From Eutreptiella sp. 'Long Island Sound 2002' (Eukaryota > Euglenozoa > Euglenophyceae > Eutreptiales > Eutreptiaceae): 64,000 bases of DNA. The stretch lies in the NCBI GenBank assembly GCA_964036045.1, contig OZ038392.1, forward strand, positions 17,133,612 to 17,197,611. Reading direction: 5' to 3'. The translations under genes and the position numbers were made by a program. Positions within the stretch are counted from its first letter, which is position 1. Each line of letters starts with the position of its first letter. Below the pieces are notes generated by a model. That model saw only the letters and a program-made list of their open reading frames with translations. It ran no database searches and was not told where the DNA came from. Shown one piece after another: positions 1 to 64,000 of the stretch.

Positions 1-726
1 GGGGAATGGCCACTAGTTTGCTTGGTGTACCCCCAAAGACCCCTAGATATAGAAGCCGGGGGTTTGGCATTTTGGTCAAAAATGGACATTTTCGGTTTAT
101 GGGTCCATTTGTCGGAGGTCGTTCTCCGACATACCGTGGAGTTAGAACAAAGTGTTGGGCTCGTTTGAAAGCTGAGAACACGTCCTAAAAGGATAGAAGG
201 ACCCGTCTCACGCCGTCCCACACCCATTTCCTGCAAAAATTGCATCTTTGGTGGTCATTTTTGACAAAAATCAGTTGTATCTTGTGTGTACCCTGCCACG
301 GCAAAATGTGTACCTGTCGGCACGTAGGCAAGTGGGAAGCACATATGTTACCAAGCCCTCAACCAAGCATAATGGAGTTTTTTTGATCGAGAAGAATGCA
401 AAAGGTCAATTGTTTGCCCATTGAAGCCCCGTTGGCCCAGATTTATAAGCGTTGGGGGTTTTGCATTTTTGTCAAAAGTAGCAATTTACAGTTTATGCTT
501 CCATTTGTCGGACTTCGTTCTCGAACATATTGTTGAGTTGGAACGAACTGTTGGGCTCGTTTGAAAGGTGAAGACATATCGTAATGGAATTCGAGGAATG
601 ATCATAGTCTAGCTTGTGACGATTTTCCGCAAAAATCAGGTTTTTGGTCATGATTTTCGTTCAAAATCAGCGCAATGAAATGTGTACTTGTTGGTACGTA
701 CCAAAATTTCTGATACTTTCGGCTTT

Positions 727-771
727 CTAGGCTTGGGAAGGAGGAGCATAGCGAGTCCTTCCCAAGCCTAG
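727..771. other. Perfect 16-bp hairpin, copy 1
   Basis: CTAGGCTTGGGAAGGA (727-742) is the exact reverse complement of bases 756-771, with a 13-base loop between. The same hairpin recurs at 3144-3188 in the second copy of the duplication, stem and loop unchanged. Function unknown; it could be a terminator-like RNA stem or the remains of a small inverted-repeat element. Confidence 0.85.
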
Positions 772-1274
772 TCACAAAGCTAATGCCATGGATTCCTTCT
801 TTTTTTTTTTTTTTATATATGTCTTTCTAACTGCATTTGCATTTGCATTGGATTGCATACCCATTTTGCAAATGGGTAAATTTTTGCTGCAATGTATATT
901 ATGCTTAGGTTGTATTGTTCTCATGATGGATCGCAGAAACACAGAAACTATTGTTTTGTGCGTGTGTAGTAGCATGTGGTGATGATAGTTGCTCTCTTTT
1001 TATTTATTTTTTTCGTCATTTTCTTTTTCGGCTGAATAATATAATGTGTACCAAAATCAGTGTATGGACCAAAAGTGTGATGTAACACAATCTGTATCAC
1101 AATGAACAAGAGCTATGAAGTATGCATTCTTTGGTCTATTTTGATTATTATTTTGACTAAAAAAATGACGCATAATTATGCAATTCAACTATATCCATGG
1201 CCCTCCTATTAAAAACACACACAAAAAAACCGTGGTATGTGACATGGGCATGTGACATGGAAGTGACTACCAGT

Positions 1275-1433
1275 AACTACCAGTATCCCGCCGGGTCTTG
1301 TCGCGGGTGGGGGGGCCGGGCTTCCCATCAGCGCTTGTTGCCCTGGGGCCGGAAGGCCCGCCGTTCGCTGTCCGGCCGCGGGGGAGGGGCTCCGCGGCCG
1401 CCTGCGACGCTCAGCTGGAAAGCTGACCCCCAA
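1275..1433. other. GC-rich block with predicted RNA structure, copy 1
   Basis: This block sits abruptly in AT-rich DNA. It contains GGGCC-GGAA-GGCCC (5-bp stem, GNRA-type tetraloop), GGCCGCGG paired with CCGCGGCC around a 10-base loop, and TCAGCT-GGAA-AGCTGA (6-bp stem, the same GGAA loop). The first 45 bases of interest (1296-1340) recur elsewhere in the window. All three stems are kept in the copy at 3691-3849. This suggests a structured RNA, perhaps a retroelement UTR or small RNA, but no known family was recognised. Confidence 0.5.
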
Positions 1434-3143
1434 TGATTATGTTTACGGAATCGTATTGCCGTACTGTTGGCAACGGACGAAGTTTCGGACAAACCAAAGG
1501 CATATTTGTGGATGGCAGCTCGGGCCCTACAATGTTATTTTGGGGCTTTTTTTTTTACTGGCCAGAATCCGGATTTCTGGTCCAAAATCGGCGCGCACGC
1601 GTGACCAATGGCTGTCGCCGACATTTTGCCTGTCCAATTCAGCACCTAGCTAGAGTTGACGAAAATTCGATTTAAGACCATGAATGTGAAGGGTTTTAAA
1701 GCCCGAATAATGCTGTGTAATCGGATTTCCGCAAATCTGCACGAATCACTGTTTCGGAACACCGATCGCCGATTTTCGCCAACAGGCTGTTCGACGCCGG
1801 CATTTTGACCAAATATTCGTGTTCAGCGTCAAAAACTACCCAGATTTAGCTTTCGGTTTATCGAAATTCGAGCCGGTAGGCCAAAGATATGAATTTTTCG
1901 AGTTTTGATAAAGGTGGCTCAGTTTGGCCATTTTGGCCTGTTTCGTAGGCCTGTTGTAGCGAAACCACGGGGATGTAGCAATGAACCACGTGACAATCCA
2001 AGTTCATTTGTACCCAAATGACGTGAAAATCCCCAAGGTTGACCCCTCTAGCCTCCTCTTGATGCCTAGAAGGAGGGTAAAAAATGTAGAAAAAACAGTA
2101 CTCAGATGAGGTTGCTGTCTCCATTGTACAGCCTTGTCAAAGTGCTATATCCCGGCCCAGGGATCCAAGCTTTGTGCAAACTAGTCCCGTATGGGTCCAA
2201 TGGAACGGGTATAAGCAACGTTACGTCCCTATGGCCTCTATAGAGAGCACATGGGGGCGAGAACTCAAAGATACGTGCTTTTTAAGCTGTGTTTTTGAGT
2301 GCTGTCACAACACCAGCCTACCAAAATCATGGGTCTCCCCCCCGGTGTTCCGGTTGCATGCCCATGCTTTTGTGCGACTTCAACCAAGCATATTTGAGTA
2401 GTTCAGACCTAGAGGGAGGGGAATGGCCACTAGTTTGCTTGGTGTACCCCCAAAGACCCCTAGATATAGAAGCCGGGGGTTTGGCATTTTGGTCAAAAAT
2501 GGACATTTTCGGTTTATGGGTCCATTTGTCGGAGGTCGTTCTCCGACATACCGTGGAGTTAGAACAAAGTGTTGGGCTCGTTTGAAAGCTGAGAACATGT
2601 CCTAAAAGGATAGAAGGACCCGTCTTACGCCGTCTCACACCCATTTCCTGCAAAAATTGCATCTTTGGTGGTCATTTTTGACAAAAATCAGTTGTATCTT
2701 GTGTGTACCCTGCCACGGCAAAATGTGTACCTGTCGGCACGTAGGCAAGTGGGAAGCACATATGTTACCAAGCCCTCAACCAAGCATAATGGAGTTATTT
2801 GGATCGAGAAGAATGCAAAAGGTCAATTGTTTGCCCATTGAAGCCCCGTTGGCCCAGATTTATAAGCGTTGGGGGTTTTGCATTTTTGTCAAAAGTAGCA
2901 ATTTACAGTTTATGGTTCCATTTGTCGGACTTCGTTCTCGAACATATTGTTGAGTTGGAACGAACTGTTGGGCTCGTTTGAAAGGTGAAGACATATCGTA
3001 ATGGAATTCGAGGAATGATCATAGTCTAGCTTGTGACGATTTTCCGCAAAAATCAGGTTTTTGGTCATGATTTTCGTTCAAAATCAGCGCAATGAAATGT
3101 GTACTTGTTGGTACGTACCAAAATTTCTGATACTTTCGGCTTT

Positions 3144-3188
3144 CTAGGCTTGGGAAGGAGGAGCATAGCGAGTCCTTCCCAAGCCTAG
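3144..3188. other. Perfect 16-bp hairpin, copy 2
   Basis: Second copy of the 727-771 hairpin. Stem arms are at 3144-3159 and 3173-3188, and the sequence is identical to copy 1. Confidence 0.85.
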
Positions 3189-3690
3189 TCACAAAGCTAA
3201 TGCCATGGATTCCTTCTTTTTTTTTTTTTTATATATGTCTTTCTAACTGCATTTGCATTTGCATTGGATTGCATACCCATTTTGCAAATGGGTAAATTTT
3301 TGCTGCAATGTATATTATGCTTAGGTTGTATTGTTCTCATGATGGATCGCAGAAACACAGAAACTATTGTTTTGGGCGTGTGTAGTAGCATGTGGTGATG
3401 ATAGTTGCTCTCTTTTTATTTATTTTTTTCGTCATTTTCTTTTTCGGCTGAATAATATAATGTGTACCAAAATCAGTGTATGGACCAAAAGTGTGATGTA
3501 ACACAATCTGTATCACAATGAACAAGAGCTATGAAGTATGCATTCTTTGGTCTATTTTGATTATTATTTTGACTAAAAAAATGACGCATAATTATGCAAT
3601 TCAACTATATCCATGGCCCTCCTATTAAAAACACACACAAAAAAACCGTGGTATGTGACATGGGCATGTGACATGGAAGTGACTACCAGT

Positions 3691-3849
3691 AACTACCAGT
3701 ATCCCGCCGGGTCTTGTCGCGGGTGGGGGGGCCGGGCTTCCCATCAGCGCTTGTTGCCCCTGGGCCGGAAGGCCCGCCGTTCGCTGTCCGGCCGCGGGGG
3801 AGGGGCTCCGCGGCCGCCAGTGACGCTCAGCTGGAAAGCTGACCCCGCT
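3691..3849. other. GC-rich block with predicted RNA structure, copy 2
   Basis: Counterpart of 1275-1433. Both GGAA-capped stems and the GGCCGCGG/CCGCGGCC stem are intact despite base changes around them. Sequence divergence between the two copies becomes marked immediately downstream. Confidence 0.5.
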
Positions 3850-4384
3850 GATTATGTTGGCGGATTGGCGCTGCCGTACTGTTGGCAACGGACTAAGTTC
3901 CGGACGAACAGAAAGGACATTTGTGGATGGTAGCCCGGGCCCCACAAAACTATAGTTGGGCTTTTTTTTTTACTGGCCAGAATCCGGATTTCTGGTCAAA
4001 AATCGGCGCGCACGCGTGACCAATGGCTGTCGCCGACATTTTGCCTGTTGAACTCAGCACCTAGCTAGAGGTGACGAAAATTCGATTTAAGACCATGAAT
4101 GTGAAGGGTTTTAAAGTCCGAATAATGCTGTGAAATTCGATTTCCGCAAAACTGCATGAATCACTGTTTCGGAACACCGATCCCCAATTTCCGCCAGCAG
4201 GCTGTTCGACGGGGAGGTTTTGAGTAAATATTCGTGTTCAGCGTCAAAAACTACCTAGATTTAGCTTTCGGTTTATCAAAATTCGAGCCGGTAGGCCAAA
4301 GTTATGATTTTTTCAAGTTTTGATACAGTAGGCTCAGTTTGCCCATTTTGGCATGTTTCGTAGGCCTGTTGTAGCAAAGGTGGT

Positions 4385-5240
4385 ATGGACACGCGGAGTT
4401 GCTTTCGTTTCGCTTGTATTGCTTGTTCGGAGTGCCCATTTGATCAACGTGCGTTGCCGGTGGCCAGGGTGTGGCCTTTAGGCTTAGATGTGGCTTGCAT
4501 CTATATCGGTGCGTCAACGGCGGCAGCTAGGCCGATAAAAAGAGGCCAAAGTAGGTCCCCCGGTAATAGGGACACGCGGGCTTGCATTCGTTTCCCTTGT
4601 AGTGCATATTTGGAGTGCCCGCTTGGGCAACCTGTTTTGCCGGTGGCCAGCGTGTGGCATCCGGGCGTGGATTTAGCTTGCATCTGAAATTTCGGTGCGT
4701 CAACCGCGGCGGCTAGGCCGATGAAACGAGGCCAACGTAGGTGCCTACGTGATAGGGACACGCGGGCTTGCTTTCGTTTCCCTTGTAGTGCTTGTTTGTA
4801 GTGCCAGTTTGGTCAACGCGTTTTGCCGGTGGCCAGCGTGTGGCATCTAGGCGTAGATTTAGCTTGCATCTGCAATTTCGGTACGTCAACCGCGGCGGCT
4901 AGGCCGATGAAACGAGGTCAAAGTAGCTGCCTACGTGATAGGGATACGCGGGCTTGCTTTCGTTTCCCTTGTAGTGCTTGTTTGGAGTGCCAGCTTGGTC
5001 AACGCGTTTTGCCGGTGGCCAGCGTGTGGCATCCAGGCGTGGATTTAGCTTGCATCTGAAATTTCGGTGCGTCAACCGCGGCGGCTAGGCCGATGAAACG
5101 AGGCCAAAGTAGGTGCCTACGTGATAGGGACACGCGGGCTTGCTTTCGTTTCCCTTGTAATGTTTGTTTGGAGTGCCAGCTTGGTCAACGCGTTTTGCCG
5201 GTGGCCAGCGTGTGGTATCCATACGTAGATGTAGGTTACA
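4385..5240. repeat. Tandem repeat, unit about 185 bp, five copies
   Basis: A unit containing GACACGCGG, then a GTTTCCCTTGTAGTGC-like stretch, TTGCCGGTGGCCAGCG and GTCAACCGCGGCGGC, recurs with starts near 4387, 4571, 4755, 4943 and 5127. The first copy is the most diverged. The array replaces the end of duplication copy 2. Short open frames on the + strand follow the unit and are not genes. Confidence 0.85.
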
Positions 5241-6755
5241 TCTACGTACAATGCGATGTACAATTGCAATACGAATTAGTAATCAACTGAACAATTGTAA
5301 TTCGAACAGTGGTGGCTACGAAGCTTGGCTAGTAGGTGCATGCGTCCTAACCCCCCCCCCCCCCCCCCCCCTACATGCTTTCATTGCTTACAGTTGGTTG
5401 ATTGCATGTTGCTTATGTTTAGGCTCACGCACGGTACGTTAATGGGAGTTGCTTGTGATCGATTGACTTGAGCAATTGCAATTTGAACAATTGTTGCTGT
5501 GCATGACGATGTTTAATCAAACAAGCCAATAATTGTAACGTTGCTACAAAAATTGCTTATGGTGGTTGACCTGCTTGGTTAGTAGTTGCGTGCCTGTTGT
5601 AACCCCCCCCCCCCCCCCCCCTGCATGTCAGTGCTTTCACTGCTTATAGTCGGTTGATTGCATGTGGTGGAATGAATTGATCGATTGCATTTTGCTTATG
5701 CTTAGGCCATTGCATTACTCGCGGTTGGTTGATGGGATTTCCATGTGGTCGATTGACTTGAAGAATTGCAATTTCACAAATGCACAATTGTTGCTGCGCA
5801 TGCATGGTGATGTTTAATTAAACAAGCGAACAATTGCAACGCTGGCGACAAAACTTGGTTATGGTGGTTTGTGTGGTTGGTTGGTAGTTGCTGTCCTATT
5901 GTAACCTACAGTCGGTTGATTGCATGTGGTCGAATGATGAAACAAGTGCACAACTGCAACAGTGGCTACAGAACGTGGTGGTGGTAGGTTGTGTGCTTGG
6001 TTAGTAATAGTTGCGTGTGACTATTTAAACCCCCCCCCCCCCCCCCCCCCCGCGTACATGGTTTCATTGGTTACAGTCATTTGATTGCATATGGTCGAAT
6101 GAATTGAACAATTGCAGTTTGCTTATACTAATGCCATCGCATCATGTACGGTGGGCTAATGGGAGCATATGGTCGAATGAATTGAACAGTTGCATTTTGC
6201 TTGTGCTTATGCCATCGCATCATGTATGGTGGGCTAATGGGAATTCCATGTGGTGAATTGACTTGAACCATTGCAATCTGAAGGATTGTTGCTATGCATG
6301 GCGTTGTTTAATGAAATAGGCGAACAATCGCAATCCCAACAGCAATCATCTTCAAGAATAGCTTACGGTGGTTTGTGCGCCCGAGTGGTGAATTTGTTGT
6401 ATTTGGGTTAACTGCATGTGGTCGGTTGACTTGAATAATTGCACTACGTATATAATAATAATATAATAATATAATATGCCTATGCACAATTGCAATTTGA
6501 ACACTCAACTGAACAATTTAATTGCAATTGCAATTCTGAATTGAACAATGGTAGCTACAAAACAAGACTCATTGCTTACAGTCGGTTGATTGCATGTGGT
6601 CAAATGTGTTGAACGATTGCAGGTTGCTTATGCTTCTGCCATCGCAGTACGTGGTGTGGGTTAATGGGATGTCAATGTGGTCAATTGAGTTGAACACTTG
6701 CAATTTGAACAATTGTGGGTACGCATGGCGATGTTTGATGAAACAATCGCACAAT

Positions 6756-6884
6756 CGGTTGATGGATTGCTGGATTTTGGTTGATTGCATGTGGTCGGCT
6801 GAATTGAAGAAAAACACTTCGAACATTGGTGGTTACGAGAACTGTGTGTGGTGATTTCTGCGGTTGGCTAGCAGGTGTGTACCC
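6756..6884. repeat. Exact 129-bp direct repeat, copy 1
   Basis: Bases 6756-6884 are identical to 7234-7362 as read base by base. The second copy is bordered on both sides by poly-C runs; the first is not. Confidence 0.9.
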
Positions 6885-7233
6885 ATGGTACGCATGGCGA
6901 TGTTTGATGAAACAATCGCACAATTGGAATTGAAACGACGGTTGCTTCAAAAGTTACTTGGTTACGGTGTTTTGTGTGCTTGGCTGGTCGTTCCGGTCGA
7001 TTGAATTGAAGGATTGCCTTTTGGGTATGCTTATGCCATTGCATTACGTCCCGTTGGTTAATGGGATTTCCATGTGGTCGATTGAATTGAACAGTTGCGA
7101 TTAGAACATTTGTTGCTACGCGTGGCGATGTTTAGTGAAACAAGCGACCAGTTCTAACGGTGGCAATAAAAATTAGTTATGGCGGTTTGTGTGCTTGGTT
7201 CGTAGTTGCGTTCCCACCCCCCCCCCCCCCCTG

Positions 7234-7362
7234 CGGTTGATGGATTGCTGGATTTTGGTTGATTGCATGTGGTCGGCTGAATTGAAGAAAAACACTTCGA
7301 ACATTGGTGGTTACGAGAACTGTGTGTGGTGATTTCTGCGGTTGGCTAGCAGGTGTGTACCC
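7234..7362. repeat. Exact 129-bp direct repeat, copy 2
   Basis: Identical to 6756-6884 and flanked by C-runs at 7217-7231 and 7364-7385. Confidence 0.9.
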
Positions 7363-7602
7363 GCCCCCCCCCCCCCCCCCCCCCCACATTTTGATTGTTG
7401 TGCGTTGATTGCTTGTGGTCGATTGACTTGAATGATTGCAATTTGAAGAACTGTGTTGCATACGAAAGCTGCATACAGGAAGTACGTGTGGCGATTTGTG
7501 TGCTTGGCTATGTGGCTGCGTTTTGCCCCCCCCCCCCCCCTCTGGTCGTTGCATTGCTCAATTTGGGTTGGTGGCGCGGTTGATTCACTGAATGTTTCAT
7601 TT

Positions 7603-8098
7603 TAAGTACTCTTTCATGGTATCAAACCAATATTAGATTGTCAGATTGTTCGTGTAGGGAACCCCCCCCCCCCCCCCCCCCGTTAGTGAGTTGTAGTACG
7701 CCGGGTTGGATTCCGTGTGAAGGAGTTGGTTGGTGTAGTTGTAGAGATGACAGAGCTACCGTAGATAGTCGGGTACCTATGTACTTGGAATGCGCGTCCG
7801 TAAATTGCGCGGTGCGCCCCCCCCCCCCCCCCCCTTCCCCTCGTGTCGTTGCATTGCTTAAATTGGGTTGGCGCGGTTGAATCGCTGAATTTCAATTTCA
7901 ATTCAAGTACTCTTTCATGGTATCAAACTAATATTAGATTGTTAGATTGTTTGTGTAGGAAACCCCTCCCGTTAGTGAGTTGTAGTACGCGGGGTTTGAT
8001 TCCGTGTGAAGGAGTTGGTTGGTGTAGTTGTAAAGATGACGGGGCTACCGTAGATAGTCGGGTACCAATGTACTTGGAATGCGCGTCCGAAGACTGCG
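7603..8098. repeat. Direct duplication of about 195 bp, two copies
   Basis: A segment beginning TACTCTTTCATGGTATCAAA (about 7603-7816) recurs at about 7905-8098 with few changes. Copy 1 holds a 20-base C-run where copy 2 has the short ancestral-looking word CCCCTCCC. Both copies contain a GGTTNGATTCC word one base away from a tRNA B box, so a tRNA-derived origin is possible but weakly supported. Confidence 0.75.
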
Positions 8099-8489
8099 TA
8101 AGCGGTGTTGTGAGCAATGAATTGTGTTGTCCATCCCTCTTGCTCAATGCTTGTGCTCTTTTTCATGTCGGATCTCTGCATTTGTCGATTTTCATGAAGG
8201 CTGAATTGGCTACTGGGCAATTTGTGAGATTGTAGTATTGGCTATTGGTATCTCATGGACGTTGGATATGTATATCTTTGGCGATTTCGCTATTGGCTAT
8301 TTATGTCGCATGGCACGTTGGAAATCTATATCTTGGGCGAATTGGGTATTGGCTATCTGGATCTTGTGGCAGCTTATCTTGGATGGGTTTTTTTGGGTGT
8401 ATAGGCAAGAACTGGTGGGCCCCCCCCCCCCCCCCCCCCCCTCCCCCTCCCCCCCCCCCCCCCCCCCCCCCCCCCGGATGCGCCCGGTG

Positions 8490-11400
8490 GGGAAATACGT
8501 TGTTTTGGGGGTTTGGAGGGGTCACCACCTTATTTTGAGGGTGCCGGACGCAGCAAAAGGGGTTGTATAAAGGTAAGGTGGCGCCAGTTGCACCTTTTTT
8601 CCGTGGTCATGGAAAAAAAATTGCCGTTTTGAGGGCGAAAACTAATGAGAAATCGTGATTTTCGGGTAGAAGTTGGATTTTTCTGGGGCTGTTCAGTGGG
8701 TCGGAGGGGTCCCCAGCCTATTTTGAGGTTGCCGGATGCAGAAAAAGGGGTTGTTCACAGGTAAGGTGCAGCTGGGTGCAGGTTTTTTCCATGGTCATGG
8801 TAAAAAATTGCCATTTTGGGGGCGAAAAGTGACAAAAATCATGAATTTTGGGTAAAATTTGGATTTTTCTGGGGCTGTTGAGTGGCTTGGAGGGTTCCCC
8901 ACCCTATTTTGAGGGTGCCGGACGCAGAAAAAGGGGTTGTAGAGAGGTAAGGTGACGCCGGGTGCACGTTTTTTCCGTGGTCATGGTAAAAAATTGCCGT
9001 TTTGGGGGCGAAAGGTGACGAAAATCATGATTTTTGGGTAAAAGTTGGATTTTTCTGGGGCTGTTGAGTGGCTAGGAGGGGCCCCCACCCTATTTTGAGG
9101 GTGCCGGATGCGGAAAAAGGGGTTGTAGAAAGCTGAGGTGACGCCGGGTGTACTTTTTTTCCGTGGTTATGGTAAAAAATTGCCATTTTGGAGGCGAAAA
9201 GTGACAAAAATCATGAATTTTGGGTAAAATTTGGATTTTTCTGGGGCTGTTGAGTGGCTTGGAGGGTTCCCCACCCTATTTTGAGGGTGCCGGACGCAGA
9301 AAAAGGGGTTGTAGAGAGGTAAGGTGACGCCGGGTGCACGTTTTTTCCTTGGTCATGGTAAAAAATTGCTGTTTTGGGGGCGAAAAGTGACAATAAATCA
9401 TGATTTTTGGGTAAAAATTGGATTTTTCTGGGGCAATTGAGTGGCTTGGAGGGGCCTCCACCCTATTTTGAGGGTGCCGGATGCAAAAAAAGGGGTTGTA
9501 GAGAGGTAAGGTGACGCCGGGTCCACTTTTTTTCCGTGGTCATGGTCAAAAAGTGCCATTTTGGGGGCGAAAGGTGACGAAAATCATGATTTTTGGGTAA
9601 AAGTTGGATTTTTCTGGGGCTGTTGAGTGGCTAGGAGGGGCCCCCACCCTATTTTGAGGGTGCCGGATGCAGAAAAAGGGGTTGTAGAAAGCTGAGGTGA
9701 CGCCGGGTGTACTTTTTTTTCCGTGGTTATGGTAAAAAATTGCCATTTTGGAGGCGAAAAGTAACAAAAATCATGATTTTTGGGTAAAAGTTGGATTTTC
9801 TGGGGTTATTGAGTGGTTTGGAGGGGCCCCCAACCTATTTTGAGGGTGCCGGATGCAGAAAAAGGGCTTGTTCACAGCTAACGTGCAGCTGGGTGCACGT
9901 TTTTTCCATGGTCATGGTAAAAAATTGCCATTCTGGTGGCGAAAAGTAACAAAAAATCGTGATTTTTGCGTCAGAGTTCGATTTTTCTGGGGCTGTTGAG
10001 TGGCCTGGAGGGGCCTCCACCCTATTTTGAGGGTGCCGGACGCAGAAAAAGGGGTTGTGGAGAGGTGAGGTGACGCCGGGTGCACGTTTTTTCCGTGGAC
10101 ATGGTAAAAAATTGTCGTTTTGGGAGCGAAAAGTGACAAAAAATCATGATTGTTGGGCAAAATTTGGATTTTTCTGGGGTTGTTGAGTGAGTTGGAGGGG
10201 CCCCCACCCTATTTTGAGGGTTCCAGACGCAGAAAAAGGGGTTGTAGAGAGGTAAGGTGGCGCCGGGTGCACCTTTTTTCCCGGGTCATGGTAAAAAATT
10301 GCCAATTTGGGGGCGAAAAGTGACAAGAATCATGATTTTTGGGTAAAAGTTGGATTTTTCTGGGGCTGTTGAGTGGCTGGGAGGGGCCCCCGCCCTATTT
10401 TGAGGGTGCCGGATGCAGAAAAAGGGGTTGTTCACAGGTAACGTGCAGCTGGGTGCACGTTTTTTCCGTGGTCATGGTCAAAAATTGCCATTTTGGGAGC
10501 GAAAAGTGACAAAAAATCATGGTTTTTGCTAAAAATTGGATTTTTCTGGGGCTGTTGAGTGGCTTGGAGGGGCCCCCACCCTAATTTGAGGGTGCCGGAC
10601 GCAGAAAAAGGGGTGGTAGAGAGGTGAGGTGACGCCGGGTGCACGTTTTTTCCGAGGTCGTGGTAAAAATTGCCATTTTGGGGGCGAAAAGTGACAAAAA
10701 ATCATGATTTTTGGGTAAAATTTGGATTTTTCTGGGGCTGTTGAGGGGCCCCACCCTATTTTGAGGGTTCCGGGCGCAGAAAAAGGGGTTGTACAGAGGT
10801 AAGGTGGTGCCGGGTGCACGTTTTTTCCGTGGTCGTGGCAATAAAATTGCCATTTTGGGGGCGAAAATTGACCAAAATCATGATTTTTGGGTAAAAGTTG
10901 GATTTTTCTGGGGCTGTTGAGTGGCTTGGAGGGGCCCCCACCCTATTTTGAGGGTGCCGGATGCAGAAAAAGGGGTTGTAGAGAGGTAAGGTGACGCCGC
11001 GTGCACGTTTTTTCCATGGTCATGGTAAAAAATTGCCATTTTGGGGGCGAAAAGTGACAAAAAATCATGATTTTTGGGTAAAAGTTGGAATTTCCTGGGC
11101 CTTTGGAGTGGGTTGGAGGGGCCCCCACCCTATTTTGAAGGTTCCGGACGCAGACAAAGGGGTTGTAGAGAGGTAAGGTGGCGCCGGGTGCAGGTTTTTT
11201 CCGTTGTCATGGAAAAAAATTGCCGTTTTGGGGCCGAAAAGTGACAAAAAATCATGATTTTTGGGTAAAAGTCCGAATTTTCTTGGGCTGTTGAGTGGTT
11301 TGGAGGGGTCCCCACCCTGTTTTGAGGGTGCTGGACGCAGAAAAATGGGTTGTAGAGAGGTAAGTAGACGCCGAGTGCACGTTTTTTCCGGGGTCGTGAA

Positions 11401-14100
11401 AAAAAATTGCCGTTTTGGGGGCGAAAAGTGACAAAAAATCATGATTTTTGGGTAAAAGTTGGATTTTTCTTGGGCTGTTGAGTGGTTTGGAGGGGTTCCC
11501 ACCCTATTTTGAGGGTGCCGGACGCAGAAAAATCGGTTGTAGAGAGGTAAGGTGATGCCGGGTGCATGTTTTTTCCGTGGTCGTGGTAAAAAATTGCCAT
11601 TTTGGGGGCGAAAAGTGACAAAAAATCATGATTTTTGTGTAAAAGTTGGATTTTTCTGGGGCTGTTGAGTGGTTTGGAGGGGACCCCACCCTATTTTGAG
11701 GCTGCGGGACGCAGAAAAAGGGGTTGTAGGGAGGTAAGCTGGCGCCGGGTGCCCCCTTTTTTCCGTGGTGATGGTAAAAAATTGCTGTTTTGGGGGCGAA
11801 AAGTAACGAAAAATTGTGATTTTTTGGGTAAAATTTGGATTTTTCTGGCGCTGTTGAGTGGTTTGGAGAGGTCGTCACCCTATTTTGAGGATGCCAGACG
11901 CAGAAAAAGAGGTTGTACAGAGGTTAGGTGGCGCCGCATGCACATTTTTTCCGTGGTTATGGTAAAAAATTGCGTTTTGGGGGCGAAAAGTGACGAAGAA
12001 TCGTGATTTTTTGGTTTATTTCGGATTTTTTGGGGGCTGTTAAGTGGTTTGGAGGGATCACCACCCTATTTTGAGGTCACCGGATACGGAAGAAATCAGT
12101 TGTGGAAAGGTGAAGTGGCGTCGGGTGCACATTTTTTTTTGTGGTCATGGTAAAAAATTGCTGCTTTCAAGGCGAAAACAGATGAAAAATTGTTGGGTAA
12201 AATTTCCATTTTTCTGGGGCTGTTGAGGGGTCTGGAGGGGTCGCAAGCTATTTTTGACGGTTCCGGACGCAGAAAAAGGGGGTGTAGACAGGTAAGGAGG
12301 TACCAGGTGCACCCTTTTTCCGTGGTCATGGTAAAAAAAAAGCCGTTTTGAGGGCGAAAAGTGAAGAAAATCGTGATTTTTGGGTAAAATTTAGATTTGT
12401 ATGGGGTCTTTGAGTGGTATGCAGCTGTCGCCACCCTATTTTGAGGCCGCCGGACGCAGAAAAGGGGGTTATAGACGGGTACGGTTGCGCCCGGTGAACA
12501 TTTTTTCCGTGGTTATGGTACAGAAATTTCCGTTTGGACGGCGAAAAAGTGACGAAAAACCGTGATTTTTGGATAAAATGTGGACTTTTCTGGGGCTGTT
12601 GAGTGGTTTGGAGGGGTCATTACCCTATTTTGAGGATGCCGGAGTTGGGAAAAGTGGTTGTAAACAGGTACAGTGGCGCCAGATGCAGTGTTTTTCTTGG
12701 TCATTGCAAAACAGTTGCCATTTTCAGGGCGAAAAGTGACGAAAAAACGTGATTTTTGGATGAAGATTGGATTTTTCCGGGGCTGTTGAGTGGTTTCGAG
12801 AGGTCACCACCATATTTCGAGGATGCCAAACGCAGAAAAGGGGGTAGTAGAAAGGTAACGTGCGCCCGGTCCACTTGTTTCCCGTGGTCATGGAAGAAAA
12901 TTGCTGCTTTCAGGTGCACTTTTTGTCGTTCATCATTTTGGACTATTGCTGTTTTGAGGGTGAAAATGACGGAAAATCATGCTTTTTGTGTACCATTTGG
13001 CTGTTACGAGGGGCTGTTGGTTACTTTGGAGGGGTCACCACCCTATTTTGAGGGTGCTGGACGCCAAGAGAGGTGTTGTAGAAAGGTGAGGTGGCGCCGG
13101 GTGCCGTACGCCGCGACAGGGGAAGTGGAAAGTTAAGGTGGCACCATAGGTACCTTTTTTCCGTTGTCGTAGGGAAAAAATGCCGCTTTGAGGTCGCAAA
13201 ATGCTGAAAAATCGTGATTGTTGGGTAAAATTTAGCTTATTAAGGGGGGCTGTTGGGTAGGATTTGTCTGTTACAAGGGGCTGTTGGTTACTTTAGAGGG
13301 GTCACCACCCTATTTTGAGGGTGCCGGACGCCGAGAGAGTGGTTGTAGAAAGGTAAGGTGGCGCCAGGTGCCGGACGCCGCGACAAGGGATGTGGAAAGT
13401 TAAGGAGGCACCAGAGGTACCTTTTTTCCGTTGTCGTGGGAAAAAAATACTGCTTTGAGGTCGCAAAATGCTGAAAAGTCGTGATTGTTGGGTAAAATTT
13501 AGCTCGTTAAGGGGGCTGTCGGATTCTTTGGAGGGGTCATCACCTTATTTGGATGGTTGCGGATTTGCCTGTTTTGGATGAGGGAGTATTTTATTTTGAG
13601 AGTTCTGGACGCAGATGAAGGGGATGTAGAAAAGGAAGGCGGCAGCAGGTACATTGTTTTTTTTTTTTTTTTTTCGTTGTACTGATTTTTGGGTACATCC
13701 TATATTGTTTGGACGCTGTTGGGTGGTTTGGACGACGGAGTAGCCTAGTTTGCGGTGCCCGACACAGAAAAAGGTGTTTTCTGTAGGCAACATACTACCG
13801 CGTGTACCATTTTCGCCACGTTGTAGCGAAAACGTGCTGCTTTGAGGGTAGAAAGTGACCAAAAATCGTGATTGTTTGTGTACAATTTGTATTGTGTTGT
13901 ATTGTCTACTTTTGTTTTCTCTTGTCATGGTTAAAGATTGCGGTATTTAGGGCAAAAACTGACGTCAAATCGTAAGCTTTTGGTACACTTCGGATTGTCT
14001 AGAGGCTGTTCGGTGGTTTGGAGGGGTCAATGCCATATTTTGAGGGTGGCGGACAAAGAGGAAGTTGGGTTTAGAAATGTAGGGCGGCAGCATGGATCTC
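8490..14100. repeat. Satellite array, unit about 186 bp, about 27-30 copies
   Basis: A unit containing GTGACGCCGGGTGCAC, TTTTTTCCGTGGTCATGG, TCATGATTTTTGGGTAAAA, TTTTTCTGGGGCTGTTGAG and CCCTATTTTGAGGGTGCCGG repeats at about 186-bp spacing (for example near 8945, 9132 and 9318). The copies between roughly 8950 and 11700 are the most alike. Beyond 12500 they drift, and the last recognisable pieces near 13700 and 14030 are heavily decayed. Because 186 is a multiple of three, the - strand shows recurrent 60-residue open frames; these are periodic artefacts, not genes. Confidence 0.93.
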
Positions 14101-14345
14101 GACAACTTGGAAAAATATCGTCACGTGCGGCCAAGGGGTGCTGGGAATGGTATTTTTTTTTTTTTTTGCATTGTGTAAGCTCCTTGTGGCTGTGTTTGCT
14201 ACGCTTCTAATAGTATGAACTGTGTGCGGCGAGTACTGTATGCCTGTTCGCAGCTTTTTCCTTACTTCAACGTTAACGTACATGGTGTGCCATGATTTAT
14301 CGAATTTGTGTACAACCTTTGTGCTTTCAGCATTTGTCTATTTTA

Positions 14346-15262
14346 ATGACTCGGAAAAGAATGCACAAGGATGATACGTCTTATCATCCGCATCGTCCTG
14401 GGGGACGGCGCAAGGGTGCAGCACGGTCTACTCGGGCAGCACGATCGTCTACGCCCGGTGCCAAGCGTGGACGTCCGCCCAAGATCCGACTTGACCACGG
14501 CATCTCGGTACTTTCTGCAAATGCCACAAGCGAGGAGATTGTCGCGGCAGTATTACGTCTGCAACGCCCGTTAGACATTTTAGCGTGCACTGGACAATGT
14601 CTTGCTCTTGATGCGTCTTTGGAAGATATTCGGAGGGCATATCACCATGTATCGTTGAGGATACATCCCGATAAGGTTCCTACCGTAGCCGGAGCAACAG
14701 CTGCATTTCAACGCCTTCAAGAAGCTTACAGAGTGGCCATGCGGGATCCCGGTGCGCGATCACTAGAGAGTAGCTGTGGTATGTACCGTGTTGTATAGGT
14801 AACGTTATATGGCCATTGTTGTTGTGCTGTAAATCTTGAGTAGATTGTTGCCGTAGTGTCGAGAAGATGGTACTTCTTTACTCCTATGCAGACACTGCTT
14901 CATCGATTGGGTCCGATGTATCAGATATGTATTCCTCAGAGAGCTGTGACACTGAAGATTACGCCTCTTTCTCGCCGTTCTCGGCCGATGATTCCCAGTC
15001 TACAGACACGTTCGAGGCTTCATCTGTTAGCGAGGAGGACTTTATGTCTGTTGGAACATCTGACTCGGACGATGGACGTTCAGAGACTCCATCGGTCAGC
15101 CGTACGGACTTCACTTGTGAAGGTTCTTCAGATTCGGCGGAAGGGGCTGAATTCCCAGCCGAGTCGGATGTTCCTTCTGATATGTATGATGAGGAGAGCG
15201 GCGGTATGTATGGTTGTGCAATGGTGAATCGTTATGTATGGTTGTGCAATGGTGAACCCTAA
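14346..15262 (+). CDS. J-domain (DnaJ-like) protein with acidic serine-rich tail, two exons
   Basis: J proteins stimulate the ATPase of Hsp70 chaperones through an invariant HPD motif. The predicted protein starts at 14346 (an upstream Met at 14292 is possible). It has a basic N-terminus with an AT-hook-like KRGRPPK. The J domain follows, with LDASLEDIRRAYHHVS, then HPD at residues 107-109 (14664-14672), then AFQRLQEAYRVA. An intron at 14779-14891 (GTATGT...TATGCAG) joins the frames exactly, G|AC giving Asp. It leads to a tail rich in Ser, Asp and Glu. A second donor-like GTATGT occurs at 15204, so the 3' end is uncertain. The gene lies 150 bp upstream of, and points the same way as, the giant replication protein, suggesting a helper role. 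The J domain is confident; the splicing is inferred. Confidence 0.7.
14779..14891 (+). other. Probable spliceosomal intron in the J-domain gene
   Basis: Begins GTATGT and ends TATGCAG, 113 bp. Removal keeps frame at phase 1 and connects the J domain with the acidic tail. The same GTATGT donor appears in the gene at 27475. Confidence 0.6.
15206..15259 (+). repeat. Short direct duplication, about 27 bp twice
   Basis: The word TATGTATGGTTGTGCAATGG followed by TGAA occurs twice in a row at the end of the acidic tail, right at a possible splice donor. It may be a slippage product that alters the C-terminus. Confidence 0.7.
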
Positions 15263-15409
15263 TCGAATTGGCATCATTTAACGCATTATCATCGGTATTG
15301 TGCATACGTGGGTGCATTGTAGAGAGCACAAAGTGGCTTTGCATTGATAAGTTGGAGAAATTCTCGAATTTTTTCGTTCGTTTAAGGAAATCGGGAAGGT
15401 ACGCGCGTC

Positions 15410-18400
15410 ATGCCGACGGCGCTGGAGGCCAAGATCCGCCAAAGTGTCGGTCTGTACAACAATGGCTGGCTATATTTCAACACAATTGTCAAGGAGTACG
15501 ACAAGTGGTTACAGTTGCGGCCATTTGATGCGGCGGGTATAGAGCTGTGCCGTCTATGTGGTCGCAACGGCGTTCCGCTTGTGCATCCGTGGACGTTTCA
15601 GTCCTTTGTCGGCACCAATTTGCTGCAGCAGTCGGCGAGTGTTTCCGAGGTCCGCCGTCGTGTGCGACAGCTACTAACGAGCGATGTCTCCGGTGCATGC
15701 AAGTGGGTCGGCCATCATGCAAAGTTTGATTGTAAGATCGTACCGCGGCAGAGTAGCCGTTTCTTTGTGTCTCCGCGCGTTTGTGTGGAGGATCTGTGCT
15801 GGTTCTTCTGGCATCATTGCGTACCTCGTGTACATCGCGGGTCAGCCGCGTCGCGTGTTGAGATACACCGGGCCATTTCTTGGCCCTCCCTAATTGGGTT
15901 TTGGCTGTCAAGCCAGCATATATCCACTGTTGAGGAAGTATGGTCGTTGCTGCCGCCAGACGTTCGTCAATGTTGGATGATAGTTGAAGAGTGGGTCGCC
16001 CAAAAGCAGGAGTCGGGCGATATTGTCCGGTCCCAGCCTGTGGTCGGGAGCCGTGTACCGCCTGTGACACGGCCAATGATGAGGAGCATCGAGGCGCTTC
16101 GCCGTAAGTGCCGGCAGCAAGCGAGCACGCGGTGTGTTTCGTGCCGCCTGAGTTTGTTTCCCGAGGAAGTGGATGGTGTGCAACTATTGGCGACCTCCGA
16201 CTACATGTGGCTGAACAAAGGTGGGCCCGGGGAACTCCGGAAACGTCTCCTGGGTGATGCGTCGCGCGACTTGAAGGGAGGCATGGTGTTGTGCGAAGGG
16301 TGGAGACTGTTGTGGAGAACATTTTACGGCTTCGTCATCATGGCCCGAGTGTGGATTTGCGAACGACGTGGCCTTGTGGTATCTGCCTGTGTATTTTGCG
16401 TACAGAACCCGGAACTTCACCACTTTGTCACCCCGAGACCACCTCCTGAGTTGTTTCAGCCGGCACGGATGTCGCTATACGGAGAAGAAGACGACGACGA
16501 TGTATGGTTGCAGCCAGGCAACGGGGTCGATCTAGGATTTCTGGGTGTCGTACGCCTTGTAGACCTTACAATGAAGGCCTCCCGTGTGTGCTACCGCCAA
16601 GGGGATCCTGGGCGACCAGGGAACCTCGTCTTTCGAGTTCTTCGCGTCCGTGGAGATAGCCGTGGGGCCTCGACGGCTTTTTTTTCTATGACACCAGCCC
16701 GGCATATCGCTGCGCGGTTCGCCATTCTCGGACCGACAAGACACGAATGGATCCGTTGCACCGTGTACGAGCGACCGGACCTGGCCATATGGTGGAAGGA
16801 GCTGAAAGCTCGCGGAGAGATGGATGATGCATACGACATTGGCCCTGACGTACGAGTAGAACATCCTGAAGGCGTATGGCTTGCGGAGGCAGCCGAGCGA
16901 CGACGGCGACGTGAAGAGTTGCTTGGTGGGCGGCGAGCTGTAAGAGAGGCGGTGGCTGCGACACTGCGTGGTGACGGATCCTCGGGAGGGGCATCTGCAC
17001 ATGGCCTCCCGTCGGGTGGGGGAGCCGCGCCGGCTACGCAAAGCACAACCGCCGCCAGGCAGAGGACGTATGTACGGACACGGGCAGCTTCGGACGCATT
17101 TGACGCGTCCCTTGCCTCGACGGGTGCATTCCAGGGTCCGACCTCCTCCGAGGCTACGTCTGATCCCCACATGGCATCCAGACCATGTTATACCGGTCCC
17201 GAAAGGCATCATGATGCACCGCCGGGTCTTATGAACACGGGGAATGCGGCACATATTAATTGCTTTATACAAGCAATCTGCAGCATTGGTACTCTGCGGG
17301 ACGCATTGGTGATGGCACCTCCTCCTACAGACGGTAGGGATCTTTTGAGTGCTGAGTTGCGTCGTTCCTTGCGAGAGGTGGTAATCGCAGTGGATGGAGG
17401 AAATGGGCCGTCACGCACTGCGCTGCGTGCTGTGCGGGCCGCTGTCCTGCAGATGTCTGTCCGCTACCGAGTTCCCGGAGTGACGCTTGTACCTGGGAGA
17501 TTGCGGTTAGGAAGCTGGCACGTGGAGGATAAGTCTCTTGACGTTGAGGCTGTCTTCAACATGCTCTCGGTCGAGGTGTTCAAGTCTGCAGTGCGCGTAG
17601 ATGCGAAGGCGGATGTTCGCTGTTTGAGATGCGGCGCGGTTTCTACAGAGAAGGTCGACGATGGGTGTACCGTGCAACTCACGTCCCGTGATCCGCGATG
17701 TCCATCACTCCAGAACCTGTTGCACCTGCACTGGAGAGACTACGGGTGCTCGGTGGCGTGCAAGACGTCGGGATGCGCACCTTGGAACCCTTCGCTTCAA
17801 CAGCATGGTACTTGTGCGGCCATCGGTGTTCCTTCCGTCGTAGCCGTGGGGCGTGTTCTGGTTGTCGCCCTCGGGCAGAGTGAGGTGAAAAAGGGTAAGG
17901 AAGTGCCGCGTGACCCGCAACAACGTGTGACGATCAGTGAGATGGTACGCGTCCCGCTGCGCGGTGCTGGAGCTCCGCTGCGGTATGTTATCCGCGGTCT
18001 AATCGAGCGAGCTTCGGGTAGCGAGGGCTGGGTTGCTACGGTTCGGGGCCCGGATCTTGCACGGTGGTACCGCTGTGCTGATACGGAGGTCTGTGAGGTG
18101 CCATTTCCCGCCGTAGCGTCACCGGTGCTCGTCTTCTACGAACGTGTGCCGCGTTCACCCCCGCCGACGCGCGGAGCGAGCGATGCAACCTCTCAAGGCA
18201 TGCGACGTACTGATGCAGCATCTACAAACATTATCATTGAACCCTCTGCGGACGAAGAGATGGAGGACCAAGCGGACACCGTTTTGGTTCCCCGTACGGG
18301 CACAGGTGCTACGGAATCCTCTTGTGCTACACCAAGTGCTGGAGAAGGGACGAACACGTCAGCGGCAAGGGCGCCGGTCACCGCGGATGAACCATCTCTG

Positions 18401-21400
18401 GCTGTACAACTTTTATCATCGCCGCTTGCGGAAGAACGAGATCCGGGTTGCTACACCGAGGAGATGGCGCAAGAAGGTGGGGATCAACAGCGGCGCTCTG
18501 CGGTAGCTCCGCAGGCGCGGCAGGAGGGTAGGCCTTGCACATTGCCACTTTCTTGCGGCGTGCAGCCTTGCGGGCTTGCGAATGTCGGCAACACATGCTA
18601 CCTCAACAGTTTACTGCAATGCATTCTAGCGTGCGCGCCACTTCGCGATCACTTTCTGACTGTCGACCCCTCAACATGGGACGAGTTCGCTGCTCATCCG
18701 GGCGAGAATGCAAGGTCTGCGCTGCGGCGTGCAAGATCGTTGGACTTGTTTCGTGCCGTTCAGGCAGCTGTGCGGCGGATGGATTCCGGAGGACCCGTAC
18801 ACTGTGGTTTACTGAATACCCTGCGGAATCGTGCGCTCCAGCTGGTTTGCGACTATGGATACAGAGGTGTTGAGGTCGACGAGCACGAGGGTTTTCGTGT
18901 GCTGATGGGGCTGTTGGCCGCCGAGGACGTGTTTGATGTTCTTGCCCATTCTTGTTTCCAGTCCGTTGTCAATGCTACCGTCAGCACGCAGCGTGTTTGT
19001 CAGCGGTGCTCGCGTGTCAGGGACATCCGCCCCGAGGACTTGGCCGTTGTTGAGCTACCGAGGCCGCGTGACGGTCAGCGATCACCGATGGATCTGGTAG
19101 CCATGTACTTGAGCCCGCGCCCAATTGAGGAAACCGTGTGCGAGAACGCTGCATGTCGCTATTGGGACACTGTCGGAGGTGCTTGGCGACCCTATGAAGC
19201 GAATGAGCGGAGGTACTTCATCGAAGCACCCGATGTGTTGGTTTTTAGTGTGCCCCAGGCAAGGGGCACGCATGAGCACGCGCAAATTATCGGTCACAGC
19301 GTGCAGTTGACTGAGATGCTTGACCTACCGGTGTTGCATGCGGATAACCCTGTGTTGTACCAATTGCATGGTGTTGTGGTACCGCTTCCGGGACATTGGA
19401 TTGCATACGCCCGTCGCCGTTTGACAAATACTTGGTATCTTTGCGACGATCTCTCTGCGGCTGAAGCCCCATTACCTGAGGAAATTGCTTGCAGTATGTT
19501 GTTCTACGTCCGGCTTGAGAGCGTCGAAGCTGATCAAATTGCACAAGACGCAGCAGTTGTAACAGCGCGGGCCGCACCCGGCGCGACAAGGATGCACGAC
19601 CCCACGGAGCCGTTTCATGTGGCATCGCGAGTTGTTGGTGGTCGACGAGAACCCAATGAGGTTGATGTGGTGATCGATGTTGATGCCGACGAGGCGGTTG
19701 ACATGGATATCGACGTGGAAGACGATGCCGCAGTTCCGCGAGGGCGCATGCGTAAAGGGCGTGTGGTTGTTGATGATGTCGATGAGGACGTCCCCGTGGG
19801 TGTGGACGCGGCCGACCATACTATTCCTCTCGAAGACAGTACGTGTGCACAAAAATCAACGTGTTCGCAGCAGCGGCCGCCGCTTCGAACAGAAGAACGA
19901 TATGGCGAGGCGCATGTAGCATCCGATCGTGGCGTGTATCTTGGAGCTTTCGATGACCTTGAAGGCGTGTCGGATGAAGATGATGATGGCAAGCCATCGG
20001 CGTCCGGGTCGTCCAGTGCCGGAGACTATCCGGAGACAGAGTTCTCATCTGGAGATGAGCAACGAAGTTGTTGCGATAGCGAGGAAGCTGATGATGCCTC
20101 AGACGAGGACGAGCAAACGCATGAGATGCGCGCCGCGCGAGCCATGTTTGCCGGCATGTCGCGAGGAGAGGATGACGCGAGCGAAGAAGAGGAAGTCGAA
20201 GAAGATGTCCATGTAGACGATGCTACGGGAGAGTACGAAGAGGCTGAAGAGCAGGTCGGTCGCCGCGATCGTGCCCTGGAGTCCGGCTTGATACATCTGC
20301 TCATGAATAGCGTTCCCGGTGGTATTATGGCTTCCAAGCAACGGAGAAACAAGAAGTGGCTAGATCTGCTTGAACGAGTCCAAGCGCGGGTTCCGTCCAC
20401 GGGGGAAGAGTTTTGGGAGTACCTTCCAGCACAGGCGTACCGGTGGCTGTACCGACAACGGACACCGTCAGGTCACTTCGTAGGAGTCATGCCCACACGA
20501 CTTTACGTTGCCAGGCGTGCCTTGGAGGACGGGTTTGTTACGCCCGAGCGGATGTCGTACGAAAAAATGCTCGGGCTTGAGGGTCCGGAGCCGTATGATC
20601 CGGTGATGCGGTCGTACCTCTTCGCGCTGAACATTGCCCGTAAAATGGAGACTGGGGCGTCGGTGCGATACGTCAAGAGGGGATTGCGGGGAGCTCTGCA
20701 CCACAAAGAGTCCATGAATGAGCTTAGCGCCCGCTTTGGTGACCAGATATTGCCGGGAATGCCCATGTCAGGGTCTGATGTCCGCACCGGAGTCGCTGAG
20801 CTGGCAGCTCTCGACAAGTGTGAAGGGCCCGCCGCATACTTTGTGACGATTACGCTCGCCATGGATCGCTTTCCGGGTATTGACGACATTTGGAATGCCA
20901 TTGTCAAGCATCCTAACACGAATCCTTCGCCGCACCTCCCGTACCTGAGCCGGTGCTGGAACCGGGCAAGGCAGTCGTTGTATGAATGGATCATGCTTGG
21001 CGAGGAGCGCCCGTTCGGCAATGTGCGGCTTGTGGCGCGCAATACGGACTTTCAAATTGGCCAAGGGGGCCAGAATGCGCGGGGTAACTTGGGGCACGAC
21101 CACACGAAGATCTGGACCGATGATCCGATCATGCATCCTGACCCCGCTGTGCGGACGGCTGCGCGCGAGGCGGTGTCGGCGCGGGTGACGGCAGATCTGT
21201 ACGACTTGCTTCGTGAAGCAATGGGTGACGCTTTGGAGAGTGAGATGGCGTCCCTGTTTGATCGAGCTGCCGGTACGCGAGATGAAAGCGGAAACCAGAT
21301 CCACCACCACACGTTTTCTTGCACCGACAACGAGGGAAACACGCGGTGCGGTGTGCCGCAGCGGAGTCGGACCGTAGCCGAGTTCGTTGAGATCAAAATC

Positions 21401-24400
21401 ACCGTACCGGAGCACGTTGCTGATCTGCTGGAGAGAATGCGCGGTGTGGCACACCGCGATGTCGAGTCGGGAGAGCTAAAGCTGTGTGACTGGCTCCGCG
21501 GCGGACGCTATCAGCCGCGGCGTGGCGCCGCCTTCCCGATGGGGATTCCCATCAACATACCGACGTACCGCGCCACGGGGGGTAGCCACATGTGCGGTAT
21601 CCATTGCGATGAGGGGCATTTCGCCAACTCCTATCTCGTGAACTACCAAGCTGGACAAGAGGAGCGAACGCTTGTACGGTACACACCCCGCGACGAGGGC
21701 CGCGCGCGGCTCGAGTTTATCGACAGACATTTGAGAAAGCGGATTGCAGCAATGGAAAAGGAAAAGAAGAAGGACCGTCGGCAGACGCGGGAGTGCATCC
21801 CTGAACCGGAGCTTGTGGCTCTGCTGCAGCAGGAGCCCATCATGGAGGTTTTGGAGGTGGTAGACTGGGAGAGAGGCGATATCCGCCCAATTGAGTTCGT
21901 GCACTACAGCACGGCGCTACCGAGCGAGCGCTATGTACGCCCGCGGCCAGTGAACACCGATGCGGCGGAGCGAGCAGATCCGGGGCCGTTGTTTGGCGGG
22001 CCGCGCGCGGCAGAGGACATATTGGCAACTGTCGAGCTCTTTCTGCCACCTCGGTGCATGCCCTCGCTCGGGCAGCTGCGGGTGTATGTGCGAGACCGTG
22101 GTAGCGACAAGTGTCCCGATCGACCGGCCGTGTACAACATGGGCCCGCCGGCGTTGTGCGCGCTGGGGCAACTTCCGATGAAGGTTTTCAACGAGGTGGC
22201 CATCCATCACGAGGACGACAAATTGCCGCATGACGAGAGGCCCTTGCCGTGGCAAGAGGGGGTGCCCTGTGGCCTTTGGGCGGCATACCGCGGCTTCTAC
22301 GGTTTGCGCGGTGAGCGGTGGTTCTTGCGGCCTGCGTTTATCTACCATCCGAGATACGAACATCTCGTTCAACGGGTGTTTCTAGATAAAATGAGGCAGC
22401 CGGAGTTGCTTGCGACCATCCGCGAGCATTGGCACCGCGGGACCCGTTTACCACCTCGCGAGGTGTTGGACTATGTGGAGTGGCCTATAGGCCGTGCCAT
22501 TGGTGTGACGCGCCATGTAGAGCCGCGGAACGAGCTACAATGGCTCGTCCACACAGCGTTGGCAAGCGACACATCGTTTGACGACGAAGTGGCTCTCTTC
22601 GCCGATGGCGCGTACACTGCAGCGCAGCGGGCATTGTCAGAGGACCGCGTGGGGTGTGCGCTGGAGGGAGAAGTCATTGATGTCTTGGAGCGATTTTTCC
22701 GCTGCGAGCTCCGGCACTGGGGATATCCCTACCGACGTACGTGGAAGGTGCTTGTGCGTTCCAACGAAGCCTTCGGCAACCTGCTCGCAGGCAGTGGCAT
22801 TCCGATGACCGCTGCTCAGCGTTTTTTCCTTCCCATTCTCGAGCACGACCTGGACGAGGAGCATTGTAAGCAGTATCGAGATTTCGAGACAGCGGTCGCA
22901 GCGCGCCACCGCGAGGCTGCAGAGGAGTGGTGCTCAGTTCGCACTGCGGCTCTTGCGCTCGGTGCCGCAGCGAGCGAGGACGGCATGCTAGTACGAGCCC
23001 ATCGCGAGGTCCATGGCTTCGAGATGTCAGATCAGGCTTGGGATGAGCAGCTGCGCGGCTATGCGCGCATTGGCGACCGGCTCCGTTCCCTCCGTCGGAC
23101 GGCTGTTCGGCCGGGATCGGAAGAGCTCTCCCGTGACGGTGCATGGGTGTTGAAGCAATACATCAACCCGCTTGTTATCATTGGTGCTGCGGGTACCGGG
23201 AAGTCGTACCTTGCGCAAGCATTGCACGCCCTATGCGACCGTCTTCGGTTGAAGTGGGAGGTCACGTCGATCATGGCATTCATGGCAGTGATGGCCGGTG
23301 GCATGCACGCCCATGCGCTTGGTCGGTTCCACAAGGATGACAGCGGGTGTACCGCCGCACGAATGGCCGAGTACGGGATGACCCGTTTGCGCACTTGTCC
23401 GGTATTGCGCCGGTATTTGCAAGAACTAGACGTGCTCTTCATCTCTGAGTACGGCAATTGGACAGACCGCCTCATCACAGCCTTCGATATGCTGTTGCGA
23501 GAAGTGCGGCGAAGCAGCCACCCGTTCGGAAATTTAATGATTATCGCCGACGGTGATCATTACCAGGTTAAGCCGATATGTGACCATGGTGAGAGTAGTG
23601 CATTGTCTTGTATGCTGACCACAAGTTTGTTCTCCTCGCTGCGTCTACGTCATCTAGTCCGTTGCCGCGACCCTGCTTTGGCGGAGGTACAAGATATCTT
23701 ACGGCAGGTAACACCAAGCAATGAACAAATCAAGACGTTGAAGCACCTGCTTGAACAGCATTGTCACGTAAACTGCATCCCAGACGACTCCGTGGGGGCC
23801 GTGCGCTTCTTTGCGCACAAGGATGCCGTTCGGGAGTACAACGAGGGACGCGCGGCCAACGTGCCCGCAAAAGATAAGTACACGTTTGCGTGCACTGATC
23901 AAGAGGTACGGCATTTTCAGAGCTGCGACCTCACAGATAAAACCCGAAAGACCGCAGAGCGCATACTAGACTCACACACGGACTACGTACGGAGGTTGAC
24001 AGTATGGCGCGGGATGCAAGTCATGTATCGGGGTACGTGCCGGGACCGTGATGCCGGGGTGGTGAAATGCGCAATGGGCAAGGTGACGGATTGGTCGGAC
24101 GGGGTTGGAGATGGTCTGGCGTGGGTGGATGTGCTACTCGAACGCCCGCGCCGCCACACCCGGCCGGTTCGGTTCCGTCCGATTGAGTCTGAGGCCATCA
24201 CGGGTCCTGAGGGTCGGATGATCACCCGAACACAGATCCCTTTGATCCCGGCCGAGTGCTGGACGCTGCACATGGGGATGGGGATGACATTCGACGCCGT
24301 GGCGAGTGAACTTGTAAAGTCCGACCGCAGCCGTCGGATGTGGGACCGTGGCCAGTGGTACATGTTCATGCTGCGGGTTCATTACTTATCAAATGTGTGG

Positions 24401-25030
24401 TTGATGAGGTATGAGCTGGAGCTCATCGATTATCTGCTCGCGAAGCCGGATCCGGATCTCGCGATCGTGAATGCTTGGGTCGAGCAAACCGATCTGCTGG
24501 CGCCCCACGGTGGGCGCACGGACCCGCGGTTGCTGCCTGCAGGGGTCCGCGAACTACTTGCCCGGCCCTGCCGAACGATCGGCAGCTTGGTGGCGCCTCC
24601 AGAGGGGCATATGTGCGTATATCTTACGCAACAAGAGCATCCGCCGTACCGTGTATACTGGGGATACTCGGAGCGGGTAGAGAAGAGGGTGGCAGAGCAC
24701 AACAGCAACACGAACCTCGCCAGCAAGCGATGTCGAGGGAGGACGGATTGGCTTTTGGCCGCCTACGCCAGCACGTTTCCAAACACGAAGAAGGGCCACG
24801 AAGAAGCCAAGGCCGCGCGACACTGGGCCAAGGTAGAGATGCTGCGCTTGGAGACGGCCGGCCAACAGCAAAGGGTGGCGCGCCACGGTTGGCGCTCGCT
24901 GCACGACAACATCGTGATCTTGACCGACCTGGTGTACAAGTGGAACAAGGAGCACAAGCTGGAGTTGCGGATTGTTGCCGCCGACACCAATTTTGACGTG
25001 CTGCGGCGTGAGCGTTCGGGCGAAGAATGA
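15410..25030 (+). CDS. Giant Helitron-type protein: dead USP, active-type USP, HUH Rep, Pif1-like helicase, GIY-YIG
   Basis: A single open frame of 3206 residues. Seen in order: CxxC pairs at C47/C50, C242/C245 and C327/C330; a USP-like domain from about 600 with GNAAHIN where the Cys box should be (A614 for Cys, W874 near the His position); a second USP domain with GNTCYLN (C1063), H1329 in LPGHW and D1346/D1347; an acidic linker about 1430-1640; a Rep region with YFVTITLAMDRFPGI (from 1810), GHDHTKIW (H1896, H1898) and SYLVNYQ (Y2075, Y2079); a helicase with GAAGTGKS (2592-2599), E2680, GDHYQ (2715-2719) and GQWYMFMLRV (R2989); and a GIY-YIG-like end with VYL (3070), YWGY (3083), R3093 and H3097. 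HUH Rep plus Pif1-type helicase is the Helitron hallmark, a rolling-circle transposase acting on nuclear DNA. The other modules are inferred additions. The start at 15410 is the first Met; an upstream exon is possible. Confidence 0.85.
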   Translation: MPTALEAKIRQSVGLYNNGWLYFNTIVKEYDKWLQLRPFDAAGIELCRLCGRNGVPLVHPWTFQSFVGTNLLQQSASVSEVRRRVRQLLTSDVSGACKWVGHHAKFDCKIVPRQSSRFFVSPRVCVEDLCWFFWHHCVPRVHRGSAASRVEIHRAISWPSLIGFWLSSQHISTVEEVWSLLPPDVRQCWMIVEEWVAQKQESGDIVRSQPVVGSRVPPVTRPMMRSIEALRRKCRQQASTRCVSCRLSLFPEEVDGVQLLATSDYMWLNKGGPGELRKRLLGDASRDLKGGMVLCEGWRLLWRTFYGFVIMARVWICERRGLVVSACVFCVQNPELHHFVTPRPPPELFQPARMSLYGEEDDDDVWLQPGNGVDLGFLGVVRLVDLTMKASRVCYRQGDPGRPGNLVFRVLRVRGDSRGASTAFFSMTPARHIAARFAILGPTRHEWIRCTVYERPDLAIWWKELKARGEMDDAYDIGPDVRVEHPEGVWLAEAAERRRRREELLGGRRAVREAVAATLRGDGSSGGASAHGLPSGGGAAPATQSTTAARQRTYVRTRAASDAFDASLASTGAFQGPTSSEATSDPHMASRPCYTGPERHHDAPPGLMNTGNAAHINCFIQAICSIGTLRDALVMAPPPTDGRDLLSAELRRSLREVVIAVDGGNGPSRTALRAVRAAVLQMSVRYRVPGVTLVPGRLRLGSWHVEDKSLDVEAVFNMLSVEVFKSAVRVDAKADVRCLRCGAVSTEKVDDGCTVQLTSRDPRCPSLQNLLHLHWRDYGCSVACKTSGCAPWNPSLQQHGTCAAIGVPSVVAVGRVLVVALGQSEVKKGKEVPRDPQQRVTISEMVRVPLRGAGAPLRYVIRGLIERASGSEGWVATVRGPDLARWYRCADTEVCEVPFPAVASPVLVFYERVPRSPPPTRGASDATSQGMRRTDAASTNIIIEPSADEEMEDQADTVLVPRTGTGATESSCATPSAGEGTNTSAARAPVTADEPSLAVQLLSSPLAEERDPGCYTEEMAQEGGDQQRRSAVAPQARQEGRPCTLPLSCGVQPCGLANVGNTCYLNSLLQCILACAPLRDHFLTVDPSTWDEFAAHPGENARSALRRARSLDLFRAVQAAVRRMDSGGPVHCGLLNTLRNRALQLVCDYGYRGVEVDEHEGFRVLMGLLAAEDVFDVLAHSCFQSVVNATVSTQRVCQRCSRVRDIRPEDLAVVELPRPRDGQRSPMDLVAMYLSPRPIEETVCENAACRYWDTVGGAWRPYEANERRYFIEAPDVLVFSVPQARGTHEHAQIIGHSVQLTEMLDLPVLHADNPVLYQLHGVVVPLPGHWIAYARRRLTNTWYLCDDLSAAEAPLPEEIACSMLFYVRLESVEADQIAQDAAVVTARAAPGATRMHDPTEPFHVASRVVGGRREPNEVDVVIDVDADEAVDMDIDVEDDAAVPRGRMRKGRVVVDDVDEDVPVGVDAADHTIPLEDSTCAQKSTCSQQRPPLRTEERYGEAHVASDRGVYLGAFDDLEGVSDEDDDGKPSASGSSSAGDYPETEFSSGDEQRSCCDSEEADDASDEDEQTHEMRAARAMFAGMSRGEDDASEEEEVEEDVHVDDATGEYEEAEEQVGRRDRALESGLIHLLMNSVPGGIMASKQRRNKKWLDLLERVQARVPSTGEEFWEYLPAQAYRWLYRQRTPSGHFVGVMPTRLYVARRALEDGFVTPERMSYEKMLGLEGPEPYDPVMRSYLFALNIARKMETGASVRYVKRGLRGALHHKESMNELSARFGDQILPGMPMSGSDVRTGVAELAALDKCEGPAAYFVTITLAMDRFPGIDDIWNAIVKHPNTNPSPHLPYLSRCWNRARQSLYEWIMLGEERPFGNVRLVARNTDFQIGQGGQNARGNLGHDHTKIWTDDPIMHPDPAVRTAAREAVSARVTADLYDLLREAMGDALESEMASLFDRAAGTRDESGNQIHHHTFSCTDNEGNTRCGVPQRSRTVAEFVEIKITVPEHVADLLERMRGVAHRDVESGELKLCDWLRGGRYQPRRGAAFPMGIPINIPTYRATGGSHMCGIHCDEGHFANSYLVNYQAGQEERTLVRYTPRDEGRARLEFIDRHLRKRIAAMEKEKKKDRRQTRECIPEPELVALLQQEPIMEVLEVVDWERGDIRPIEFVHYSTALPSERYVRPRPVNTDAAERADPGPLFGGPRAAEDILATVELFLPPRCMPSLGQLRVYVRDRGSDKCPDRPAVYNMGPPALCALGQLPMKVFNEVAIHHEDDKLPHDERPLPWQEGVPCGLWAAYRGFYGLRGERWFLRPAFIYHPRYEHLVQRVFLDKMRQPELLATIREHWHRGTRLPPREVLDYVEWPIGRAIGVTRHVEPRNELQWLVHTALASDTSFDDEVALFADGAYTAAQRALSEDRVGCALEGEVIDVLERFFRCELRHWGYPYRRTWKVLVRSNEAFGNLLAGSGIPMTAAQRFFLPILEHDLDEEHCKQYRDFETAVAARHREAAEEWCSVRTAALALGAAASEDGMLVRAHREVHGFEMSDQAWDEQLRGYARIGDRLRSLRRTAVRPGSEELSRDGAWVLKQYINPLVIIGAAGTGKSYLAQALHALCDRLRLKWEVTSIMAFMAVMAGGMHAHALGRFHKDDSGCTAARMAEYGMTRLRTCPVLRRYLQELDVLFISEYGNWTDRLITAFDMLLREVRRSSHPFGNLMIIADGDHYQVKPICDHGESSALSCMLTTSLFSSLRLRHLVRCRDPALAEVQDILRQVTPSNEQIKTLKHLLEQHCHVNCIPDDSVGAVRFFAHKDAVREYNEGRAANVPAKDKYTFACTDQEVRHFQSCDLTDKTRKTAERILDSHTDYVRRLTVWRGMQVMYRGTCRDRDAGVVKCAMGKVTDWSDGVGDGLAWVDVLLERPRRHTRPVRFRPIESEAITGPEGRMITRTQIPLIPAECWTLHMGMGMTFDAVASELVKSDRSRRMWDRGQWYMFMLRVHYLSNVWLMRYELELIDYLLAKPDPDLAIVNAWVEQTDLLAPHGGRTDPRLLPAGVRELLARPCRTIGSLVAPPEGHMCVYLTQQEHPPYRVYWGYSERVEKRVAEHNSNTNLASKRCRGRTDWLLAAYASTFPNTKKGHEEAKAARHWAKVEMLRLETAGQQQRVARHGWRSLHDNIVILTDLVYKWNKEHKLELRIVAADTNFDVLRRERSGEE
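17222..18160 (+). other. Catalytically dead USP-like domain (residues about 605-915)
   Basis: PGLMNTGNAAHINCFIQAIC aligns with the USP Cys box GLxNxGNTCYLNSLLQ, but Ala614 replaces the nucleophile. The later segment SGSEGWVATVRG, then RWYRCAD, corresponds to the His box, with Trp874 near the expected His. Cysteine pairs (CLRC and the CSVACKTSGC region) suggest a retained zinc site. A ubiquitin-binding or scaffold role is possible. Confidence 0.7.
18563..19530 (+). other. Intact USP (peptidase C19) domain (residues about 1052-1374)
   Basis: CGLANVGNTCYLNSLLQCIL is a textbook USP Cys box with C1063. CQRC and a later CENAAC form the expected zinc-binding fingers. LHGVVVPLPGHWIAYAR carries H1329, and WYLCDD supplies the third catalytic acid. 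USPs cleave ubiquitin or ubiquitin-like proteins from substrates. All three catalytic positions are present. Confidence 0.85.
20800..21740 (+). other. Helitron Rep-like HUH/Y2 nuclease region
   Basis: YFVTITLAMDRFPGI resembles the LFVTFTCNPxWPEI block of Helitron Rep proteins. GHDHTKIW supplies the HxH metal motif. CGIHCDEGHFANSYLVNYQ resembles the block that carries the paired tyrosines, with the same Y-x3-Y spacing (Y2075, Y2079). The order and spacing match rolling-circle Rep of Helitrons; the sequence is strongly diverged. Confidence 0.7.
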
Positions 25031-25063
25031 GATTGTGGTGGCTACCGCCCGCCCGACTTTGCT

Positions 25064-25103
25064 GCCCGTGTTTTTGGGGAGCTTGCGACCCATAAACACG
25101 GGC
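25064..25103 (+). terminator. Strong hairpin 34 bases after the giant gene's stop
   Basis: GCCCGTGTTT (25064-25073) pairs perfectly with AAACACGGGC (25094-25103). After one mismatch, TGGG pairs with CCCA, leaving a 10-base loop. It could be an mRNA 3'-end structure. Helitrons also end in a hairpin, but no CTRR end follows within a few bases, so a transposon terminus is not established. Confidence 0.6.
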
Positions 25104-26417
25104 GCACCGTAAGCTGTGTACATTGGAATCATTGTTTTCTTTTCTCTCCTTGTTTTGGTGGTCCCGTTAGTGGGTTGCACCCAGGTTCGTCTCTGAGTAC
25201 TTTTGAACGGGCGTGTCGTTATTTGATCCTTCCGGGTTGTCTGCCGTTTGGTGTGTTGTAGACGTCAAGGGTTGATTACGTTTTGTGGTATATCATCTTT
25301 GTGAGCCGATTAGGTTGGTATGCTTCTTTGTAGCTTTGTTGAACTTCGTGTACCCCCATATTGTACATGGTAAGGTTACAATGCGTATGTCAGCGACTGC
25401 ATGCCATGAAATGCTGCTATCAAGAGCCATATGCCGTTGACATTGTAAAAATTCGGTTTTTTTCGCGGTAGGCGCTGGTTATTGTTCAAGTATCTGACCT
25501 TATTTGAAGGACGATATACAAGCCTGTATAACCATTTTGATGGTGGTTTTATTGGTATGAGCAAGTCTGCAATTTAGCGTGTTTGCCGTCGTCATGGGTG
25601 GTGGTAGTCTCGCCCAACAGGATCTGGTTTTATTTTCAATTTTTGTTTTGTGTTGCGATCCCGATATACTGCAAAAAAGGATGACAAGTGTCGGAGTCGA
25701 CTGGATGATTGGTGCCCTATGACGAGTCTAGGAAAGCTATTGCCATTGTACGATGCCATCTGGCCTTGAGTTGACTCAAGTGTATTACCGGCAAGTTGCC
25801 GAGAATATCACGATGCGCATGATCCATGTCAATGCGAATTGTGCTAAATGCTACTCAGTCCCACTCAGAAAGATTGCGACCTCTTGCTGATAGTGGCATT
25901 GAAGTATGGACGGTTGTGCAATGGTCTATAGTGTTTTGAGTTCTTTGAGACCCTCGGTGCATAGTGTTGTGCTACGTAATAGGTACATTTGACATGTGAT
26001 GTGATGGTTGTTGCTACGTCATCTTTGTGCTTGACACGTAGGTGATGGTTGAATGGTGATGCAGCCTGAAGGTAGAGCATTATTGATAAGTGTGAACTGC
26101 GTTGCGTTATTTTGTGAGAAGCAATAAGTGGTTGTACTTGGTAGATCGGTTGCTAATTGTGCAAGTACTTGGGCACCTGGTTTTACAGTGTAGACGTCTC
26201 TTTTCTGAATGACGTGGGATGGAGGGGACAATATCATTTGAACTTTGCGAAACATTGGTGTCGTCGACTGACGTATCCACAAATTCCCACTGCCCGGGGT
26301 TTTCTTTTTTCATCGATGACGAATGTATTACTGCAATTAGATTCCATTATGTGATAATGAGAAATGAAGTGAATTCACCACCTAAGGTTGCATAATTACG
26401 CGAAACGCAGCGATTCT

Positions 26418-26448
<31 letters not shown>

Positions 26449-26926
26449 GGTAGGATCAATAACGTAGTATTGCAGCTAGAATCAATGATGCGACAATCAT
26501 AAAGGAATTCATTTCAGCGCAGGGGCTTCCGTAACTGCGGAAAAAGGGGATCTGGCGGATTGGGCAGGTCAAGTTGATGTAAAATCGGTGGTGTGCAGAC
26601 CACAATGTGTGAAGTAGATGTGGTGGTATCGTCTTTTGGATGCATTAACCGTTGTTCATTGGAATCAGGATAACAGTAGTATCTTCTTGTTGCATTTGAT
26701 AGTGGGCCTCCGGCATGCAGAATATCTGTAGTTTGGGAAATGATGGCGTGTATATAGGTGATGAATGAGGCATTTTTTGTTTTGTGTTCTTTGGCTGATG
26801 TTCGTTTACTTCGTCGCTTTGACGTTTTTCCAAGCTGTGAGTCGACTATACACCCTTTGGAGCATGGATTGCGAAAGGATCGTATCGTGGCACTAGATAC
26901 ATCTGCGTGCAACACTGTCTTGTCCC

Positions 26927-26958
<32 letters not shown>

Positions 26959-27474
26959 TTTACCGGTATTCATAGTGGTGTAAACGGAATGGGCTGTGAG
27001 AATATGTGACATGACACGCTGAGTAATGCAAGATGCTTTGGCGCAGTACTTTCGGGTAGAGATGGTGTACACTGTCATGTTGTTCTGGTGTACAGAGTCG
27101 ATGGAGCGCAAAGCATGCATGGAAATTACGAGGTTTCTATTTTTCAATTACTGATGTCTGTTTGTATTGGCAGTGACCCATTGTCAATGGATTTGTCGCT
27201 CGAGCTGCTTCATGCTTAATATGTCTCGCGGCAATTTTTTTTTTTTTTGTGCTTAGACGGTTCTCTTGTATTCGATAATGGACGTGCTAACGCTTCTATT
27301 TTTAGTGTCACGTTTCAAACACAGTGATTGTGCGGCACCGGTGCATGTAATGTAAATACGGTGAGAGCGGAAAGCTGCTATTGCTGATTGATGATGGTTG
27401 GCTTTAAGTACGTGTTACGGGTACATTTCTTTTATCCTCTTGTCCTTATAGTGCTTTGGTAGTACATCTTCAAT
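25104..27474. other. Noncoding spacer between the giant gene and the RPA-like gene
   Basis: No convincing gene. The spacer is AT-rich with T-runs at about 26419-26448, 26935-26961 and 27236-27248, and a C10 run at about 26926. Open frames are short, overlap in both strands and show no recognisable domain. It may hold the 3' UTR and promoter of the flanking genes. Confidence 0.6.
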
Positions 27475-28820
27475 ATGTCGCGGAAAGCTTATCAATCAAC
27501 TGGGGACTTGAACGGGCAGATCACTCGTGCACGGCAAGCACCCGTGGTGGGTAAGCAAGCTTTGAAGGATGGGTTTCGCAGGATTGGTCGAATGACTTTG
27601 ACACCGCTACATGTATCTACGAAGGAGGAGCAGGTGAAGCCCATGCGGACTTTTGGTTCACAGCCTCCCGCAGCAAAACGTATCAAGTATGTTCCATGTT
27701 TGGCTCCACTTGAACGTTTGGAAGCATGGTTTTGATCGTGATGGTTATGAGGGCAGTCTCGTGGATGATATTTGCAGTGGGTTCACTTACATGCCGAATG
27801 AGTGGGAGGACGGGTTGTTTGTTCGGATCGTACGCACCTTGTTGTTTGGAATGTGTAGCCGATGTCAAGCCCGGGATGATGTTCCTGTTGTGTAGGATTG
27901 GTAAGACCGAGGGAGAAACGAAGACATATCCCAGCATGGTATTTTTGACGGATCATCTGGGCGGGCCAGTCGCAATGCCTCTGGAGGTGGGAGCAACAGG
28001 TGAGTTTGCAACGTTTGGCACGAGAAGCAAGATCGTTGCAGCCGGAGCTACGGCAGTGAGTCGATACCGTACTTGGGATGGAGTGTACATGCTTGGGGCA
28101 CCGTTTTGCATGATGCCGACTGCCCACCATGGCGGTGAATGGCTGGATTGTCTAATCATGGACTTCAAAGGTCCCCATGGCGGAGTGGCCGTACCTGCGT
28201 ACTGCATTTCGGACGCGCCTGCAAGCGGTATGGACCCCTTCTCCCCAGCAGCTGCACCCACCGAGGAGGACCATGCCAGGTACGACAAAGCCTTGTTGCA
28301 ACGCTACTTCTTGGATGTTGGGATTACGATGAGTCGCGTCCTTCCGGCCCGCTTGCACTACGACGAGGAGAACGCCGATACGACAGATATGTTTGTACCT
28401 GTCCTGTGTCGCGGACTGCGTGTGGTGGAGACGGCCAGCTACTCGAGCGTACGCATTTTCCCTTGTTGCAAAAGTTGGTTCTGCATGGGGATGAACTCCT
28501 TTACTGACGTGAAACAGGCTTGCCCTGCCGGATGTGGTCAAGGAAAGGACGCAAGCTGGTCAGTGAAAGCGATGATGGTTTTGGAGGACGACAAGGGTAA
28601 CGCCGTCGATGCGTTGTTCGAGGGTCATTATTGTACGGAAAGGCTGCTGGGTTTTATTCGCCGAGAGCGCCCGGGTATTGCCGACGCTCCATCCGAAGAG
28701 GAGGTGTTCAATGCCACCGTTCCTTGGAAGCAGAAGCGAATCTGGGTTGTAGGATGGGGCAGGCCTCAAAGTAAGACGGATGTGGCGATCCATGTGGTAC
28801 GGTTCGGCGTGTCCGATTGA
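27475..28820 (+). CDS. RPA-like single-strand DNA binding protein, probably three exons
   Basis: The C-terminal part (about 27896-28820) contains CxxCx..C..C-type cysteines in RIFPCCKSWFCMGMNSF and ACPAGCGQGKDASW, followed by VKAMMVLEDDKGNAVDALF and TERLLGF. This order (zinc ribbon, strand, I/V-x-D-x-x-G, F, LLG) resembles the C-terminal OB fold of RPA70 and of RPA proteins carried by some plant and animal Helitrons. The frame is broken into three pieces that can be joined by an intron 27687-27777 (GTATGT...TTTGCAG, phase kept) and a second near 27817-27895 (GTTTGT...TGTGTAG, phase kept). The N-terminus MSRKAYQSTGDLNG is basic. RPA coats single-stranded DNA during replication, which would suit a rolling-circle element. 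The family call is tentative. Confidence 0.5.
27687..27777 (+). other. Probable intron 1 of the RPA-like gene
   Basis: GTATGT...TTTGCAG, 91 bp. Splicing joins AA|T and continues into GFTYMPNEWEDGLF in frame. The unspliced reading frame stops at 27735. Confidence 0.5.
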
Positions 28821-28956
28821 GGTTGGAGAAATTCTGTGTTCCACAAGTATTGCAACGGTGCATGTGATTGCGTACGTATGCATACAGACGCGTGCAGTCT
28901 GAGCTTTGGGCGTGGCCAATGGTTGATTTGCCTCTTTTTGGGATAATTCTTTTTTC

Positions 28957-28988
<32 letters not shown>

Positions 28989-30560
28989 ATTTTTTTTTTT
29001 TTTTTTGCGATTGAAGACATGGAGTCATCAAGGTGGCACGGAGGCTTCGAGTCGATGAATGGAGTCTTCAAGCTGGTTGGCTTTGTACCACAATTGCGAT
29101 GCAATGCGCTTGGTGCCTGGTCGTCTGCAGGATATGGCATCATGGATTGCCTGCTGCATCTGTCGTATTTGTTGGTTTGCAATTGCATGGGTTTCGCGGC
29201 AGTTGGCATCGTGTATATATTGTACCATATGTGGTTCCTTGGTGCCTTTGCGATAAGTTGTATTTTGCAAGTAAGTTAGTTTGTACAACGTGGAAGACTT
29301 TCAGGTCTTTCTTTTTCTTTTTTCATTTTCCGTACTCTGTCGGAGTGTCTGGTTGCGCATCTTTTTTCTTGATGATGAGAGATGTTTGGAAGTGTACAGT
29401 ACGATCATTGATGAGTAAGCACGTCTCTGTGTTGTTAGCAACGTTTTCCGAATAACTATTTATCCAAATCATAGGTGAGTGTGTATGAGTCGCTTGCCTT
29501 ATGGCACTTGTTTCCCCACTTCCCATGTTGACACCTTATCCTGACCAGGGCGTGGTTTGGTGTTCCTTGCGGAGCATGTTTACATGCCTATTGACCTCTA
29601 TGCCTGTGGTATTACCCTCTCCTCCAGGATGTGCGTCGCAGGTGGGGTTACATGAGCGTTGCCTCCGTCCGCGTATGCGACCTTTTGTACCTACCATGTG
29701 CTTCTCTAAAGGAAGATGTTGTCGGGCACTCCTGTGGTGCATATTTCGTTCATTTGTGTGGGGCGACATAGCACCGTAGTGATGAATGCGTGCTTTGCTA
29801 CTTCTACATTATTTTTGCTTCTGGAGCTTTCATTGTAGGTGCCTCGGTCGTGATATACGACTGCATTTTGGTTTCCTATTTGTGCACCGGTTGGTGTGTT
29901 GTTCATATGCTATGCATGTGTCAATGTACAGTACAGATTCGCGGAGGCTCCTTATCTTTGTATTTTGACGCAAAATGGTCATACAACTAGGGCTATGATG
30001 GTTGTCACTTCAATTTGGGCACAAATTCTCTTGCATGATGCTTTATGTATTGTTTTGCGCTTTTTTTCCGTGTTGCGTGCGAAATTTGAACGTTTCGTAG
30101 TTGTTGAATAGTGCTATTGGGGTATTTGTGCTGTCTTCTCTTGCGGTAGTGTGTGATTATGCGGCATTTATATAGGCCCGAAAAAAGGGGTTGCTGCTGA
30201 TGTGTCAAGCTAGTGCAAACAATGGTGTATGCGGCTGCGCTGTTGTTTGCTAAGGTTGTGCAGACGAAACGACCTCAAGAGTCACATCTAGGACATGACG
30301 ATGTGTGTAGCTAGTAGAAACATTGGTAGGCGGCGCTTTTCATAGGTAAGGCAATGCAGACCGCAAAACGTTCTTATTGAGATCGAGAAACGTGTCATGA
30401 TATGATGCGTGTGATGGTCCATTGTGATGTATCGATGGCGCACCTCACATTGAAGGGATTATCTGCGTGCTCCGGCGATACAGCTTCGTTAGGGTGAAGG
30501 TAACAAAAAAGCGGTGAGGATAGACGTTTGCAGTTGTGAACCACGATACATAAAGCGAAT
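28821..30560. other. Noncoding T-rich region
   Basis: No supported gene. T-runs lie near 28958-28977 and 28990-29007. A hydrophobic open frame at 29019-29279 (86 residues) could encode a small membrane peptide, but nothing supports it beyond length. Bases 30200-30290 and 30305-30395 are weakly similar to each other (TAGCTAGT, GGCGGCGCTTTT-like words), an old local duplication. Confidence 0.5.
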
Positions 30561-30899
30561 GGGTCTGAATGTTGTAGGTTTAATTTTTTTTTTTTTTCTT
30601 TTTACACCTCACTGTTTTTAACATGTGTCTTCCAGCCACACCCTCCTTGGCAAGTGCGGCCATCACGACTTGTGTACCATATGTCCTATGTATATGATTT
30701 GGACTATCACGAATAATTTTTTTTCTTTTTTCTGTTTTAGTTACCGCACAAGCTGCATCAATAATGCAAACTTCATACACCCGTAGTATCATATTCTTTT
30801 TTGTATCGTTTTTTTCCACAACTGTTACGTCGTTACGTATTTTTTGGCCATAGCCCCCCCCTCCCCTTTTTTTTCTGCCCCCCCCCACCTTGTATTCAT

Positions 30900-31272
<373 letters not shown>

Positions 31273-31391
31273 TTTCTGTGCATGTTTTCTTTTCACCTCC
31301 CTCTCCCCTTCCCCTCCCCCCACCCTTTCTTTTCTTCTTTCTCGCTCTCCCTGTCTCGCTCTTTCCTTCTATGTTGGTCTTTTTTTTTCTT

Positions 31392-31429
<38 letters not shown>

Positions 31430-31583
31430 TTTCCGTTACAGTATCGGTCTTTTGTTTCTCTGCGTCTCGTTGTGTGTCTTTTTCTGCCTTCCTCTATCTC
31501 CGTTTGTGTGCATATGTGTGTGTGTGTGTGTGTGTTTGTGTGTGTTGGTTTTTGTTTTTCAGTCGTCCTTCTCCTTCCTCTTC

Positions 31584-33002
31584 TTACGGTCTGGTTTTGG
31601 TGTGGTGTGTGTGGTGTTTTTGTGTGCGAGTTTGTGTGTCGTTTCTTCCTGCATGCACCATTTGTGTTTCCTTTGCCTTCATCCCGTTCCTAGTTATGGC
31701 ATCTCTTGTCGCGGGTGGGCGGGCCGGGCTTACCATCAGCGCTTGTTGATTGTCTTTTTTACGCGAAATGAGGGAGTGGTGGAGTTTCTTGTGCGCTTGT
31801 GCTTGTTTCTTCGAGGTCCAGTCATTGAGTAGTGTTTGAAGTTTTTTAGTTTTGTGTGCACTGGAAGCAGTAGAAGGTAGGTTATTTACAGCGTCAAGGA
31901 ACTGTTTCTCTACGCTGGTTGGTTTGTGTTCGTGTGCTTGATGAGTGACGTTTTTGTAGGTGGTGACTAGTTGGGTGAAAAGGAAGTCAGTCAGAGGAAT
32001 AAGTTGTTCAATGGGATGTTGGAAGAGAGTGTCGTGGTGCTTCGAGAGCCAGTCGTTAAGAGGTTTACTGAGGGACGTAAAGTGTGACTTTTCTTCTTTG
32101 GTTAAATGGCGGTAGTGAATGGAATTGTGTGGGATGTTGTATATGTTAATCGGGTTGCTTGGGATGGCTATGGAAGTGGATACGGGCCGGTGGTCGGAGA
32201 TGTCGTTGTGAATGTCAATGAAGGTGTTGAAAGGTTTGAAAATGGTGTTGAAAGAAGGAGAGGAGAGAATCAAGTCGATGCGTGTGTGAGACGGGAGCCT
32301 TTTGTTAGCAGGGCGCGTCCACTGCTTTGTCTCTGGGTGGTCCTTACGATACAGGTCAATGAGGGTTGGTGTGGTGGTGGGATTGGTGGGGTGTACCTGG
32401 TTGTGGAGCCAAGGCCAGTATTTATTGTGTTTGATATTAGCCGTGTCTAGAGAAGGTCGGAGATATGTGTTGAAGTCGCCGAGCATGATGTGGCACGGCT
32501 GGTCTTGTTGGAGGGCGGAGATTGTTTTCTCTAGCCTGTGTCGGAGATGAGTGTGATGTGATTTGTACATGTTAATGATACGGAGTGTGTGGTAGCCTGG
32601 TATAGTAAGGTCGATGGCAATAAGGCATCCATTGACCTTGTCGTGTTTGATTTGCGTGACGAAAGGAGATAGGGAAGAGTGAATGACAATCGCTGTGCCG
32701 TTCGATTTCTCAGAAGATATGTTTGTGAAAGGGTGTAGGTTTAGAAGTGAACGTAAGGAGGGGGCGGTAGGTATTTGCTGTAAACAAAGAATGTCGGTTC
32801 CTTGTTGTTGGTGTCGTAGTATAATGGCGTCCAGGTTGTCAATGTTTTTGGCAGTGTTATGAGTAGTGAGTGTTAAACGTGTTTTAGAGTGGATTAAGTT
32901 GTCTGTTGGTGTGGTAGGTTTAGGTGCTTTGTGAATGTTAGTATCGTAACTTGGTGGTTGGGGGACTCCCGGTGGGAGGGTGATATCAATGGACGGCGTC
33001 AT
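31584..33002 (-). CDS. Retrotransposon apurinic-type endonuclease (EEP family), lacking RT
   Basis: A 472-residue open frame with the exonuclease-endonuclease-phosphatase fold that nicks target DNA for LINE integration. Seen: LTLTTHNTAKN near 43, DILCLQQ at 70-76, GDFN at 175-178, RIDLILSS at 241 and SDHRPVS at 269. The catalytic Glu normally found after Q in LQE is Gln76 (codon CAA), so activity is doubtful. The reading frame beyond residue 420 runs through the 45-bp core and repeats and is unlikely to be native. Its ATG overlaps the stop of the upstream ORF as ATGA. Reverse transcriptase motifs are absent. Confidence 0.8.
   Translation of the reverse strand: MTPSIDITLPPGVPQPPSYDTNIHKAPKPTTPTDNLIHSKTRLTLTTHNTAKNIDNLDAIILRHQQQGTDILCLQQIPTAPSLRSLLNLHPFTNISSEKSNGTAIVIHSSLSPFVTQIKHDKVNGCLIAIDLTIPGYHTLRIINMYKSHHTHLRHRLEKTISALQQDQPCHIMLGDFNTYLRPSLDTANIKHNKYWPWLHNQVHPTNPTTTPTLIDLYRKDHPETKQWTRPANKRLPSHTRIDLILSSPSFNTIFKPFNTFIDIHNDISDHRPVSTSIAIPSNPINIYNIPHNSIHYRHLTKEEKSHFTSLSKPLNDWLSKHHDTLFQHPIEQLIPLTDFLFTQLVTTYKNVTHQAHEHKPTSVEKQFLDAVNNLPSTASSAHKTKKLQTLLNDWTSKKQAQAHKKLHHSLISRKKDNQQALMVSPARPPATRDAITRNGMKAKETQMVHAGRNDTQTRTQKHHTHHTKTRP
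31704..31748. repeat. 45-bp core repeat, third copy
   Basis: Bases 31704-31748 match 1296-1340 and 3712-3756 with two differences, in the same orientation. Flanking sequences are unrelated. Here the core is read as part of the endonuclease ORF (ALMVSPARPPATR on the - strand). Confidence 0.9.
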
Positions 33003-33502
33003 GATGATGAGAGAGATGGGACCACGTGTCTAACATTGACCACTTCCGAGACATTCCTTGATCTTGACGAGTCATCGAGTCTAATGTGAGGCCGTTTTGG
33101 CAGTCGTGGCCCGAATGGGTCAAGAAGGAAGCACTTGCAAAAAGATAAACTCTTCATCCGGCCATGACAGAGATCAGTCAGGCCACGTGGTTGCGACTTA
33201 GAGGGCAGAGTGACACTAGGCGTGCAAACGAGTACCCCATCGTGTCTTGGATGAATCAAAATCTTGACACACCGAAGGTGAGTGAACGAAATCCACACGG
33301 CATGCGGGAAGCATTGTGAGGAGAGTGTACGTTCCAGTGTGTTCGCATTGTTTTCGATGAATGGCACAATACCTTGCGAGGTGATGCATCGCGAGTGGTT
33401 AGATGTAATCGTTTCGAGACATAGCAGCATGATAAGCAGATCATACCGTTGGTATTGAGAGGAGTGAGGACGGAGGGAATCCGCATCTCTGAGTAGTGAC
33501 AT
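32999..33502 (-). CDS. Uncharacterised 167-residue ORF upstream of endonuclease
   Basis: It begins MSLLRDADSLRPHSS and ends SLSSS; the stop TGA shares bases with the endonuclease start (ATGA). Scattered cysteines and histidines do not form a clear zinc finger. The overlap suggests coupled translation within one retrotransposon mRNA, but the ORF may also be a decayed linker of ORF1. No family recognised. Confidence 0.4.
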   Translation of the reverse strand: MSLLRDADSLRPHSSQYQRYDLLIMLLCLETITSNHSRCITSQGIVPFIENNANTLERTLSSQCFPHAVWISFTHLRCVKILIHPRHDGVLVCTPSVTLPSKSQPRGLTDLCHGRMKSLSFCKCFLLDPFGPRLPKRPHIRLDDSSRSRNVSEVVNVRHVVPSLSSS

Positions 33503-33553
33503 AGTGAAGACATTGAGAACTGGGTGAAAGAAAGAGTGTGGGTGGGTGGGGAG

Positions 33554-33919
33554 TCATTGGGGCTTGGCCACGATCAATCGCTCATTGATGGAGCGCAGTT
33601 GTTTCTCGGAGCCAAATTCTTTGGCGGCCAAGAGTTTGGCTTCCCATTTAGAAGTGGCATGGTCTTTCACAATTGAATCAATGATGTTTTGTTTTTTCAA
33701 GAGGTTGGGCGAGCCGGATGTGAAAGTGATGCCTTGAACTTTTTCTTGGTGTGCTAGGATACTGGATCCCAGGTTTTGGAAGAGCGCTTCAAAATAATCG
33801 TGTGATTTGGCACTTGGGTTGGATCCCAGCGGTTGGATGGAGGTGAAGGTACCAAAAAGTGAAGTTGCTTTGTTAATGTCTCTATAACTTATGGAGCGTG
33901 GAGCACAAATGACCACCAA
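33554..33919 (-). CDS. Shifted C-terminal continuation of ORF1
   Basis: It starts inside the last 31 bases of ORF1 in another frame. The first residues (MVVICAPRSISYRDINK) read like a continuation of a real protein, whereas ORF1 ends with a short tail in its own frame. This fits either a frameshift mutation or programmed shifting. The rest (about 120 residues) is basic and mixed alpha-helical, without a recognised motif. Confidence 0.45.
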   Translation of the reverse strand: MVVICAPRSISYRDINKATSLFGTFTSIQPLGSNPSAKSHDYFEALFQNLGSSILAHQEKVQGITFTSGSPNLLKKQNIIDSIVKDHATSKWEAKLLAAKEFGSEKQLRSINERLIVAKPQ

Positions 33920-35844
33920 TTTGGCGTCGGTTGGTGTGTAGGGGGTTTAGCCCGGTAGCTTAGCGGAGCGTCGGACAAAACTGCATATGTGTTATCGTGA
34001 TTGAAAAAAGTGGGGCCGGCTTTCTTGCATTGTTCGTTCATCCATTTGAGTTTTGAAACTCGTGTTTCGGTGTTACTTGGAATGGAGTGGACATCCAGAT
34101 GCACCAATACCGAGTATTTGGTGCGTAGAATTGCGAATTGCAGGATCGAATTCATTTTTTCAAGAGAGGCCACTCGATTTAGAAGCTCCGTGGGTTCGAG
34201 CTTGACTCCGTTTTTCGCGGAGCTTTTTGAGGCGGAGATCATGAATGTATTTCCATGGGCGGAGAAGTTGTAGGGGAAAGCAATAATGAGTGGATTCCTG
34301 TCTAGTGGGTAATGGGATTGAACAGTTTTGGCAATTTGGGAGGAGAGTGCTGAGTTTGTTTCGATGTCGAAACGAGCATGGGTGCTTCCAATGGGCGAGC
34401 CCCTTTTTTTTATCTCACCGCGGTAGTGTGCGCAATTGGTGGAGGTAATGGATGAGGCATCTTGGAGGTCAGGTTTGATTAATTTGTTGAAAAATTGGAA
34501 AGCATCTTCCTCGGTGAGGACTTCGAGGTCGCGCAAAATGTCAATTCTGACATAATCGGTGATTGGTGGTGAGTGACGGGCTTCTTGTTGCGGAGAGATA
34601 AAAGCCTCGGCTTGTGCTAGGTCATGGCCCGGCGAAATAGGAGAGAATTTGGGTGGTGTGTATTGGAACTCCGAAAGGTTGTCCAAAGTAATCATAATAT
34701 TTCCCTCCGGGTGTGGGGCGGAGCAAGTGTCAAAAAGCTTTTGATCATCTTTGAGGACCATATTCAACGGAACAAAGTTTTGGGAGATTTTTTGGTCAAC
34801 CATAAACCTCCTTGCTTTGGCATAGGCTTGAGAGTAATCCCAAATCCCGCTCGTGGCTTCACACACTCTCGGGTCCGACACCAAAAGAATTAGCGTACCC
34901 CTTACATGTATTTTAGCACGCGCAAGCGACGCCAAAGCATTGAGCAACATGGACACGTGTGCGGATGTGTTGTGCGAGGCGTCCTTGTTGAAGTCGTACT
35001 TTGTGGTGGGAGTGAAGATGCAAGTTCTTGTTTGGGACTCGTAGAGGTTGGCCATGATGTTGAGGGTCGTGATATTTTGGGGAGTGACCAATTTTGCATT
35101 TTTGATGGCTCGTGCATGGTCTTCCGTTGGGTACGGGGCGGAATACTCGTACTTCTCGTTGAAATAGTGTTGGTAGTCGGTGCCCCCACAATGTATTTCA
35201 TGAGGTTGTTTGTGAAATTGGGCGATGATGTCCTCGGTTGGTAACATGGTAATGTAGTCGGAGTATACACGGTTGTCTTGAGATTGGAATTCATAGATTT
35301 CCGGAACTTTTTCATCTTGAAGGTCTTGGTGAAGTTGGGATGGAGAGTTGCCGTTGGGGTCGTTCACATCAACGTTGGTGGTTTGGTGTGTTTCCAAGTC
35401 TTCCATAGGGATGAAAGTGAAACTCTTGTTGCGCTTTTCTGAAAGTTTGGCATAATCCACCGTTGGCTTTTCATTGTAATGAAGTTGGGTGTTGATGACG
35501 ATGTCGTTGTTGACAGCCTCTTTCATTTCACGGTTTGGTTGCGGGGTGGTTTTTTGAATCCATTTTGTCTTGTGGCGTTTGGATTTGCCGTTTGGGCTTG
35601 AACTCGCATTCTGGCTTGGAATTGCGTCTGGAGTGTTTTTCTGGGCGTTTCTTTTCTGATTTGATTTGGGAGTTTGGGGTTGTTGATCGTTCTCCTTTCC
35701 TTTTTCATCCGTTCTGCTTTCCCGAAGAGCCGCATTGCGTCTGTGATCCCTCAGCTGTTGGTCGCTTTTCTCGAATTGCGCCACGCGATTTGCGACAGAC
35801 TTGTTCGGATCTGCGGCTTTTGGCACGGTGCGATCTTTGCCCAT
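33889..35844 (-). CDS. Non-LTR retrotransposon ORF1 (gag-like), 651 residues
   Basis: It begins MGKDRTVPKAADPNKS with a strongly basic, Gln/Asn-rich first 110 residues, as expected for an RNA-binding nucleocapsid-like protein, followed by a long globular portion without detectable zinc knuckles. Its position upstream of an endonuclease on the same strand is the main argument for ORF1. ORF1 proteins coat element RNA and act as chaperones in retrotransposition. Database similarity could not be checked, so the family is inferred from context only. Confidence 0.55.
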   Translation of the reverse strand: MGKDRTVPKAADPNKSVANRVAQFEKSDQQLRDHRRNAALRESRTDEKGKENDQQPQTPKSNQKRNAQKNTPDAIPSQNASSSPNGKSKRHKTKWIQKTTPQPNREMKEAVNNDIVINTQLHYNEKPTVDYAKLSEKRNKSFTFIPMEDLETHQTTNVDVNDPNGNSPSQLHQDLQDEKVPEIYEFQSQDNRVYSDYITMLPTEDIIAQFHKQPHEIHCGGTDYQHYFNEKYEYSAPYPTEDHARAIKNAKLVTPQNITTLNIMANLYESQTRTCIFTPTTKYDFNKDASHNTSAHVSMLLNALASLARAKIHVRGTLILLVSDPRVCEATSGIWDYSQAYAKARRFMVDQKISQNFVPLNMVLKDDQKLFDTCSAPHPEGNIMITLDNLSEFQYTPPKFSPISPGHDLAQAEAFISPQQEARHSPPITDYVRIDILRDLEVLTEEDAFQFFNKLIKPDLQDASSITSTNCAHYRGEIKKRGSPIGSTHARFDIETNSALSSQIAKTVQSHYPLDRNPLIIAFPYNFSAHGNTFMISASKSSAKNGVKLEPTELLNRVASLEKMNSILQFAILRTKYSVLVHLDVHSIPSNTETRVSKLKWMNEQCKKAGPTFFNHDNTYAVLSDAPLSYRAKPPTHQPTPNWWSFVLHAP

Positions 35845-35992
35845 GATGGATTTTTTGGACAGTTGTTGTTGAAGTTATGATGAGCGTGTGCGCCAGGAAA
35901 TTGCGGATCGAGTGATACCTAATACGTGGGCAGAAATCAGTGATAACGGAAAAATTCAGGAAAAGATTTTGTTGTAGTCTGTCAACCTGAAA

Positions 35993-37441
35993 TTAGAAAT
36001 TTCCCACGGAGGACCCTGACCCTTGGTACCCTTTGCCATGGCCTCCAGAACCTCCACCACCAGGACGGTAGTTGTTCAAGTGCTGGTCGCTCTCCTTCTC
36101 CAGCGCCAGCTCCAGGAGTAGCACGCATAGATCCTCGTAGCGGAGGGATCTAGCCTTGCGCTCCGCCGTCGAACGGCACTCGTCCCATAGCTCTCGAGGG
36201 AGCTTGGCCACCAACCAGAACAGCAGGTCGTCGCTGCTGTAGGAACCGGGCGTCAGTCGTCCAGCCCAGTGATCCAGGTCAGCCAACAGCTCAGAGACCC
36301 TGCCAGGTTTGGGGTTGTTGGGCAGCACGGGCAGGTTCTGGATCTCGGCCCTGATGGAGAGGTCAGTTTCGTAGGTCGGGTACTGCCTCTCCAGGGCAAC
36401 CAACACATCGGCAAAGGTGGCGGAGTTAGTCACGATCTGCCTGACCTGGTTTTCCAGGTACTTGGTCTTGCAGCACTGCAGGAGCAGATCGCACTTGACT
36501 CACCCACTAGCGTGGGTTTGGCCGGTCAATCGGAGAAACCGGCCAAAATTCTCAGCGAACTTGCTGAGGTCCTTGCCTGTGAACTCAGGCAGGTTCACCA
36601 AGATCTTGGAGGTGGCAATAGCCTTCGCCTCCTGAGACCTGCGTCCCTCAGGGCGTCGGGTCTTCTTCTTCTTCTTCTTCTTCTTCTTCTTCCCCTTTGG
36701 GTCCTCGGGATCCTCCGGGTCATGGTCCTCCGAGGGCGAAGTAGAAGTCATCGACGGCGGCTCATCATCGGAGGGGTCTCCGCCTAGATCACTAGAGCCA
36801 TAAGGCTCCACGTCCACCATAGCCCTCAAGGCTGTCAGCCCCAGCCGGTCCACCTCGGCCCTCGTAGAGTTCGTCACATGGCTGTAGGGCGGCTGGGCCG
36901 TTCTCGGTACGAAGGGACTTCTCGGAATTGCTGCAGGGGTCGGCATCGGTCGACTCCTCAGGCTCCCCAGGGTGTTTGTCAACCCTGCCGCCAGGTGGTT
37001 GGCCTGTACTCGGTGGGGTGACATTCCCACCGTGGTAGGTGACGCTTGGGGCGGGATCATCAGGGGCTCCAGTTTCTCTCGGATTTCTTGAGTGAGGTCG
37101 CCCACGATTTTTGAAGTGGCTCCTCGGAGCACCTCGTTGATCTCCGACCGCGTCAGGGACCTGTTGGAGGATCTCCCCGATCCTCTACTCCTGCCTCCAA
37201 GAGACTCAGGTCCTCTCCTCAACCCACTGAAGGTTGCATACCCAGGTGCATACCCAGGAACATCCACGTAGGTTCCAGTAGCGGGTAGTGGATGGGGATA
37301 TTCAGCCGCATACCATCGCGGCGCAGAGCTGGAAGCCACCGGCTCACTGGCAGTAGTTGCCTCAGGGAGCGCAGTGGTAGGTGGGCCCATACCATAGGCG
37401 GGGTAGGGAGGCATGCCAGTAAAGCCTGTGCCCTCTGCCAT
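35993..37441 (-). pseudogene. Gag of gypsy copy A, frameshifted and truncated
   Basis: MAEGTGFTGMPPYPAYG (from 37441) parallels MAEGTGIAGMPTNPAYG of copy B. A frame break near 36500 separates the first 313 residues from a second piece (36433-35993) that aligns with the middle of copy B gag (PTYETDLSIRAEIQNL, GSYSSDDLLFWLVAKL). The zinc-knuckle end is missing. A pure CTT/GAA run at about 36660-36690 (a Lys tract) differs in length from copy B. Confidence 0.85.
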
Positions 37442-37557
37442 AGGCGGGTTGGTTATGGGAGTGGATGTTGCAGCGGCTGGGAGTGTGGTGGTTATAGGAG
37501 AGGGTGATGCGTGGAGGCCAGAAGCGCTTGGTGCGCCTTCGAAGGTAGGGTCATTCG

Positions 37558-37845
37558 TCAGGTCTTGCCCTTGTTCCTCTCCTTCGTCTGCTTCGTCTCC
37601 AGCATTCTTCTCGCTCTCTCTCTCTTCCTCTTCACAGGCTGAGTGACCACCTCTTTGACAGAGAGGGCCCTGAAGGCCGTCTGGAGTCCATCCAGCGAGT
37701 CCTCAGCCACTTCCACTGGCCCATGTAAGGGCTCCGAAGGTACAGCGCCGCTAGGTCCAGGTCCAGGTTCCCCAGGTGCTGGCCTTGCCGGTGCCTCAGG
37801 CGCTGGCGCTGTCTTCACATCGGCGTCCTCCTTCCTTGTGTCCAT
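37558..37845 (-). CDS. Leader ORF of gypsy copy A
   Basis: 95 residues, MDTRKEDADVKTAPAPEAP, Pro/Ala/Glu-rich then basic (PVKRKRERARR). A homologous ORF lies at the same place in copy B (58920-59318), so it is a conserved part of the element rather than chance. Function unknown; the basic stretch could be a nuclear localisation or RNA-binding signal. Confidence 0.6.
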   Translation of the reverse strand: MDTRKEDADVKTAPAPEAPARPAPGEPGPGPSGAVPSEPLHGPVEVAEDSLDGLQTAFRALSVKEVVTQPVKRKRERARRMLETKQTKERNKGKT

Positions 37846-38385
37846 CTTAGTTCGCCCTTCTGCTTATATGTGCCTGTACTCGGCGCACTGGATGTACGGC
37901 GCGGGGTTGCTGCCGGTGCGCAGAGACAGACTGCCTCTTGCTACCAGAAAAGTTTATAGTGGTTTCAACACTGTGTTTTTGTCTCTCCTGCTGCTTGCTG
38001 CTGGTGTAGGGTTTCCTGCTGCTTGTTCTTGGAGATGAAAAGCTTTTGTTTGCTGAAGTACAGTAAATCCAGGATAGCCCAAGCCAGAGATGTGCAAGGA
38101 GAAGAGAATCAGGATCAAAGCATGAAGGGCTGCAGTGTAAGCAGTGAAAGATGAAAGGATATTCACAGAAACTGCAACTCAGGTCAAATCGGAATGCATA
38201 TTCACAAAGATAGCTGAAATGTTTTGGAAAAGAGTTGGAAAACTGCCCCATGGTCACTCTATCTCCATAGTGCCATCTCAGGAGATGTGCACTCTTTGTT
38301 TTGGGTCCCATATGTGCTGAGGTGGCAGGGCATGTGGCGATGAGGTCACTGCCATGTCACATGGGATCTTCCTACTTAGCCAGGC

Positions 38386-38466
38386 TGACCAGGAATTGAA
38401 CCCAGGACCTCTCAAAAAGAGGTGCCGGGCCCCCTGGGGTGCATACCACTAGGACAGCTAAGTATC
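38386..38466 (-). other. tRNA-related sequence in gypsy leader, copy A
   Basis: Read on the - strand: TGTCCTAGTGGTATGC resembles a tRNA D arm/A box, ACCTCT-TTTTG-AGAGGT forms an anticodon-like stem-loop, and GGTTCAATTCC matches the RNA polymerase III B box. Two further copies occur in copy B. It may be a tRNA-derived SINE or promoter captured by the element; acceptor pairing is imperfect, so it is not a functional tRNA gene. Confidence 0.55.
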
Positions 38467-38708
38467 CATGGAAAAACATAGATAAATTCATAGGCTCCGC
38501 CTTGGATATGTCAGTTCTCAGTCAACTCAGGAAAAGATGATTTGCCTCACATTGGAAGGGGATTAAGGGGTCCACCCCATATCCTGATTGGGTGTTTGGT
38601 TCCATAGGTCAAAATGTGTTATCACCACTTTTGGTGGGACCAATACTAAGATAGAAATGCCTGGATGCTCAGTGCATCTCTAATACAACTAGAGTATGCC
38701 TCAAAGCA

Positions 38709-39287
38709 TTGGAAAAGCACTTTTTCTTACTTGGGCACCACGGGCAACGCCACCCCTTCCCCGACAACGACGACCCGTGGCCGACGGCGGTGCGGGAATG
38801 CCTCAACCAATTCGCCGATGAACACCTCCACTATTGGCGCCGCGAGCAGGAGACCACCAACCAGCCCGGGTGGCGCGACGCCTTGGTCCACCTCTCCCAC
38901 ACCACCGGCACGCGAGACCCCCGCCTGAGACTCGTCCGGCCCACGAGGGCTAAGCAGGACGCCCACACCGGCCCACGGGTGATGCCGGACTGCCTGCACC
39001 TCCACGTCGGGGGCTACCGCCGCCGGGGCGGCCTATCCCCCCCCACGCGGGGGGTGGCGTACAACCCGCCGGCAGCCCTCATGTACATCCTCCACGACGT
39101 ACTCGCGGAAAGCAAGCACCAAGAGCCTAACGCGGATGTGGCATGGCCCGAGCCCCTGCGCCCCCGGCCCCACGCGCCAAAGCCGTTGTGGTTGGTGACC
39201 ACGGACGACCAATGCACCCAAGCGGCGGGGCAAGCGCAGCTCCGGGCCGAGTGGGTAATAGTGCAGGTGGGGGCAGGCCAGCCCTAA
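38709..39287 (+). pseudogene. Fragment of GC-rich element polyprotein, unknown domain
   Basis: The real sequence begins about 38746; the first 13 residues come from the gypsy end. Phrases such as DPWPTAVRECLNQFADEHLHYWRR look coding and are amphipathic helical. No family recognised; by position it may lie between RT and RNase H. Confidence 0.35.
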
Positions 39288-39540
39288 CCCTGTGGACTCC
39301 CCCGTGGCACCGCCCTGCTCGTAGCTACGGGGGTGCCGCACGACCCACACATGGCAGTGCACGCGCTGGAGGACCAGCCGGAGGACACAGGACACCTGGT
39401 GGTGCACCAGCGCGGAGGCCTGGCGTGCCTCAAGGAACATGTGACGGCACTTCGGTCCTCGCCAAGCACGATCGCCGGAGCGGAAATCCGGCTGCACGAC
39501 CACCCAGCGATCAGCCCCTGGCGACACCAGGGCGCTGAGC

Positions 39541-40589
39541 GTGGACCCACTGACCCCCAGCCACCCCGACGTCCGGTGGCACTCCGCCGACCTCAACGCG
39601 GGGTGGCTCAGCCCCACCGGGTACTACTGGATCCCGGAGGCCTGGGGCCACACCTCTTCCGACGCGTCCGGGGGCGGATCCTGCAACCACGCCACCAGCG
39701 TCGCTCTCACCGCCGACCTCACCCGCAGGTGGGCGGTGGCCATCTCGGCCACGGTGCCCGACGGGGAGGGGGTGGCCGCCTCCCTCCCCCTACAATACGG
39801 TGCCAACCGACCATGGGTCCACACGGTGGACGCCGAAGTCATCCTCCACCTCCTGCGGCACGCAGATCGCGAGCGGACCACGGGGGTCCCCGCGGGCGCG
39901 GCAAATGTGGTCAACCAGATGCCCCTACGGTGGCTCCGGGACGGCCTGTGCGCGCGAGGGCGACACGCCGGGCACCCATTCTGGTACGTCCGAGCCACGT
40001 TGCACCACAGTGACGCCCTACTGCACAAGGCGGACTGGGCGGCGTCCCAGGACACCGTCCTGCAGAACACGCCCCCGGACCCTGGCCACGCCCAACTCAT
40101 TGTCGCCGGCCGTGACAGCCACCACGATCTACGGCCCCCCACGATGCGGGCGCTCGGCGAGGTCGCGCAGCGGTCGCAGACGGACCATGCGCTGACGCAC
40201 CGGGGACACACACCTTTGGGCGCGGCCCACGCCACAGCCTATGTCCACGCCCGGGACCTCACCGCGACGGCCACCAACTGCCGGGCGCTGCGGGCCCGAG
40301 ACGGCCACACGCCGGTGCAGCGCAGGCTCCGCGTCCGTAAGGAGCGGTTCTCCGGCGTCGCCAACCGTGCCTCCTATGCGGCGGCCCGGAGGAGACCCCG
40401 GTGCACATGCACGAGGGGTGCGCCCACTCACGGCTCCTCTGGCCCCACCAACGCCAGGCGGTACACGAGGCGGCCTGCCACCTCCCATCCGGGGACAAAG
40501 CCCTGTGGGTGGGCTCGTGGCGCTCCGCAGGCGCCACATGGACGGAAGTCTTCTGCTCTGGACTGGTGCCCGAGGACGCGGAGGCGTAG
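39541..40589 (+). pseudogene. RNase H-like domain and RT-associated zinc finger, frameshifted
   Basis: HTSSDASGGGS resembles the first strand of a retroelement RNase H with its catalytic Asp. TVDAEVILHLLRHA resembles the conserved Glu helix, and KADWAAS the last helix. Near 40390 the frame shifts into HMHEGCAHSRLLWPHQ, which resembles the zf-RVT pattern ET-x-H-x-C-x-H-x-x-x-LW that follows LINE RTs. This identifies the GC-rich block as a LINE-type remnant, although each match alone is weak. Confidence 0.45.
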
Positions 40590-41130
40590 CTCCGCGCCAT
40601 AGCCCGCTACGACCTGCCAGGAGGGACCTCTGTGGACGATTTCCTCCACCACATGCTCCGGCGAGGGGACTTCGCATGGGAGCTTCGCAACCACCGGCTG
40701 GAGCAACTCCTCCGCGAGCCCCTAAGCGTGGCTGCCTGAGCGCACCGATGGCTCACCGCGGCGGAGGGCGACCACCCCCCCCCTCCCCCGCGCCCTGACA
40801 AGGACTTCGTAGCCTCCCTCCGTGTCGTGAATGGCACTCTGGAGTGCCCACCACAAGAGGGCCCCCACCCGTACCAGGACCTGCCGGGGGGGTTCTCGAA
40901 GCACCTACAAGACGCCCTCTTCCCACCGTGGATCATCGGGCGCGGCTCCATGACCGCGTGGCAGGCACGCATAGTGGGTGAGGAATGGGCGCGCGAGTGG
41001 GGCCGGTGGTGCGCCGCCACGCGCGCCCCGGAGACCCCTGCGCAAGATACGCCGCCATCCCGCTCGAGGGATGGGGGCCGGACACCCGGCCGAGACCCAC
41101 CGTGATCTGCGGGGCGGGACCTGACCACCC

Positions 41131-42117
41131 GTGGGGGCGGCGACGGAGGAATGGCTGCAAGCGGACCCAGGGCCCCAAACAGGATGGACTGCAGACGTGT
41201 CCTCACTCGTCAGGACACCCGTCCCCCCCCGCATCGCCCTTCACGCCGCCAACGTACTCGGGGCCACCAAGATACGCAAATGGGGACACGCCGCGGCCAC
41301 CGTCCGGTGGCACCCCCCAGAGGACGGGGCTGCCCAGCTCGCCGTGGCGCACTTCAAAGCTGGGGGGCCGGTATACGACGACACCCTGTCCCGGCTGGGC
41401 GACACCCAGGGGCCCTTGCTCCTCATGCTCCCCACCGACATTGCAGCCGCGCTGCGCCAGGAGCTGGACGGCTGCGAAGGGCTGCGAGTGGGATGGGAGG
41501 CAGTCGCCGACGGCACCCCACTGGTCCTCCTTCACCGGGACGCCGCGAACCGGTGCCAATGGGATGCGCTGACGCCCCACCTCACCGGGCGCCACGTGTA
41601 CATGGCAACCCCTTCCCAGGGGCACCCCCGCCCAGCGTGGGACGACCTCATTGCCGCCTTCCACGACCACGGGATTCTCCCCGACGACACGTGGCGGGAG
41701 GTCCAGCGGAAGACGCTCGGCAGGGACTACCGGCGCCGCGTCCGCGCCCGCCTGCTGGAGATCCGGGACCCCCTCCGACAGAGGTGGGACGACCTCTGGC
41801 TCCGCCATCTCCACCCTTGGTCGCCGCCCTCCCACCTCCGACACACCTGCCGGCTCTGCGGGGAATGTGACACGGTGTCCTCCGCAGCGTCGACAGGCGC
41901 AACAGGTGTGCCCGGTGCGCCCTGGTGGCCGCGTGCCCCTGGCCCGAACCTCCCGCAGGCCCGCGCAGGCGCACAGAGGAGGAGGCCCTGCACCAGCGCA
42001 TCGAGGGGGCACACGCCCCCTCACACGAACGCGCGGGCCCAAAGGGCGCTGCCCTTTCGTAGATCCACGTGCACCTGCGGGACCCCACATCCGTTGCGCA
42101 CCTGTCGCACGTGTTAG
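41131..42117 (+). pseudogene. GC-rich element ORF fragment, unknown
   Basis: An open frame of 328 residues. About the first 250 look protein-like (LLLMLPTDIAAALRQELDGC, WDALTPHLTGRHVYMA), ending in HTCRLCGECDTV, a possible zinc-binding CxxC. The remainder is compositionally biased. No family recognised; it may encode another part of the element or a passenger. Confidence 0.35.
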
Positions 42118-42388
42118 CGCCCTGACCCCCACCCGCCGCCGCCCTTTGCAGAGCCCGCAGTACCATGCCACGCCGACGGGGGGATGGGCCGGAACACGCC
42201 AGGGCCCGCCGCAAAGCGCAGGAGGCGACCGTCCGGGGCTTGGTGGCGGACGCGGTGGCGGAGGCGCACGAGGCGCACGCTGATGCACGGCGTGACCTGA
42301 CGGGCAGTGCAAGGGCTTTCCTCAAGGAGACCGCACTCCCAGCCGTCCGCGCCCTGAACGGAGCAGGGGCCCCTACGCTGCTCCCGGC

Positions 42389-43156
42389 ATGCACCCGATC
42401 ATGAACGCCCCCCAGCCGGGGCTCATCAGCCCGGAGGCGGCCCTCTACGGGCACTGGATGGAGTGGCACGAGTCCAACCGGTCGGGCCGGCCCCTGTCAA
42501 TAGGGGATACCCTGCGGCTGACGGGAGCGGGGTCCGCCATGTTCCTCCGCAGCAGCGCCCCGGCCCTGCTGCACGCCCTCAGGACGCGCTACCCCGGGCA
42601 CGCGGCCCCGTACCTGAACCAGGCGTGGGCCACATGTCTGGGGGGAGGGTCTGAGCTGGATGCGGCGCTCCACCTTCTACACCCACCGGACAAGGACCTG
42701 GAGGTGGGCGAAATCACGGTGTTCGTGGAAGGCGCGGACGAGGCGCCCGCCCGCCCCCGGCCGACCTACCCGGTGTACGACGGCAGCAGGCGGACCCCCC
42801 CGTACGCCATAGTAAGCGAGGCGTTCCCCAGGGAGCCCACCTGGTGCCCCGCCCTCCCGCCGGCGACGCACGCGCCCCGCGGCTGGGACAACCCAGACCT
42901 GCCCCCCCCCCTCTCCAGAATCAGGGATGCCCACCACAGGGGGCAGGTCCTCTGGCAAGAGTGCCCTGGCACCCCCCTGTTCCTCCTTGTCGTCGCGACC
43001 CGCAGGGACCCGGAACGGGTCCTGGGGATCATCCCCACCCACCTCTATGGGGCAGCACCCGTACCCCGCCCCCCCTCCCCGCGCCCGCGGCGCGGGACGG
43101 GGTACAAACCTTCTTGCAAACACAGGAGGTCACCGCCGTTACGGGGGTCCACCTAG
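42389..43156 (+). pseudogene. GC-rich element ORF fragment, unknown
   Basis: 255 residues; up to about residue 215 the composition is protein-like (LISPEAALYGHWMEWHES, DKDLEVGEITVFVEGADE, LFLLVVATRRDPERVLGII). The last part becomes Pro/Arg-rich. No domain recognised. Confidence 0.35.
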
Positions 43157-43639
43157 TGCGGCTCCCCCGGCACCACCCGACAACCCCCGGGGGCCCAGGG
43201 CCCTGGGCCGCGCCCAAGACTGGGAGCTGTGGCGCAACGCGTGGGCCGCGTGGCTCCCCTGCCTCCCCTCCCAATGCCGATGGATGGCCGCCGGCCCCCG
43301 CCCGTGCGGGGCTGACGCCACAGCCGGCCCCCCACCCCCTCCCCCCCTCCCCCCCGCAGAGCACCGCACGGCACTGCCCGCGGCACGGCACTGATGCAGC
43401 AGGAGGTAGTGGGAAAGGCGCACCTGCCACCACGCATGCCTACCAGGATAACAGTGATGGCAGACTCCGATGGCTCCCCCCAGCGGGACGACCGCCACCA
43501 CCGCCGGTCCCGCTCCCGCACCCCCGTCTCCCCGGAGTGGACGGGGGAGACCCCCGCGGAGCGCGAGGAGCGGAGGCTGGCGGAGGCGGCGGTGCTGGTC
43601 GGGCCGCCGCCGCCGGCCCAATAGCCTGAGGCAGCCGAA

Positions 43640-46600
43640 GTGACCGCCCCCGCCGCCCAAGCAGCAAGCCCTGCCACTCCGCCCCGGGAGGGGGCCCCAG
43701 ACGCGCGGGAAGCGAAGACCGCAGCCCCAGCGAGCCACGCCGCGGCCCCAACCGCGGCCCCCGAGACGCCGCCGACACGGGGGGTAGCCCCGGCGCAGGA
43801 ACCGGGCGCATCGCCGAGGGCTGCCGCAGCCGCAGAGGGGAGCGGGGAGGGCGCGCGAGGGGTTGCGACCGCGGCCCCGGCGAGCCGCGCCACCGCCTCG
43901 GCCGGCCCGGCGGCAGCCCCCAGCACGCCGCGAAAGCGGAAAAAGGACCCCGCAGGGGCCACGGGCGCCTCGCCGGCGGCCGCCGCAGCAGCAGCAGTGG
44001 GCAGGGAGAGCGCGAAGTACCGCGCCGACGTCGGCCCCACCCACAACCACACCAGTCCCCCCAAGCCGTTCCCCCCCAAGCCCTTCCCCCCGGGGCGGAC
44101 GCGGCACGTCCGCCCCCCGGCGCCCGAGCGCTCGCCGCCGGGCGTCACGCTGCCGCAGCTGCAAAGACAGCGGGACGCCTGGCGCGTGATCCAGGAAGGA
44201 GGGGACGGCGCGCAGGCAGAGGTGCGTGCCAGTCACGGGGGCGCGGAGCGGGGGACAGGAGGCGACAGGCGAAGTGCCCAGGAGCGCGCGCAAGGAGCGG
44301 GCCAGGGCACGCGCAGCAGGGAGCAAGGGCGCAGCAGCGGAGGGGGACAGAGCGCAGGCAGCGGACGGCGCGACTCAGGGCAGGGGGCCGGGAAGGGACC
44401 ACGGCACGGGAAGGGCGTGCAGGGGCGCGGGCAGGGCGCTCAGGTGCAGGGAGCGGGGAGAGGGACGGTGGGCGAGCGGGCAGGCCAGGGCGTGGGGGAC
44501 AGGGGGCCGGACCCACGGCACGGGCAGGGGGCCGGAAGGGGGCCCAAGGGCAAGGTCAAGGGCGCCACGGGCCCCAATGGACAGACGGGACGGGGCATGG
44601 GAGCCCGGGGGGGAGGGCGGGCCGAAGGGAGGGGGGCGGGGGGCGGGGCGCCCCCGCAGCCGGACGTGCAGCCGGTGAGGTGCATCCCCCCCGGCATCCA
44701 ACAGATGCCGGCGCACCACACCCACCACCACCACCACCACCAGCACCACCACCTCTACAACATCGACCCCGGCGCCGGCAAGCTCATCCCCCCCCAACCC
44801 CCACAACCCCAGCACCAGCCGGCCCCCCCCGCGCCGAGAGCGGAGCCGGCGCGGATGGCCTCGACGGGGGGGGGGGCGGGGCGCGGCATCGGCGCCGCAG
44901 GCACAGGGGCAGCGGGGGGAGCCGGCGCGAGGGGCAGAGGGGGCCCGGCCCTGGGACCGGGACTGGGGCTCGGTCCCGGACCCTCTGGGGCATGAGGCCC
45001 TCCCCCTTTTTGGGGAGGTGTACGGGTGGTTGTGCTGGGCCAACCAGGGGACCACCAGGGGATTGAGGAACCGGCCCTTCGATGCCGTGCTCCTCCGGAG
45101 GGACTGAGGAAACCGAGAGGTACCCCCGGGGGGGTGGGCAGCCCGAGAGGACAACGAGAGGGTCCTCAGGTCAGTGTTCCGGGCGGCGTGGCCCGAGAGG
45201 GGGCCGACGTGGCCGGCCTACCTGGAAGGGGGAGCGGTACTCCGCATCACGGATGCAGACGCCAACAACTGGCTCCCCCGGGCCTTGCCCAGCGCCCTCG
45301 CCCACTGGCGCTACCGCCGGCGCAAGCCGCCGCCGCCACAGCCCCAGCCCCCACACAAGCGGCGGCGCAGGTGACGGCCCAGACGGCGGACGCGAGAAAG
45401 TAGGGGGGGGAGCTGGGCCCCCCGACCCACGCCCCCCCCACGGTACGGCATGACGAAGGAGCGCGCGCCACCTCCCGCGGGAGGGAGGGCGGAGACAACG
45501 AGCGCGGGGGGGAGCCTACTGCCCCGCAGCCCGCTAACCGCTGACCGCTAACCCTCACGGCCGCAACCCGGCCGGCCAGCGCCGCGCGACGACAGCGGGG
45601 GGGACGAGGGGCCCCAGCGAGGGCCTGCACAGTGGTCCGGCTCTAGGTAGAGGGGGGTCGGGGAAGGGTGCGACCCCCCAGCCGATGGCTGGCCCCCGGG
45701 GCCGGGACCGCCATGCCGCCCCCCCCTCGGCCGTCAGGGGGCGGAGCCAGGGGACCAGAGGGCCCCCCCCAGTCCCCCCTCCCCCCACCCTCTCAGGCCC
45801 AAGAGCGGACGGAGGCAGACGGAAGAAACGGCGGCCCCGCACCCCCCCTGAAGAGGCCGCTGCACCCGGGGTGCGGGGGCACCACGGCCGAGGCAGGCGC
45901 CCACACGCCCTGCCCGCTGCCGGCCCATGGCGGACCGGCGGCGCCCAGGACGGCGCAAACGGAGCAGCCCTTTCAGAGGCCGGCCCGAGGAAGACGGGGG
46001 CGCGAACCAGGGCGGGGGGGTTCCACCTCCCTCCCCCCCCCCCCCCGCCGCACTGAACCGTTGGCGGCCGACCGGACCGCGCCCGACGCCCGCGGCCGGC
46101 CGGCAACCCCCACGGCACGAGTATACCCCGGGGGGGCACGCCGGAGACAACAGATGACAACGGACGCCCAACGGGGCGGGGGGGCGGGGGGGCGGCCCCC
46201 CGACCCTGCCCCCCCTCTACCAGAAGGGACCGCTACGCGGGGGGGGGGGGCATGCGGCTGGACCTTCACACCGCGCGCCCCAGCGCCCCCAGTTGCCTGC
46301 TCCCGCGGGGGTCGCGGCCGACGGGCAAGCCCACACCAGCGCGCCGGAGCAACGCTCGGACCAAGCTTGAGGGCGGCTCACGGCGACGCACCAGAACAGT
46401 ATGGAGGCCGCGCCCCCCATGACGCTCCCATGACCACAGCCCACTCAGGGAGGGCAGAGGGGGGGTTCAGGTCTGCAGGGGCCCCCGGGGGATCAGTCCA
46501 CGGGCCGCCCCTCATCTTCCCCCACCCCGGGGCGGCCCCGCAACCCCGACCGCACGCGCACGCCGGAAAGGAGTGCGCCGACGGCACGAGGGGGGCCAGG

Positions 46601-48136
46601 ATGGGGTACCGCGGGCCGCCACCGGGAGGGGGAGCAGGGAGGCCGCGGCGCGACCCCCCCCCCCACCCCCCCCACCGGCCCGCAAGCCGCGGGGGCCCCG
46701 GCCCCCGGCCCCCGAGGCAGGAGGGATGGTCCCCCCTCCCCCCGCCCGAGAGAGGAGCGGGAGCGCGGCCCGCCCCCCCGCCCCAGCCGCCGGCTCCCAC
46801 AGGAACCGCGGAGAACAAGCGAGCCCGCGCCAACGCGCCAGGACGCCGCACAGATCGCGCCCAGTGAAGGCGGGCGAGCACGAACCGGAGTGGTATGGGG
46901 GGCCAAGCCCCGCATGGACAGAACGACGCCAGTGACACCCGCTTTGTTGCCTGCCCAGGGAAGGCAGAGGGACGGAACGAGGCAGAGCGACACCCCGCCC
47001 TACTGGCCCCCCCCGGCCGCGCAAACGGGGGGCACGGCGCGCGCCCCTCCCCCCCAGCCCGCCCCCTGGCACACGAACGCCACGGACCCGCCCCGCGGCA
47101 CGCAGCCCCCACAGGGCGTGCAGGCCAAGGGGACAGAGTAGGGCCCCCACACCCGCACGCCCGCGCCCATAGCACGTGGACAGAGGACCCCAACAGCCCG
47201 CCGATTGCGCGGGCAGTCGGGGGAGGGGGAGCGCCTGACCCCAGACGCCCCTCGCAACAGTGGAAGGCACCCCCCCCGGGGACGCCCTTCTGCAGCCCCC
47301 ACAACCCCAAGCCAAGTAGGGGGGAAACGGGACCGGACCGCCCCCATCCAAGCCCGCCAGACGGAGCAAGGGACCGGGGCAGGACACACTGAGGGGCACG
47401 GACCAAGTGGAACGGCCCTACCAGCGCCCAGTGCCGGGACCGCGCGAGGTGCGCATGCCACACCACCCAGGGGGAGGGGGGAGCGGACGCCGCGGGAGCG
47501 CGAGCGCACGCACATGCAAACGGCACGCGGGGACTAAAAAAAGGGCAACCGGACCGAGCACGCAGAACGCACAGACCGCGTGGAATGGCGTACCAGCGAG
47601 CGAGGGTAAGGGACAACCGGACGGGACGGCCCGCCACACGCAGCGCGGGACACGCGGGGCGGGAAGGGGGAAACGGGAGAGACACAACACCAGGTACCGG
47701 CCCGAACCCCCCGAAACCGGCCGCGAGCGCCGCGCACACACGGACGGGGCACTGCACCCGCCAAGGCAGTAGTGGCGCACTGCGCCACGCCCCAACCGCT
47801 AGGCTAGGCAGCCTCCGCGCCAGCCCAAGGGGGTCCCACTGGCGACAAGCCAGTAGCACGGGTCCGGCGGCGCTGGCGCCCCGGGCGACCACGCATTAGG
47901 GGGCCGACACAGTGGGTAAGCGCCCGAAGCCACGGCTGCGAATTGATGCACTGACCGGGGAGTGGCGAAACGGGGAAGCCGGGGAAGGACGGGGCTCCGA
48001 GCCCTGTGAACCCGGGGGACTCCGCCACCAGGCAGGAGGTGCGTCTTGGAGGGCCCCCCACTAGGACCCGGTCCGGAGGATATCACCTGGCCCGACCAGG
48101 TGGCCCCCCGGGGCCGAAAGGCGTCTAGTACCCGCA
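43640..48136 (+). other. Low-complexity GC-rich tail of the element
   Basis: Long overlapping frames exist on both strands, rich in Ala, Gly, Pro and Arg, with His runs near 44730. Such frames arise easily in sequence this GC-rich because stop codons are rare. None carries a domain I recognise, so I do not call genes here. It could be a long 3' UTR of the element. Confidence 0.5.
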
Positions 48137-48161
48137 AAATCAAACCTCAAACCTCAAACCC

Positions 48162-48338
48162 ATCTTGGGGTCGTATCATAGTCATGTTGAGGTCTAAGTG
48201 TACGTCCATACGGCTGAACGCCTCCTTAGCCAGCGCTTCAGACCGGGTACCAATCAGGGCGTCGAAGTTGTTGCGGCTAATGTAGTCCGCACACTCGTTC
48301 TTCACTCCCTGGATATGGTGTACCGTCAGCCGTAGTTG
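48162..48338 (-). pseudogene. RNase H C-terminal end of gypsy copy B
   Basis: QLRLTVHHIQGVKNECADYI followed by SR is the classic end of Ty3 RNase H (H-x-x-G-x-x-N-x-x-A-D-x-x-S-R). It continues exactly from WTYLSQLRL at 51482 once the intervening 3.1 kb and one copy of the 13-bp duplication are ignored. Beyond 48162 the sequence is replaced by the GC-rich element. Confidence 0.9.
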
Positions 48339-51300
48339 TCTTTTTGCTCGGTGCATCTCCGCGTTACCCCTGGGGTGCTAGGGGGCTCCGTCTGTGGTGG
48401 CTTACAAGGTGTAGTTTTCAATCACCAGTTCTTTTGGTGTAGGGTCACTCAGCAAACTAAGTAACTCCATCTACAAGCACCAATCAGAAGTATGAACAAT
48501 GAAGGTGGTGTTGTGTCCGCTTTCACTTACTCCTGTTAGTCAGTTTCAGCTACTTGTGGTGGTCCAGCTCACCAGTTCCAGGAGGTGAAAAAATAGGTAA
48601 GTAGAGATTAAATGTACACCAAAATTTGCATAAGCAGAAATTTACAAAAGAGCAGAAAAATATTGTAAAAGAAAATAAAATGAGTGTCATTCCCTGCATC
48701 AGCTACTTCAATTTTTCCGACTTTGCTGTGGATGTTCCACTGCTCAGCTGTACTCCACTGTTCACTGCTGGCCTGTCACTGTGGTACAGACTGTTAGTCC
48801 TGCAGCGCGGTGTATGCGTCAGTGAGAAATGTATCCCATTGTTTTTTCTCAATGAGTTCATGATAGACAGCCTGCATTTTTGGGAACGTATCAGTTGCTC
48901 TGATCTTAATACACATTTCCACAGTGGTGTGTGGTACCTTGCTGCTCTTGAGATAATTAATCAGGCTTGGGGTATGCAAAGAAGAGTCGAACAAAATGTC
49001 AAACAGTGAATCACTGGAGAGGTCCTTTCCTCTGGGAAACCAAGGCAGTTCTTCATAGAGTCTGTATAGCCCTTGAACGGCTAACAGATCGTGCCCAGTG
49101 CAGAGGGTTGCAAGAATGGCATATATGTTCTTCTGATCAGCATTCAAGTCCTCTGGGCTGCATTGACTATCCCAGGTCGGGAGTGAATTGGTCGCCAGGT
49201 CCGGAAGATTGAATGACTCTAGTGAGTCTGATCTGGTGCCAGTGTGTGTGGCTGACCGAGCGTCACAGTCATCACTGGAGCTAGACTGTAGGTCTGGGAG
49301 CTCAATATCTGAGTCTGAATTGCATTGTGATGTCGCTGAGAGTATCCGATGCGTTGTGTGTGGCGAGGTTTCAGGGGTTGTCCCTTCAATCGTGGTTCCT
49401 GAGTCGGCAGGTATATTTGGGAAGAAAACAGCAGGACAGGCATTTATGTGCCACATCTCATTTGTGAGCAGGTGTGTTCGGAAAATGGTTGATAAATTTC
49501 AGAGAGAGATTGCCGGTAGGCTGAATCTTTACAGCTTAGCAAGGAGTCCTGTTCCTGGTCCGAATTATGGAACGGGGCACGGTCAAACAGATCAGAGACA
49601 GAATCATCCTCGGAAACACACAAGCCTCTTTTATCTGGATTCAAGTCTTTTGTGTTGAAAGGCAGTTCTTGCTGTGCGGGACTGTCGTAGTTGAATGCAC
49701 TCGTTACACTCCAATAAGGCATTGAGGAATCTCGTTGGCTGTTCCTCGAGTGAATCATTTTCATCTTTTGACTTTGCCTCATCGCTGCTCTTGTCCCAGA
49801 ATTTTCCTCGCAACTTCGGCCATTCTTCTTCAACTGGCTTGTAGCCGTGTGTCGAAGGGCGTGATGGCTCAGGGAACACTGGTTTATTCCACGGATGGGA
49901 CGGTGTATGCAGATGTTCGGTGCTGTTGACTTCCGTTGATGGGATCAGGGCGCGTCTCTGCATCTTCTTATTTGTTCGGTCGGGGCGTGTGGCGCGGCAT
50001 TGGATGCATCTTTTCGGCACTTGCATCTCGTGCTCGATATACCATGTCGCATTTGTTGTGGTCATTGACCATGGTCTGGAGCACTGCACGCAGTTGGAGT
50101 GCAACAGGTCCTGCGTGTTTGAGTCGTGGTGTTCGTGTAATTGACCCTGGGTACTTCGCCTGGGGTTCAGGACTTCGGAGTCGGACTTGCTTTTGATTTG
50201 TTGTTTCGTTTGACACTGGCCCAGCCCTCCGTAGTCGTTGTCCTGTGTGACAAGGCAGGGCCGGTCGTCTGAAACTTCATCTCGGAGATCGAATCATAGA
50301 TTGGACGGGTAAGGTTTATTTTGCCAGGCCCGTGGAGTCTCGTTGTCAGCGGAGCTCGTTTTAGCGGACTGCTCGGTGAAAGTGGACGGTTGGGCATGGG
50401 CACGCCATCCAGCAACGGAGGCGACTTGATGGTCATAAAAGACGACTGTGGTGTGGTAAGGGCGTTCATAGATCATGCCGGTCTGAGACGTGTTCTCTGT
50501 CAGACGAGGTTGGCGTACAGCTTCAGTTTGCGTCGAGATTTCTTTTAGCGAAGGATGACACAGGGTGTTGGTCTGGGTCATGTTCTCCATGAGCCTGGGA
50601 CATCAGAGGGCGTCAGTCTGGGTTGTTTTCTCGTGTAACGTGGGACGGCTGAGAGCGTTGGATACCTTGACTTGCGGTGGCGGCGTGCTTCGCTCGCTTG
50701 GTTCCCGCTGCTCGAATATGGTGGTGTTGGACGAGTCGTCGTGCTGAATGGATGGTGAACGGCTTCGGAGCTGTTGTTGGTGTAGACAGTCTTCGCGCAG
50801 GCTGGTGTCTGTCTGATCTTGGTTGGCTTTGTCAAAATGGTCGATGAGATCTTCACAATTGTGATGGCGGTACATGCAATTTGTTCCAAAACGACATCTC
50901 CTTTGCTTGTGGTGACGGCAGGCAGGTCGGAGATGCCGTGGTTTCAAGAGTACTTCAAGAGAACACAGGAGGCGGGCAAGTTGGATTAGGTTGGCGGCTG
51001 GTAGTCTGTAGCGAACCGTCTCTGGTTCGTGAGAACGCTCGCACCTTCCTGCAAGCGGAGAAGGTGTAGAAGGAGTAAATTCGTCGGAGGCTGCTGCACA
51101 CGTTGCTGGCTCCCCCTGGCAGCACGCTGGGCTGTTTGATGGCGTCGGCGTGTAGTTCTGCAACGGGCCATGACTGTAATGAAGGATGGAAGATAGACAA
51201 CTCTAGAGGGTTGCTTGAATATCGTTGAATTGACGTGATGGACGTTGACGCTTGGCCTTGTGTTGAGTTTGCGAGCCAGTTTGTTCTTGAAAGGTCAATC

Positions 51301-51482
51301 TGGGTGGAAACTGGGCTGAAAAGTCCCCGGAAGGTCGTCGCGCTGATTTGTTAAAAACATTTGCGGTAATTCATCTTCGATTTGTGGTCTTTCACGTTGA
51401 ATTGAACGCTTTGGTCATTTTCCTTAATGTGTCTGTAATGTCGGGGCCCAATTTCCGCAGCGCGCGCGTTCAGCCGTAGTTG
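48326..51482 (-). mobile_element. 3.1-kb retroposed element flanked by 13-bp target duplication
   Basis: TCAGCCGTAGTTG stands at both 48326-48338 and 51470-51482; bases beyond differ. Removing the interval restores the gypsy RNase H frame exactly. On the - strand the insert ends in GAGCAAAAAGA, an A-rich 3' end. The 13-bp duplication plus A-rich tail points to target-primed insertion by non-LTR machinery. The insert encodes one decayed ORF with zinc fingers but no RT, so it needed help in trans. Confidence 0.8.
48794..51163 (-). pseudogene. Decayed ORF with CCCH zinc finger, TQT repeats and zinc ribbon
   Basis: Four pieces share one reading frame, separated by in-frame stops: 51163-50603, 50590-50294, 50104-49631 and 49456-48794. 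Piece 1 has C-x7-C-x5-C-x3-H (RRCRFGTNCMYRHH), a CCCH RNA-binding finger. Across pieces 1 and 2 a unit of roughly 18-20 residues repeats, each with TQT or SQT (KTTQTD, NMTQTN, ISTQTE, NTSQTG), like LC8 dynein light chain anchors. Piece 3 starts CVQCSRPWSMTTTNATWYIE and ends PKRCIQCRA, a CxxC...CxxC zinc ribbon. Piece 4 is Asp/Ser-rich then helical. It resembles an ORF1-type protein; the origin is unknown. Confidence 0.55.
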
Positions 51483-51899
51483 GCTGAGGTAGGTCCACCA
51501 GCGCCGTAGCTTGGCCTTCTCAGTTGGGGGACCCTTCTGCAAACTGCGGACCGGCTCTTGGTCGCACAGCCAGACCACAGGGTTACTCCCCAACAGTCGT
51601 GCCTGAGAGGATGGCACCAGCATACCCGCCAGCAACTCCTGCTCATAGGTGGAGTAGTTCCCCCTGGCCTGGTTCCATTTCCAGTTCCAGTGACCCAGGG
51701 GTTCTACGACCCACTTGTCGTCAGGGTAGCTGTGCTTGAGGGTTCCATCTCGGTTGAGACCTTCCGTCCCCCCTTGGGAAATAGCCGAGTCGAACTGCTT
51801 CTTCTCTAGTGCTTGCCATTGGATCAACGTTCCACAACCGCCCACATTGCTGGCGTCGGTTACCAGGATAATCTCACCTTGTGCTCTAGGCACGCTCAA
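51470..51899 (-). pseudogene. RNase H N-terminal part of gypsy copy B
   Basis: IILVTDASNVGGCGTL gives the first catalytic Asp, NYSTYEQELLAGM the catalytic Glu, and VVWLCDQEPVR the second Asp. These are typical for Ty3 RNase H, which degrades the RNA of the RNA-DNA hybrid. The open frame runs on to 51351 into the inserted element, producing an artificial tail from about LNARAAEIG. Confidence 0.9.
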
Positions 51900-52571
51900 G
51901 CACTGGAGTTGGCCACCTTGTCTTTGAGCTCGTCAAACGCTTGTTGCTCTTGTGGGCCCCAGCGCCAAGTAGTGCTCTTCTTGATCAAGTCCGTCAGAAT
52001 GGCGCTGGTGTAGGTGAAGTTCCTGATATGGCGGCGGTAGCAGTTACACGCCCCAACAAAACTGCGTACATCATGGAGTCCTTTCTTGGGGTCTTCATGT
52101 TGTACCCTGGCATCCATCAGGAATTTTGGCCTTAGAGGCCGCTGGGGTTCACCACCCATAGCCAACGTCAAACCCCAGGTACTGCATGGTCTCCTGCATG
52201 AACTCACACTTCTCCAGCTTGAGTCGTGTGTGGTTCTCCTGGCAGACCGCAAAGAACTCACCCAAGAGGATTAGGTGATCCTCCTGGGTATTGGTCCCGA
52301 GGCATACATCGTCGATGTGCGCTTCCATCTGGGCCCCACGGGATATGAGTTCTTGCACCTTGGGTCTTCGTGGTAGGATGGAGAGGATCTTGTTCATCAG
52401 GTCTTGGAATAGAGCGGGTGCGTTGGCCAGGCCAAAGGGCATGACCTTCCACTTGAACACCCTCCCCTGAGGGGTGATGAAGGCTAGTAGCTCCTGGGCG
52501 TTGGGCGTCAGGTCCACCTGCCAGCATCCGCTCCTCCTGTCCATCTTGGTCTTGTAGCGACAGGAGGCTAT
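51900..52571 (-). pseudogene. RT palm, thumb and connection of gypsy copy B
   Basis: MDRRSGCWQVDLTPNAQE, FKWKVMPFGLANAPALFQDL and AHIDDVCLGT (the YxDD box as HIDD) are RT palm motifs. GFDVGYGW then breaks frame near 52150; SFVGACNCYRRHIRNFT, then SAILTDLIKK, is the connection. The upstream reading IASCRYKTKMDRRS abuts the LTR element at 52572, showing where the fingers were separated. Confidence 0.9.
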
Positions 52572-52923
52572 TGAAGCGGTAGCGGGAGGGTCTCCCTACC
52601 GCTACCCGCTCTGGCTCGCACGTGCGCTGAATAGCGCAATTTATGACGTAAAATGGGATTACGAAGGCTACAGAACAATAGCGAGGATTGCCGTTTTTTA
52701 TGTTAAAATAGCAGTTTTTTATAATAAACTTATGCTGTTGTACCCCATTTTGTAATTATTCGCGAGATTTCACTGTTTCCCTTGTTTTCACAGGCATCTA
52801 TGTAGATTTGAAAGGCCTGTGGCTAACGCCCTAGAACAGTGTAAGCAACTTAAACCGACTCACGAAATGTTCGATTCTTGCAGAAATTGCGGTGCTTTGC
52901 AAGGGGTCCACGAAAACGCTTGA
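52572..52923 (+). repeat. Left LTR
   Basis: 352 bp. It contains GCGGTAG paired with CTACCGC close to its start and an AT-rich middle (TTATGTTAAAATAGCAG). The end is CGCTTGA where the right LTR has CGCTTCA. It keeps about 65 bp that the right LTR lacks. Confidence 0.85.
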
Positions 52924-53109
52924 AAACTGTTCTAACAACCCTGAACAGGGACAGCCGCCGGCCGCAGCGCATCGCAGCGCCAACGAGCGGCGCCAACACG
53001 CACTGAAACCAGGAGGCGCTGGGCGCAGCGCCAGTCATCACCGCAACGTGGCCGTCAGCCGCAGCAAGCGGCCAGAGGAGAGGCAGCAAGTGCCTCCGCA
53101 GCGTCGCGG

Positions 53110-54003
53110 ATGAGCAGCAGCGACAGCAGCGGCGTCAGGACGTCGGGACCGCAAAATGGCGGCTACCACCTGGACAGCATGAGCGACGCGTCAGACTGGA
53201 GTCCCAATCCAAGGCCAAGTTCGAGCCGCAGTCCCGCGTTCGAGCAACAGAGGTATGGCCCTTCCAGCCGTCAACCCTATGGCCGTGGGAACCAGTACGG
53301 CGGCAGCACCGGCCGTCCCAAGAGCGGCAGTACCAGCCGCAATCCGGATTACCGTGACGGGCACCCAGCCGTCGAACGAGAACTCTTCCGCAAGCCGGAC
53401 CATCATCAAGCAGCGTGGGAGCGCCAACCAGCATCCTGGAGAACGCCGGAGCGCCAATCAGCGCTCCACCGAAGACAAGGTCCAAGCCGTGGTCACGCAG
53501 ACCGTGGTCAAGCATCGAGGGAGCGCCAGCCTGCGCCCCAGAAAGCGCCGGAGTACCGACCAGTACCCCAACGTGGAGGAGAGTTCACCGGAAATCCACG
53601 CAACCCCAGTCCCAGTCGGTTAAGCTCGGAGATCGCCATCCTACCAACCGAGACGGTGGAGTTGAAGGCCTGGGCCGGAGAGATGACAGCCTGGGCGAGG
53701 AATGCAGCAGCGGAGATCCGGACCCTGAAGTCGGAGCAGGAGACTCTGCAAGAGCGAGTCCGCCGCCTGGAGAAGACGTCCAAGACGAGGTCCGCTACGG
53801 GCGAGGCGAAGACAAGGGTGGAGGTCCTGGAGGACTTCCAGACGCCGAAAAAGACCACCACAGCTCAGCGGAGCGACCAACCAAGACAGTGGGACGCAGA
53901 CGCCGGGCAGTGGCAGCCGTCGTTGGAGACCGTGATAATTTTAAAATTCCGTTTGTTGGAACACCTGTGGGCAAGTCCAGTCTTGTCAGACTTGCCGTGG
54001 TGA
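53110..54003 (+). CDS. Gag-like protein of the non-autonomous LTR element
   Basis: 297 residues, intact. Residues 1-170 are disordered and rich in Ser, Pro, Arg, Gln and Gly with tandem-like units (SGSTSRNPDY; Q-x-A-x-x-R-x-P). Residues about 175-245 form a predicted coiled coil (EIRTLKSEQETLQERVRRLE). This fits a structural RNA-binding, self-assembling protein as in gag-only elements. No zinc knuckle is seen. Intactness while the LTRs differ may mean selection or youth; the identity as gag rests on position between LTRs. Confidence 0.6.
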   Translation: MSSSDSSGVRTSGPQNGGYHLDSMSDASDWSPNPRPSSSRSPAFEQQRYGPSSRQPYGRGNQYGGSTGRPKSGSTSRNPDYRDGHPAVERELFRKPDHHQAAWERQPASWRTPERQSALHRRQGPSRGHADRGQASRERQPAPQKAPEYRPVPQRGGEFTGNPRNPSPSRLSSEIAILPTETVELKAWAGEMTAWARNAAAEIRTLKSEQETLQERVRRLEKTSKTRSATGEAKTRVEVLEDFQTPKKTTTAQRSDQPRQWDADAGQWQPSLETVIILKFRLLEHLWASPVLSDLPW

Positions 54004-54085
54004 GAGCCCAGTCTTGTCAGGCTCCACCAACGGGGTATATATGTGGGTCTTAAAACCCGTGTATATATGGGGCAGATCAGCCCCT
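53966..54085 (+). ncRNA. Cluster of four consecutive hairpins, two with identical 11-base loops
   Basis: Hairpin 1: GGCAAGTC (53970-53977) pairs with GACTTGCC (53989-53996) around loop CAGTCTTGTCA. Hairpin 2: GAGCC/GGCTC (54004-54008, 54020-54024), extended by TGGT/ACCA, around the same loop CAGTCTTGTCA. Hairpin 3: GGGT/ACCC near 54044-54057 with outer ATATAT arms. Hairpin 4: GGGGC/GCCCC (54069-54084). They overlap the end of the gag-like ORF and the 3' region. A packaging or dimerisation signal is plausible. Confidence 0.6.
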
Positions 54086-54430
54086 AGCACACGCACCCGC
54101 ACTTGTACAGTACAGTGCACGGTGCCTGGGTAAGGCACGAACTGACACAGCAACATGGGTTTGATGCTGAGTTACAGTGCTGTGTGCGTGCCTGTCCTGT
54201 TGTTTGGTTTTCGAAAGCATGGAGGTTTTCGGGAAACTGAAAACTTTTGCCAGGTTTTCAAAACAAACGGGGCAGGCCACCCAAGGCCTTTTTCTTAATC
54301 TTTTCCCAGTGTGGCAAAGCAGGTTTTGCCTGAGGGTAGTATTGGTGCTCCCGACCGGACACCTAGGAAGAGGCTACCTCTGGGGTTTGTTTTTCCCCTT
54401 GGGGGATAAACAAACCTTTAAGTAGGGGGG

Positions 54431-54717
54431 CGAAGCGGTAGCGGGAGGGTCTCCCTACCGCTACCCGCGGTGGCTCGCACGTGCGCTTTTTTATGTTAAA
54501 ATAGCAGTTTTTTATAAAAAAATTTATGCTGTTGTACCCCATTTTGTAATTATTCGCGAGATTTCACTGTTTCCCGTGTTTTAACAGGCATCTATGTAGA
54601 TTTCAAAGGCCTGTGGCTAACGCCTTAGAACAGTTTAAGCAACTTAAACCTACTCACGAAATGTTCGATTCTTGCAGAAATTGCGGTGCTTTGCAAGGGG
54701 TCCACGAAAACGCTTCA
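54431..54717 (+). repeat. Right LTR
   Basis: 287 bp, beginning CGAAGCGG for TGAAGCGG. It lacks a stretch of about 65 bp after CACGTGCGC that the left LTR retains. The indel plus point differences suggest the insertion is not recent. Confidence 0.85.
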
Positions 54718-54721
54718 CTAT

Positions 54722-55252
54722 CTTCTCAAGGGTAGACTCCATATTAGGAATGGACCCTGAGTGGTTCAAGGTTTTCTTGTTCAGCTCTCTGTAGTCCACT
54801 ACCAGCCGTTTGCCTGTAGACCCAGGTTTAGCCACAAGGAAACAGGGGCTGCAATGTTGGGGGTAGTCTCCGTCCTTGTACTCCAGGACTAGGCCAGCTT
54901 CGATACACTCTTGTATCTGTCGCTCAATCTCATCAGCCTGCTCTTTAGGAACTGGGTAGGGTCTCCTTCGGATCTTATGGGCCACGAACTCGGGTTTAAG
55001 CTTGAGGTCCATCTGTACCAGCTTGTGACATGAGGCTGGGGTTGGTAGTTCCCCGAAGACCTCCAGATAGGTTCTTATAAGCTTCTGCACCCGCGGGTCC
55101 AATAGCTTGATCTTGTCCTCCATGTCCTCGTCATATTGTAAGTTGCTTGCCCCCTGAGTAATACATGCCGGGAGGTGATCCTCCACCGACTCTTCGCCCT
55201 TGGTAGTATCCTTCAACCCTTGGTAGGCATATAGTAGGACTCGTTCAACCAT
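54722..55252 (-). pseudogene. RT fingers of gypsy copy B
   Basis: KLVQMDLKLKPEFVAHKIRR, RPYPVPKEQADEIERQIQEC, CSPCFLVAKPGSTGKRLVVD and YRELNKKTLNHSGSIPNMES are the N-terminal RT blocks of Ty3 elements. The domain is interrupted at LEKIV by the LTR element and resumes at 52567. Confidence 0.9.
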
Positions 55253-55420
55253 CTCCGGGGGACCATGGCAGCATAGGCACGCTCGAGGGGGTTCTTATAC
55301 ACATTCCTCTGAGCCCTCATCCTCCTCTGGGGTCCTCACATGGGCACCCCACACGCTCTTTATGAGCTTAAGATCTACCTCCCTTTGCCAGGTGGTGATC
55401 TTCTGTTCGAGGTCCTCCTT

Positions 55421-56793
55421 CTATTTCGATAGATATCCCATACATCCTTGCTTCTGTGGCCATGAGCTGTGGGTAGGCCTAGCGTAGCATAGCTTTATCG
55501 CCACCAACCTCCTTTTGGAGTCCACGTACTCCCTTAGCCTGGATCGGGAGTCCAGCTCCTCGTCCAAGGGGTCTTCCACCCTCATGGAGAGTAGGGGTCT
55601 CAGTGGGGCGACGTACTCGGCGTTCTCCACTTCCTCCACGCATGTCTGCACGAAGAAGGCGTCGTGCTCAGTTTCGTCATCTGAGTGGATAGAGCTGGGG
55701 AGCTCGGAAAGTCCACACTCCGGGACTCCATCAGGAACAGGTACATGGCTGGGAGAGTTGGGGGCATTGGTGTTAGTCACGATGTACTCGCCTCCCCCTG
55801 GTATGGTCTCAATCGCATCTTCAGGTCGTAGTCGATCCTTCAAATCACCCAGGGTCAGTCCATCGCTCTCTCGTTGTATAGTTTCGACCAGAGTTGAGTC
55901 CAGGTCCTCCCAGGGGATAGAGGTAAGACCCCCGTCCACCACGCTGAGCATACTTCCCCATCTGGGTTTCCCTTTGGGCGTCTTGCGTCCCAGAGGCACG
56001 TAGATGGCCTCATCAGGTAGCCAGACAGAGCTGATAGTCAGCCTGTCCAGGAGGGTTCGCCAGTACTCTTTGCCTCCATGGGCTCCCCAATCAAGGGAAC
56101 ACAGGACCCTACAGGAACGTTCCAGGGCCACCTTGGTCAAGACCCTCACCAGTTCACTGAACCTGGGGTTCTCGTAGGCCCTCCCGAAAGAGGGCCAGTA
56201 ACATTTGTAGCAGCAGTTTCTCCCTCTGCTGCAGTAGAGGTTCAAGACATGTTGCTTGTCGCTGGCGAACAACTCCACGCTCAGGTCTTCTCTGGAGTAA
56301 CCCAACTCCTTCGGACCTTGCTCTAGGACTTCCCCCAATAGTTGATAGTCCTCAGTTTTGGAGGCTGCCATCATGTTGGAGGGCTCCTCCTTCGATACCC
56401 TCAGGTAGCTCGAGGTGTACTCCGACTGCTCCAGTGGCACGGACTCTCTGCCATTGCTGTGGTCAGCGTAGAGGAGGTAGGGCGCTTGCAGCGCCAGGGA
56501 CTGTATCTGGGAGTGCTGCACGAAGAAGTCAGTCCCCAGTTCCAAGTCGAAGGCCTCAGTGTCCATCACATAGAACTGATGGGCGATAGTTGGGGAGCCC
56601 ATTGGTACCTCCACTTCACAGTCCCCGCAGCTGTGCACCACATGTCCATCTCCCATTCGTATAGCCGCGGTGGGCATGGGTGGGTCAGGCTCCCACAAGG
56701 TAAAATTTTCTTGGCCACCATTGATATGGTGGCTCCAGTATCCAGTACCCCCAGGTATTCACGTCCCCCTAGTCGGATACGTACCCAGAACAC
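55421..56793 (-). pseudogene. Aspartic protease and methyltransferase-like domain of gypsy copy B
   Basis: FWVRIRLGGREYLGVLDTGA then TISMVAKKILPC (from 56793) is a retroviral-type protease active site. A frameshift near 56697 leads into WEPDPPMPTAAIRMGDGHVV and FDLELGTDFFVQH, the C-terminal protease strand (LG-x-DF). Further on, SVELFASDKQHVLNLYC, YENPRFSELVRVLTK and CRVLCSLDWG resemble the N6-adenine methyltransferase-like domain found in DIRS and some other retroelement polyproteins, with NPRF in place of NPPF. A linker rich in acidic residues precedes RT. Protease matures gag; the role of the methyltransferase-like domain is unknown. Confidence 0.7.
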
Positions 56794-56823
56794 CAGGTCC
56801 AGGGCCCCACCGGAGCATTTCCG

Positions 56824-58908
56824 TCAGAATTCCGCGGGACAGGTCACCTCAAACCCCTTGTTCCGCAATTTGCGGGCAATCCTCATGAAACGGCTTACCT
56901 TCCTGGCGTTGCCGTCATCACCACCTTCATGCACACGCTTGGCCTCTTGCTCTTGCTGGGTCCGCGTCTGTGAGCGTGTGGTAGGCCCAGACTGCCCTCC
57001 CGAGGGCTCGGAGTTCCCCGCTGGATTAGGGTTGGGGTTGCCTCCGTTCTTGTCCTGGTTCTTGTTGTCCTTGTCTGGCTGGCAATTAGCGCGGCCTCCT
57101 CCTCCACCTTGGCTCTTGTGTTGGCCTTTCCCACGGCCTTTCGACTTGCCCTTGCCGGAGTCGTTGCCGTTGTCCTTGCCACCGCCCTTGCCACAGCCTT
57201 TGCCAGGATATTCGCCCTTCAGCTTCGCCGACAGGCGCTTCTTGTGGTAGCACTCATCCTCGTAGTGCTTCCTCTTCCCACAGAAGGCACAGGTGATAGT
57301 GCACCTGTAGTGATCCGGCATCTTAGGCTTGGCGCCGGTGTTGGTCTCCTGCTTCTTCCCCTGGACCACGAAGCAATCCCGCTGATCGCAGTCGGGGGCA
57401 GGCTGCAGGTGACCATGCTCGTCTCTGGCGTCACACCAGAAGAACTCCTGGACATTGCCCATGATACAGGCGGGCTTGGGGGTAGTCTCCTGTCCAGGTC
57501 TGGGTCCCTGGTACCCTTTGCCATGGCTCTCAGAGCCTCCTCCTCCAGGACGGTAGGCGTTCAGGTGCTGGTTGCTTTCTGTCTCCAGCGCCAGCTCCAA
57601 GAGTAGCAAAGACAAATCCTCGTAGTTGAGGGCTCTTGCCTTGCGCTCTGCCGTTGACCGGCACTCGTCCCACAGCTCCCGAGGGAGCTTCGCCACCAAC
57701 CAGAAGAGCGGCTCGTCGCTGCTGTAGGAACCGGGCGTCAGTCGTCCCACCCAGTTGTCCAGGTCAGCCAGAAGCTTGGAGATCCTGGCTGGTTTGGGGT
57801 TGTTGGGTAGCACGGCCAAGTTCTGGATCTTGGCCCTGATGGGGAGGTCGGTTTCGTAGGTTGGGTACTGCCTTTCCCAGGCAACCAACACGTCGGCGAA
57901 GGTGGCGGACTTCGTCACGAGCTGCTTGACCTGCTTCTCCAGGTACTTGTTCTTGCAGCACTGCAGGAGCAGATCACACTTGACTCGCCCACTAGCATGG
58001 GTTTGGCCGGTCATTCGGAGGAACCGGCCAAAGTTCTCAGCGAACTCGCTGAGATCCCTGCCTTTAAATTCAGATAAGTTCACGACAATTTTTGAGGTGG
58101 CGATTGCCTTAGCCTCCCGCGACCTGCGTCCCTCAGGACGCTTGGTCTTCCTCTTCTTCTTCTTCTTCCGCCCGCTCAGGTTCTCGGGGTCCTCAGGGTC
58201 GTTGTCTTCCGAGGGCGAAGCAGAAGTCATGGACGGTGGCTCATCGTCAGAGGGGTCTCTGGCTAGGTCACTAGAGCCGTAGGGCTCCACGTCAACTATT
58301 GCCCTCAGGGCTGTCAGCCCCAGCTGGTCCAGCTCGGCACTCGTGGAATTCTCCACGTGGCTGTAGGGAGGCTGGGCCGTTCTTGGTTTGAAAGGGCTTC
58401 TCGGTATCACAGCATCGGTCGGCATCGGTCGGCTCCTCAGGCTCCCCAGGGTGTTTGTCAACCCTGCCACCAGGTGATTGGCTTGTACTCGGTGAGGTGA
58501 AACTCCCACGATGGTAGGTGACGCTTGGGGAGGAATCAGGGGCTCCAGTTTAGCCCGAATCTCTTGAGTGAGATCACCAACAAGTTCAGAGGTTGCTCCA
58601 CAGAGGGCGTCTTGAATCTCCGACCGCGTTAGGGACCTGTTGGAGGATCTCCCCGATCCTCTGCTCCTGCTCCCGCATGACTCAGGGACTCTGCTCAGCC
58701 CACTCAGGGTTGCATACCCAGGAACATCAGCCACATAGGCTCCCGTAGCGGGTAGAGGATGGTGATAATCCGCCGCATACCAGCGCGGCGCAGAGGTGGG
58801 GGCCACTGGCTCACCGGCAGTAGTTGCCTCTGGAAACGCAGTGGTGGATGGGTGCACACCATAGGCAGGGTTGGTAGGCATGCCAGCAATGCCTGTGCCC
58901 TCAGCCAT
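56824..58908 (-). CDS. Gag polyprotein of gypsy copy B
   Basis: 694 residues, open throughout. N-terminal disordered Pro/Ser-rich part (MAEGTGIAGMPTNPAYG), an SRGSGRSSNRSLTRSE stretch, a Lys-rich KKKKKRK tract near 255, a capsid-like helical region (SEFAENFGRFLRMTGQTHAS, GSYSSDEPLFWLVAKLPREL), and a CCHC zinc knuckle CAFCGKRKHYEDEC around 540, followed by a Gly/Lys-rich RNA-binding tail. Gag forms the virus-like particle and binds element RNA. It is the best preserved ORF of copy B. Protease follows in a different frame. Confidence 0.9.
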   Translation of the reverse strand: MAEGTGIAGMPTNPAYGVHPSTTAFPEATTAGEPVAPTSAPRWYAADYHHPLPATGAYVADVPGYATLSGLSRVPESCGSRSRGSGRSSNRSLTRSEIQDALCGATSELVGDLTQEIRAKLEPLIPPQASPTIVGVSPHRVQANHLVAGLTNTLGSLRSRPMPTDAVIPRSPFKPRTAQPPYSHVENSTSAELDQLGLTALRAIVDVEPYGSSDLARDPSDDEPPSMTSASPSEDNDPEDPENLSGRKKKKKRKTKRPEGRRSREAKAIATSKIVVNLSEFKGRDLSEFAENFGRFLRMTGQTHASGRVKCDLLLQCCKNKYLEKQVKQLVTKSATFADVLVAWERQYPTYETDLPIRAKIQNLAVLPNNPKPARISKLLADLDNWVGRLTPGSYSSDEPLFWLVAKLPRELWDECRSTAERKARALNYEDLSLLLLELALETESNQHLNAYRPGGGGSESHGKGYQGPRPGQETTPKPACIMGNVQEFFWCDARDEHGHLQPAPDCDQRDCFVVQGKKQETNTGAKPKMPDHYRCTITCAFCGKRKHYEDECYHKKRLSAKLKGEYPGKGCGKGGGKDNGNDSGKGKSKGRGKGQHKSQGGGGGRANCQPDKDNKNQDKNGGNPNPNPAGNSEPSGGQSGPTTRSQTRTQQEQEAKRVHEGGDDGNARKVSRFMRIARKLRNKGFEVTCPAEF

Positions 58909-58919
58909 AGGCGGGGTGG

Positions 58920-59318
58920 TTATGGGTCTGGATGTTGCAGCACCTGGGTCTGGAGTTGGGAGTGTGTTGTGGTTGTAGGAGAAGGTGATGCGTGGAGGCC
59001 ACAGGCGCTTGGTGCGCCCTCGAAGGTTGACTTGCCCGTCGGGTCGTGCCCATGGTCCACTCCTTCAACTCCAATGCTTTCTCCTGCATCCTTCTCTCTC
59101 TCCCTCCTTCTCTTCACAGGGTTTGTCTTCACCTCCTCGACTAAGCGGGCCCTGAAGGCCGTTTGCAGTCCCTCCAGCGAGTCATTTGCTACGTCCACTG
59201 GCCCATCCAAGGGCACCGAAGGTACGGCGTCAGGTCCAGGTCCAGGCTCTCCAGGCGCTGGCATTGCTGGTGCCTCAAACGCCGTCTTCGCGTCGGTGTC
59301 CTCCTTCTTTGTGTTCAT
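58920..59318 (-). CDS. Leader ORF of gypsy copy B
   Basis: 132 residues, MNTKKEDTDAKTAFEAPAMP, homologous to 37558-37845 in copy A (shared GEPGPGPxAVPSxPLxGPV and SLxGLQTAFRA). The basic PVKRRRERE is kept. It ends 11 bases before the gag ATG in another frame. Copy A stops earlier. Conservation of the first 80 residues supports a real protein or a translational leader. Confidence 0.6.
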   Translation of the reverse strand: MNTKKEDTDAKTAFEAPAMPAPGEPGPGPDAVPSVPLDGPVDVANDSLEGLQTAFRARLVEEVKTNPVKRRREREKDAGESIGVEGVDHGHDPTGKSTFEGAPSACGLHASPSPTTTTHSQLQTQVLQHPDP

Positions 59319-59399
59319 ACTCGCCCTTCTTGCTCAGGACAGTCCTCGGCGCGCTGGGTGTACGGCACGGGGTTGCTGCTGGCACGCAGAGACTGTCTG

Positions 59400-60425
59400 C
59401 CTCTGGCTACCAGAAGGTTTTTTAGTGTTTCAGCACTATGTTTTTGATGTACTTCTCCTGCTGCTTGCTGCTGGTGATGGGATCCTGCTGCTTGCTTTTG
59501 ATATTGAAAATGTTTTGGTGATATAAAACCAATCAAGTGCAACCCTAACCAGAGTAGTATGCAAGTAGAAGATAAACAGGATCAAAGCATGAAGGGCTGC
59601 AGTCACAAAGAGTTAGATAAAGAGGGATATCAACAATAGATCACAGCAATAGACAGTCCAATCAACTCAGGTTGAAATATTTTACATGATGGAGAAAACC
59701 TGATTGGAAAACTGCCTCAAGGGCTCACACTCTCCATAGTGCCATCTTGAGATGTGCAGTCTTTGTTTTTGGCTCCCATAGGTGCTGAGGTGGCATGGCT
59801 TGTGGCGCTGAGGTCACTGCCATGTCACATGGGAACTTCCTACTTAGCTAGGCTGACTGGGTATGGAACCCAGGACCTCTCAAAAAGAGGTACCCCAGCA
59901 GAAAGTTCTATAGTGTTTTCAGCACTGTGTTTTTGATGTGCCTCTCCTGCTGCTTGCTGCTGTTGTCGGGTTCCTGCTGCTTGTTCTTGATGAGGAAAAT
60001 GTTTTATTGTGGAAATACAGCCAATCCAGGATAACCCAAGCCAGAGATAAGCAAGTAGAAGATAAACAGGATCAAAGCATCTAGGGCTGCAGTCACAAAG
60101 AGTTAGATAAAGACAACTATCAACAATGGACCACAGCAATTTACATTCAATGCAACTCAGGATGAAACATTTTACATGTTTGAGAAGGACTGATTGGAAA
60201 ACTGCCCCTAGGGCTCACTCTCTTCCATAATGCCGTCTAGAGATGTGCACTCTTTGTATTTGGGTCCCATAGGTGCTGAGGTGGCATGGCTTGTGGCGCT
60301 GAGGCCACTGCCATGTCACATGGATTATTCCTACTTAGCTAGGCTGACTGGATATTGAACCCAGGACGTCTCAAAAAGGGGTACCCCAGCCCCCTAGGGT
60401 GCATACCACTAGGATAGCTAAGAAT
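59400..60425 (-). repeat. Tandem duplication of about 500 bp in gypsy B leader, with two tRNA-related segments
   Basis: Bases about 59405-59893 recur at about 59910-60395 with moderate divergence. Copy A has the segment once (37960-38440). Each unit ends in a tRNA-like stretch; at 59849-59895 the - strand gives CTGGG-TTCCATA-CCCAG, a perfect T-arm (5-bp stem, 7-base loop). At 60339-60425 it gives GGGTTCAATATCC preceded by a D-arm-like CCTAGTGGTATGC. Confidence 0.75.
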
Positions 60426-60696
60426 TCATGAGAAAAAATAGATAAATTCATAGGCTCTGCCTTCAGTACATCAGTGCCTCAGTCACCCAGGAAAGGATGT
60501 TTTAGTGCATATAGCTTGGGGATTAAGGGGTCCACACAACATCCTGATTTAGTGTTTGGTTCTATAGGTCAAAATGTGTTATCACCCAGTTAGGTTAGGC
60601 CAATACTAAGATAAAAATGCAAGAGTGCTTAGAGCATCTCTAATACAACTAAAGTATACCCCAAAGCATTGGAAAAGCACTTTTTCTTACTCCTTC

Positions 60697-62962
60697 CTTG
60701 TGCTGTGGTGGCCACCACTGTCGCATCTTTCAGGAAAAAGGGATTTTTTTCTTGGCCTTACCTTGGTTTCCACACCTACTTTAAAATACCTATACCTTCC
60801 CTAACACCGGAAAAGAGCGCTATACCATGGACAGCAACTCTTGCTGCACTGTTCATCTGAATTTTCAAAAGAAAGCTCAGCGCTCTTGGCGCTGCAGGGG
60901 TTCCTGTGGCTTGGTGGGGTTAGAGTTGGGCATGCAAAGACCATATGGATATGCATCCCTCCCTTCAAGCTGCAGCGTAACACAACCCAAGGCCAGAGGC
61001 TCATAGAACGTTCGATCTAAGTCTCATGGAACCTGATGGAGACACCTCTCCTGGTACTGGGGCGAGGGGGCGACGATTAAATTAGAATGGCCCCTTGGAG
61101 GGGTCTTGGTTCTGGTTCAATCTCCTGCTGCTGCTTTTCGGCCCGAACGAGCGGCATACTCAGCGAAGTTTTGCGAGGAAATCTCTACAACAGAGGAATG
61201 GGAGGATGAGGGATGAATCCACCCAAACGCGGAGCAACAACACCTAAGTCCGTCAAATGAGGGCCTAGAATTTTTCAGAAAGCACATCCCTGAACAGAAT
61301 GCAATTGTGCATCAGATGCACATATTTATAAGATTTGTGGTCATCTCCTGATTTTTTGAATCAAGAAATTCCCACGCAGAAAAAGACGGCGCGCAGGCGC
61401 GGGTCTTAGCGAAGCGCCGGAAAACGAAGAATCAATAAGATTATAAATGTATATTACGCATAATGACGAAAATGACGACACGCGCATAAAAAATTAAATA
61501 TAAAGATTCCACCCACACTGCCAAAAAGAATTCGAGATTCAAGAATTCCAAAATCAACAGAAGAACTTCAATGAATCAGGTATAAACCACAGGTGTGCTC
61601 GTCTCGTATGCAGCATGCACATTGCTCGCGTCCTGTCTCCGTGAACGTGCCTTGTAGCAGCGCTAACAAACGATAGAGGGATAGATTAGAAGATTGCAGA
61701 TTCTTAGAGGTAAGTTCAGGGTGATTAGACATACACACATATGCATAGCGTTGTTTCTCGCTTGTGTCTCGCTTTTTCCTCACCTTGCTTCACTCTCCAG
61801 CGGTAGGTAAGGTAGGTAAGCCCAGGTGGGGCCACCCCCTGGTGGACTTCGTGATTGTGGGTAAGATTGTTAGGAAAAGGGAAGGATTGAACAAGGTTGT
61901 TGACAGGTTGGAAAACTTGTGCATGCTCGTGCATTCACACACGCATTAAAGGGTAGGCCACGCGTGGTGCGCTCGGTACAACCCTTGTTTAGGTTACCCA
62001 GGGGCTCGACCCCACCTTCTATAAGAGAACGGGTGGCGTTCCTTAAGCTTGCTTGCTTGTACTGAGGTTTGAGGACAGCGTATTATAGGGCTACCTGAGA
62101 AGCGTATAATACGTGGAGGTATTCTTGGTTCCTCAGCCGCAAACCTGAGTCATCTGCCTTTGCTTTACAGGTGGGAAGGTCAGGGTGATTGGTGCAGCAG
62201 CGATCCCTTTTTTCCTGCCCTGCTGAACAAGGGCGCTGATCACACAAACAAATAACTCCGCCTCTGCCTGTGGCAGGGCAGGGAGTCCGACTCCATCAAC
62301 ATATGCGCTGTGCACGCCCCAAGAGCACTCCTTCCCTCCAAGCCCTAGCAGGGAAACGCGTTGTGGCGTCCCTGTTAGGGCAAAGATGCTTAGTAGCTCT
62401 GTGTTCGCGTGCCATTTCACAGGTGAGCCGCTAGGGCTGGTGACTTCTCCTTCAGCGCCACCCAGTAGAGCGTGCGTGTAGGAGTGGTAGTCCTGAGTGG
62501 GGGCTTGAGCCATTTGCAGAAGTGCTCGCCCACCAGGATGGTGCCACTGCAGAGTGTGTAGGACCTGTAGTGCGTGTGTCACTGTCCAACCCGTTTCCTG
62601 CAATTTTAGCGGGGTTGGTGGGCAGCGGCAGTGGTTAGGCTAGATTTTGGCCTTCATAGCAAATAGGCGTTTTCAAGCCTTCATAGCTTTTTGCCACCCC
62701 TCCCCTGTAGTAGGCAGATATGTCGGGAAAACGATACCTGGATTAGTATGCTGGGTATTCCCCCGAGGTTTTGCGCCAGCACAGAAACTGGGCGCTTAGG
62801 GGAGGGGAGACCCGGGGCGTACCCCGTGGCACTGGTAAGACATTCTCCGGGTTTAGCAAGCGTGCAGACTTGGGTATAATTAGGACACCATTTCTGCGGC
62901 TTGCTCTCAGGACCTTAGGAATAGCACACCCACACATACCCTTAAGCCCGTAAGGGTAAGGT
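60697..62962. other. Region without a supported gene
   Basis: Open frames are short and lack recognisable domains; the longest (62133-62603, - strand, 156 residues) has unremarkable composition and no start context. Features seen are an inverted-repeat structure at 62065-62146 and AT-rich DNA with repeated GAC words near 61440-61500. By position the region may include a 3' LTR of the element whose chromodomain lies at 62963-63346. Confidence 0.5.
62065..62146. other. Nested inverted repeats, potential folded RNA
   Basis: AGGTTTG (62065-62071) pairs with CAAACCT (62140-62146), AGGA (62072-62075) with TCCT (62130-62133), and CGTATTATA (62079-62087) with TATAATACG (62105-62113) around a 17-base loop. 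The three helices nest coaxially. No known ribozyme core was found on either strand. Confidence 0.5.
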
Positions 62963-63346
62963 TCAATCCCCAGCTTTAGTCTTGGAGGCAAGCGACTCGG
63001 CGAGCCTCAGCAACTCACCAAGGTTGTTCTGGGACAAGGAGTCTACCAGAACTGAGTTTAGGCGTCCCTCCGGTAGAACAAATGCTGGGAAGGGCTCCCA
63101 GGTGGCCTCTTGGAATCCAAACCCTTCCCAGAGGGTAAGGAAGCGCCAACTCTGGCAATAGCGATGGCGTAGGACAGACTTCACCAGGTAGAAGCCCTCC
63201 TTCGGCTTCTCCTCGGCGTTCATGTCAGGGAGGTCCCCTTCAACTTCCATAGGGCTGGCAGCCCCCTGTAGGTCTAGGGCGGCGATCTCCTCGTCGTTTA
63301 GCTCCCACTCCTCCCCACATAGGTCTTCAGGATCATAGTAGCGCAC
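62963..63346 (-). pseudogene. Chromodomain remnant of a Ty3/gypsy chromovirus integrase
   Basis: FYLVKSVLRHRYCQSWRFLT, then LWEGFGFQEATWEPFPAF, at about residues 52-88 matches the chromodomain pattern (Y-x-V-x-x-I-L-x-H-R ... YLVKWKGY-x-x-x-x-x-TWEP). In chromoviruses this module sits at the integrase C-terminus and steers integration to marked chromatin. The upstream acidic stretch (GEEWELNDEEIAALDL) is unrelated to integrase, so the rest of pol is lost. It belongs to an element other than copies A and B, or to their missing integrase. Confidence 0.7.
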
Positions 63347-63654
63347 AGCTTGTATAGGACTACACCGTGTAGTCCAGCATCCACAAGTTCATGGGGCATG
63401 GTGTCCTGCAACAAATTGGCTATATCTACCATACCGAAGGTCCGCTGACCATCAACATATGAATCCAGTATGAGTAATGCCTCGTCAATTGATGCCACAC
63501 ATGGGGGCGTATCACAGTTCGTTGATTGGCACTCCGGTTTGCATACCCGTGCACAAATTGAAGTCCTTGTGGAGGGACGCAGTATCATTAACATGGTGAT
63601 AGCCGCAGCTACTGCGGCTACAAAGCGGAAGACCAATATTCCTGTATTTCTCAT
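63298..63654 (-). CDS. Small protein with N-terminal membrane anchor or signal peptide
   Basis: 118 residues. MRNTGILVFRFVAAVAAAIT then MLMIL is hydrophobic after a single Arg, fitting a signal peptide or anchor. A cysteine-rich CARVCKPECQSTNCDTPPC follows, then a helical part. A TATATAA box lies about 70 bases upstream of the start. The last 49 bases overlap the chromodomain frame, so the native 3' end may have been replaced. Function unknown. Confidence 0.4.
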   Translation of the reverse strand: MRNTGILVFRFVAAVAAAITMLMILRPSTRTSICARVCKPECQSTNCDTPPCVASIDEALLILDSYVDGQRTFGMVDIANLLQDTMPHELVDAGLHGVVLYKLCATMILKTYVGRSGS

Positions 63655-63722
63655 TCTTTTTTGTTACATGCATGTCCATTATTTGCACAAAAATAACTAA
63701 TCGTTCGTGTTGATGTGCGCTG

Positions 63723-63732
63723 CTTATATATC
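63723..63732 (-). promoter_or_regulatory. TATA box upstream of the small secreted-type ORF
   Basis: On the - strand the sequence reads GGATATATAAG, about 70 bases before the ATG at 63654. The distance leaves room for a short 5' UTR, so it is a plausible core promoter. Confidence 0.4.
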
Positions 63733-63795
63733 CGGCGATCCGGACCATGACCCGTGGACACGGTACGGGTCATGTTGTTAAAAAAGAGGGCAATT

Positions 63796-63816
63796 ACCCT
63801 AACCCTAACCCTAACC
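63796..63816 (-). repeat. Short telomere-type repeat (CCCTAA), about 3.3 units
   Basis: ACCCTAACCCTAACCCTAAC on the + strand, that is TTAGGG units on the - strand. It is too short to be a telomere and lies inside unique-looking DNA, so it is an interstitial or subtelomeric relic. Confidence 0.85.
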
Positions 63817-64000
63817 AAGGCATGAATAAATGGTCTGCTCCGGATGCGGATGAGGAACCGAGAGGAGGTCACACACCGATGTCGGACATCATTGCAGCCT
63901 CTCACTCAGGCGATTGCCTGTAAGTTCCTGCTTGTGCGTGGTCTGCAACTAAACTACTGGTTGCCAGATTGTTCAGCGGCATAGTGCCAATTTAGATTTT

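Follow-up and report, generated by a model that had tools for sequence, protein, structure and literature searches.

The genome of Eutreptiella sp. 'Long Island Sound 2002' contains, in a stretch of 64,000 nucleotides that was analysed as a whole (the 64-kb window), a single open frame of 3206 codons, whose product an earlier note had described as a Helitron-like transposase fused to two ubiquitin-specific proteases (USPs) and a GIY-YIG nuclease. This raises the question of what kind of genetic element encodes such a protein and what a deubiquitinase and a GIY-YIG nuclease could do in it. The overall best explanation, with a probability of about 0.75, is a large Helitron-like rolling-circle transposon that moves by the mechanism proposed below; that it is a Helitron-like mobile element at all is almost certain. 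The element (27,992 bp) far exceeds the open frame to which the first reading was confined and contains further genes. According to the ORF listing of the window, the open frame spans positions 15410-25030, and from the N- to the C-terminus the protein comprises a conserved block, a degenerate USP (USP1), an intact USP (USP2), a putative HUH/Y2 Rep, a PIF1-type helicase and GIY-YIG:

15410..25030, + strand: USP-USP-Rep-helicase-GIY-YIG protein, 3206 aa (ORF, Pfam, genome copies)
15410..17206, + strand: N-terminal conserved block, residues 1-599 (43% identity to the relative L026)
17207..18154, + strand: USP1, degenerate, residues 600-915 (Pfam below threshold, alignment of copies)
18569..19507, + strand: USP2, intact, residues 1054-1366, with Cys1063 and His1329 (Pfam, alignment of copies)
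20480..21754, + strand: putative HUH/Y2 Rep, residues 1691-2115 (motifs kept down to 45% identity, Pfam in two relatives)
23171..24439, + strand: PIF1-type SF1 helicase, residues 2588-3010, downstream of Rep (Pfam, profile search)
24611..24796, + strand: GIY-YIG nuclease core, residues 3068-3129 (Pfam, relatives)

The residues singled out in the earlier note (H1896, H1898, Y2075, Y2079, GAAGTGKS from 2592, GDHYQ from 2715 and R2989) were all found at these positions. The N-terminal block, which contains conserved cysteine pairs and is 43% identical between families, matched no known domain in Pfam or in a profile search against the PDB.

A search with residues 1780-3050 against the window's own genome (2.28 Gb, 2205 contigs) gave at least 42 matches, some of which are pieces of one copy. 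Nine of the matches listed, the window included, cover the whole query with 93-100% identity and belong to frames of 3154-3232 aa; the remaining matches are 90-92%, 58-64% and 38-47% identical. In the following, c2 and c5-c9 are among the eight other near-identical copies, L026-L032 denote relatives, and C1, C15, C19 and so on denote contigs. The frame is complete in eight of the nine near-identical copies; c8 has an early stop and, downstream, a gap of 5,000 N. Families with about 60-65% (L027, about 64%) and 45% identity (L026) coexist in the genome. L026, 45% identical in Rep and helicase, has a frame of 2668 aa with the N-terminal block, one intact USP, Rep, helicase and a GIY-YIG-like end; the frames of L028, L029, L030 and L031 are broken or truncated. 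An assembly chimera that joins unrelated genes was rejected, since eight other near-full matches exist, three of which share the window's contig and five of which lie on other contigs. dN/dS was determined from five pairs of copies, which share copies and hence are not independent, and amounted to 0.04-0.06 for Rep, 0.03-0.09 for the helicase, 0.03-0.05 for GIY-YIG, 0.18-0.22 for USP2, 0.19-0.25 for USP1, 0.15-0.18 for the N-terminal block, 0.22-0.41 for the acidic stretch and 0.47-0.73 for the linker between the USPs. Rep, helicase and GIY-YIG are thus under strong purifying selection, and the proposed fusion of a Helitron-like transposase with USP and GIY-YIG is borne out by its multiple copies and by this selection. 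Outside this genome, no relatives were found in viral contigs (two single-protein scans) or in contigs of prokaryotic genomes, each scan consisting of six short exact patterns that would miss distant relatives.

The window family and the relatives L026, L027, L029, L030 and L032 have all retained motif I of Rep (YFVTITL) together with HxH and YxxxY. With residues 1780-2115 of the window protein no Pfam family matched, so that the Helitron_like_N match on which the earlier note had staked residues 1800-2110 was absent from the window protein itself and appeared in two relatives only, L029 (E 6.2e-6, 27.0 bits) and L026 (E 4.4e-5, 24.2 bits), in both below the cut-off of 28.9 bits; L027 and L032 gave no Helitron_like_N match. 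Of ten alignment members two matched, the best with an E-value of 9.5e-5. The AlphaFold2 model of Rep and the middle region was unusable (mean pLDDT 38.4) and did not confirm the HUH fold; the assignment as a putative HUH/Y2 Rep therefore rests on the motifs and on the sub-threshold Pfam matches in relatives. The helicase matched PIF1 in Pfam at residues 2588-2738 (E 4.8e-8, whole protein). When a profile of Rep and helicase was compared with the PDB, PIF1 structures were found with an E-value of 6e-22 and Helraiser with 0.0015, the latter through the helicase part only and not through Rep. The Asp of Walker B is replaced by Ser in the window protein (LFISE) and by Gly in the 60-65% families (LFIGE); the 45% family reads FIDE.

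A UCH/USP match was found in Pfam at residues 1054-1366 (E 1.9e-21, whole protein). This domain, USP2, has the Cys box GNTCYLN, and both Cys1063 and His1329 are kept in all nine copies; USP2 is very probably catalytically active. USP1 matched only with its Cys box and weakly (20.4 bits, cut-off 23.9, E 4.3e-4 with the fragment); in all nine copies the Cys box reads GNAAHIN, with Cys replaced by Ala, and the His box is lost. Two active proteases were therefore rejected: of the two USP domains of the earlier reading one is intact, whereas the other is dead in 9/9 copies and lacks the catalytic Cys and His that USP2 has retained. Because USP1 is constrained about as strictly as USP2 and carries Ala in every copy, it may have a role in binding or as a scaffold. 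L026 has a single USP with the Cys box GNSCYIN and the His box PGHW. In L027, three USP-like blocks follow each other, a dead one with a stop, an intact one and another dead one (GDMSYLN, TGRW); the first is 37% identical to USP1 of the window (E 1.4e-55) and has a Cys box without Cys, which makes a dead first USP common to two families. Within L027:1-3264, USP blocks have multiplied and decayed while one remained intact.

That L026 has one USP-like block, the window family two and L027 three bears on the idea that USP and GIY-YIG are captured pieces of host genes, fused in frame and carried as passengers with no role in movement. Capture of gene pieces is known for Helitrons (PMC6431247), and the varying block number leaves room for a USP history that is in part dispensable. 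Yet the 45%-identity family has the same domain order and dN/dS is far below 1, and we consider passengers quite unlikely. A somewhat better, still improbable reading is that the USP is not a deubiquitinase but a processing protease that frees Rep-helicase from a 3206-aa polyprotein, as could be expected with several enzymes joined in one giant frame; polyprotein processing is frequent among viral deubiquitinases according to the text of PMC9741609 that bears on them. Against this stand the lack of a Pfam ubiquitin domain in the protein and the poor conservation of the linker between the USPs, with the highest dN/dS range given above. USPs cleave after a ubiquitin-like C-terminus, which also counts against processing.

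At the C-terminus, GIY-YIG scored 19.8 bits with the whole window protein (E 9.8e-4), below the cut-off of 22.6, and 25.8 bits with the C-terminal fragment alone (E 1.3e-5), above it. Among the relatives L032 reached 25.1 bits and L026 just 15.0 bits, which is below the cut-off; the GIY-YIG end of L027 is 70% identical and placed past a frame break. Y3071, Y3083, R3093 and H3097 of the window protein are also kept in L026 and L032, as is E3148, a candidate for the catalytic Glu only. Pfam found no EEP/AP endonuclease in the 3206-aa protein; GIY-YIG stands in its place.

The boundaries of the element were determined from copies elsewhere in the genome, which gave the following features:

3756..31747, + strand: whole Helitron-like element, 27,992 bp, GCCCC...CTTGTT (5' and 3' junctions, empty site of a non-autonomous relative)
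31704..31747, + strand: conserved 44-bp 3' end with terminal TTGTT (genome matches)
3762..3775, + strand: 5' subterminal palindrome GGGCC-GGAA-GGCCC (20 fetched 5' junctions)
1340..3755, + strand: 2.4-kb non-autonomous copy with both ends, head to tail with the full element
1..1339, + strand: another non-autonomous copy of this tandem, 3' part only, as the copy starts before the window
4380..5243, + strand: 186-bp tandem repeats
8510..12904, + strand: 187-bp tandem-repeat array within the element's 5' part; degenerate copies continue to about 14059

The 3' boundary lies at 31747 (...GCGCTTGTT), and the same sharp edge is reached by seven of the nine copies; the 3' end of c6 is about 70 bases short and the next element starts there, that of c8 lies inside a gap and that of c2 comes after a gap of 200 bases. 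A search with the 3' end listed 42 matches; 30 of these, including one that lies in the window, start at the final 44 bp and are 92-100% identical. CTTGTT terminates 20/20 fetched 3' ends, 19 of which are followed by unrelated flanks and one by another 5' end, and the next base varies (10 G, 4 C, 4 T and 2 A, n = 20). That the boundary at 31.7 kb is merely an insertion edge was rejected, since unrelated loci stop at the same CTTGTT. In two copies of the 45% family (C1 and C4) divergence starts just past CTTGTTG; apart from CTTGTT, the 3' end of this family is, by eye, unlike that of the window family.

The 5' end is GCCCC at 3756. Among 40 listed 5' matches, 23, including two in the window, directly follow a 3' end in tandem and 17 do not, numbers to be read with the query in mind, which held 26 bases of the 3' end including TTGTT and favours tandems and TTGTT flanks among the matches listed. 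All 17 non-tandem 5' junctions (16 fetched and c5) are preceded by TT[G/T/A]TT, i.e. TTGTT, TTTTT or TTATT. An empty site was found for one 2.4-kb copy on C19: its joined flanks match 95/95 bases at eight listed places of a 99-bp satellite; two of these belong to the array in which the copy itself sits, at a distance of about 1 kb or less. As judged by this one empty site, of a non-autonomous copy in a satellite array, insertion is precise and without target-site duplication. Arrays of the 99-bp satellite are present on many contigs (C6, C13, C10, C3 and others), and the one on C19 was invaded by the 2.4-kb non-autonomous copy. The 5' palindrome was present in 20/20 fetched junctions with both arms invariant, and hence there is no covariation. 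Folding of the termini was no better than that of shuffled sequences (as good in 82/200 for the 5' and 193/200 for the 3' end), and a terminal inverted repeat of 8 bp only was not significant (554/2000 shuffles as good). Instead of the canonical ends TC/CTRR and a target between A and T, the element has GCCCC...CTTGTT and a TTNTT target. An identity as Helitron1 was therefore rejected on ends and target: Helraiser (7lcc) resembles the element in its RepHel organisation and in the helicase match mentioned above, but differs in its TC...CTRR ends, its target and its Rep part.

The search for further copies and element ends, suggested in the earlier note, thus yielded nine near-identical copies and exact ends, and it also uncovered tandem arrays, the only observation that bears directly on rolling-circle transposition. 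In the window, two non-autonomous copies (1-1339 and 1340-3755) precede the full element in head-to-tail orientation, the second of them meeting it at 3756. On C15, c6, c8 and the window element follow in succession with spacings of 28.2 and 32.7 kb, consistent with one element and with one element plus two 2.4-kb copies, respectively. Pairing of 5' and 3' ends points to four more copies of about 2.4 kb, on C1, C19, C7 and C3. Head-to-tail arrays and a size of 28 kb would also suit an integrated large DNA virus or a virus-like rolling-circle plasmid, the USP then being a viral-type deubiquitinase, and herpesviral-type deubiquitinases are described in Helentrons as well (PMC9741609). This is very unlikely: no Pfam capsid match was obtained with the three element ORFs scanned, the viral contigs contained no relatives in the two single-protein scans with short exact patterns, tandem repeats take up much of the 5' part, and the copies of about 2.4 kb have the same ends, as is typical of transposons.

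Besides the giant frame, the Helitron-like element contains:

14292..14798, + strand: J-domain (DnaJ) ORF with the HPD motif kept (Pfam DnaJ, E 9.7e-11, profile positions 11-52 of 63)
14840..15259, + strand: acidic open frame (c6, c7, c9)
27726..28820, + strand: 364-aa ORF with a C-x4-C...C-x3-C pattern (ORF, copy comparison)

The J-domain ORF with its HPD motif is present in all seven other copies translated. The acidic frame probably continues the J-domain gene as its next exon, a splicing that is suggested because c6, c7 and c9 read both as one. The 364-aa ORF has a 52%-identical homologue in c6 and is truncated in c2; neither Pfam nor the PDB gave a match and the model was unusable (pLDDT 30.8). 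Its cysteine spacing recalls what we take to be the pattern of the RPA70 zinc ribbon, and an RPA-like protein is only a guess. Downstream of the ORF of the 45% family, L076 and L077 both have an open frame of 228 aa that is, by eye, unlike the 364-aa ORF. The 187-bp array is also found in other copies.

Around the 3' end, an EEP endonuclease ORF on the minus strand (31584-33002, Pfam Exo_endo_phos, E 1.8e-9) spans the boundary at 31747 and is accompanied by the frames 32999-33502 and 33889-35844, also on the minus strand. Insertion of the element into some other mobile element, perhaps a non-LTR retrotransposon, could account for this arrangement. Further downstream, G+C reaches 0.71-0.76 in 40000-48000, where open frames overlap on both strands, and a direct duplication (36021-38731 and 57506-60691, about 80% identity) lies near frames that, on visual inspection, resemble fragments of gag and reverse transcriptase; those tested had no Pfam match.

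From the anatomy, copies, ends, target, selection and the one empty site described, we infer the enzyme activities and every step of the following mechanism. The Y2/HUH Rep would nick after a TTGTT-like sequence at the 5' junction and become covalently joined to the 5' GCCCC end, while the strand would be unwound by the PIF1-type helicase. Rep would then terminate at the 3' CTTGTT and attach the strand to a target that has been cleaved behind TT[G/T/A]TT, with no duplication. Head-to-tail build-up would result either from insertion at the TTGTT of another copy, the 3' end holding the preferred target motif, or from failed termination. The intact USP may act in cis as a deubiquitinase and thereby save the giant transposase, or the intermediate with Rep covalently bound to DNA, from destruction triggered by ubiquitin, and the dead USP may be retained for binding or scaffolding; protection of the transposase or its DNA adduct has, in our view, slightly less than an even chance. 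GIY-YIG would take the place of an accessory nuclease that the AP endonuclease holds in Helentrons, and could cut a second strand, again with slightly less than an even chance. A covalent Rep-DNA intermediate would presumably be seen by the cell as a DNA-protein crosslink, and ubiquitylation of such crosslinks is reported to activate the protease SPRTN (PMC12279946). A wider proposal is tentative and has clearly less in its favour: that deubiquitinases in cis are needed repeatedly as the transposase is itself, during transposition, a crosslink that cells tag with ubiquitin for destruction, that USP was recruited independently of OTU and VTD and GIY-YIG independently replaced the AP endonuclease, and that the elements form a separate lineage whose TTGTT end equals its target code and builds tandems.

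Comparison with known systems places the element nearest to Helitron2 and Helentrons. Helentrons of animals and some fungi share with it the HUH/Y2 Rep, a PIF1 helicase, a deubiquitinase (OTU and/or VTD), a C-terminal endonuclease, a T-rich target and an unmodified target site (PMC4067079, PMC9741609); they are described as carrying OTU proteases and RPA (PMC4067079). The element differs from these descriptions in USP, GIY-YIG, the dead USP that was kept and the J-domain gene upstream. In zebrafish Helentrons, VTD deubiquitinases of demonstrated activity occur alongside OTU or replace it, and the authors suggest that deubiquitinases prevent degradation of transposition proteins and that different classes can serve (PMC9741609). 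The zebrafish elements DrT1 and DrT2 likewise have a deubiquitinase in cis, up to two domains and activity on ubiquitin (PMC9741609), but theirs are VTD and OTU with an AP endonuclease, in contrast to USP and GIY-YIG. The unrelated deubiquitinase that the earlier note saw in an equivalent role is present; since exchange of deubiquitinase classes was already known from OTU and VTD, the USP is a further case of it and not the first.

Helitron2 inserts beside TTTT (followed by T or C), and Fusarium elements have multiple termini (PMC5148889); the Rep motifs and Helitron2 are described in PMC6213432 and PMC3627910. Helitron2/FoHeli resemble the element in T-rich or TNAT insertion, tandem copies or multiple termini and perhaps a 5' hairpin (PMC5148889, PMC3627910), the T-rich target corresponding to TT[G/T/A]TT in the 17/17 non-tandem 5' junctions. 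FoHeli3-5 start with TGCCT and finish with CTCCTGT (PMC5148889, PMC3627910), and FoHeli elements measure 5-11 kb. The element is longer by a factor of 2.5 to 5, and no significant inverted repeat was found in it; the Helitron descriptions consulted contain no USP or GIY-YIG. Terminons, giant Penelope-like elements of rotifers, also form head-to-tail arrays with accessory GIY-YIG-like nucleases and Rep proteins, but are reverse-transcriptase elements in whose description a RepHel-USP fusion was not found (PMC6431247). In the transposon literature seen, GIY-YIG belongs to Mariner-type or Penelope-type elements (among PMC9741609, PMC3627910, PMC12910113 and PMC6431247). The earlier note knew of no described Helitron with this set of domains; full-text literature searches, which covered few subscription journals and neither bioRxiv preprints nor Repbase, likewise showed none with USP or GIY-YIG among the papers listed, as judged by title and the beginning of the abstract.

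In sum, the locus carries a Helitron-like element that is nearest to Helitron2/Helentrons in target choice and domain plan and differs in deubiquitinase class and nuclease, which points to a repeated recruitment of helper enzymes by elements of this kind. The element is intact and multi-copy, its ends are exact and its target motif is clear, and it has small non-autonomous partners, which makes it a good substrate for transposition assays. If corresponding places of rolling-circle transposons are indeed taken by three classes of deubiquitinase and by two nucleases unrelated to each other, their roles would become a testable requirement and not a matter of chance capture.
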